Assembly (NCBI GenBank): GCA_002104905.1
Contig: MCFE01000680.1
Span: 1-46,845 of the forward strand
From: Basidiobolus meristosporus CBS 931.73
Taxonomy: Eukaryota; Basidiobolomycota; Basidiobolomycetes; Basidiobolales; Basidiobolaceae
Direction of reading: 5' to 3'
Length of the DNA stretch: 46,845 nucleotides
Of this stretch, positions 1 to 46,845 are shown piece after piece (position 1 is the first letter of the stretch; every line of letters starts with the position of its first letter). Under the pieces are notes generated by a model. It searched no databases and was not told where the DNA came from. It was given only the letters and a program-made list of their open reading frames with translations. The translations under genes and the position numbers were made by a program.

Positions 1-118
1 ATGCCAAGATTATGTAAAGTATAAATACTACTTTTACATTCAATAAATCATCAAGTGAAAACCACATAATCTACTTGTCCTCCCAATCACTTCCAACATC
101 TCCCAGACTCATTCAACA
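1..118 (+). repeat. 3' part of the 5' LTR of copia element A (cut by window edge)
   Basis: The stretch matches the last third of the 351-bp LTRs seen complete at 3946-4296 and 8284-8634 (reverse orientation) and at 9326-9674 (same orientation). It has the TATAAATACTAC core-promoter block, the AATAAATCAT segment and a terminus ending in AACA. The rest of the LTR lies outside the window. The bases after it (119-130) align with the primer-binding site of element B but are mutated. Confidence 0.85.
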
Positions 119-3100
119 GATTATAAGCTCCAAACTGTCACTCTCTGCAATGTCTACTACCCCTACTACTGGAATTTCTCCCTCTGCTGAAAAGTTGGAT
201 GTAGCTAACTACCAAGTGTGGATGGTGAAGATGAAGATGCTGCTACAAGAGAGAGGCCTTTGTGATATTGTCATGGGAGAAAAATGCCCTCCTAAAAGTG
301 TTGGAGAGGAAGCCTTAATGTACCAGAAGAAAGAATAAAGTGCCTTTGACTGCATTTGCCTCAGTGTTAAAGACAAATTGCTAATTTAATGCTCAAGAGC
401 AAAAACAGCAAAAAATGCCTGGAAGGCATTAAAAGACACCTACCAGTTATATTCAGCTGCTAAGAAAATGTATCTGTGACAAAAACTCCTCACTATAACA
501 ATGCAGCCAGGAGAAGAAATGAAAATTCTAATTAACAGAAATACCCTGCTGGTAGATGACATGGAGTCTATGGGTGTACCAACTTTTGATGAGGATGTGA
601 TAGTAACCATCCTGAATAGCCTGAAAGAAAGGTTTCAAGGCCTTGTATTGGCTTTAGAGTCAGAACTGAAGAATTGACCTTAAATTATGTATATGGAAGG
701 CTCCTGAATGAAGAATTAAGTAAATCAAGCGCCAATAAGAAGGAAGAAGAAAATTTTCTAATAAGCAGTGACAACCAACAAAGGAGATACTCATGTCCTT
801 ACAAAGGTAGTAGTAACCTGTTTTGCAGCTACTGCAAAAGGAAAGGACACACATCAGACCAGTGTCTCAAAAAGAGAAATAATCAGCAAAAGAAGCCTGA
901 GTATGGAAGTATTGCAACAACTGAAGATAGACTATTCATATCTGCACAAAATATGATACCAAAAAGGATTCTCAGACATGGTACATTGACTCTGGAGCAT
1001 CTCAACATTTTACACATCAAAAAGAACTTTTTACCCAATATCAAGAAATTCCAATCAAGAAGGTTTTCATGGGATGACAATAGAAAACTTGATGCAGTGA
1101 AAAAGGAACTACTCAAGTAAACCTTAAAAGCAGTGAAGCAAGCCATACACTGACCTTTAAAGAAGTGTTCTATGTACCAGAAATAGCCAAGAACCTACTA
1201 TATGTAAGCAAGGCCACTGCAGAAGGACTCAGTTTCAGCTTAGACAATTCTGGATGCAAGATCACTGATCAAAATGGTGCTCATATTGCTTTGGGTATCA
1301 GAGATCAGAATCAATACCAGTTTACTTATATTCCATCATATTTGGAAGCCAATATAAGTAACTTAAATGAAGAAATACCAATGCTTTGGCACAGGAGAAT
1401 TGGGCATATCAATTTTGATTATTTATGCCAAATGATTAAAGATCAGCTAATTTCTGGAGTAAAAATTGATCCCCCAGCTAATTTGAATCACTGTGAAGTC
1501 TGCATGTATGGCAAACAAGCCAGACAACTTTTGAAGAGCTCTGGATTAATCAAAACTAAGAAAAAAGTAGATCTAATTCACTCAGATCTGTGTGGACCTA
1601 TGCAAAATTTATCCTTAGGCAGAATGAAGTATTTAATCACTTTTGTTAATGATTATATTAGATACACAAGGATCTACTTCATGGAGAGAAAGGAAGAGGT
1701 TCTGTCTAAGCTCAAGGAGTTTGAAGCCGCAGTGGAGAGAAAAATTTGTGAAAAAACCAAAAAAATATGCTCTGACAATGGTGGCAAATATACCTCAAAG
1801 CTCTTCATCCACTTCTGCAAAACTCATGGGATAAAGCAAGAGGCTACTGTACCATACTCCCCACAGCAAAATGCAGTAGCACAATGTGCAAGCAGGTCAA
1901 TAATTGATATGGCAAGATCTATGATCCATGATCAAAAATTATCCACTGATTTTTGGGTGGAATCAGTTGCCACAGCTGTATACCTAAAAATGGAAGCTAT
2001 AACAGAATATTTAGTGATTCTTCCCCATTTGAAGTATGGTATAGATACAGACCAGGTGCAGAGTAACTAAGAATATTTGGGTGTGTAGCATATGCCAAGA
2101 AACTGGTCTAAAATCAGCCAAAATATGAGCCAAAAAATGTAAAATGCATATTTTTGGGCTGCTGCACTGAGTGTAGAGCATACAGACTTGGCAATATCAA
2201 AGCAAAGAGGCTAATCAAGCCCAGGGATGTGCTGTTTGATGAAAATCCAAAATTTTCACAAAAGTGAAATCAGATGATGAAGAAAATCTGATCTCACATC
2301 CACCAATGGTCAGAATTGAATCAGAGCAAAACAACAAGGATTTTTTCACTCCAGAGGACTCTGCAACAGTGATTTGGCCTGAATCAGTGCCAAGGAATAT
2401 CCCAGAAGTGATCATTCCAGTATCAAATGCCTGGAGATTCAATTGGACAAGAAATAGCCCAAATTACTATATCAATGAGGGTACAAACTAAGCCTATGTC
2501 TATTCAGCCCATATTGATGAGCCCCAGACTGTAATAGTGGCTCTAAATAGCTCTCAGACAGAGTTTTGGAGTTCTGCAATGATTGAGGAATATCAGGCCC
2601 TGATGGAAAATCAAACTTGGGACTTGGTCAAATTACATATCAACCAAAAATCAATTGGATGCAGATGGGTCAAGACAAAATACAAGGCTGATGGTACAAT
2701 TAAAAGATATATAGCAAGACTTGTGCCCAAAGCATACTCTCAAACCAAAGGACTTGACTATACTGAGACCTTTGCACTGGTATCCAAGTTTAATTTCATC
2801 AGATTAATATTGGCTTTTGCAGCCAAATATAAGCTTTTTAATCATCAAATGGATGTAAAAGCTGCATTTTTGAATGGAGAACTTGATAAGGATGTGTATA
2901 TGGACCAGCCTGATGGGTTTGTTGACCAAGATGACCGCCATTTGGTTTGCAAGCTTGAAAAGTCACTATATGGTCTCAAACAATGACCAAGAGCCTGGAA
3001 TTGCAAGATAGATTCTTATTTGGAATATTTGAGTTTCAAAAGGAGTAATTCTGACTATAGTATATACTATAAGCCAGATAGAGCAAGTCCAGTTCTATTA

Positions 3101-3487
3101 GCTCCATATGTGGATGATCTTATTATAGCCACCAATAACCTAGCAACATTGGAAGAGACTAAATCCAGCCTATCTAAGGAGTTCAAGATATCTGATCTTG
3201 GAGAACTCAGTTACTACTTAGGGATTAAGTTCTCCATAGACAGAATTACCCAAACTATCACCCTAAGCCAATCCAAGTATATTCAAGATATACTAAAGAA
3301 GTACCAAATGGAAGACTGTAAACCAGCAGCTACCCCAATTGAGACAACCCTTAACTTGGTCAAAACTCAATCAAATCAAGAAAGCTTGGTGCCATCTGAA
3401 ATCCCTGACTTTCCTGATCAATATATGGTCAGCAGTCTGCTGTATATCATGCTTGGAACACGTCCAGATATCCCATACTCAGTGCAA
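119..3487 (+). pseudogene. Decayed gag-pol of Ty1/copia element A, 5' portion
   Basis: Translated fragments in several plus frames follow copia order. A gag N-terminus lies near 150-338 and a CCHC zinc knuckle (CSYCKRKGHTSDQC) near 825-865. The integrase HHCC region and core lie at about 1165-2070, with SDLCGP and SDNGGK motifs. Reverse transcriptase (FLNGEL, YVDDLIIA) runs over about 2537-3487. Numerous stops and frameshifts break it, for example CAA to TAA changes near 336 and 388, and a TGA near 2985. It stops inside the RT/RNase H linker at 3487 and resumes at 8716 after a nested insertion, so the two parts are one element. It cannot encode a working polyprotein. Confidence 0.93.
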
Positions 3488-3492
3488 GTTCT

Positions 3493-3945
3493 TGTCATGA
3501 TCACATGACAGCCATGAACACCCATGCCAAGTTTCAGCTTCCTAGCTCAGTTTCTAAGAGATTCTTTCTGGAACCTTCTACAACCTTCCAGAAAGTTCCT
3601 GACCATTCCAAACCACTGTTGCACAATGGAACATTCCATGGAAGCTTCCCATCATATTTTTCATAGTCCAATACCATATATGGAAATACCAGGTCACATG
3701 ACTTAGTCACATGATCAGGTGACCCAATCCATTTCCCCATCCTGTCTCAGTGCCTTGCCTTCTATATTATTATCCCCAGCACTGCTGCTGTGCCTCACCC
3801 CACAACCCCATTAGTATTAGCTAACATCTCTTGGCATCAGTATAGCCAAAAAGTATATATAGTCCTATCCCCCCTTAAGTATTCCTCAGTCTGATAAACA
3901 CAGGTCTTAAATAAACATCCTTGCCTTGGAAATCTGCCTTGCCTT
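3493..3945 (+). mobile_element. Left part of a solo LTR of a second family (LTR3), split by element B
   Basis: This segment begins TGTCATGATC and, joined to 8640-8715 which ends CATAACA, makes a 529-bp LTR-like unit with TG..CA ends. It sits inside element A. The flanking 5-mers are GTTCT (3488-3492) and GTTGT (8716-8720), a target duplication with one later mutation. It has a TATATATAG box at about 3854, and AATAAA near 3910. No internal coding region of its own is present, so it is a solo LTR. Orientation as plus is inferred from the TATA and AATAAA order. Confidence 0.75.
3566..3598. promoter_or_regulatory. Heat-shock-element array in LTR3
   Basis: Seven consecutive pentamer units alternate TTC and GAA with exact 5-bp spacing: TTC, GAA, TTC, CAA (one mismatch), TTC, GAA, TTC. 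This is the nTTCnnGAAn pattern bound by heat-shock factor trimers. It lies about 255-290 bp upstream of the LTR3 TATA box. Binding is inferred from pattern only. Confidence 0.6.
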
Positions 3946-4296
3946 TGTTGTAAGAGTCTTGGAGATATTGGAAGTGATTTGGAGAACAAGTAGATTATGT
4001 GGTTTTTCACTTAATGATTTATTGAATGTAAAAGTAGTATTTATACTTTTACATGGTCTTGGCATAACAAACACGTAGAATAGGTTAAGGAAGGTCCCAA
4101 GAACATGTGTGCAAAGCTTGGGGCTGTTTGGACAACTTTGAGAATTTTCATGTTCTGGGTACCTGGTATTTTGGTGAAAATATTCTAAGTAAATCCCGAC
4201 AAGGAATTTGGTCAGTATTCTCTAGGATTTGAAGGTGATGATCTAAGTGACTAAGTTAGGTGAATATTTAGGTGGAAAATACGAATTTTTACAACA
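3946..4296 (-). repeat. 3' LTR of element B
   Basis: This 351-bp copy pairs with 8284-8634 with about 7 mismatches, mostly transitions. The polypurine tract on the minus strand directly precedes it at 4297-4304. The RNA-sense strand has TATAAATAC in its 3' third and inverted terminal repeats of about 10 bp. Confidence 0.95.
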
Positions 4297-4307
4297 CTCC
4301 CACTCAG

Positions 4308-5066
4308 CTAAATGTTCATACTGACTAGTCCTAATTTTGACCTAAAATATTCAAACTTGTCTCTAGCTAATGGTTTGGTAAATATGTCTGCAATCATTTC
4401 ATCTGTAGGACAGTAAACTAAGCTAACTAAGTTATTTTCTATAGCTTCACGTATGAAATGATGTCTAATATCTATGTGCTTGGTTCTAGCATGAAAAGTT
4501 GGATTTCTACCTAATTGTATACATCCTTAATTATCTTGAAATAAAGTAATAGGCATTTTTTGACATAGGCCTAAATCTGCAAAGAGCTTTCTTAACCACA
4601 TTGCTTCTTTTGTAGCTTCACAGGCTGCCATATACTCTGCCTCTGTAGTAGAAAGTGCTACGGTTGGTTGCTTTCTTGAATTCCATGAAATTGCTCCTTT
4701 ACAGTAAAGAAAGGTGTATCCTGTGGTGGATCTTCTGTCTTCTAAATTTCGTCCCCAATCAGCATCAGAGTATCCCACAAGATCCTGTTCTGAATCCTTA
4801 TAAGTGTATCTTAAGCAGATATCAGCAGTTCCTTTTAGGTATCTAAAAATCCGCTTAACTGCTGCAATATGATCAGATCCATAATTCTGATTATGTTGGC
4901 TGACAACTCCCACTGAATATGAGATATCTGGACGTGTTCCAAGCATGATATACATCAGACTGCCGACCATAGATTGATAAGGAAAGTCAGGGCTTTCAGA
5001 TGGCACCAAGCTCTCTTGATTTGGTTGAGTTTTGACCAAGTTAAGGTTTGTCTCCATTGGGGTAGC
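4308..5066 (-). pseudogene. Element B RNase H domain (3' end of pol), nonsense-mutated
   Basis: The frame from 5057 to 4527 encodes the copia RT/RNase H junction and RNase H, with LMYIMLGTRPDISY, YSDADWG and VALSTTEAEYMA motifs carrying the acidic active-site residues. A 1-nt deletion near 5066-5071 puts it out of frame with the upstream RT. A TAA at 4527-4529 replaces the CAA seen in sister copies. The conserved C-terminal stretch (TKHIDIRHHF-like) continues in the same frame to a natural stop at 4308-4310, so only one nonsense change separates the parts. Confidence 0.9.
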
Positions 5067-7290
5067 TGCGGTTTACAGTCTTCCATTTTGTACTTCTTTA
5101 GTATATCTTGAATATACTTGGATTGGCTTAGGGTAATAGTCTGGGTACTTCTGTCTATGGAGAACTTAATCCCTAAGTAGTAACTGAGTTCTCCTAGATC
5201 GGACATCTTGAACTCCTTAGATAGGCTGGATTTAGTCTCTTCCAATGTTTCTAGGTTATTGGCGGCTATAATAAGATCATCCACATATAGAGCTAATAGG
5301 ACTGGATTTGCTCTATCTGGCTTATAGTATATACTATAGTCAGCATTACTCCTTTTGAAACTCAAAGATTCCAAATAAGAATCTATCTTGCAATTCCAGG
5401 CTCTCGGTGATTGTTTGAGACCATATAGTGACTTTTTAAGCTTGCAGACCAAATGGGGGTTATCTTGGTCAACAAACCCATCAGGCTGGTCCATATACAC
5501 GTCCTCATCAAGTTCTCCATTCAAAAATGCAGTTTTTACATCCATTTGATGAATAAAAAACTTATATTTGGCTGCAATAGCCAATATTAATCTGATGGAA
5601 TTAAACTTGGCTACCGGTGCAAAGGTCTCAGTATAGTCAAGTCCTTTTGTTTGAGAGTATCCTTTGGCTACAAGTCTTGCTTTGTATCTTTCAATTGTAC
5701 CATCAGCCTTGTATTTTGTCTTGAAGACCCATCTGCATCCAATTGATTTTTGGTTGATTGGTAATTTGACTAAGTCCCAAGTTTGATTTTCCATCAGTGC
5801 CTGATATTCCTCAGTCATTGCAGATCTCCAAAACTTCGTCTGAGGGCTATTTAGGGCCTCTTTTACAGTCTGGGGTTCATCAACATGGACTGAATAGGCA
5901 TAGGCTAAGTTTGTACCCTCATTGATATAGTAATTTGGGCTATTTCTTGTCCGATTGGATCTCCGGGCATTTGATACTGGAATGATCACTTCTGGGATAT
6001 TCCTGGGCACTGATTCTGGCTGAACCACGGTTGTAGAGTCCTCTGGAGTGAAAAAATTTTCATTGTTTTGCTCTGATTCAATCCTGACAATTGGTGGACT
6101 TGAGATCAAATTTTTGTCATCATCTAATGTCATTTTTTGTGAAAATTTTGAATTTTCATCAAACAACACATCCCTGGACTTGATCAGCTTCTTTGCTTCG
6201 GTATTGTAGAGTCTGTATGCCTTACTCTCATTGCAGTAGCCCAAAAATATGCATTTTACACTTCTTGGCTCAAATTTTGACTGATTTCCGGCCAGTTTTT
6301 TGGCATATGCTGTACACCCAAATATTCTTAGATGTTCTGCACTTGGTCTGTATCCATACCATGCTTCAAATGGAGTAGAATCACAAAGTATTCTGTTATA
6401 ACTCCTATTTTTAAGATATACAGCAGTGGCAACTGATTCCGCCCAAAAATCATAGGATAATTTTTGATCATGGATCATAGATCTTGCCATATCAATTATT
6501 GATCTGTTAGCTCGTTCTGCTACTCCATTTTGCTGTGGGGAGTATGGTACAGTAGTCTCTTGCTTTATCCCATGAATTTTGCAGAAGTGGATGAAGAGTT
6601 TTGAGGTATATTCTCCACCATTGTCAGAGCGTATTTTCTTGATTTTTTCACCAGTTTCTCTCTCCACCATGGCTTTAAACTCCCTGAGCTTAGACAGAGC
6701 TTCTTCCTTTCTCTCCATGAAGTAGACCCATGTGTATCTTGTATAATCATCAATAAAAGTGATTAAATACTTCATCCCGCCTAAGGATAAATTTTGCATA
6801 GGTCCACACAGATCTGAGTGAATTAGATCTAATTTTTTCTTAGTTTTGATTAACCCAGAGCTCTTGAACGGTTGTCTGGCTTGTTTCCCATATATGCAGG
6901 CTTCACAGTGCTCCAAAATAGCTGGGGGATCAATTTTCACTCCAGAAATTAGCTGATCTTTGATCATTTTACGCAAATAATCAAAATTGATGTGTCCAAA
7001 TCTCCTGTGCCAAAGCATTGGTGTTTCTTCATTTAAGTTACTTATATTGGCTTCCAGATATGATGGAATATAAGTCAACTTGTATAGATTCTGATCTCTG
7101 ATGCCCAAAGCAATATGAGCACCATTTTGATCAGTGATCCTGCATCCAGAATTGTTAAAACTGAAACTGAGTCCTTCTGCTGTGGCCTTGCTTACAGAGA
7201 GTAGGTTCTTGGCTATTTCTGGTACATAGAGTACTTCTTTAAAGGTCAGTGTATGGCTTCCTTCACTGCTTCTAAGGTTTACTTGGATAG
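5067..7290 (-). pseudogene. Element B integrase and reverse transcriptase
   Basis: The frame is part of an 819-aa open stretch (4955-7414). In order it has the integrase zinc-binding HHCC module (WHRRFGHINFDY, then CEACIYGK), the DDE core (D in LIHSDLCGP, D in SDNGGEYTS, E in NGVAERANR), and the copia RT (CRWVFKTKYKADG, FLNGELDEDVYM, catalytic LYVDDLIIAA). Catalytic residues are present. It is offset by one frame from gag-protease because of an extra C near 7291-7295, and from RNase H by a deletion near 5066. Sister copies A and C lack both changes, so these are mutations and not programmed frameshifts. Confidence 0.93.
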
Positions 7291-8279
7291 TTGCCTTCTC
7301 CCACTGCATCAAGTGTTCTATCGTCACCCATGAAAACCTTCTTAATTGGAATTTCTTGATATTGGGTAAAAAGTTCTTTTTGGTGTGTAAAGTGTTGAGA
7401 AGCTCCAGAGTCAATATACCACGTCTGAGAATCCTTGTTTGTGGTCATATTTAGTGCAGATATGAATAGTCTATCTTCAGTTGTTGCAGCATTTCCATAT
7501 TCAGGCTTCTTTTGCTGATAATCTCTCTTTTTGAGACACCGGTCTGATGTGTGTCCTTTCCTTTTGCAGTAGTTGCAAAATAGGTTGCTGTTGCCTTTGT
7601 AGGGTCTTGGGTACCTCCTTTGTTGGTTATCATTGCTTATTAAAGCATTTTCTTCTTCCTTCTTATTGGCACTTGATTTTCTTAATTCTTCATCCAGGAG
7701 CCTTCCATATACGTAATTTAAGGTCAAATCTTCAGTTCTGGACTCTAGGGCTGATACAAGGCCCTGAAACTTGTCTGTCAGGCTATTCAGGATGGTAACT
7801 ATCACATCCTCATCAGTAGTTGGTACGCCCACAGATTCCATCTCATCTACCAGCAGGGTAATTCTGTTAATTAGATTTTTCATTTCTTCTCCTGGCAGCA
7901 TCTTTGTAGTAAAGAATTTTCTTCTCAGATACATTTTCTTGGCAGCTGAACATGACTGGTAGGTGTCTTCTAATGCCTTCCAGGCATTCTTTGCCGTTTT
8001 TGCTCTTGAGCATTGAATTAGCAATTTGTCCTTGACATTAAGGCAAATGCAGTTAAAGGCACTTTGTTCTTTCTTCTGGTACTTTAAGGCTTCCTCTCCC
8101 ACGTTTTTAGGAGGGCATTCTTCTCCCATGACAATATTCCAAAGGCCTCTTTCTTGCAGCAGCATCTTCATCTTCACCTTCCACACTTGGTAGTTAGATC
8201 CATCCAACTTTTCAGCAGAGGGAAAAATTCCAGTAATAGCAGTAGTAGACATTGCAGAGAGTGACAGCTCGGGGCTCAT
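7291..8279 (-). CDS. Element B gag and aspartic protease
   Basis: The open frame runs from 8348 inside the LTR to 7272. Plausible starts are the ATG at 8279, which overlaps the primer-binding site, or the ATG at 8252 (MSTTAITG). The protein has a retroviral Gag UBN2-like region (YQVWKVKMKMLLQERGLW, then AKNAWKALEDTYQS), a CX2CX4HX4C knuckle (CNYCKRKGHTSDRC), and the protease active site DSGA (YIDSGASQHF) near residue 313 counted from 8348. In intact relatives gag and pol form one polyprotein. Here the frame closes after GEG because of the 1-nt insertion. Confidence 0.9.
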
Positions 8280-8283
8280 AACC
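8272..8283 (-). other. Primer-binding site of element B, complementary to the initiator tRNA-Met anticodon arm
   Basis: Directly inside the 5' LTR the minus strand reads GGTTATGAGCCC. Its complement GGGCTCATAACC matches the anticodon stem-loop (CAU anticodon) of eukaryotic initiator tRNA-Met, and not the usual 3' CCA end. This is the primer arrangement known from Drosophila copia, which uses a cleaved half-tRNA. Element A (119-130) and element C (near 42637-42648) have mutated versions. Confidence 0.75.
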
Positions 8284-8634
8284 TGTTGTAAGAGTCTTGG
8301 AGATATTGGAAGTGATTTGGAGAACAAGTAGATTATGTGGTTTTTCACTTAATGATTTATTGAAAGTAAAAGTAGTATTTATACTTTTACATGGTCTTGG
8401 CATAACAAACACGTAGAATAGGTTAAGGAAGGTCCCAAGAACATGTGTGCAAAGTTTGGGGCTGTTTGGACAACTTTGAGAATTTTCATGTTCTGGGTAC
8501 CTGGTATTTTGGTGAAAATATTCCAAGTAAATCCCGACAAGGAATTTGGTCAGTATTCTCTAGGATATGAAGGTAATGATCTAAGTGACTAAGTTAGGTG
8601 AATATTTAGGTGGAAAATACAAATTCTTACAACA
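8284..8634 (-). repeat. 5' LTR of element B
   Basis: The 351-bp LTR is nearly identical to 3946-4296. On the minus strand the transcription signals TATAAATACTAC and the gag-proximal end precede the primer-binding site. It abuts the right-hand GCCTT target duplication. Confidence 0.95.
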
Positions 8635-8639
8635 GCCTT

Positions 8640-8715
8640 GTTGATCCACACCTAAGTCCTTTCCTGGTCCTGCCTTGCCTAGCCCTACTCTCCTGCTTTG
8701 TGTCTATTCATAACA
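8640..8715 (+). mobile_element. Right part of solo LTR3
   Basis: This 76-bp remainder, ending in CATAACA, completes the LTR that begins at 3493. It was separated from the left part by insertion of element B. The next five bases (GTTGT) are the right target duplication inside element A. Confidence 0.7.
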
Positions 8716-9325
8716 GTTGTCAGCCAACATAATCAGAAATATGGATCTGATCATTTTGCAGCAGTTAATCGGATTTTTAGATACCTAAAAGGAACTGCTG
8801 ATATCTGCTTAAAATACACTTATAAGGATTCAGAACAGGATCTTGTGGGATACTCTGATGCTGATTGGGGGCAAAATTTGGAAGATAGAAGATCCATCAC
8901 AGGATACACCTTTCTTTACTGTAAAGGAGCAATTTCATGGAATTCAAGAAAGCAACCAACTGTAGCACTTTCTACCACAGAGGGAGAGTATAAGGCAGCC
9001 TGTGAAGCTACAAAAGAAGCAATGTGGTTGAGAAAGCTTTTTACAGACTTAGGCCTATGTCAACAATGCCTATTACTTTATTTCAAGATAATCAAGGATG
9101 TACACAATTAGGTAGGAATCCAACTTTTCATACTAGAACCAAGCACATAGATATTAGACATCATTTCATACATCAAGCTATAGAGAATAACTTAGTTAGC
9201 TTAGTTTACTGTCCTTCTGATGAAATGGTTGCAGACAAATTTACCAATCCATTAGCTAGAGGCAAGTTTGAATATCTTAGGTCAAAACTAGGACTAGTCA
9301 GTATGAGCATTTAGCTGAGTGGGAG
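8716..9325 (+). pseudogene. Element A RNase H portion, resumed after the nested insertion
   Basis: The translation picks up the copia RNase H exactly where the left part stops at 3487: VSQHNQKYGSDH, then YSDADWGQN, ALSTTEGEYKA and TKHIDIRHHFI. A 1-nt shift near 9060 divides it into two overlapping frames (8698-9111 and 9024-9314). A GTGGGAG polypurine tract lies just before the 3' LTR. Confidence 0.93.
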
Positions 9326-9674
9326 TGTTGTGAAAATTCTTAATTCCACCTAGATATTCACCCAGCTTAGTCACCTAGATCATTACCTTCAAATCCTAGA
9401 GAATACTGACCAAATTTCTTGCTGGGATTTACTTAAAATTTTTTCACCAAAATACCAGGTACCCAGAATATGAAATTCTCAAAGTTGTCCAAACAACCCC
9501 AAACCTTGCACACATGCTCTTGAAGACTTTTTTAGCCAATCCTACATGTCAGTTAAGCCAAGATCATGTAAAAGCATAAATACTACGTTTACATTCAATG
9601 AATCATTAAGTTAAAAACCACATAATCTGCTTGTCCTCCCAATCACTTCCAATATCTCCAAGACTCTTACAACA
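9326..9674 (+). repeat. 3' LTR of element A
   Basis: The LTR is about 349 bp, starts TGTTGTGAAA right after the polypurine tract, and ends TCTTACAACA. It is the same family as the LTRs of B and C but visibly more diverged, so A is older than B. The TATAAATACTAC block is at about 9576. Confidence 0.93.
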
Positions 9675-10148
9675 GTAGTCAAGGATCTAAGTAACCAAGT
9701 TAGGAGAATATTTAGGTGGAATTACAAATCTTACAACCAAAAGGTCACAAGAGCATGTGTGCACAGCTTGGTGCAGGTTGGACAACTTGACATATTTTCA
9801 TGTTCTGGGTACCAGATGTTTTGGTGAGATGTTCCAAGTAAATTGCAACTAGGAATTTGGTCAGTAATTCTTAAGACCTGTAGGTAAGGATCTAAGTGAC
9901 TAAGTTGGGTGAATATTCAGGTAAAATTACAAATTTTACAACAGAAAGGTCCCAAGATCATATGAGCACAGCTTGATGCTGGTTGGACCACTTGACAAAT
10001 TTTCATGTTCTGGATACCAGATGCTTTGGCAAGATATTCCAAGTAAATCCCAACAAGGAATTTGGTCAGTGTTCTCTAAGATTGGCAAGTGATGATCCAA
10101 GTGACCAAGTTATGTAAGTATTCAGGTGGAAATACAAATTTTTATAAT
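9675..10148 (-). repeat. Tandem array of three partial copia LTRs
   Basis: Three LTR 3'-end fragments, in reverse orientation to the neighbouring LTR, lie head to tail. One is a terminal piece of about 62 bp (9675-9736). Two are about 205 bp each (roughly 9737-9943 and 9944-10148). Both longer pieces start at the same internal LTR position (AAGGTC..AAGA) and end at the LTR terminus (TACAA..TTTACAACA). They differ from one another and from B by many substitutions. Confidence 0.85.
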
Positions 10149-11402
10149 ACATACAAGGCTGATGGTACAAACAAGAGATATAAAGTAAGGCATGTAGCCA
10201 AATGATACTTGCAAACAAATAGACTTGACCAAATGGAGATCTTTCCACTGGTAGCCAAGTATAAATCCATCAAATAAATATTAGCTATTGCAGCCTTATA
10301 AGTCTTGTATCCATCAAACAAATGTAAAAACCGCAATGCTTATGTGGGGAGCTTGATGAAGGTGTGCTTATGAGCCAGCCTGATGGGTTTGCTGACCAAG
10401 ATAGCCTCTGCTTGGTCTACAGGTTCAAAAAACTGTTTATGGTCTCACACAATCACCAGGAGCCTTGATTTGCAAGATTGTATCTTACTTGAATTCCCTG
10501 GGTTTCCAAACAAGTTTTGATGACCCCAGTATCTACTATAAGCCAGTTCTATTATCACCTTGTGTGGATGATCTTGTTATAACCACCAATGATAAAAAAA
10601 CATTGGAAGAAGCCAAGTCCAGCCTATCAAAATGGTTCAAAATGTGCAATCCAGGAAAGATCAATTATTAGTCAGCAATATAGTTCTCCATAGACAGAAG
10701 TATACAAACCACTACCTTAAGCCACTCCAAGTATATGCAGGATCCAGGTCAAGAAGTACCAAATGGAAGACTGCACACTAGCAGCTACCTTAATGGAGAC
10801 AAATCTTAATTTGGTCAAAACTCAGCCAAATCAAGAGAGCTTGGTGCCATCTGAGAGTCCAGACTCCTCTTACCAATCTATGGTCAGCAGCTTGATGTGT
10901 ATCATGTAAGGAACATGTCCAGATATCTCATATTCAGTGGGAGTTCTCAGCCAGCATAATGAGAACTAGGAATCTGATCATATTGCAGCAGTCAAGTGAA
11001 TTTTTAGATACAACAAATGGCTGATGTCTGCTTGAAGTACACCCAAAAGGTTTCAGAACAGCATCTTTTAGGATACTCTGATGCTGATTAGGGACAAAAT
11101 CTGGAAGAGAGAAGATCCACCACAGGATACACCTTTCTTTACTGTAAAGGAGTGATTTCATGGAATTCAAGAAAGCAACCAACCGTAGCACTTTCCACCA
11201 CAGAGGTGGAGTATATGGCAGCCTGTGGGGCTGGAAAAGAAGCAATGTGGCTAAGAAAGCTTGTTAAAGACTTGGGCCTCTAACAAAAAGCCCCCACCAC
11301 ATTGTTTCAAGATAATCAAGGATGTGCACAACGAGGTAGAAATCCGGCTTTTCATGCTAGACCTAAGCACATAGATATTGGACATCATTTCATACCTGAA
11401 GC
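10149..11402 (+). pseudogene. Copia RT/RNase H remnant (element D)
   Basis: The fragment begins inside the RT (YKADGTNKRYK) and covers a decayed YVDD region (SPCVDDLVITTN, near 10555-10590). It continues through the RNase H motifs (STTEVEYMA near 11205) and the TKHIDIGHHFI-like segment, and ends abruptly near 11402. It has several stops and small deletions and no LTR on its right side. It is more diverged from B than A is, and marks the edge of the repeat block. Confidence 0.85.
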
Positions 11403-11535
11403 TAGGGGTGGAGTGGCTTGGCAGAGAGATGAAAGAAACACCGGAACTGTGTGCATAACACGTAGAATACCCAAACCACACCATGATCCAGTCAAGCACG
11501 TTGTATGTATTGCTAATGTGTTTATTGGAATCTCC

Positions 11536-12160
11536 CTACCGATACCTGTCCAAAGGCCATCCACTAGCTCGCACAGGTCGCTCTCCTTCCTTTACCTGGC
11601 CAATCCCTCCGTGGTGAGAACCTGGGGTCGACTCGACGCGGGGGAGTTCCCGTCCCATGCGGCCACACCAGGTTCCCGTCTCTCTTGAGCTCCTGTAGCA
11701 CCCTCGGATCGTCGCCGCATCCTTGTCCGCGGCGTAACAACCAGCATCGGCCGGACACCCCGCGGCAGTGCTGGCCAGGAAGATGGTTTCGCCATGGAAG
11801 CAAATGGCGTTGCTCCCGCCGGCTCGGAAGATCAGCCCTGGGTAGTTGGCGGGGGTGAAGGCCTGCGTGCCTTGGGCATCGGTGACGGCGGCGATGCTTC
11901 CGCCAAGTGAGGCGACAAAGAGATTGGAATGGATGCGCATGTGGTGATGATCGGTCGAGCCTTGGAACGGAGGCCATGTGGTCTAGATATACACCCAGTG
12001 TCAGTACAGCATGGACCATGCGCTGTCTGGATACCGTAGGGAGACGCACATTCTTCTGCAATCTGATCTCGATCCCAACACAGTTCCCGCGAAGATCCCA
12101 TAGGCAAATGGGGCTCTGATCAGCTAGCAAAGTGCGTTCTCAACCACGAAGCCCAGCATG
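11536..12160 (-). pseudogene. Unrecognised coding-like fragment, probably decayed
   Basis: GC content rises sharply here. The minus frame from about 11981 to 11536 reads as protein-like sequence (DHHHMRIHSNLFVASLGG, then FRAGGSNAICFHGETIFLAS), with a small-residue pattern like a repeat-built extracellular domain and a cysteine-rich end. Upstream the frame meets TAG at an AG that could be a splice acceptor. Beyond it two overlapping minus frames are open but neither is clearly coding. I do not recognise the family. The 3' end abuts the repeat block, so it may be a truncated gene. Confidence 0.35.
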
Positions 12161-13036
12161 TCACTCACCACCACCTTTTAGAGCCGGGGATCGGTCGATA
12201 GCGCAGGGAATCGGGCCAATTTCCAATGCGATACCACGACTCGGATACATTCCAACCTAGGCGCACATCTGTGTTGTGAGCGGGGCGGATTTGGCACTGC
12301 TGGAGGGGAAGCACGGTTGATCAGGTACCGGATGAACCATTTGTCCCACTACCTCCTCCCACCGATCCAGCTTTGGTGGCACAGACGTCCATGTTTCTTG
12401 GATGGCATGAGGTTCTATAAACCCAAGTGGCGATCCCCCCCCAGGACCGTGGTCGATGTTGGTGTCACGGGATACGGGAGTAGTTGTCTCAACTCAATAT
12501 CTGAACCGATGTTTAATGAGCAATGGACTTTTGAGGAAAGGAACAGATTGAATGGTTAATCTCCGACATGGCATCCATGGGACCTCAGCCAAATAGGGGA
12601 GCCATCAATCAGCCGGCAACATTCAAGGTGTCACGAGAAATCAGTAAACTTCATCAAATCCCTCGATTACCTGTTCCCGAGCTAGGTCCATCAGGGGACT
12701 GGTGGTAGGGAGAGTGGCAAAGCGGCGGGTGAGGGGATTTTGTCCGATGGAGAAATCCGTCAGCTCTGGGGTGGCTCAAGCCGCACCAGCCCGGTGGGAT
12801 ACCCTGACGTTCCACAGCAATTGAAGGTATGCAGTCGAAAGGCTCGCCCGCCGGTGAGCATTGGCGACATCGAAGGGGAAGGGATGGATTTAATTTGGTT
12901 GGTGTTACGGTTCCCAGCTATTGGTGCGACTCGCATTCCACGCAGAATCATTAAATTGGTCGCCGGTTGCCTCCCGTTTCCAATTTTACTTCGTCGTTCT
13001 TGGCGACCTCCTCACTGCTCTTTGGACACCCAGACA
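12161..13036. other. No gene recognised; upstream region of the glycosyltransferase-like gene
   Basis: The open frame at 12740-13216 on the plus strand runs through the start of the next gene. Its N-terminal part before Met at 13037 has no recognisable features, so I treat it as 5' UTR/promoter. Nothing else convincing is visible. Confidence 0.5.
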
Positions 13037-14035
13037 ATGTTCCTTCGCAAGCCAAGTCCACTGAAACTGCTTCTCGCCATCCTAACGTTGATCGTTATCA
13101 GTCTGTATATTCTAATCAACTCGGATATCCGGAGTAGAGAGCTCCAGGACACCCTTCTGTCCCAGCTACATGGTCAGTCCTCGCTTGGTTTCTCATTGCT
13201 CGATTCTTTTTATTGACGTGTATCATCCCGAACAGATCGTTCCAGTCCAGAGAATGTCTTCCCATACACCATAGTGACGGCGGCTAGCTCGAACCACTTC
13301 TGCCCGCTACTGGCGTTTGTCTACGCCCTTCATGGCACGACGAAGATGCTGCCCCCGGCAGAAAGGCCCAGAGTGGTGGTGTACGATTTGGGCCTGAGCA
13401 CAGCAGAGCGGGCCAAACTCGATAGAGTGGTGAACCGAGGCTTCGCCCAAGAGATAGTCACCCTCAACTTCACGCAGTACCCCACCTTCTGGAACATCCA
13501 CCTCAGACGAGGAGAATACGCCTGGAAAACCGGGATCATCCACGAGGTGGCGAAGAAGCACGGTGGGGTGGTGCTGTGGATGGACTCTGGAAACCGGGTG
13601 ACCCCTCAATACCTCCCTCAGGTGGTTGAGTACATCAACGCCAATGGCTTTTACTCCCCTACGAGCCAGGGTCAGATGAAGGATTTCACCCACCCAGGCT
13701 TATTCGCATACTTCGGTGACTCCGCAAAGCGCTATGGCACACTGAAGAACTGCAACGGGGCGTTCATCGGGTTCGACACTCAAAACAGCACCGTCATGAA
13801 CAAGCTCATGCTTCCCTTCTTCGAATGCGGCCTGAAACAGCCATGCATCGCTCCGAAAGGTTCCAGCAGAGCCAACCATCGGCAAGACCAGTCGGTGTTT
13901 ACCTACCTGGTGGTTTCCAACGGATGGCGTTGTCAACGAGACCCGATCCCCGGTATGAAGATCCACCAAGATCAGCTATGCCAGATAGAGATTGAGCAGC
14001 AAGAGAATCCGGATATACTGGAGTACGTGGACTAA
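13037..14035 (+). CDS. Type II membrane glycosyltransferase-like protein (DUF1647-like)
   Basis: Two exons, 13037-13172 and 13236-14035, join across a 63-bp GTCAGT..CAG intron and give 311 aa. The start Met is chosen because a signal anchor (residues about 11-27, LLLAILTLIVISLYILI) follows a basic start at once. The luminal part has a nucleotide-diphospho-sugar-transferase flavour: VVVYDLGLS strand, a VVLWMDSGNRV segment in the place of the metal-binding DxD, and a C-terminal NHRQDQSVFTYLV motif with conserved cysteines. These resemble DUF1647-type proteins. A Golgi location and sugar transfer are inference; donor and acceptor are unknown. A CCCTCA microsatellite follows the stop. Confidence 0.8.
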
Positions 14036-14744
14036 GCCCACCCTCACCCTCACCCTCACCCTGCTGGTTATTTTGACTCAACCACCGGTCTTTGTAACTT
14101 GGCTTACACTTTGTCTACCTTCTTAACATCCGTGCTTAAGTTATGCCGACCGCAATGATTTGTACCTCACTAGTAGTTGTCAGCCGCTGTACCATACTCC
14201 ATTAAGGGATGATCAATCACGATAATAATAATAATCATAATAATACCGCCCCCACCAATGAGAGTCAATGTTGTCATTGATTGCTAAGACTCCTTAGCCA
14301 ATGGAGCTGAATATTACGTACAACCGCCATATTTACAGCGTTACGCTGGATTCACCCGCCCATGTTTCGCCCATGCCACCGAGGAGTAGTGTTTCTCGAG
14401 TGTTGCAATTTATCGAGCGTCGTACATCTTTTATGATGGGAGACACGTCGGGGACGCCTATTGGATGAGAGGGAACGTCTAAGCCAGGCTAGAAGGAGGC
14501 TGATTTCAGAGGTAACCCACCCCCGAGCAAGCCCAACAGATCAGTACGTATCAATATCAATAGAAATAGAAATGGCAATAGAAAAAGAAAGAATCAAATA
14601 TACAGGAAGTATCTGAGGTGCTGGGACCCTGGAAGGAAATCTGCCAGGTGACTTACGACGACCAGGATTCCACCATTTAATTCCATCGAGTCTGATCCTT
14701 TCGTCGTTTAGTACTTCCCTACTCTCAACCACCCTATCGCCAAC
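14036..14744. other. Intergenic region with two microsatellites; tropomyosin promoter
   Basis: A (CCCTCA) run lies at about 14039-14062 and an AAT-type run at about 14220-14246. An ACAAC/TATCAATATCAATAG simple stretch lies near 14548-14575. No coding region is apparent. The distal part precedes the tropomyosin start. Confidence 0.6.
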
Positions 14745-15358
14745 ATGGAAAAGTTCAAGGAGGTATGTCATCTGGCCCCCGTTCGGTAGTGTACCCTTTC
14801 CTCCACCGCTAACCACCACTCACTTCCCTAGAAAATCAACGCCCTTCGTGCCGAAGTGGACACCGCCAACGCTCGTGCTGACGAAGCCGAGTCTGCCCTC
14901 AAAAGATTGAACGACAGTCAAAACGATAGGGACCAAGAGATCATCGGCCTTCAGAACAAGATCCAGCTTCTCGAGGAGGAGCTCGAGAAGGCTGAGGGCA
15001 GAATCCACGATGCCAAGGTCTTGAAGGAGGAGGATGAACAGAACCGTAACCACGGGGAAACCTTGGTGAAGAAGATCAACCTGCTCGAGACCCAATTGGA
15101 GACCGCCGAGAACAACTTGAGAGAGACCACCGAGAAGTAAGTGACCTTTGGCCCGCCACCTTTGGCCTTCCAGGCTAACCCAACCTCTTTCGTAGGCTTC
15201 GTCAGGTCGACTTGAAGGCCGAGCAATCCGAACGCCGTGTTCAACAACTCGAGGCCGAGAAGGTCGAGATGGAGAGCAAGTTGGAGCACTTGGAGGAGCA
15301 GTACCGCAGCGTTAAGGCCGAGCTCGATGAGACCTTGAAATCTCTTGAAGATTTGTAA
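14745..15358 (+). CDS. TPM: Tropomyosin
   Basis: Three exons (14745-14762, 14832-15136, 15196-15358) encode 161 aa, the same length as fission yeast Cdc8. Exon 1 is only six codons (MEKFKE). The protein is a continuous coiled coil with heptad-spaced hydrophobics: KINALRAEVDTANARADE at the start, LQNKIQLLEEELEKAEGRI in the middle, YRSVKAELDETLKSLEDL at the end. The MEKFKEK N-terminus and C-terminal LEDL are typical of fungal tropomyosins, which polymerise end to end along formin-nucleated actin cables and rings. All splice sites keep the frame. Both introns are short with consensus GTATGT and GTAAGT donors. Confidence 0.95.
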
Positions 15359-15982
15359 ATCCAAAATAGCCTAGCTTTTTTAATCCTTTCCTTCGAGTCG
15401 GTCCCAGCAACCATGTGTTTCTTTCCGTTTTCCCTTTTTACACCCAACGCCCAACACGCACCGCATTAAAATTCGATTTTCCAAGTCGTATACATCACTT
15501 GATTCCCCCTACTTATGGATAAATGCTAAGGAGGTTTAACTTGAACTTGTATATCCCTTTCTGGATCGATTTATTCTAGATGGGAATGGGTTCGTATGGC
15601 TTAGGATTTCTAGGCCCGGCAGAGGACTTCTGGACCTCATGTGATTCCGTCACCACGGTGACCATTGCTCAGCGCCAAGCAGGCATCCATGTCTTACCAC
15701 CAATCACGTGGATGGGTCACCCGAACTAGATGATCGGAATAAACACCGGTTTTGTGTGCACGCTGACTCCAGAAACCAATTTGGGCTTCGCTCTAGGTTC
15801 CATGACGATTTCATGGATATGGAGCAATTAGACCATCACTTGACGTAGAGCGCTGCCTAGCTATTTTTATTGGGTGGCACCGAGCCTGGATCGAAGCTTA
15901 AACCTCGTCTGGATAGCTTATAAACGTTTCGTGCAGCGACCACCCTCGAGTACAATCCTTTCACGTAATCATTAACCCAGCC
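15359..15982. other. Intergenic region between tropomyosin and INSIG
   Basis: No open frame of note is present. A TATAAACG motif at about 15920, some 60 bp before the INSIG start codon, may be its core promoter. Confidence 0.5.
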
Positions 15983-16938
15983 ATGACCATCCGACCCACT
16001 GTTGGCAACCACGACAGAGTGTTCAATCGTACCATCCCCATGACCCTCGTCGACAGTGCGTACACTTGCTACCTACACACCTCCTCGTTCTATTATATAA
16101 TTCGTGCATTGATCTTGTTCTTGATCGGTTTCACCTTGGCCCTCATCAACGACCAGCTCGACGTGCAGCAAAATATAACCCAATATCCCGACCCTGTAAC
16201 CCGTCTAATAGTTTCCGGCCGCACTGCGGTGCTCTCTGGCTTCTTGGCGGTGGGCTTAGCCATTGCCTACTCCTGGCTAGATATGTACTATTCTGGGAAG
16301 CCACATATATTTTATGAAGACTGGACGAATTCCATTCGGTAAGTCAGCCCCCCCCTCTCGGTTATTCGCGACCACAGACACTGACCTCTCCACAGCTCAC
16401 TCGGCGGCTTTCTTGGCTTGCATCTGGTCGCTTCGGTAAGTGTTCACCTCAGTCCCCTTACGAACCACCTTTCCTGAGATACTGACCCCTCGTCGTCTCC
16501 AGAAAATCTCCATCCCCGACACTGCCGAGCTTACTGGGGTGTTTACCTTGGTCGCCTTTGGGCTCTGGTTTTTCCTTGATAGCACTGTCCACGGCTTCCT
16601 AATCGCACTTCTCTCCACCGCTATCGGCACCCTGTTCATCCACGCCCAAGTGACCTAGCGGCGTTTACCAGTAAGTGTAGCTCGTATCAAGCATGGTCTC
16701 AGTAGACGGATGTCTAAGCTGAATCCCACCTTAGTTTCACTCAGCCGGATTTCTACGGGCTTCGTGTGGCGACTCCGGTAAGTTGCATGATGGTAGAGCT
16801 CCATGGTGGAACCACCTAACCAAATCTTCCATTCTCTAGTGCCTCGTCTATTCCTCCTGCATCTGCTTCGGCACGCTGGGCCGACAGATTGCCATCATCC
16901 CAAGAGAATGGTATGCCCACGCACCAAGACATGAGTGA
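15983..16938 (+). CDS. INSIG: INSIG family protein, with an apparent 1-nt frameshift
   Basis: INSIG is an ER membrane protein that binds HMG-CoA reductase and, in animals, SCAP to control sterol synthesis. Five exons are recognisable: 15983-16338, 16396-16435, 16503-16670, 16735-16777, 16840-16938. Family signatures appear in order: the first membrane helix (RALILFLIGFTLALI), QQNITQYP (animal QRNVTLFP), GLWFFLDSTVHGF, then after a frame change GVYHFTQPDF (animal GVYQYTSPDF) and the C-terminal TLGRQIAI (animal GNIGRQLAM). The exon total is 706 nt, one more than a multiple of three. A TAG at 16656-16658 sits where one extra base would restore frame between AQVT and GVYH. It is a recent lesion or a sequencing indel. 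Without it the product would be about 234 aa. Confidence 0.88.
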
Positions 16939-17525
16939 TTTCCCGCGATTGTCCATTCCCCCTGCACCTGTACTATAGTGTATTCTGTAAATTTTACCCG
17001 AGTTGTAAAGCCCATATTTCTCCATTAGTTTACGCGCCCTGATTCGACAGGGCAGTCCGATATTTTTAGTCATATATATACCCAATTTCATCCCCCTGGA
17101 CCATGTGATGGTAATGGGCCATTTTATCCCAGTAAATATTACGAATCTACCATATTGATTTAATCTCGCTTATTTACTTCCACCTTGAATCTACTATATT
17201 GGTTAGATCACGCTTATTTGCTGACACTACTTTTAACCTTAATCTACTAACCCTTTGCCCGCCTCCCGATTGCTACCCATGACCTGCAGTAGAGAAACAA
17301 ACAACTAAGCTGCCATGATCCGTCCCCGTATTGGACACGGGGTAAGGTCGGTTGGCATGCGGTGCCGGAACCTGACCAACATTCACAGATAGTAAGAAGA
17401 TACTTGGGATCCGCGGAATTTTTTATACATTTTTGGCACAATGAGTGATGTGGGAGAAAGCAATGGTGGGGTGGTGGGTTGGTAGTGTGTGGAAGCAGCC
17501 GGCAATACATGTAGGACTGATGCTC
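16939..17525. other. Convergent intergenic region, INSIG and PDA1 3' ends
   Basis: The two flanking genes converge here. The AT-rich stretch at about 17080-17240 contains a near-repeat (ATCTACTATATTGGTTAGAT and a relative about 50 bp upstream). No coding region is seen. Confidence 0.5.
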
Positions 17526-18695
17526 TTAAAAGTTGTGGATTTCTTGGCTGCTGCGGCCACGGAGGAATTTGGGTTCGGTCCCCTTGACGTAGATCGAGGT
17601 CCAAAGGTCCTCGAGCGGTGGCTCGGGAGATCCCTTGGCCGAGGCAACTTCTTCGTCCACCTGCTTGCGAGCGGACTTTTCAATCTCCTTAAGTTCCTCC
17701 TCGGTGGCAATTCCATTATCAACCAGCTTGGTCTTCAAGCCGGTGATGGGATCTCTGGTGCTACGCATCCGTTGGATTTCCTCTCGGGTACGGTAGGTGG
17801 TGCCAGGATCGGACATGGAGTGACCGCCGTAACGGTAGGTGTGCATTTCGAGGACCAGAGGGCCCTTGCCAGAGGTGGCCCATTCACGAGCATACTTGCA
17901 GGCTTGGTAAACGGCGAAAACATCCATGCCGTTCACCTTGATACCTGGGATGTAATCGCCACGCTTGAAGTAGTCCGTACTGGCGCTAGATCTTTTCGCC
18001 GAGGTGCCCATGCCATACAAGTTGTTTTCACAAACGAACACTGCGGGTAAATCCCACAGCTTGGCCATGTTGAACGCCTCAAAAACTTGACCTTGGTTGG
18101 CAGCACCGTCACCGTAGAGAGAGAAGGAGCAGGAGTCTTCCTCAGTGTACTTTGAGGTGAAGGCAAGTCCAGCCCCAAGGGGAACTTGTGCTCCGACAAT
18201 ACCGTTTCCACCGTAGAAACGATCGGCGAACATATGCATAGAGCCGCCCTTGCCAAAAGAGACACCGTCTCTGCGGCCCATCAATTCGGCGATAATCCCC
18301 TTGATTGAGCCACCTCGGATCCAGGTGAACCCGTGGCAACGGTAGGAGGTGATGATATGATCTTTCTTAGAGGCGGCTTTCACCATACCTACAGATACGG
18401 CCTCTTGGCCGGTACACAAGTGACAGAAACCCCGGATCATCTTGCTTTTGTAAAGTGCGTCAGCGGCCATTTCCAGACGACGCATGACGTTCATTTGGCG
18501 GTACATATCGATAAGCTCTTCTTTGGAGAAAGACACCTCACTGGCGGGAGCTTCGCAGTTGAAGGTGACAAAATCGTCTTCTTGAAGTTTGAATTCATGT
18601 TGTTGGAAAACTGGGGAGCCGGTGCTGAAGGAGCGAGTGGCAACAGAAGTGAAGGCTTTGGAAGCGGTTGGTAGACGAACAATCGAGCGAAGCAT
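17526..18695 (-). CDS. PDA1: Pyruvate dehydrogenase E1 component subunit alpha, mitochondrial
   Basis: One uninterrupted 389-aa frame encodes the alpha subunit of the alpha2beta2 E1 enzyme (EC 1.2.4.1), which decarboxylates pyruvate with thiamine diphosphate in the mitochondrial matrix. Residues 1-25 are a basic, Ser-rich presequence (MLRSIVRLPTASKAFTSVAT). The ThDP/Mg motif is GDGAANQG at 195-202 with the closing NN at 224-225. The phosphorylation loop YRYGGHSMSDPG (287-298) has the kinase-target serine at about 293, so regulation by PDH kinase and phosphatase is expected. Length and motifs match the family throughout. It is intron-free, unlike its neighbours. Confidence 0.98.
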   Translation of the reverse strand: MLRSIVRLPTASKAFTSVATRSFSTGSPVFQQHEFKLQEDDFVTFNCEAPASEVSFSKEELIDMYRQMNVMRRLEMAADALYKSKMIRGFCHLCTGQEAVSVGMVKAASKKDHIITSYRCHGFTWIRGGSIKGIIAELMGRRDGVSFGKGGSMHMFADRFYGGNGIVGAQVPLGAGLAFTSKYTEEDSCSFSLYGDGAANQGQVFEAFNMAKLWDLPAVFVCENNLYGMGTSAKRSSASTDYFKRGDYIPGIKVNGMDVFAVYQACKYAREWATSGKGPLVLEMHTYRYGGHSMSDPGTTYRTREEIQRMRSTRDPITGLKTKLVDNGIATEEELKEIEKSARKQVDEEVASAKGSPEPPLEDLWTSIYVKGTEPKFLRGRSSQEIHNF

Positions 18696-19714
18696 TGTGT
18701 CAAAGTAAAGGAAAGGATGTACAAGGCTTCACCAGCAAATGAAAAGAATATAAAGGGTATCACAGGGGTTTACCCATTTGATTGCCTAAATTTTTTCCCC
18801 TGACGGATAGATTCCATTACTTGTTTGGTAGTATGATTTGCGTATATAACTGTATATAACCAATTCCACCTCTTCCCTCTCCAATATGGTCCCGAGGTGC
18901 TTGGGGGCTTAGGACTGGAGCGATTAGGTAACATTCGAGTGCTCGGTAAAGCGTGATGATGAGTGAATATTCTACAGAGTGATACTCTTCGTGCGTCAGG
19001 TACTCTTCGGAAGCTAGTCGGGCCTCACATGTTGCATCATTCACGTCTACTCAGCCTCTCCGGAGGGATCTTTGTTTGTGGGGCTTCTCCAGCTCTGTAT
19101 ATACTTAATTGCGTAATTTGGGGATACTCGCCACCTCCGCCACATGATTGTTCGTTCTCTTGGTCCCAGAAAATGCCGAAGGAATCGGCTATAGCTCGTC
19201 TTCGGCTTCAAAAAACGAGCGTACTGATCAAATCAGTACTGACTCTCATCCTCCTTATAAGGAAATACGCTGAATCAGAATAATTACCAAAGAAACAACG
19301 TCATCATGCAAGACGCCTACCGAACGGGATTGGGTATTCCACAAATACTCGACGGAGATTCCGTTGTAATGGCATCACCTCACCAGGGCCAGTTAGAACC
19401 GTTTGCGGCCTTCCCGATTGACTAAGATCTTGTCTCACGTTGCATTAATTCTGTTGGTGGGCATTCTCAACACCATTTGGAAACAACCACAGGTAGATGA
19501 TTTTCCGATCGGATGATTCGAAGCATTTCCTTCCTGTAGCCAATATTACCAGAGGCACTATAAATCAGCAAATCCTCGCATAAATCAGATTCGAGAAGCA
19601 CTATAAAAACCGGTCGGCGTAGTTCTAGCCAACTTTCCAAAGCCCCAATTGAAAAATTCGGTTGTTCATCAAGATTATCGTTTACTTACTTGCATAAATT
19701 CGAGCCAAGTGGAG
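18696..19714. other. Divergent promoter region between PDA1 and the TOK channel
   Basis: About 1 kb has no established gene. A 39-codon plus-strand ORF (19306-19425, MQDAYRTGLGIPQ..) starts with an ATG and is amino-acid-plausible, but is too short to judge. It could be an upstream ORF or a first exon of the channel transcript. A TATAAAAACC motif occurs near 19601. Confidence 0.4.
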
Positions 19715-21761
19715 ATGGAGTTAGCTCCTACACGTACCAATACATTCTCGCAGTATCTACGGGAGTCCAACACATTTCGAAGATCAAGGGTGATATTGCT
19801 CGTCGGGTGGTTGACTCCAATATGCTTCTTGTTGAGCTTAGCACCGTTTATCGGCTCGTTCCATTTGGACCGAGAGGTGAATCGCGTAACCAAACCTACT
19901 GGTGTGTCTTCAACTTAATTGCTCTTACCATGGATGCGAACTAAACCAAAAACCGATGAAGAGATCACATTAATTCTTGGGATAGCCTTCATTTCCCATA
20001 TTATAGCCTATTTCGCGATGCTGTGTCGTTTGTTGGAACATTGGCTATCGCTATGTACAAAGATTGCCTGTGCAGGGATGTTTGTTGATGGTAAGGTAGT
20101 CCCCGATATCCGCAACCATCAGTATTGCTGACTCTCTTCTCGATAAAGGGATCCTACACATGGTTGCAGCCATCGATAAGACCTCCAGGGCCCAGCCTGA
20201 ATCCGATTTCGCGGCAATCATCATCGAATGCTGTCTTGCATTGATCGTCTCGGGATTGTTGTTGTTCGACTTGAAACGTACCAAGGATTATGCGAAATCT
20301 GGTGAGGAGATTCTTTTGAGTGGTGGATGGATCTTGCAGTATGTCTAATAGCCACATCTCTGTTCAGGATGTGGGTTAAGTCACCGTGCACGTATATTGG
20401 TTGCGGTGATCATGGTTGCGGCGTGCTGGGCCGGTCTAGGATCCATTGTGTATAGTCTAGTGGAGGGCTGGTCGTATACGGACGCTCTCTTCTTCTGTCT
20501 TGGTAGGTGTAGAAGCGGAGGTATTTCTCAATGCACAGGCTGATCTGGATTCCACAGAAACGTTGGCCACCATAGGTTTTGGCTCGCATGTACCGGAGAC
20601 CACGGGAGGCAGAGTTTTCATCTTCTTCTATGCCACGCTTGCCATCATGGTGATGGCATTCATGTTTGCTGGGATCAAAGTGTCTGTGTCTGAGATGATC
20701 CACTACAAATCCTTGATGAAGTTCGCACAGAGTCTGGAGAAAGGAAGAGATGAGGCATTGATTGATCCCACCCAGCTCACAAGGAGAGTGACCACGGTTC
20801 TATCCCTGAAACGATACAAAACCTGGGACGACCTAGGGAAAAAATTGATCGAGGAAAAAGAAACTGAAATGAAGAAGCAACTGTTCTTCGCATCCTGCTC
20901 AGCGGTGATGTTTTGGTAAGCGGGAACTACACTGTTGCATCCTTGTTCATATCCTAAAATCCTCCCCCTCCCTAGGGTATTGGGTTCCGCCATCTTTTGC
21001 ATCACCGAGCATTGGAGTTACATCAAGGCCCTCTATTTCTGCTTCGTAGCCTTCACCACGATAGGTTGATACCGGATTGATTCATAAGAATACGGAAAAC
21101 ACGTTGCTCAATTGATTTCTTAGGTTACGGAGACATTGTTCCCACCAGCGCAGTCGGCGCGCCTATATTCATTGTTTATGTGTTCCTGGGGGTTGGAACA
21201 ATGACTTACTTGGTGTCTATCGTGATCGAAAGTTGGTCCCAGCATATTGGCCGAGTAGAACTTCGTGCCGCTAAGAAGAAAAAGAAATTCAAACGGGGAA
21301 TGCCGATAGTGCGGATAACTGCGGAGCCGGCAGAAGAAGAGTACGAGAGCTCCGAGGATTCGTTGGAATCAGCGGTCAAGGAGCTGGTGCACATGGCGAA
21401 GCTCTTTGACAAACATATGAAGCTAGGGCTTGACCCACTGTTGATGCAGACGAGCTTTCCTTCCTCGCCAGATATTGCTATGTCAAGAACCCGTACTATC
21501 GGGTGGGATCTAGCACCTGAGGATGGAGTGGGACCAAGAATCCACCACCCTACGTTGGATGTCTTCCTGTTGGATAGTTATCAGCAAACATTAAGCGGAT
21601 TGATAGAACTCAGCAACGCCATGGATACTACACAAACTTCTGATATACTCATTGGCCGCAATGACTCGGATAAAACCATGGTGTCTCCACCAGTTGTGGT
21701 CCCTGGACCCAAGCCACAGCGTCCAACGAGCAGTGATTCCCTACATGTAAATTTTTTGTAA
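19715..21761 (+). CDS. TOK1: TOK-type two-pore outward-rectifier potassium channel
   Basis: Seven exons (19715-19901, 19962-20090, 20149-20338, 20381-20502, 20558-20915, 20976-21064, 21124-21761) join in frame to about 570 aa. Eight membrane helices with pore loops after helices 5 and 7 are the fungal TOK layout; TOK channels release K+ at depolarised plasma membranes. The first helix is at about 26-49. Pore 1 contains ATIGFGS at about 213-219. Pore 2 contains the canonical TTIGYGD at 356-362. A basic patch and a long hydrophilic C-terminal tail follow. The serine after GFG in pore 1, in place of aspartate, is unusual. The 42-bp third intron is short and its acceptor is less certain. Confidence 0.92.
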
Positions 21762-22036
21762 TTATATCTTGAGGTGAGAGTTTCGCGGGGAGAGTACTGA
21801 GCAACGTGTGAATATTTATTTGCATCTAAACATCCAGCATCAGCATTTAGTCTTCAGTATTTGACATTTAGCATTTAACACCTAGCATGTAGCGTCACAT
21901 CACGAACCATCCTACGATAATAAATCGCATACCAATGATCTGATCCAGAGGATTTGGATCTCCCGCCTGATCATGTGACCAAGCGTTTATATTCTCCAAG
22001 CATACCCATCAGCTTCGAGCAGTTCACTTTATCAAG

Positions 22037-22786
22037 ATGACCAGTAAACTTGCAGCCGACTGTATCTTTTGCAAAATTATCCAGGGGACCATACCCTCCT
22101 CCAAGGTGTTGGAGACCAAGCTAAGGTACTCACTTGATGCATTTCAAGGCTTGAACATACTTCCCGGACATTAACCCGAACAATTCTTTCGAAAGTTATG
22201 CCTTCCTGGACCTCCAGCCTTTGTCGAAAGGACACGTGGTAAGTCCCGCTCAGTTTAGCCACCCGCTCCCCATAGAACAGGGGAACCAAAAGCCACTAAA
22301 ACCCTTCTTCCCGGGTACCTCCCTCCCGATGTATAGCTAGTGATACCAAAGCGTGAGTGTCCATTTGAATGAGGAGTGCGGAGTGTTTGTTCGCGAGAAA
22401 AACAGCGGCTAACTGGATATTCATTTCAGACCACGCGCAGTTTCTGCACCAGGTACCTGACGAGCACCTTGCAGATATGCTCCCAGTGGCGAAGAAGATC
22501 GCAGCCGCTCTAGGAGCCGAGAATTACAATGTGTTGCAGGTGGGAGCTCACGCCAACCGTCTAAACTGGTTTCTCTACCTAACTTCTCCTCCCCCCATCC
22601 GCTTTTCAACCACAGAACAACGGAAGTTTAGCCCATCAAGCAGTGAACCATGTCCACTTCCATATCATCCCTAAGCCATGCGAAGAGCAAGGCCTTGGCG
22701 TCCGCTGGAACAGCCTAAAGCCCACCCAAGAGGATTTGAAGAACACCTTGCAAGAGATTCAGAAGAAGTTGGAAGGAAATGTATAA
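22037..22786 (+). CDS. HNT1: Histidine-triad (HIT/Hint) nucleotide-binding protein
   Basis: Five exons (22037-22125, 22196-22238, 22337-22352, 22430-22539, 22616-22786) give 142 aa. Hint proteins hydrolyse adenosine 5'-phosphoramidates as dimers. The sequence has the N-terminal CIFCKIIQGTIPS, the SYAFLDLQPLSKGHV strand, LVIPKHH, and the triad HVHFHII with His at about 98, 100 and 102. The third exon is a 16-nt micro-exon (LVIPK). All junctions keep frame and rebuild family-typical sequence. It lies about 85 bp from the convergent rhodanese gene. Confidence 0.96.
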
Positions 22787-22870
22787 GGAGGATCGGTTGT
22801 TTATTGTTATCTAAATGGAAATAAAATGGAGAATGAGGGGCGAAGGGATTCCGTGATGAACTGATGTGCG

Positions 22871-23465
22871 TCATGCTTTTGTTGTTGATTCTAAAGGTGG
22901 GTTGATGGCATCCGCCCCCTTCTTCCACTCACCGAAGCCACCTTTTAGGCTTTTCACCTTGTATCCCATCCGTTTCAGACTCTCGGCTGCTAAGATGCTT
23001 CGGTACCCGCTGGCACAGTAGACCACCACTTCCTCGGTGATGGGCACGTTCTTTTCAATATCTTTCTCCAGCAGCCCGCGAGGTATACAGATGGCCCCAG
23101 GGATAATACCATTCTCCAGCTCCGAAGTCTCCCTCACATCAACCAGGTGAAATCCGGGTGGCTTAGACAAGGAATTCAGCGCAGCCACACTGATCTCTTC
23201 TATATGGGAGCTATCTCTCACGGAGTGTACGAAATCGGTGAATCTGCTCTGAACGGCGATGGACCCCTTGGTTGGAGAGAAGAGGGTTTAGTTTTGAAGA
23301 CACTCGAGCCCACAAAGCACATCTCTGCCGACTTACCGTGGTGAATGTTCGTCTCAACGAAGGGTGGGTTGTCGACTGATGAGTAGGCGCCGATTAGTAT
23401 CCGAGCAGTTCTGCAAGCTCACCGAAACCACTAACCTTCTGAAGTACTCTGCGGAGGGTGAACAT
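22871..23465 (-). CDS. Mitochondrial single-domain rhodanese (sulfurtransferase)
   Basis: Three exons on the minus strand (23465-23436, 23375-23337, 23266-22871) encode 154 aa. Exons 1-2 give a basic, Thr/Ser-rich leader (MFTLRRVLQK, then STTHPSLRRTFTT) typical of mitochondrial import. The first intron has a perfect TACTAAT branch site. The rhodanese domain has HLVDVRETSELENG, IPGAICIPRG, and the active-site loop CASGYRS with Cys at about 107, which carries the persulfide. It resembles yeast RDL-type and animal TSTD proteins. The physiological substrate is not known. Confidence 0.93.
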
Positions 23466-23980
23466 CGTGGAATATTCTGCGTATTTCACTTTCTACTGGC
23501 TTCCTTTTCTCTACCTGCCTCCCCTCTCCCTCCACGCCGTTTTAAATGAATGCCGTCGGGCGACCATTGGACAGTGGGAGTATCTGCAAACAAACACATG
23601 ATGAGCGGGGAAATTTCCCAACCGCCATGTCTAGAATTGCGGGGAGATACATGAACGAGAAACGAGGAGCACATTTTGGGCAGATTCAGAAGAATCGCCC
23701 CGCGCGTGGCCCCTGATTTGGCAGTTTCGGAGGAACCTAATACGCGGGATGACCCGAGATCAACCAAATCTGAAATTACCTCATATTACGTATTCACCCA
23801 CCCCACCTGGTCCGTCGTTTCAATAACCAAAATTGTATTAGGATGTCAGCTACTATGGTACAAACGAGAGTCAGGGTTGACGTGAGTGTGGAGGGATAGC
23901 AGGGATAGCAGGGATGGGCAGAAACATTGGATGGGAAACTACGGAACAATTCAAGGGTTTGGTGGCCGGTGGAAATGCCA
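23466..23980. other. Intergenic: rhodanese promoter and RalGAP-alpha 3' flank
   Basis: No gene is seen. A small tandem GGATAGCA repeat lies near 23892-23912. Both neighbours are on the minus strand, so this is upstream sequence of the rhodanese and downstream sequence of the RalGAP gene. Confidence 0.5.
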
Positions 23981-26900
23981 TTAATTAGCGGGGCTTGCTC
24001 GGTTGTCGGAAAGTGAGGTGAAGTTGGTCACGAATTGGTTGTACGTCCTTCGGAGGCGAGTTAGTGGCTTGTTATGTAGCATAAGCGGATGCGCACCTAC
24101 CATTTCTGTGAGCCATGTCGCTTGCATATCTTCTTGATATCATTGACTCGGTGGGTGTACCTGGAAACAAAAAGTCAAGGAAGTGATTCATCGACCTAGG
24201 CTTCATCTGACTGACATCAGAATAAAAAAGGATACGGATGCCGGTAGAGAGTGCTTGGGCAATATATGGCATAGCGTGAAGCATTCAATGCGGTCATTCT
24301 TACAAGGGGAGCAAGGATTGAGCTGGGCAGAACCATTCCATCCAGCACCGGGCCAAAAAGCTGAATCTGCGTGGAGATTGGGGTTAGCTTCGCATCGACA
24401 AGCACTGGCTCATGTGTAGCTGACCTCTGGATCGCGGAATATATCAATGGCGAACAGGCCGTTGGATGTGGGCGTGATGATGATCTGAACATTGCCGAAA
24501 TCCCCACCAATTGTTTCTCTTCTGTATTCTCGATGGTGCTCGTTCCAAACGATGTGGACATGATCGTTGCCGATGTGTCGTTTCTACAAAAAATCGAGGA
24601 GTAAGCCACTGCATCTCATCGATGGATATTCCTTGGGAAATTCCTTGCTCACCTTTTTCAGTTGCTTGGCGTCACTAGGATCGGTGGGAATCCGCGTGGC
24701 ATCGTGGAACATCATCTCCACGCTGGTTGAGGAGTAGTAGATGGCAGTCTTCCCTGTGGTTTGGTTTCTCTCCAGACCCCCCAGGTAGCCTTTGTGCGTG
24801 TCGAGGGAGACCTCTTGCCCAAGCTCATGAAGGAACTTCTCGTAAGCCTCGCTACCTTTTGAGTTTGACAAAATACTACTTTCATCTTCCTGACCAGGGC
24901 CAACATATAGAACACCGATCTTGATGGTTTCTCGGCTAGAAAGAAACATGCTTAGAAAATGAGTGGATCTACCGAAATAGCCCGCACGGCACTTACCCCG
25001 GTTTCTTGTCCAGCCCTCTTATATCGCGGGTCAATGAGCTGGTGGGGCTTAGGTGGACAAACGACTCTTCTCCAACCAGACTCTGGTTTAACATCCCAAG
25101 CTTACTCAACAGAAGAGTCTTTCGGCGCTGAAGTCTGGATGCTCTCTCAGGTCGGTAAGTGGCCTCAGGAATATCATCACCGGTGGCATCGGAGGTCGTA
25201 TTGAGCGAGTCTTTGCGGACCGGTAAAGTGTGCTCAGCCTCTTCGCTTTTGCCACTAAAAATCCAATCAGTTTATGCAAGACTAAGATGCCGACTTCCCG
25301 CAATATTACCTTGGAGTTCGTGGCAGCTCTGAAGGGGAGGAATCGTCCGAAGACGACTTGGACTGATGTGTTCTAGAAGCAACCATATTAGAAACCGTAC
25401 AGCATACGAGGATATGCAACGACAAACCAACATTTTGGGTTGCTCTTTTCGAGGCAATTCTCCCATCATCTTTTGGATCTTCTTGGGAAGTTCTATTTGA
25501 CTGTCCAACAGATCGGACGATGGCGCTTCACGGAAGACCTGTGGGTCCCACTGGAAGGTTCCAGTCATGTTACGAGCCAGTATCTTCACGCCTATAGGAA
25601 ATTGGATTTAGTACGAGGTAATGGGGTCTCTCTTAATAACAACAACCTTCATCCCCACTGGGGGAGCCTATCAAGGTAAGCAGCGTGTTGTTGTTGTAAA
25701 TGAAATACGAAACATTCTCCTCGTTGAATTGAGAACTGGTCGACAGCTCCAGCCCTTCCGAAAAGGATCCCTGACCGGCGGCTTGGTTGCTGAAATGGTT
25801 CAGGAGATGAACAAGTACAATCTCGCCCGATTCCTGAAATTTCCGCAGTTTAAAGGCGGAACATCCAATTATCGACAGTTACCCAGCTTACCTGGATGAT
25901 GTTGGGCGAGGATTCGGCATCCTCTGCGTTGCTGCCATCGCCCTTCTGGAATATGGTCTTGACCAGAGTGGATGGCCTGATGAATGGTTGGGAGATCTTG
26001 TCAAAGTTGGTGTAGCCCTTGATTTGATCGGCTTGTGACGCGAGGTCGGACTTCTCTGGAGGACTGAGATGGATCGCTCTTTCCAGAGTAGCAAATATCA
26101 TCTGTCGCAGGCCGGAATGCGACATAATCTCCGACGGGGAACACATGATCCATTCCAGCAAGCAGTAAAAGAGCTTGGCAACCACAAACCCTGTAATGGA
26201 GATGAGTAAGGACCGACTGCCAACCAGTGGCGGATGTATTTACCAGTTTCTGAGATCGTTTCGGTATCCACCATCCGGATGTGCGAGTTGATGGCTTCGA
26301 TCAGGTTCCCAATGATATCGTACACCAGCCCCTATTTGTAGAATAAATATCGACGTGGAGATGCCATGTTCGAAAGAACAGCTATTCACCTGATCGAGTG
26401 CACGCAGCCTGTCGGTATAGCCGGAGAACGTATACAGGCATTCGACCGCGCTAATCGCCACCGTGAACACGCGGCAATACATGTGATCCAGAATGGTTCG
26501 GATACACGTTTGAATCAGCGAGATCGATGGACTAGGTGATGAAGACTTGGTTAATAGGTGCTTCGCAGGCAGTTGGGGGATTCATGAATACAACTTCGGG
26601 GTCGAGATCAGCTCATCAAATGCCATCACGCACGCTCCGTTGATCAGCATTGAATGGGTTTGACCAGTCTTCGTTGTAAGTCGATTCAGCTTGCGCGTCT
26701 CTGCTATACACGAGAAGAGCACCTGCTCCAACTCGTTTTTGAGCTGCGCAATGTTGTTAATGTGAGGGTATAATGGCGAAGATGCTTGGCGACCAGCTCA
26801 CCTTGTCAGCATGGAGATATTCAATGGACTCGCGGCCAGTGGGGAAGTTAATTGATGACAATAGGTTTGGAATCCGCAGTGTGGGAAAGTGGTTGGGGAA

Positions 26901-29900
26901 ACACAACATTGACAGGAGAATGGTCACAGCGTTTTGACACATTAATTCGTTCACGTAATGAGACATGTATCTGGCGCTGGAATGTAGCTGTCAAACAGAT
27001 TTTGGTGAGACAAGAGAGTGGGGGCTGGGGCTGCTAAGCAAGTGCCTACCGTGCTTTTGATCACCGTCAGGAATGAGGGAATCACTGCCGGACACCCAGG
27101 CAAAGACAAGCCAAACAGCTTCCGACAGTTCACGAAGAGGATGTGGTGTAACTCGTTGTCCTTGATGCTCAGTCCCTGGTGCCGAAAAATCTCGTTATTC
27201 TTGGCTCGGAGATATACATCATTCTCGGATCAACCTACCCGCAACAGAATCCGGTAGAACTGCGAGTAATAAGCTTCTTCTATTTCGGTGTGGTGTAAGC
27301 GGCAGAGCATTCTGCAGATGCAGCCAAAAGCTACTAGATAGCCCTCTCGGTAGACCCTGCCGAAGTCCGAGCGCAAAAAAATTAGCATACGAACGGCTTG
27401 GAGACATACAGTGGTATTCTTACGAAGACATCTCAGATGCTTCGAAAAGCCAGGGCGCGAATTCAAGGAGATCGGGTTTACAGGCAGCATCGTAGGGCTG
27501 GTGAGCCCGAATCTAACAGCAAGACTATTAGCACATCTAGCCCACAATGTTAGCTACATCAGATTGATTTACCTGAGCTAGCGTATCCCATATCTCTACC
27601 AAGCAACGGATTGCATTTGTGCGAGCAACAGGATCCTGGGGCGAATGGTTACTTCGAGTACAGACGGTAAATGCTTCTTCGATGGTATACATACAGCGAT
27701 ATGGTTAGGATTTCCAAGGAGATGCAAAAAGTTTTTCCATGTGGAAAAGATTCTGTCTTTGTCCCAGTTCAGGGACATCAAGTACGTGAATCCGGAATCT
27801 TCAATATTGGCAAACTCAATGGTGAGCCTGGTGAGGAAAGCGGTTAGAAACTTCCCTACACAAGCAAACGTAAACCGAGCAGCCCGTACCTTCTATTAAT
27901 CGTACTGGTGGATTCGCTCTCTTGGTCTTTGAGCATAGGGAATATCAGTGACTAAAGTTGACACGGAACTCCGGTTAGAGGCAACAGTAACATCAACAAT
28001 ATATATGATTCCAGACGAACTTTAAACGGAGCAAAGTTGTTTTCGTTGAAGGTGTTGTTGGAGTCCAGATTGAAGAGTCGGACGTGCGAAGAGCTACGAT
28101 TGAGAGTCCCTTCTCCATCGCCCTTGCCCTTTCTTGTGTCGTTAGAGACTCCCGAAGCATGGCTGTACACTGTGAGCGTGTTGTCGTCACGGTCGTTACT
28201 CTCCGAAATACTAGACGCAGTCTTGGCGGGCTTCCGAGCCATAACACTTCCACTCGTAGGCCTTTGCAAACGCGTTTTCTTGGGCTGTCTTGTGAGCTCG
28301 CAATTCAACTCATAGTAAACCTCACCTAGTATACGAGTAAGCTGGCAAAGAACGCTCTACATTATCCGGGCGTTAGCGCACAAGGCATTTAAGGAGTCCG
28401 GAGCTGGGGACCACTTACTCTCCACTGATCGATGATCTGAATCCACTTGGATGTCTTTAGGATCTCGGTATTGAGCTTGCTCCAGAGTCTTTCATTTCGC
28501 GTCATGGATCGAGCCCAGACATAGAACAAGGTCTGAAAAGTGGTCGAGTCAATGGAATGCACAACACGCTATTGCTAGGCTCTTTGGATGGTCACCTCGA
28601 AGAAATACTCCACCAGATCATCGGACAGATAGGAGTTGGAAACCTCTTGAGCTTTGGTGGCGTAGACGATGAAGGAATTGATGAGTAGAACCAACAAGCT
28701 CTCCCTGAAGTAACGTTAGTGCAAACGGTCGACGTGGGAGCTGGCGAAGGGCGAAATACCATGTCTCGTCCTCCAACTGGATGGTTCCGTTCTGGGACAC
28801 CGCCCGGAAGATAGAAAGCACTTCTCTGATGAGGATCTCTTGTTTGAAATGATTGTCATAGCATTCAAACCCGGTTTCGAGCACTGATGTGAGCATGCTG
28901 AAGTATTGTCTAAGGTACCCATTGGCCTGGGCGAATGAGCCATCACCGGGGTTGCGTCTCAGAAATGAGGGACGCTCGTTCTCCTAAATTTGATACACAG
29001 TCAGTAAAGACGGGCCCATAGATGCCCATTTGACCCCAATTACCCCGCTTAGCATCCAAACCGCCAAGATATAGGCCGCGCCGCGAGCGCTCTCCAAGTT
29101 CAGCATATCGTGAATAGGCAAGGATAGTGCATTGGCGATGATGTCGTGGATGAATTCTCGATTGTCTTGGGACCCTAGGATGATGGTTTTTAGGATCGGG
29201 CAAGCCGGTGAGGTGGTGGTTTGAGGATTTCCCTTTAGCTCGTCCACACAGTGCTCCACCAGAAAACCAACCAGCCTATGTAGGGCAGAAGGGGGACATG
29301 TGGGGAATCCAAACACTAAAACGGCAAAAGCTCGTTAGCAAAGGCATGGCTATGCACCGCGTTGGTAAAGAGCCAACCTTGGTCCTTTGGCACGCTAACA
29401 AGACCGACTCTCCTGGCACACCGCGGGAACAGCTTGACCAAATAGTGGTTCTTGAACAACTCGAACATGAATTTGGCTGAGGCGTAGGCAGCATCGATTC
29501 CAACTCCAACGGCCACGCCACATTTGATGTCGTCTGTTTCGAGGATCCTAATCTTGTCGCACGGTGGGATTGAGCCAGCAGCCACATGCGCAAGGTATGT
29601 TATATTCTCAAGAACAAGTTGAATCAACTCCCCCACTTCGGAGATCCGAAGAAACTGTGTTGCTGGATAAATGGGAATGCAGCTGGGATCGCCGATCGTC
29701 TCCTGATCTAATGCCAGGTCGGAACGGCCCACCTCCTGGAGGAATATACTGAGCGGGATAGCATTCCGGTATAATTCTCTGACATCAGGCGTCTCTGAAG
29801 TCTGCACATTTATCCAAATCAGAAGCAGTCGCAGCCCTATCTCACGGAGCTTATGGCAATTGTTGCTGCTCAAGATTTGGGTGAATATATCGGCTGTTAG

Positions 29901-30701
29901 GGGATGCGTTAGTATGAAAGAGCAGCCACGGCAATCCATCCCAGGTTACCTATTTCGTCTTGGTGCCAGCCATCCCGAATTCTATCGGGCAGTAACAAAA
30001 ACAGCTTGCGTAAAAGCATCAAAATTTTAATCAGGGTCACCATGTCCTTCGAGTTGAAGGAGGTCGGTCTTTCCGAGCGTTCTGCACGAAATGTGCGAAG
30101 GTTAGCTTAGTCGATAGGCGGCATGTACAAACAGACTTACTTCTGATTTTGTCCGCTTGTGTGATGAATGAATTGTAGATTGCGGAGTATATCTTGTCCG
30201 CATGCTCTTGGAAAAAAACTGCTTGGTCCAGATCGTCGGCAAGATCTTTCCACAACAGATAGCCGTTAGACACGCTACACGGGGTGTATTGTAAATTAAC
30301 TTGTGTCCCATACCGAGAAGATTCCAAAGGGCTAATAGGCGAAGTCTAGGTTTGTTGCGCTCGTCGAAAAAAGGTTTCGCTTTCTTTAGTAGCTTCTCCA
30401 GACGGCTTTCTGGAGTAGGGGGGGCTGTGTCTCTATCCCTTCCGGTAAGCATTCGTGCCAGATTAAACCGACTCGCGAGGTTTACCGAAACATTGGATAT
30501 TACTGGTTTATCGGCCTCGCTATTGTCGGGTTCAGGATCGACTGAGGAGTTGCTGGCGGGTGTGGATGGTTCGTGTGCATGGCTTGTCGAGCTTGGCTTC
30601 TGGGGGGTCTTTCTATTATGCGGCCTTCGAATGGAAAGGCGAGAGGTTATGGGAGACATGTATAAGAGAGCGTTCATGGGAATAGAATCAAACCCAATCA
30701 A
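23981..30701 (-). CDS. RALGAPA: RalGAP alpha-subunit homologue (RapGAP-domain GTPase activator)
   Basis: The gene has some 25 short exons; the protein is probably about 1,600 aa. Well-defined exons: 30701-30314, 30245-30141, 30081-29950, 29893-29378, 29315-29044, 28983-28760, 28704-28596, 28532-28419, 28354-28326 (29-nt micro-exon), one from 28261; at the 3' end 24935-24653, 24583-24425, 24360-24236, 24160-24101, 24047-23981. N-terminal matches to animal RalGAP alpha include DLDQAVFFQEHADKIYSAIY and LLLPDRIRDGWHQDEI. Mid-protein matches include FSTWKNFLHLLGNPNHI and ARNMTGTFQWD. The C-terminal RapGAP domain has KIGVLYVGPGQEDESSILSN, the catalytic asparagine-thumb motif HIGNDHVHIVWNEH, and LFGPVLDG. 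Family members with a beta subunit switch off Ral/Rheb-like GTPases. Start Met may instead be at 30677 or 30659. Confidence 0.93.
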
Positions 30702-31444
30702 CAGAAATGTGGGGAGCTCACAAGAACTAGAGCAGAGATTAAAAGTAACGAAATTAAGTATCTAATAAGAGGAATTGAAACTAAGAGACAGAATGGTGCA
30801 CTGCGAAAGATAGTTCCTTCCACAGGTTTGACACGTCCGACTATTTACAACTCCGGTATAGTGATGAATAAAATAAGTGTTCAGTCACACCATGTTAATT
30901 AGTAGATCGCTGTAGGAAATGCGATAATATAAACAAGTTGAATCCAATACATAAGCATCTTTGCTGCCCTATCAGGGAAATTGAAGTTGATACAAAAAAT
31001 AAACACAAGAGCATCTCCAGTAGTAACGCGTCTTGCTCATAGTAGAATGTTGATGTATGATTGCGCGCAGCGAGCCCCCCCAAAAATAGATCCATCCTGA
31101 GTGATCGTCTAACCAAGGCTTGATTGGCTATTGCAATCATAACATATCCGTTCCCGTTTGACCAATCGGTTCCTGGACCAAGTGCCCTATAATGTGAATG
31201 CATGCAACCAAGCATGCTCTTAATTTTGTGCCAAGTGAGGGATGACTATATTGTCCTCCCTTTTAGGAAAGTGCATGACTCCCATCAACGCTTGTTGAAT
31301 TTCAGCTTACCCGTTTCTATGTTGCGCAACTGTTGCTTTAATGTGTTTCTGTTTCTTACTAATATGCAAGCACACCAACTTATAACTAGATTACAGAGGC
31401 CCACTATAAACCAGATATTATGTAGGGTTGGTTACAGCTTAGGC
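30702..31444. other. Intergenic: RalGAP-alpha promoter and 3' flank of membrane-protein paralogue 1
   Basis: This AT-rich sequence has no coding signal I trust. A 106-aa minus frame (30895-31215) has no features and no family resemblance. Confidence 0.5.
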
Positions 31445-32402
31445 CTATACTGCATCGGTGTCGTTAGAGCGTTCATTTGTGCTGGTTTCATGGTTGCTTT
31501 TCTTGGAGCTAGACCAAGTCCAGCCAGGTGGGAGAGAATGGATTCTGGTCCCTTCACTTCCCTTGCCGCTTTTCATCTCTCTTGCCCATGCTTCCAGCTG
31601 TGCGACGCACATTTTAGATTCTGTCGCCCCTGTTTCAACCGGATGAGATTGAGTTCCCAAGCAAATACTAGGTTTCAAGTCACTTACATCTAGTCTGAAA
31701 GACGACCTCAGGATTCAGCCCAAAGGAAAAGCCATTGAGAAGGCAGGTGAAAAAGAAGATGGTTGACACTGCGCTGAACATGGTGTATCCAGCACCGTCA
31801 TCACCAAAGCTCTTAGTAAACTTGCGCGGGTTATGATAAATCTTCAACGCCACCAGTGGTATCCACCACGCGAGCATGAAGGAGTTAAGAGCCATCTCGG
31901 AAATCATCAAATTTCCAAAAGCTAGTGGATCCATGATTGCTACGCATTCCCCAAACTTCCCTACTGAACTTTTCAAAGAGACGTAGAACATGGTGAGACA
32001 ACCCAGCTTTACCACCTGCAGTATTACCGCACACATCCCATAAGTGTGCCTGAGTGGGGTCACTGAGAAACATCGGTGTGCCATGATCATTGTTGCAAGT
32101 GCTGTGCTGATGTAGTAGAATAACACGTTGAAGTACCCTTTGAAATGACAGTCGGTCGGAAAGAAGAAATCGGTAATGCGGCAGAAATGACAAGCCACTC
32201 CTGCAAACGCTTCAAATATATTGATGAGGAAGTACTTGTTATCTGGAAACTGATGGTGCAGCCTAACGGAACGATAGCCATTGCTGATATGAACTATCAA
32301 AGTGGCAGAGAAGATCAACATGGCCATGTTGGTCATTGTATACCATTCGAGGTCGAAAGTCACCAGGTCCGACGCTGACTTTCCATCCATTGTGTACTTC
32401 AT
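31445..32402 (-). CDS. Orphan polytopic membrane protein, paralogue 1
   Basis: Two exons (32402-31688 and 31629-31445) give 299 aa. Six hydrophobic helices are visible (for example NMAMLIFSATLIVHIS, LFYYISTALATMIMAH, FMLAWWIPLVAL). A Ser/Lys-rich tail is encoded partly by exon 2 (SKMCVAQLEAWAREMKSG). The loops after helices 1, 3 and 5 are basic, which would place them in the cytosol. A Cys before helix 3 (TDCHFKGYF) and one between helices 4 and 5 (GKFGECVAI) are conserved in paralogue 2. HRCFSVTPLRH follows helix 3. I do not recognise the family; receptor-like topology is a guess. Without the exon-2 splice the frame would stop at GTAAGTGA. Confidence 0.8.
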
Positions 32403-34034
32403 TTTGACGTCCTATTCCGCAGAAATTCGAGAATTGCTCCTAAAAGAGATTGAAATATCAGCAATGGTGAGGATTGAACTGGTTATATAGTTACTTGGAT
32501 TCAAAGAATCTTGCCAAGTGGCTTTTCACGACCAAAAGTGATTATATGCACTGTATTTTCTGTTAACCTCGCAAAGCAAATACATTCATGTACTTGCTCC
32601 TAAGCCTAACGTATATTTGGCTTTATCGGTATAGCACGTTTGTGACAATGTTGGTATCCCGCTTCGATGTTGATCCATTGATGTGCACTGCAAGGAGTGC
32701 CGTCACAGGATTTTCAATGTGTCGAACCAATGCTAGTTGAGAACTACCTTCCTGCCCAATTGATTGCTCTACCTGCGTGATGTGCATTATATTATACAGA
32801 AGCTCTTTACAAGTGCCCAATACGCTACCGTATGCGATAGCACAAAGCTAGCTGTTGTAGCAGCAGTCGTTATCTCAGTGGAAAAGGTATTGATCGCAAT
32901 CAACACTAACGGTAGGAAAAACTGCTGCCATTCCCTTGTTTGTTGTACATACATTGATTGTAAACTGTGGCTCGGACGTTGCAAAATTAAAATATCCTTA
33001 AAACCAACAATTGGCAACTATACACAACGGTATGTAAATGCATAACATTGATGGTAGAAGCCTATATATACTCCAACTCTAAATTTCATATTAAGACGAT
33101 AAACTATGGGTGCCTCACAATTAGAATATACTCCACTTTAGAAAGTGTTGAAGATCACTGCGATGATCTATGGTATGTGCGCAGATGCTGGACAAGGGGT
33201 GGAGGATGATTTTCGGAGCTCTTAAATTGATTGCTCCAAATACGGTAGTTGGCTGATGTGTACCGCATTTTACCATCCCAATACGCTAGTTGAGTTCCAA
33301 CTAATTAGACATGTTCATCAAACTGTTTGAGATTAATATTCGATCTTATGAATTATTCCGAATGGTTCAAGCGTGACTTAACCCGACACTGGAGTTATTG
33401 GCTTACTGGGGGAAAATGCAATTTTTAATTATGCCGTTAGCAGAACGCTGGGGAAGTTTATCAAAAGAGGTATGCAAAGTTTCAAGTGTTGGGATGCTTT
33501 AAATCTAGTTCCAACAAATGACGTGGACACTCGTAGGACTAGTTTTCAAAAAATTGAAGTTGGGGAAATGCTTGTCGTTTGCAACTCTTCTATTACTATA
33601 TGCGATATATCTCAGCCATTCGCATATCGTTTTCCCAAATGATTATAAGTAAAAGCAGAGATTTCATGGTTTTGGTAGAACTCTGTAAATAGAATGTGTA
33701 AGGGGAGTATGAGAGACCATGGTAGCCTGGACAGCAATAACATTCTAAGTTAATTGATCAAGCAAGCTAACTCTTTGCCGTTTCCTATTATAAATAGGAC
33801 GAAGAAAATATATCCGTCTTGGATCATTAAGAAGAGCACATAGTTTTCTGGCAATGAAGAAACTATGGTGTGAAGCATAGGCCTGCAAGAATAGGAAAGA
33901 ATGGCCTGATCCACTACTGGACAGCTAGTTTGAGTTAATGCAGGTATAAGAGAGAATATATAAGTAAATTAGAGTATTTGAAAATAATGGCGATTTTATT
34001 GGGCTGGATGCAGGCATTGGAAATAAACTTGATT
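32403..34034. other. Spacer between the tandem paralogues, itself part of the duplicated unit
   Basis: This AT-rich spacer has no credible gene; the 93-aa plus frame at 32764-33045 has no features. Two blocks are repeated about 2.5 kb downstream: 32653-32715 matches 35151-35213, and 33131-33174 matches 35631-35676. The duplication therefore carried upstream sequence along with the gene. Confidence 0.6.
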
Positions 34035-34993
34035 CTATACAACAGAGCTGTTACTGGGGCGTTCATTTGTGCCGATGCCATGGTTACTTTTCTTGGAGCT
34101 AGAACAAGTCCATCCAGGTGAGAGAGAATGGATTTTGGAGCCTCCACTCTTCTTACCACGTTTCAACTCTTTGGCTAATGCCTCAAGCTGTGCGACACAC
34201 ATCTTGGATTCTGTCGCCCCTATTCTCAACTGGGTTAGATTGGGCTACCAAACAAATACTAGGTTTTAAGTCACTTACATTTACTCTGCATGAGAACTTC
34301 GGGATTTAGTCCAAAGGAAAAGCCATTGTAAACGCAGGTGAAAAAGAAGATGGTTGACACCGCGCTGAACATGGTATATCCAGCACCGTCCTCACCAAAG
34401 CTCTTAGCGAACTTGCGCGGGTTATGGTAAATCTTTGATGCCACCAGTGGTATCCACCACGCGAGCATAAAGGAGTTAAGAGCTAGCTCAGAAATTAACA
34501 AGTTCACAAAAGCCGATGGGTCCGGGACTGCTACGCATTCCCCAAACTTCCCTATCATACTTCTTAAGGAGATATAAAACATAATAATGCCACCCAGCTT
34601 TACCACCTGCAGTGTCACCGCGCATATACCGTAGACGTGTCTCAGTGGGGTCACCGAGAAGCATCGGTGTGCCATGATCATTGTTGCAAATGCTGTGCTG
34701 ATATAGTAGAATATCAAGTTGAAGTACCCTTTGAAATGACAGTCGGTTGGAAAGAAAAAATCCGTCACACGGCAGAGATGGCAGGCCACCCCAGTGAATG
34801 ATTCGAAAATATTGATGAGGAAGTACTTGTTGTCTGGAAACTGACGATATAGCTGAAAGGAACGGTATGCATTGCTGATGTGAACTATCAAGGTGGCAGA
34901 GAAGATCAACATGGCCATGTTGGTCATTACATACCATTCGAGGTCGAAAGTCACCAGATCAGACGCTGACTTCCCGTCCATTGTGTGGTTCAT
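34035..34993 (-). CDS. Orphan polytopic membrane protein, paralogue 2
   Basis: The structure is identical to paralogue 1: exons 34993-34279 (715 nt) and 34219-34035 (185 nt), the same phase, 299 aa. It keeps DGKSASDLVTFDLEWY, the TDCHFKGYF cysteine, HRCFSVTPLRH, GKFGECVAV and DGAGYTMFSAVSTIFFFTC. The helices vary conservatively. The exon-2 tail (SKMCVAQLEALAKELKRG) is also kept. Both copies remain open, with conserved splice sites and mostly conservative differences, so both are probably functional. The family is unknown to me. Confidence 0.8.
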
Positions 34994-36271
34994 TGCTCAA
35001 TTGCTCTTGTATCGAAATACTGCTCTAAAAGTGATGGCGATGCCAGCAGTGGGAATCTAGCACCTTATATATTCCTATGACTAGAAGTAATTCCATGCAT
35101 CTTAGCTAAGCAAATACATTCATGCATCAAGCTAATTCGTGAAACAGGGTTGGTATCCCGCTTCAATACTTATTCATTGATGTACCCTGCAAGGAGTGCC
35201 GACACGGGATTGCTTTTCCTGCCCGATCGATAAAGAAGTAACTCTCCATCGAGCCGCTATACCAGGTGACGAAGAGTGTCAATAGAGGACAGATTGGTTG
35301 TATTCGTCTATAATAAGAGATGGGACTATATATATAATAATAGATGGGGCTATAACCGTCTATACCATTGGGAGCTGGGACCATGAGTCTTGAGATAGGC
35401 CAAGTTGACGGAAGAGTCAGCGAATCTAACGGCGAGGATGTCCGCTAATGCTTCTTGTATTATGATTGAGCACATCCTATCGATTCACAAAACCATAATC
35501 AGTAACAGTATGCAACGGCAAGTATATGCATTGAATCGTTAGCATTTCGTGGATTCGAAGAGAGATGGCGATGGTACAAGACCACATATACACTACCTCC
35601 ATATCATAAAGGGGTGTTACATTACTACAGATCACTCCACTTATGTAAGCGTTGAAGATCGCTGTCATGATTGTGTGTTTTCAGATCTCAGATTACCCAT
35701 GCTGGTTAGAGTATAGCCGGCTGTAACATTCTTTATCATTATATTCCTGATAATAACATTACGCATCCAAACCTAACGATCTGATTGCTCATCAAGATAT
35801 TCCAAATTAGCAATATTCTTGGTAGTTTTGGTGTCTAAATCATTTAGTTAATGAATGAATAGAGTACATACTGTTGAGCTTCTCTAAAAAATGCAAATCA
35901 CTCATTGTCAAAGATAAGGGCAACAGGTATACTAAATAATGTCTTCCAACCATTGTTGAAATTCCCCATATTTATGATGTCTTTAAAATTCAAAAAACTA
36001 TGCATTTACCTCAAAATGGATACTCAAAGTGAATTCCATGAAGAATTAAAGTACATTGCTTGGCAACCTGCTGATACATCTCTAATGCCAGCCTTTTTGG
36101 TACTTTAGAGACCCTAATTGCTACATGTGCTTTTCCCATGTCTTGAAACTCACTTATAGGGATACACAATAGCTAATTGTTATATCAAGGACCTGCCCAA
36201 GATAGACTCATTCACATAGAGTCAATAATACCAGAGTAAGCTGTGAGGCCACTCTATCTTAAGATGCTGAA
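34994..36271. other. Upstream region of paralogue 2 and AT-rich intergenic sequence
   Basis: The first about 700 bp contains the second copies of the duplicated promoter-side blocks (35151-35213, 35631-35676). The rest is AT-rich without a gene; a 67-aa plus frame at 35905-36108 has no recognisable features. It marks the transition from the gene island to repeats. Confidence 0.5.
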
Positions 36272-36623
36272 GTTGTATAAGAGTCTTGGAGATACTGGAA
36301 GTGATAGGGAGAACAAACAGATTATGTGGTCTTCAACTCAATGATTTATTGAATGTAATGGTAGCATTTATACTTTTATCTGGTATTGGCAAGATAAACA
36401 TGTAGAGATATGTATAGAAGGTCCCCAAGAGCATGTGTGTGCAAAGTTTGGGACAGTTTGGACAACTTTCAGAATATTTTCTTCTGGGTACCTGATGTTG
36501 TGGTGAGAATATTGTAAGTAAATTTCAACAAGAAATTGGTCAGTGTTCTCTAAGAGTTGTAGGTAATAACCTAAGCAACTAGCTTAGGTCAATATATAGA
36601 TGGAATTACAAGCTCTTACAATA
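36272..36623 (-). repeat. Solo copia LTR
   Basis: About 352 bp aligns end to end with the LTRs of A-C in the B orientation, from GTTGTATAAGAGTCTTGG to CTCTTACAATA. It retains TATACTTTTA and the TGGGTACCTGATGT block. It has no internal region on either side, so it probably arose by LTR-LTR recombination. No clear target duplication is visible. Confidence 0.88.
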
Positions 36624-37191
36624 TGATTTAGACTCTTCCAAAGTTAATTGGCCATTATCCCTATGAAAATTATTATGATGATCCCATCAAAAGGCTGTCA
36701 CAGATTCTAAGTCCCATGACTAAGAGGTATTGACTCCACAAGGACACCATGCAAAGACCATCAAAAAATAATTGCACCCCAGATATCATAAAAACTTGGT
36801 CGATATTTATCATCACAACAATATAAAAGTGGCTTTTGATTGGTTCTCCACCAATTTTCTTACTTTCTGATCCCAGAAACTCTATCACCTCCTACATTTG
36901 TGTGCATTGATTGGCTATTGCCTCTATTTCACACTCCTTACTACCTGACTCCACTGTTTCTCTTACTTTCCATGTATAAAAATTGTTTTATTTCTGTTGA
37001 AACTTCAGTTGTACCTCAATTGCCAATTGTATTGACCTATACAAGTCCCTATACCCTACACTAACATTAAGCCCTACCCCACACTCAACAAGTAACCCCA
37101 TTAAAATCCACCACTCAATAAGCATTTTGGCTGAAATGCTGTGTTTGCACAACATTGGTGGGAACCCCACAGCTTTATGCCATTGTTCATT
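36624..37191. other. AT-rich sequence between solo LTR and element C
   Basis: No gene is seen. It contains several TATA-like runs and no match I can place to other parts of the window. It may be part of another decayed repeat. Confidence 0.4.
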
Positions 37192-37540
37192 CAGCTGTAA
37201 GAGTCTTGGAGATACTGGAAGTGATTGGGAGAACAAGTAGATGATGTGGTTTTCACTTAATGATTTATTGAATGTAAAGGTAGAATTTATACTTTTACAT
37301 ATTCTTGGCAAAAAAACATGTAGGAAAGGTTAAGAAGTGTTCCAAGAGTCTGAGTGCAAAGTTTGCGGCTGCTTGGACAACTTTGAGAATTTTCATGTTC
37401 TGGGTACCTGGTGTTTTGGTGAAATATTCTAAATAAATCCCAACAAGGAATTTGCTCATTATTCTCTAGGACTTGAAAGTAATGATCTATGTGACTAAGT
37501 TAGGTGAATATTTAGGTGGAATTACACACTTTTTACAATA
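37192..37540 (-). repeat. 3' LTR of element C
   Basis: It aligns with the B LTRs along its length. The outer end is eroded (CAGCTGTAAGAG in place of TGTTGTAAGAG) and the inner end reads TTTTACAATA. A polypurine-tract relative (rc of TTCCCACTTAGC) follows. Confidence 0.88.
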
Positions 37541-40500
37541 TTCCCACTTAGCTAAATGTTCTTACTGACTAGTCCAATTTTGACCTAAGATATTCAAACT
37601 TGACTCTAGCTAATGGTTTGGTAAATAAATCTATGATCATTTCATTAGAAGGACAGTAAACTAAGCTAACTAGGCTACTCTCTATAGCTTCACATATGCA
37701 AGGATGTATAATATCTATGTGCATAGTTCTGGCATGAAAAGTTGGATTTCTACCTAATTGTATACATCCTTGAAAATCTTGAAATAAAGTAATAGGCATT
37801 TTTGACATGGGCCCAATTCTGTAAAAAGCTTTCTTACCCACGTTGCTTCTTTTGTAGCTTCACAGGCTGCCATATACTCTGCCTTTGTGGTAAAAAGTGT
37901 TACGGTTGGTTGCTTTCTTGAATTCTATCAAATTGCTCCTTGACAGTAAAGATAGGTGTATCCTGTGGCGGATCTTCTGTCCTCTGAGTTTTGTCCTCAA
38001 TCAGCATCAGTGTCCCACAGGATCCTGCTCTAAATCCTTATAAGTGTATCTTAAGCAGACATCAGCAGTTCTTTTCAGATAACTAAATATCTGCCAACTT
38101 CTATAGTATAATCAGATCCATATTTCTGATTATGCTGGCTGACAACTCCCACTGAATATGAGATATCTGGACTTGTTCCAAGCATTATATACATCAGACT
38201 GATGATTATAGATTGATAAGAGTAGTCAGGGCTATCAGATGGCATCAAGGCCTGTTGATTTGGTTGTGTTTTGACCAAGTTAAGGGTTGTCTCCATTAGC
38301 ATGCCTGCTGGTCTACGGTCTTCCATCTGATACTTCTTTAGTATATCTTGATATACTTGGATTGGCTTAGGGTGATATTCAGGGTACTTCTGTCTATTGA
38401 GAACTTAATCCCTAAGTAGTAACTGAGTTCTCCTAGATTGGACAACTTGAACTCTTCAGATAGACTGGATTTAGTCTGTTCCAATGTTTCTAGGTTATTA
38501 GTGTATAATAGGATCATCCACATATAAAGCTAATAGAGCTGAGCTTGCTCTATCTGGCTTATAGTATATACTGTAGTCAGCATTACTCCTTTTGAAACTC
38601 AAAGATTCCAAATAAGAATCTATCTTGCAATTTCAGGCTCTCAGTGATTGTTTGAGACCATATAGAGATTTTTTAAGCTTGCAGACCAAATAGGGGCTAC
38701 CTTGGTCAGCAAGCCCATCAAGTTAGTCTATATGCACATCCTCATGAATTTCTCCACTCAAAAATGAAGCTTTTACATCCGTTTGATGTATAAAAAACTT
38801 GTATTTGTTTGCAATAGCCAATATTAATCTAATGAAATTAAACTTAGCTACCAGTGCAAAGGTTGCTGTGTAGCCAAGTCCTTTTGTTTGAGAGTATCCA
38901 TTGGCCACAAGTCTTGCTTTGTATCTTCAATTGTACCATCAGCCTTATATATTTGTCTTAAAGACCCATCTACTTCCAGTTGATTTTTGGTTGACTGGTA
39001 ATTTGACCAAGTCCCAAGTTTGATTTTCTATCAGGACCTGATATTCCTCTGTCATTGCAGATCTCCAAAACTTTGTCTGAGGGCTATTTAGAGCCTCTTT
39101 TACAGTCTGGGGCCCATCAATATCAACTGAATAGGCATAGGCTAAGTTTGTACCCTTATTGATGTAGTAATATGGGCTGTTTCTTGTCTGGTTAGATCTC
39201 CTTGCATTTGATATTAGAATGATCACTTCTAGGATATTCCTGGGCACTGATTCAGGCTGAACCATTGCTTTAGAGTTCTCTGGAGTGAAAATGGTTTCAT
39301 TGTTTTGCTCCAATTCAATCCTGACTATTTGTGAACTTGGGATAAACTTTTGTCATCAACCAATGTCATTGTTCCTGAATATTTTGAATATTCATTGAAC
39401 AACATATCCCTAGACTTGCTCAGCTTCTTTGCTTTAGCATTGTAGAGTCTGTATGCTTTACTCTCAGCGCAGTAGCCCAAAAATATGCATTTTATACTTT
39501 TTGGCTCAAATTTTGACTACTTTCTGGGCAGTTTCTTAGCGTATGCTTCACACTCAGATCTTCTTAGATGTTCTACACTTGGTCTGTATCCACACCATGC
39601 ATCAAGTGGCATAAAGTTGCAAAGTAATCTGTTATAACCCCTATTGTTAAGGTACACAGCAGTGCCAACCAATTCTGCCCAAAAATCAAAGGATATATTT
39701 TGATTGTGGATCATAGATTGTGCCATATCAGTTATTGATCTGTTTATATGTTCTGCTACTCCATTTTGCTGTGGGGAGTATGATACAGTAGTGTCTTGCT
39801 TTATCCCATGAATTTTGCAGAAGTGGACAAAGAGTTCTGAGATATTTTCTGCACCATTGTCAGAGCATATTTTCTTGATTTTTCCACCAGTTTCTCTCTA
39901 CACTGTGGCTTCAAACTCCCTGAACTTAGACAGAGCTTCTTTCTTTCTCTCCATGAAGTAGACCCATGTGTATCTTTTATAATCATCAATAAAAGTGATC
40001 AGATACCTCATCATGCATAAGGATAAATACTGCATAGGTCCACACAGATCTGAGTGAATTAGATATAGCTTTTTCTTAGTTATGATTAATACCAGGCCCT
40101 TGAGCAGTTGTCTGGCGCTGTTTCCCATATATACAGGCCTTACAATCCTCCAAATTAGCTGGAGGATCAATTTTTACTCCAGAAATTAGCTGATCTATGA
40201 TCATTTTGTGCAAATAATCAAAATTGATGTATCCAAATCTCCTGTGCCAAAGTATTAGTGTTTCTTCATTTAAGTCACTTAAACTGCCCTCTAGATGTGA
40301 TGGAAGATAAGTTAACTTATACAGATTCTGATCTCTGATACCCAAAGCAATATGAGCACAACTTTGATCAATGATCCTGCATCCAGAACCATTGAAGCTG
40401 AAATGGAATCCTTCTGCTGTGGCCTTGCTTACAGATAGTAGGTTCTTAGCTATTTCTGGTACACAGAGTACTTTGTTGAAGGTCAGTTTATGGCTTCCTT

Positions 40501-40955
40501 CACTGCTTCTTAGGTTTACTTGGACAGTTCCCTCTCCCACCACATCAAGTATTCTATTGTCACCCATGAAAGCCTTTGTAATTGCAATTTCTTGATATTG
40601 GGTAAAAAGTTCCTTTTGGTATGTAAAGTGTTGAGATGCTCCAGAGTCAATACACCGCATCTGAGAATCCTTGCTTGTGGTCATATTTAGAGCAGACATG
40701 AATAAAATAGAGAATCCTTGCTTGTGGGCATGTTTAGTGCAGATATGAATAGTTTATCATCAGTTGTTGCAGCATTTCCATATTCAGGCTTTTTCTGCTG
40801 ACTCTCTCACTTTTTGAAGCACTAGTAAGATGTGTGTTCTTTGCTTTTGCAGTAGTTACAAAGCAGGTTGCTGTTGCCTTTGAAAGGTCTTGGGCATCTT
40901 CTTTGTTGGTTATCATTGCCTATTAAAGCATTTTCTTCTTCCTTCCTGATGGTGC
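37541..40955 (-). pseudogene. Element C protease-integrase-RT-RNase H remnants
   Basis: Minus-strand frames give the zinc-knuckle region near 40830, protease (CIDSGASQHF near 40640), the integrase HHCC (WHRRFGYINFDYLHK) and core (HSDLCGPMQ), a GEIHEDVHID RT segment, a decayed YVDD region near 38515, a YSDAD-region remnant, and the TMHIDIIHP RNase H tail. Each piece is separated by stops or frameshifts, so nothing here is translatable as a polyprotein. Confidence 0.92.
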
Positions 40956-42034
40956 TGTAGTGGGGTCACAGTGACACACACAGGCAGATGTACTCATTCC
41001 CTTACGTTCACTTCCCTAAAAAGGATTACCCCCCCTGTATTAGTATCATCCCAAATTGCAATATTTTCTGTTCTGTCTATGTGATTATTACTATGCAACC
41101 TGACAAACTATTTGTCACTATTTACCCATTGCACAAGCTATTCCTATTCCTTGCCAAGATATCAAGATAAGATAGTTACTCTATAAGGCAAGTACCCCCA
41201 ACAGTGCCCATGTCATGTGACCATCTTGGTTTCATAACCCTCCTATCCTACTACCATAAGAGGCAGTTACATGACACAGGGGTTTCATATTACCACTACC
41301 TGATTGGCTAGGTGCTACAATGTCTTGTGGAACAATCCACCAAGAATTTGCGCTATTTTTAGTACACAATGACATGATTAGCTGTCTACTGCCTTCTGGA
41401 AACTTCCAGAAAGTATTTTCTAGCAAAAATTTGAGCAGCAAAAAAGTATATAAGGGAGGCTATCCCTTAAAATAAATTATCCCTGTTCCAATATTCCAAC
41501 TAATTGATTAGTGAGATCACTGCTACCTATTACCACTACTTTCTGACTCAGAATTGACAATACTCCCAGGAAACTGGGCTGACAGCCAACTGACCTTGGA
41601 GGCACTACTTGTGAGGAATACTCAGAGTAGGTATATTTTATTATATTTGATTGTTTTCCCAAGTTTGTTCTTGTACAGGCAAAGATACTTTTCAGTCATT
41701 GTAACTATTGGTCAAAGCTGCATTCTTATCAAGTCCCTGTTGGTGGAGTTTACAGTTGTTTTGACTTTGGAAGCTTTAGTACATTGTTGTCTCAAAGGAC
41801 ATCAAAGCCACTATAAACTTTTGTTAAGATGCCAACTAAGTTGGGGATTGTGGTTCAATAGTTTTCCCTTGACAAGCTTGAGGCTTTATCCCCTTTCACA
41901 TTAGATTAGACCATAGACCCAGTATTCCTAGCAAGCTTTTGCCAGAGGTTATTGCACCCAGTGAACACCCCATACACATTCACACTTGAGAAGTGTTGGC
42001 TGTATTTTGCCCTTTGGACTTATACACCACCACA
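40956..42034 (+). mobile_element. Solo LTR of a third family (LTR2) inserted in element C gag
   Basis: About 1,079 bp with inverted ends (TGTAGTGGGG at the left, CACCACCACA at the right) is flanked by GTGC on both sides (40952-40955 and 42035-42038), or by GTGCT if the shared T is counted. Element C gag is collinear with element B across the join. The LTR has a TATA box, AATAAA-type signals and no coding region. A second, truncated copy lies at 43523-44251. Confidence 0.82.
41394..41455 (+). promoter_or_regulatory. Heat-shock element and TATA box of LTR2
   Basis: Four perfect alternating units, TTC-GAA-TTC-GAA with 2-nt spacers, occupy 41394-41411. TATATAAGG follows at 41447-41455. In the second LTR2 copy the TATA block is kept at about 44001, and a three-unit GAA-TTC-GAA element sits at 43951-43963, about 40 bp upstream. 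The arrangement is a compact heat-responsive core promoter by pattern. Confidence 0.6.
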
Positions 42035-42038
42035 GTGC

Positions 42039-42710
42039 TTGATATTCTTAATTCTTCATCCAGAAGCCTTCTGTAAACATAGTTTAAGGTCATATCCTTA
42101 GCTTGGAGCTCTAGGGCTGATAAAAGGCCCTGAAGCTTGTCTGTCAGGCTTTTCAGGATGGTAACTATCACATCCTCATCAGTGGTTGGTATGCTCACAG
42201 GTTCCATCTCATCCACCAGCAGGGTAATTCTGTAGATCAGATTTTTCATTTCTTCTCCTGGCTGAATCTTTATGGTAAAGAATATTTGTCTCAGATACAT
42301 TTTTTTAGCAGCTGAATAATACTGGTAGGTGCTTCCAATGCCTTCCAGGCATTTCTTGCCATTTTTGCTCTTGAACATTGAATTAGCAATTTGTCTTTAA
42401 CATTAAGGCAGATGCAGTTAAAGGCACTTTGTTCTTTCTTCTGGTACTCTAAGGCTTGCTTGCCCACATTTTTAGGAGGGCATTCTTCTCCCATCATAAT
42501 ATCCCAAAGGCCTCTTTCTTGTAGCAGCACCTTCATTGCCATCTTCCACACTTGCTATTTAGATCAATCCAACTTTTGGGCAGAGGGAAAAATTCTAATA
42601 ATAGCAGCAGTAGACATTGTAGACAGTGACAGCTTGGGGCTCAGAACCTGTTGTAAGAGTCTTGGACATATTGGAAGTGGTTGAGAAGACAAGCAGACTA
42701 TGTGATCTTA
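42039..42710 (-). pseudogene. Element C gag 5' part, primer-binding site and truncated 5' LTR
   Basis: Frames at 42551-41980 match B gag (LLQERGLWDIMMGEECPPKN, FNCICLNVKDKLLIQCSRAK, GEEMKNLIYRITLLVDEME) with one frameshift near 42300. The primer-binding site at about 42637-42648 has GGGCTCAGAACC in place of GGGCTCATAACC. The LTR is recognisable at 42649-42710 (TGTTGTAAGAGTCTTGGACA) and then stops. Confidence 0.88.
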
Positions 42711-42718
42711 GTAGGGCT

Positions 42719-43245
42719 AGGGGAGGAAAGTCACCAAGTGGTGAAATCTTTATTTACTTACAATATATATCTAAAGGAGCCAAGTTGATCTGAAGTTATT
42801 CCTAGAAAGCTAGGTCTGAGAGATATCTTCCTGGTAAGTCAGGTCTGAGAGTTGAGAAGCTGAGTGGTACTAAATTTCCTAGTTAGCTAGGTCTGAGAGA
42901 GGTTTCCTGGAAAGCCAGGCCTGAGAAGTGAGAATCTGAATATATCTGAGCTAAGTTATACTGTTTTGCAGTAGCTGAATTGTGGCCAGAATGGCCAGTA
43001 GACTGGGGGAACTGAGAGGAATTTCTGGGCAATCACTGGCCAAATTTACTAGGCAAATTTGGCCAATTAGCATTTCAAGGATCTCAGCCAATCAGAGCCT
43101 TTACTTTGCCCGATGGTTGATCAAGCCATCTCCCAATGAGCACACATCAATTTATTAATCAAATTCTTGCTGAATCCAGGATTTGAACCCACAACCATGG
43201 GTATGGAAGGGTTAGGGATAACCCCAAGGCTAAGTGTTCTTGGTT
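42719..43245 (-). mobile_element. Telomere-associated SINE-like unit S1, full length
   Basis: This is the first copy of a 528-533-bp unit also found at 45317 and 45846. On the minus strand it starts after CCCTAACC, with a tRNA-like head (B box at 43179-43189), followed by a body with four hairpins. It ends in a tail with AATAAA, the TCACCA..TGGTGA hairpin and CTTTCCTCCCC next to TTAGGG-like sequence. It joins the truncated LTR of element C on its left. Confidence 0.75.
42801..42919. other. Four-hairpin block of the SINE-like unit (S1 copy)
   Basis: Four 14-nt palindromes share the plan 5-bp stem, 4-nt loop, 5-bp stem: CCTAGAAAGCTAGG (42801), CCTGGTAAGTCAGG (42829), CCTAGTTAGCTAGG (42878), CCTGGAAAGCCAGG (42906). 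Hairpins 1-2 and 3-4 are spaced by 28 bp, and each is followed by (T/C)CTGAGA. Stems alternate A-T and G-C at the same position with both sides changed. In S1 hairpin 2 the pairing is kept by a G-U. The other units repeat the block. Confidence 0.75.
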
Positions 43246-43251
43246 GGGTTA

Positions 43252-43522
43252 GGGGGAGGAAAGTCACCAAGTGGTGAAATCTTTATTTACTTATGACAAG
43301 TATCTAAAGAAGCCAAGTTAATCTGAAGTAATTCCTAGAAAGCTAGGTCTGAGAGATATCTTCCTGGTAAGCCAGGTCTGAGAGTTGAGAAGCTGAGTGA
43401 TACTATAGTTCCTAGTTAGCTTGGTCTGAGAGTGGTTTCCTGGAAAGCCAGGCCTGAGAAATGAGAATCTGAATATATCTGAGCTAAGTCATACTGGTTT
43501 GCAGTAGCTGAATTGTGGCCGG
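43252..43522 (-). mobile_element. SINE-like unit S2, short form
   Basis: Only the 3' 267-bp half of the unit is present (tail plus hairpin body). It ends exactly at GGCCGG, where an LTR2 copy begins. The tRNA-like head is absent. The terminal copy S5 ends at the same base. Confidence 0.75.
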
Positions 43523-44251
43523 TGTAGTGGGGTGACAGTGACACCCACTGACAGATGTGCTCATTCCCTTATTTTCTACTTCCCTATATCCCTACTACAC
43601 TCATTTTAGTTTTATCCCATTTGTCTTACCCAATCAGTACTATCCCATAAGCCGGTTGACTATCACACCTGCTTACCTTATTGCATAAGTTACCCCTCAC
43701 TTTATGTAAGATTACTAGTTACAAGTGCTTCTATATTAGGCAAGTACCCGCGCCAGTACCCGTGACACATGATCAACCCGTGTCACCATCCCTACCATTT
43801 CCATACCATATATGGTATCCCCATGTTACACAGGTTTCAGAATACTGATTCCTGATTGGTTGGATGTGCTGTGCCTCTTAGAACCTTCCGGCACCTACTT
43901 AGAACATTCTTAGGTCATTCTGATGTCATAAAGATTTCTATTGAACTCCGGAACCTTCTGGAACACCATGATTAGTAATCACTTAGCCAGTGAAGAAAAG
44001 TATATAAGGGAGGCTATCCCTCAACAATAAATCATCATCCCTTTTATCAATATACCGACTTGTTGATTAGTGTGATCACTGCTACCTGCTGCTACCTGAA
44101 CTTCCAACCCTAGACCACAGGACACTCCCAGGAAACCGTGCTGACAGCCAACTGACCTTGGAGGCACTACTTGTGAGGAATACTCAGAGTAGGTATCTTT
44201 TATTATATTTGATTCTTTCCCAAGTTTGTTCTTGTACAGGCAAAGATACTT
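43523..44251 (+). mobile_element. Truncated second copy of LTR2
   Basis: It starts TGTAGTGGGGTGACAG and is collinear with the first about 740 bp of the solo LTR at 40956, including the HSE-like GAA-TTC-GAA (43951-43963), TATATAAGGG (44001-44010) and CTATCCCTCAACAATAAA. It stops at CAAAGATACTT, where the 3' tail of the ORF1 element begins. The other half is missing. Confidence 0.85.
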
Positions 44252-44378
44252 AGGGGAGGGAAAGTCACCAAGGTAGGTGAAATCTTTATTTGCTTGCAGA
44301 CAAGTCTAACTACAAATAAAGAAGCCAGCTGGGAATAGAAGATTCCCAAAGTAAACACTAAGTTGAATATGAATAAAT

Positions 44379-45107
44379 CTAAGCTAAAGTTAAGGCAGTA
44401 TCCCAGAGTACACTGGAGTTCAGGTTCATGGGGGAGTGAAGTAGATAAGCTTGAGAGATATAATAATCTTTGAGGAAGTGGGTAACAGCAGGTGAAGGGG
44501 AGTTTTTGATAAGTGAAGTGAATCTTGAGAGCAGAGATTCCTCTAATGAGAAGGTCTTGTAAACAGGAGAATCAGGAAACTCTTTAAAGGCATGGTCAGT
44601 AGGTTCCCAGTAAAACTGGTCAGAGACATTTTGAGAGAACTCTTTAGCAATACTTTTGTCAAGTACTACCTCCAGAGTGTGATTGTTGATAAATCTCATG
44701 TTAACAATCTTGGATAAATTGTAACCTTGTTGCTTGAGATACATCCTATGCTCAGATATAGGAATGAACTCCACATTGGCAAAGTAGCAGACAGCCCAGT
44801 CAGTAGCAGGAGGCAAATCAGAAGTAGCAGGAAACTTTCTTTTAGTCTTGGGAGGAGCAGCAGGATGTCTTGAGGAAGCAGGAACAGGCTTTTTGACAGC
44901 TTCAGAGTAGGAAGAGTGAGCAGGGGCAGATGATTCTTGGGGAGTCTTGTTGACAGGAACAGCTGGCAGAGAGACAATAGATTCTTGCAGATCAGAGAAG
45001 GCAGAAAACAGCTTTTGAACTTGTTTCTTGAGTAAAGCATTTTCAGCTTCAACAAGTGCAAGCCTTTCCTCAAGGAAGGAAATCTGAAGGGAATGGAGTG
45101 AAGGCAT
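44379..45107 (-). CDS. ORF1-like coiled-coil protein of the telomeric element
   Basis: The 242-aa frame is intact. Residues about 10-45 form a leucine-rich coiled coil (SFLEERLALVEAENALLKKQ), followed by a Pro/Ser/Lys-rich basic linker (SYSEAVKKPVPASSRHPAAP) like nucleic-acid-binding linkers of LINE ORF1 proteins. A folded C-terminal region (WAVCYFANVEFIPISE, NMRFINNHTLEVVLDKSIA) could be an RRM-like or CTD module. I cannot name the family from sequence. The SYSEAVK-type box is often seen in ORF1/Gag-like proteins of non-LTR elements. An open frame in a subtelomeric repeat suggests recent activity or selection. Confidence 0.6.
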   Translation of the reverse strand: MPSLHSLQISFLEERLALVEAENALLKKQVQKLFSAFSDLQESIVSLPAVPVNKTPQESSAPAHSSYSEAVKKPVPASSRHPAAPPKTKRKFPATSDLPPATDWAVCYFANVEFIPISEHRMYLKQQGYNLSKIVNMRFINNHTLEVVLDKSIAKEFSQNVSDQFYWEPTDHAFKEFPDSPVYKTFSLEESLLSRFTSLIKNSPSPAVTHFLKDYYISQAYLLHSPMNLNSSVLWDTALTLA

Positions 45108-45146
45108 AAGAAATAAGAAGAAGAGGGTAAGATGGGTGGGTAGGTG

Positions 45147-45275
45147 GGAAAATTAGCAGGGAGAAGAGAAGGAAGGAGCAAAAATTCCAGAAGTCAGAAT
45201 TTATAGATGGATGGACAAGGGGTAGATGGATGGATTATTCCTGGGTTAGGAAAATTAGCAGGGAGAAGAGAAGGG
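45147..45275 (-). repeat. Direct repeat in the 5' leader of the ORF1 element
   Basis: A 27-28-nt block (GGAAAATTAGCAGGGAGAAG and following bases on the plus strand) occurs at about 45147 and again at about 45248, 101 bp apart, both upstream of the ORF. It may be a monomer-type promoter repeat. Confidence 0.7.
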
Positions 45276-45283
45276 ATAATTTG

Positions 45284-45316
45284 TAGGGTTAGGGTTAGGG
45301 TTAGGGTTAGGGTTAG
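45284..45316. repeat. Interstitial telomeric repeat
   Basis: Five and a half perfect TTAGGG repeats, in the same orientation as the chromosome-end array, separate the ORF1 element from SINE-like unit S3. Confidence 0.95.
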
Positions 45317-45842
45317 GGGGGAGGAAAGTCACCAAGTGGTGAAATCTTTATTTACTTATGACAAGTATCTAAAGAAGCCAAGTTAATCTGAAGTTATTCC
45401 TAGAAAGCTAGGTCTGAGAGATATCTTCCTGGTAAGCCAGGTCTGAGAGTTGAGAGGCTGAGTGGTACTATATTTCCTAGTTAGCTAGGTCTGAGAGAGG
45501 TTTCCTGGAAAGCCAGGCCTGAGAAGTGAGAATCTGAATATATCTGAGCTAAGTTATACTGGTTTGCGGTAGCTGAATTGTGGCCGGAATGGCCAGTAGA
45601 CTGGGGGAACTGAGAGGAATTTCTGGGCGATCACTGGCCAAATTTACTAGGCAAATCTGGCCAATTAGCATTTCAAGGATTTCAGCCAATCAGAGCCTTT
45701 ACTTTGCCCGATGGTTGATCAAGCCATCTCCCAATGAGCACACATCAATTTTATTAATCAAATTTTTGCTGGATCCAGGATTTGAACCCACAACCATGGG
45801 TATGGAAGGGTTAGGGATAACCACAAGGCTAAGTGTTCTTGG
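45317..45842 (-). mobile_element. SINE-like unit S3, full length
   Basis: Full unit, period 529 bp to the next copy. The minus-strand A box (rc of CCACAAGGCTA) is at 45821-45831 and the B box GGTTCAAATCC at 45788-45778. Hairpin block and tail are intact. S3 and S4 differ at only a few positions. Confidence 0.78.
45778..45831 (-). promoter_or_regulatory. Putative internal RNA polymerase III promoter (A and B boxes)
   Basis: On the minus strand TAGCCTTGTGG (A-box-like; consensus TRGYNNANNNGG, one mismatch) is followed about 30 nt later by GGTTCAAATCC (consensus GGTTCRANTCC, exact). The GTGGTTA after the A box also recalls a tRNA D arm. The same pair is present in S1 and S4. This is the signature of a tRNA-derived SINE head. 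Confidence 0.6.
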
Positions 45843-45845
45843 TTA

Positions 45846-46371
45846 GGGGGAGGAAAGTCACCAAGTGGTGAAATCTTTATTTACTTATGACAAGTATCTA
45901 AAGAAGCCAAGTTAATCTGAAGTTATTCCTAGAAAGCTAGGTCTGAGAGATATCTTCCTGGTAAGCCAGGTCTAAGAGTTGAGAAGCTGATTGGTACAAT
46001 ATTTCCTAGTTAGCTAGGTCTGAGAGAGGTTTCCTGGAAAGCCAGGCCTGGGAAGTGAGAATCTGAATATATCTGAGCTAAGTTATACTGGTTTGCGGTA
46101 GCTGAATTGTGGCTGGAATGGCCAGTAGACTGGGGGAACTGAGATGAATTTCTGGGCGATCACTGGCCAAGTTTACTAGGCAAATCTGGCCAATTAGCAT
46201 TTCAAGGATTTCAGCCAATCAGAGCCTTTACTTTGCCCGATGGTTGATCAAGCCATCTCCCAATGAGCACACATCAATTTATTAATCAAATTTTGCTGGA
46301 TCCAGGATTTGAACCCACAACTATGGGTATGGAAGGGTTAGGGATAACCACAAGGCTAAGTGTTCTTGGTT
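45846..46371 (-). mobile_element. SINE-like unit S4, full length
   Basis: Tandem to S3, with GGTTAGGGGG at the junction. B box at 46315-46305. Hairpins and tail are conserved; scattered substitutions include GGCCGG to GGCTGG. The telomeric joint on each side suggests independent end-joining events or unit-plus-telomere amplification. Confidence 0.78.
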
Positions 46372-46373
46372 AG

Positions 46374-46644
46374 GGGGGAGGAAAGTCACCAAGTGGTGAA
46401 ATCTTTATTTACTTATGACAAGTATCTAAAGAAGCCAAGTTAATCTGAAGTTATTCCTAGAAAGCTAGGTCTGAGAGATATCTTCCTGGTAAGCCAGGTC
46501 TGAGAGTTGAGAGGCTGAGTGGTACTATATTTCCTAGTTAGCTAGGTCTGAGAGAGGTTTCCTGGAAAGCCAGGCCTGACAAGTGAGAATCTGAATATAT
46601 CTGAGCTAAGTTATACTGGTTTGCGGTAGCTGAATTGTAGCCGG
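46374..46644 (-). mobile_element. SINE-like unit S5, short form at the telomere junction
   Basis: Only the tail and hairpin body (267 bp) are present. The sequence changes from the unit to TTAGGG repeats at GCCGG, the same base at which S2 ends. The head with the Pol III boxes is missing. Confidence 0.78.
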
Positions 46645-46845
46645 GTTAGGGTTAGGGTTAGGGTTAGGGTTAGGGTTAGGGTTAGGGTTAGGTTAGGGTT
46701 AGGGTTAGGGTTAGGGTTAGGGTTAGGGTTAGGGTTAGGGTTAGGGTTAGGGTTAGGGTTAGGGTTAGGGTTAGGGTTAGGGTTAGGGTTAGGGTTAGGG
46801 TTAGGGTTAGGGTTAGGGTTAGGGTTAGGGTTAGGGTTAGGGTTA
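46644..46845 (+). repeat. Terminal telomere array
   Basis: About 33 TTAGGG repeats run to the end of the window, G-rich strand toward the 3' end, as at a right chromosome end. One repeat near 46687-46692 is TTAGG. The array is continuous, so this is the true telomere or very near it. Confidence 0.98.

Follow-up and report, generated by a model that had tools for sequence, protein, structure and literature searches.

A Pol III-type-headed SINE near contig ends of Basidiobolus meristosporus, with a 3' tail common to APE-type LINEs

The window analysed, i.e. the whole stretch of 46,845 nucleotides of contig MCFE01000680.1 from Basidiobolus meristosporus CBS 931.73, encodes PDH E1-alpha, with 91% identity to Basidiobolus ranarum, and ends in terminal TTAGGG repeats. 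Beside these repeats lie five minus-strand copies of a SINE unit of about 523 bp, three of full length and two 5'-truncated. The features of the contig end are the following:

42720..43240, minus strand: SINE copy 1, full length (unit alignment); its tail meets Copia-like sequence, judged by eye, at 42719 via TAGGGCTA
43250..43522, minus strand: SINE copy 2, head absent, unit positions 251-523 (unit alignment)
43523..44253, plus strand: LTR-like fragment that repeats a stretch at about 40956-41687, next to Copia-like ORFs
44254..45283, minus strand: half-LINE with an ORF1-like protein only; 3' tail blocks in common with the LINEs and the SINE
44382..45152, minus strand: half-LINE open frame of 257 codons from stop to stop, similar to LINE A ORF1
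45284..45318, plus strand: interstitial array of 5.8 TTAGGG units, flanked by the 5' end of the half-LINE and by the SINE copy 3 tail
45317..45839, minus strand: SINE copy 3, full length (unit alignment)
45844..46366, minus strand: SINE copy 4, full length, used as the reference unit (unit alignment)
45841..45849, minus strand: terminus CCCCTAACC of SINE copy 4, complementary to the telomere G-strand
45858..45871, minus strand: tail hairpin TCACC-ACTT-GGTGA of SINE copy 4 (tail comparison)
46305..46315, minus strand: B box GGTTCAAATCC of SINE copy 4
46347..46358, minus strand: A-box-like signal TAGCCTTGTGGT of SINE copy 4, two mismatches to the consensus
46374..46644, minus strand: SINE copy 5, head absent (unit positions 251-523); the terminal telomere caps it directly
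46643..46845, plus strand: terminal telomere, 34 TTAGGG units, reaching the contig end

Matches to a 300-nt core of the unit started at 42699, 43232, 45297, 45826 and 46354, with spacings of 533, 2065, 529 and 528, and the other four copies showed 90-95% identity to the reference copy over this core. Both head-less copies started at unit position 251 when aligned to the head-to-tail unit. The first-pass annotation had described five copies, three full and two short, lying between TTAGGG-type sequences and against the telomere, all with the tail inward and the head to the tip; the core matches and unit alignments, the interstitial and terminal arrays and the common minus-strand orientation of the five copies bear out this description. 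Between SINE copies 2 and 3, the LTR-like fragment and the ORF1-only LINE relative were found in addition, both unmentioned in that annotation. The LTR-like fragment adjoins SINE copy 2 and is cut on its other side by the half-LINE tail.

The head of the unit was scored with the A- and B-box consensus sequences. The exact B box GGTTCAAATCC occurred in 64 of the 66 full copies collected from the window and other contigs, and TTAGCCTTGTGG was found at the head in 60 of the same 66, while none of 20,000 dinucleotide shuffles returned the A+B arrangement at the head. Candidate internal Pol III A and B boxes are thus present at the SINE 5' end, in line with the earlier proposal of a Pol III-type head. 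The head also aligned colinearly with one tRNA gene of the same genome, modestly above chance (16 of 1000 shuffles equal), in a comparison that covered 10 of the 62 tRNA genes listed, and was not recognised as tRNA by ARAGORN or by the Rfam tRNA model. From the two boxes and this match to a single tRNA gene, the unit may be tRNA-derived.

At the opposite end, the last 42 nt or so of the SINE consist of conserved blocks, namely AAATAAAGATTTCACC, a hairpin, a C-run and a terminal TAACC that is complementary to the telomere G-strand. The same blocks occur in the APE-type LINE (LINE A), in a second LINE and in ORF1-only half-LINEs, so the defined tail of the first-pass annotation extends to partner elements which it had overlooked: autonomous APE-type LINEs and half-LINEs. 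The hairpin stem was identical in nine representative tails, while the C-run length varied among tails. The second LINE, identified at locus L040, has its own tail class, and the class of the second half-LINE was assigned from the two copies checked (L040 and L041). Over 163 aligned columns, the open frame of the window half-LINE was 36% identical to the C-terminal portion of LINE A ORF1; it returned no Pfam match. At E values up to 1, neither LINE A nor the half-LINE was matched by the first 440 nt of the SINE unit. By sequence comparison, then, the SINE has its 3' tail in common with a LINE of the same genome, and since this tail matches that of the adjoining reverse-transcriptase genes, the SINE is likely copied by their enzyme onto the telomere repeat; these tail-sharing partners would therefore account for how the unit moves.

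LINE A comprises ORF1, an in-frame UGA and a 922-codon ORF2, and one LINE copy keeps both ORF1 and ORF2 open. The reverse transcriptase was matched by the Pfam RVT_1 domain (5e-25), and no C-terminal restriction-like endonuclease was listed among the Pfam matches of the LINE protein. Modelling of the N-terminal domain returned an APE fold, structurally close to the TRAS1 endonuclease as one among many APE-fold matches. Most active-site residues are kept and the conserved Glu is replaced by Asp, which makes the nicking activity uncertain. The LINE thus has a reverse transcriptase and a predicted endonuclease domain. The idea that the endonuclease is lost altogether was set aside, Glu being the only residue replaced among the active-site residues examined.

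It might be argued that the SINE is a deletion derivative of a LINE carrying a chance Pol III-like head, i.e. a non-autonomous, tail-bearing fragment transcribed by Pol II. Such a derivative exists in Magnaporthe as MoTeR2 (PMC7367193), and the failure of the tRNA models to recognise the SINE head would fit. However, the lack of any match of the first 440 nt to LINE A or the half-LINE and the complete absence of the A+B arrangement from the shuffles argue against it, as does the absence of TTTT from three window copies, a feature likewise found in 48 of 2000 shuffles. We consider this explanation very unlikely.

Genome-wide searches returned 468 SINE tails and 270 SINE heads, the SINE being a short (about 523 bp) element present in hundreds of copies. 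The copies are about 98% alike, with many different 5' truncation points and mostly intact 3' ends. Across the 29 measured contigs of 40 kb or longer, all 105 tails of all families faced inward and lay within 18.4 kb of an end, and all 26 LINE A tails were confined to telomere repeats or ends. The loci measured had been selected through SINE or telomere matches or because they were contig ends, and therefore form a non-random sample; the count covers tails on contigs of known length, a minority of the 468, so that the 105-tail result describes the placeable sample and is not a whole-genome proof. First-look scoring covered 40 of 434 candidates. Reverse orientation was found for 7% of SINE tails and 9% of LINE tails, against 1.3% of telomere repeats; the reverse places among the matches listed (1/34, 3/13 and 7/83) were all below coordinate 19 kb, a position that carries little information where the contig itself is that short. 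Within the placeable sample, SINE and LINE copies are confined to contig ends and many are telomere-capped. The unit thus recurs at other contig ends with its tail inward, and scattered internal copies lacking telomere flanks, which according to the first-pass annotation would refute a telomeric family, were not seen on the 29 contigs.

An ordinary subtelomeric satellite as the whole story was ruled out by the many truncation points and by the tail held in common with coding elements. A subtelomeric repeat that owes its spread chiefly to recombination or break-induced replication from end to end, with retrotransposition no longer current, would agree with the almost uniform spacing of tandem copies in the window (528-533 bp), the high similarity of the copies and the common start of the two truncated window copies, and MoTeR arrays in Magnaporthe are amplified by break-induced and D-loop copying (PMC7367193). 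The diversity of 5' truncation points and the variable C-run speak against it, together with the varied junction partners, 98 of the 148 sequences next to a tail being unmatched as full heads (8 of these show SINE head letters), and with the occurrence of one tail on a non-coding SINE and on LINE and half-LINE bodies to which the first 440 nt of the SINE gave no match in the search above. Recombination as the main route is accordingly improbable.

The junctions themselves, at which the C-run plus TAA lies inward, retain at most one telomere repeat in 117 of 148 cases; in 31 of the 148 no further repeat follows the tail, which in 25 of these cases is joined via TAA alone. In a TRAS/SART-like process, the LINE endonuclease would nick the G-strand within the telomere array, where SINE and LINE RNAs would be reverse-transcribed, and the tracts would later shrink because long interstitial tracts break. 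The APE fold with most active-site residues kept and its likeness to TRAS1 favour such a process, as does the instability of interstitial tracts of three or more repeats in Magnaporthe (PMC7367193). The longest tracts (9 and 15 repeats) occurred among the tip-most junctions, so that shortening after insertion is possible. Yet 17 of the 24 tip-most junctions retain at most one repeat, although uninterrupted terminal arrays in the examined contigs measure 118-240 bp, and tip-most junctions showed no significant excess in length over inner ones (p 0.18). The tails lacking any further repeat and the Glu-to-Asp change also weigh against nicking, which we regard as quite possible, though clearly short of even odds. 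Since most junctions hold at most one repeat, attachment at short ends is favoured over nicking inside long arrays, without being proved; the HeT-A-like end attachment proposed earlier is likewise favoured by the short junctions, with array nicking followed by tract shortening as a possible alternative.

Taken together, the five copies are best read, with a probability of about 0.8, as a Pol III-type-headed SINE located near contig ends where placeable, tail inward and head to the tip, likely moved by the tail-sharing APE-type LINEs of the same arrays; the predicted pairing of its RNA, via CCCUAACC, is with a priming TTAGGG 3' end. Pol III would produce an RNA of about 0.5 kb, starting with AAGAACAC and ending near CCCCUAACC, whose tail hairpin would be bound by the LINE protein. 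Pairing of CCCUAACC with the TTAGGG 3' end would prime LINE-encoded reverse transcription, so that synthesis would begin on a G-strand end with usually few telomere repeats left, either eroded, broken or freshly seeded by telomerase, and telomerase would afterwards cap the new end; a telomerase-type gene is present in the genome. Half-LINEs with only an ORF1-like gene would ride the same machinery.

More tentatively, and at somewhat under even odds, these elements may form a layered telomere retroelement community of LINEs, ORF1-only half-LINEs and a Pol III-headed SINE in a telomerase-bearing early-diverging fungus, the SINE residing only on chromosome ends and the RNAs, ending in the telomerase-template-like CCCUAACC, being copied straight onto eroded or broken ends. 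The SINE would then be a natural relative of telomerase RNA, healing ends alongside telomerase. If so, a Pol III RNA can turn into a chromosome-end template by gaining a hairpin and a terminus complementary to the telomere, a point relevant to how telomerase RNA could have originated as a molecule distinct from its reverse transcriptase. The many natural junctions offer material to distinguish end attachment from nick-primed insertion.

Telomere-targeted LINEs of several lineages, such as TRAS/SART, MoTeR and FoTeR (PMC7265360, PMC7367193, PMC12857005), and SINEs borrowing a LINE tail are already known. A telomere-targeted SINE was not found in full-text literature searches, among the matches listed; these searches did not show an earlier description of a short element of this kind, in agreement with the first-pass annotation, which knew of none. 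Stringent-type pairs such as eel SINE/UnaL2 similarly have a stem-loop SINE tail in common with a LINE; the known pairs are generally dispersed, whereas the pair described here sits at chromosome ends. The word "telomere" is absent from the available text of PMC3747384 on such pairs.

TRAS/SART elements of insects (R1 clade) resemble LINE A in combining an APE-type endonuclease with a reverse transcriptase and in being inserted into telomere repeats. TRAS ends in poly(A), an end not seen in the tails analysed here, which carry a hairpin and a C-run plus TAACC, have a SINE partner and reside in a fungal host. SART also ends in poly(A), and its orientation upon insertion is the reverse of that of TRAS (PMC7265360).

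MoTeR1/MoTeR2 of Magnaporthe and FoTeR of Fusarium are likewise fungal telomere retrotransposons with the 5' end to the tip, but differ in bearing a restriction-like endonuclease of the CRE-type clade (PMC7367193, PMC12857005); the fungal host and the SINE and LINE tails at contig ends found here agree with the earlier remark that fungi host telomere-targeted retroelements. MoTeRs form head-to-tail arrays, separated by telomere tracts of half a unit to more than 20, and MoTeR2, a likely rider on MoTeR1, has 860 bp at the 5' end and 77 bp at the 3' end in common with it (PMC7367193). Unlike the present SINE, MoTeR2 is not described as Pol III-headed in the available portions of PMC7367193 and PMC12857005.

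Telomere-located non-LTR elements of other eukaryotes include Tx1-1_ACar, Zepp, GilM/GilT and Cnl1, for which the available portions of PMC10088271 and PMC12857005 mention no SINE partner. HeT-A/TART/TAHRE of Drosophila and the endonuclease-free Penelope-like elements of rotifers and Mycosphaerella also occupy chromosome ends. In Mycosphaerella the 3' end of these elements faces away from the telomere and retains one to three copies of TTAGGG, and such termini can pair with the overhang (PMC4522978). The present system differs from both groups in having a telomerase-type gene, a retained APE-fold domain and a different reverse transcriptase family, and it adds an early-diverging fungus to the lineages with dedicated retroelements at chromosome ends.

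The window is a complete contig of 46,845 bp; its right terminus is formed by 34 TTAGGG units and the SINE copies are located inward of this array. Repeat comparison within the window bore out the first-pass annotation, which had placed five copies of one unit near the telomere: three are full and two short, all lie on the minus strand and their coordinates were correct.

SINE copies (from the repeat comparison within the window) and the elements between them
42720-43240, minus strand, full SINE copy
43250-43522, minus strand, SINE copy from unit position 251
43523-44253, LTR-like fragment between SINE copies 2 and 3, repeating about 40956-41687
44254-45283, 1,030-bp element with a single ORF1-like open frame, between SINE copies 2 and 3
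45317-45839, minus strand, full SINE copy
45844-46366, minus strand, full SINE copy
46374-46644, minus strand, SINE copy from unit position 251

The innermost SINE is joined to Copia-like DNA via TAGGGCTA at 42719/42720, and the tail of the half-LINE, an element carrying an ORF1-like gene only, meets the LTR-like fragment at 44253/44254 with no telomere repeats between them. Both short copies have their 5' end (43522 and 46644) at unit position 251; the one ending at 46644 is telomere-capped and the one ending at 43522 adjoins the LTR-like fragment. This common start may reflect chance, a hot spot or end-to-end copying, and some units were probably copied by recombination between ends. Copia-like polyprotein pieces, recognized by eye, occur at 1093-9111 and 38945-42396, on either side of the gene-bearing middle of the contig.

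The genome analyzed comprised 89.0 Mb in 1311 contigs. Pattern searches allowing up to 3 mismatches returned the SINE tail 434 times in the forward and 34 times in the reverse direction and the head 257 and 13 times, respectively, and the reversed tail and head patterns used as controls gave no match in the whole genome. The tail of LINE A, the APE-type LINE partner, was found 820 times forward and 83 times reverse (up to 2 mismatches; controls 0). The first genome-wide look for the SINE scored 40 of the 434 candidates, and the presence of several haplotypes in the assembly could have inflated the element counts. Telomere repeats amounted to 8002 forward and 103 reverse (reversed-pattern controls 3 and 15), indicating that the contigs mostly have their telomere at the right and that the elements share that direction; the near-exclusive forward repeats are an oddity of contig turning. 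The reverse share was 7% for SINE tails and 9% for LINE A tails, versus 1.3% for telomere repeats. Positions were known for 1 of the 34 reverse SINE tails, 3 of the 13 heads and 7 of the 83 LINE A tails, all at coordinates below 19 kb, either near left ends or on contigs that are perhaps short.

A search of the other chromosome ends for the unit had been suggested. On 29 contigs of known length (at least 40 kb) 105 of 105 tails pointed inward and lay within 18,371 bp of an end, in a non-random sample of loci that were contig ends or had been drawn via matches to the SINE or to telomere repeats. The SINE contributed 58 of these tails and LINE A 26; another 14 had the GGTGACTTTCCC tail common to half-LINE 1 and the second LINE, and half-LINE 2, with its GGTGAT tail, accounted for 7.

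Junctions with telomere repeats were evaluated for 148 tails; the sequence covered was 207 kb on 43 contigs and included the entire window. Beyond the C-run and TAA, 31 of the 148 had no further telomere repeat, 86 had one and 11 had two, with a maximum of 15; under a stricter reading, 119 of the tails had no more than one. The tail TAA abuts other sequence directly in 25 of the 31 repeat-less junctions, where one telomerase-made TTAGGG fused with the C-run could be hidden. Uninterrupted terminal arrays on the same contigs measured 118-240 bp. From these sequences, we favour a process in which a chromosome end would lose sequence and then retain or gain one or two TTAGGG units, the RNA of a LINE, half-LINE or SINE would pair through CCCUAACC with that TTAGGG 3' end and be copied, and telomerase would then cap the product. 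Insertion into a long telomere array followed by shortening of the tract could yield the same junction picture, as interstitial tracts of at least 3 repeats are described as unstable in Magnaporthe (PMC7367193). At most one repeat was present in 17 of 24 tip-most versus 45 of 54 inner junctions (p 0.18).

The inward neighbour matched a full SINE head at 45 of the 148 junctions and the complete head of LINE A or of a half-LINE at 5, and was unmatched at 98, 8 of which contained SINE head letters; many others, part of which were classified, resembled by eye LINE, half-LINE or SINE stretches with varied cut points. Among 25 partial SINE copies, some of them cut merely by the boundaries of the sampled loci, 22 begin within the unit and 18 extend to its 3' end. 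At L082 (C249:12600-12700, on a 12,880-bp contig), a gene resembling tRNA-Lys by eye is cut near position 8 with CCCTAA repeats directly attached, an apparent telomere addition onto a broken tRNA gene that parallels the end attachment proposed for the SINE. A telomerase RNA-binding domain is encoded on C880 (E 1.6e-8, above the family cut-off) and occurred in none of 14 control genomes, all prokaryotes.

The SINE head was read against the A- and B-box consensus sequences. The exact B box GGTTCAAATCC occurs in 64 of 66 full copies and TTAGCCTTGTGG, with 2 mismatches to the consensus, stands at the A-box place in 60 of 66, in agreement with the Pol III-like signals first noticed at the unit start. 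In 20,000 dinucleotide shuffles, an A box (up to 2 mismatches) with an exact B box after it never arose at the head; 13 of the shuffles had this pair at any place on the strand. TTTT is absent from the three full window copies, as from 48 of 2000 shuffles, and from 63 of the 66 full copies. As to the proposed tRNA origin, ARAGORN and Rfam recognized no tRNA in the head. Of 3931 tRNA candidates in this genome 63 were scored and 62 genes listed; 10 of the listed genes were compared with the head, and the best alignment, to L077, is colinear over 71 columns from the A box to beyond the B box. Its score, equalled by L083 with a shorter match, was attained by 16 of 1000 shuffles, so that descent of the head from a tRNA is likely on the basis of this alignment. 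The tRNA genes lie in spaced clusters on C964, C1258, C426, C970 and C615, possibly as part of a larger tandem repeat; on C964 three copies are spaced 5,227 bases.

Among fungal elements, the telomere LINEs MoTeR1 and FoTeR carry a restriction-like endonuclease, and MoTeR2 is a non-autonomous relative that has 5' sequence (860 bp) and 3' sequence (77 bp) in common with MoTeR1 (PMC7367193, PMC12857005); TRAS and SART are telomere LINEs of insects (PMC7265360), endonuclease-less Penelope-like elements occur at telomeres in a fungus (PMC4522978), and a stem-loop tail is common to members of stringent SINE/LINE pairs (PMC3747384). The word 'SINE' is absent from PMC12857005, PMC8381367 and PMC10088271. 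In line with the supposition that a Pol III-headed telomere unit is undescribed in fungi, full-text searches covering few subscription papers showed no telomere SINE among the papers listed, nor did the passages cited here describe one; an earlier account may exist. SINE and telomere LINEs each belong to a known kind of element, and the combination of a telomere-bound SINE with LINE partners in an early-diverging fungus appears new.

The 5' UTR of LINE A at L043 (C516) carries tandem repeats of about 100 bp, and other copies begin at offsets 98-99 and 199, as if the repeat number varied; PMC12857005 likewise describes 5' VNTRs in FoTeR and MoTeR1. ORF1 and ORF2 of LINE A share one frame, with UGA-CUA between them (L043 4319-4321), a possible stop-codon readthrough signal. 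Finally, the host is most likely a Basidiobolus, judged from the PDH E1-alpha gene of the window (17526-18728): its identity was 91% with Basidiobolus ranarum, 78-81% with three entries for B. meristosporus and at most 70% with the rest of the 120 listed matches (of 7990), which were mostly fungal.
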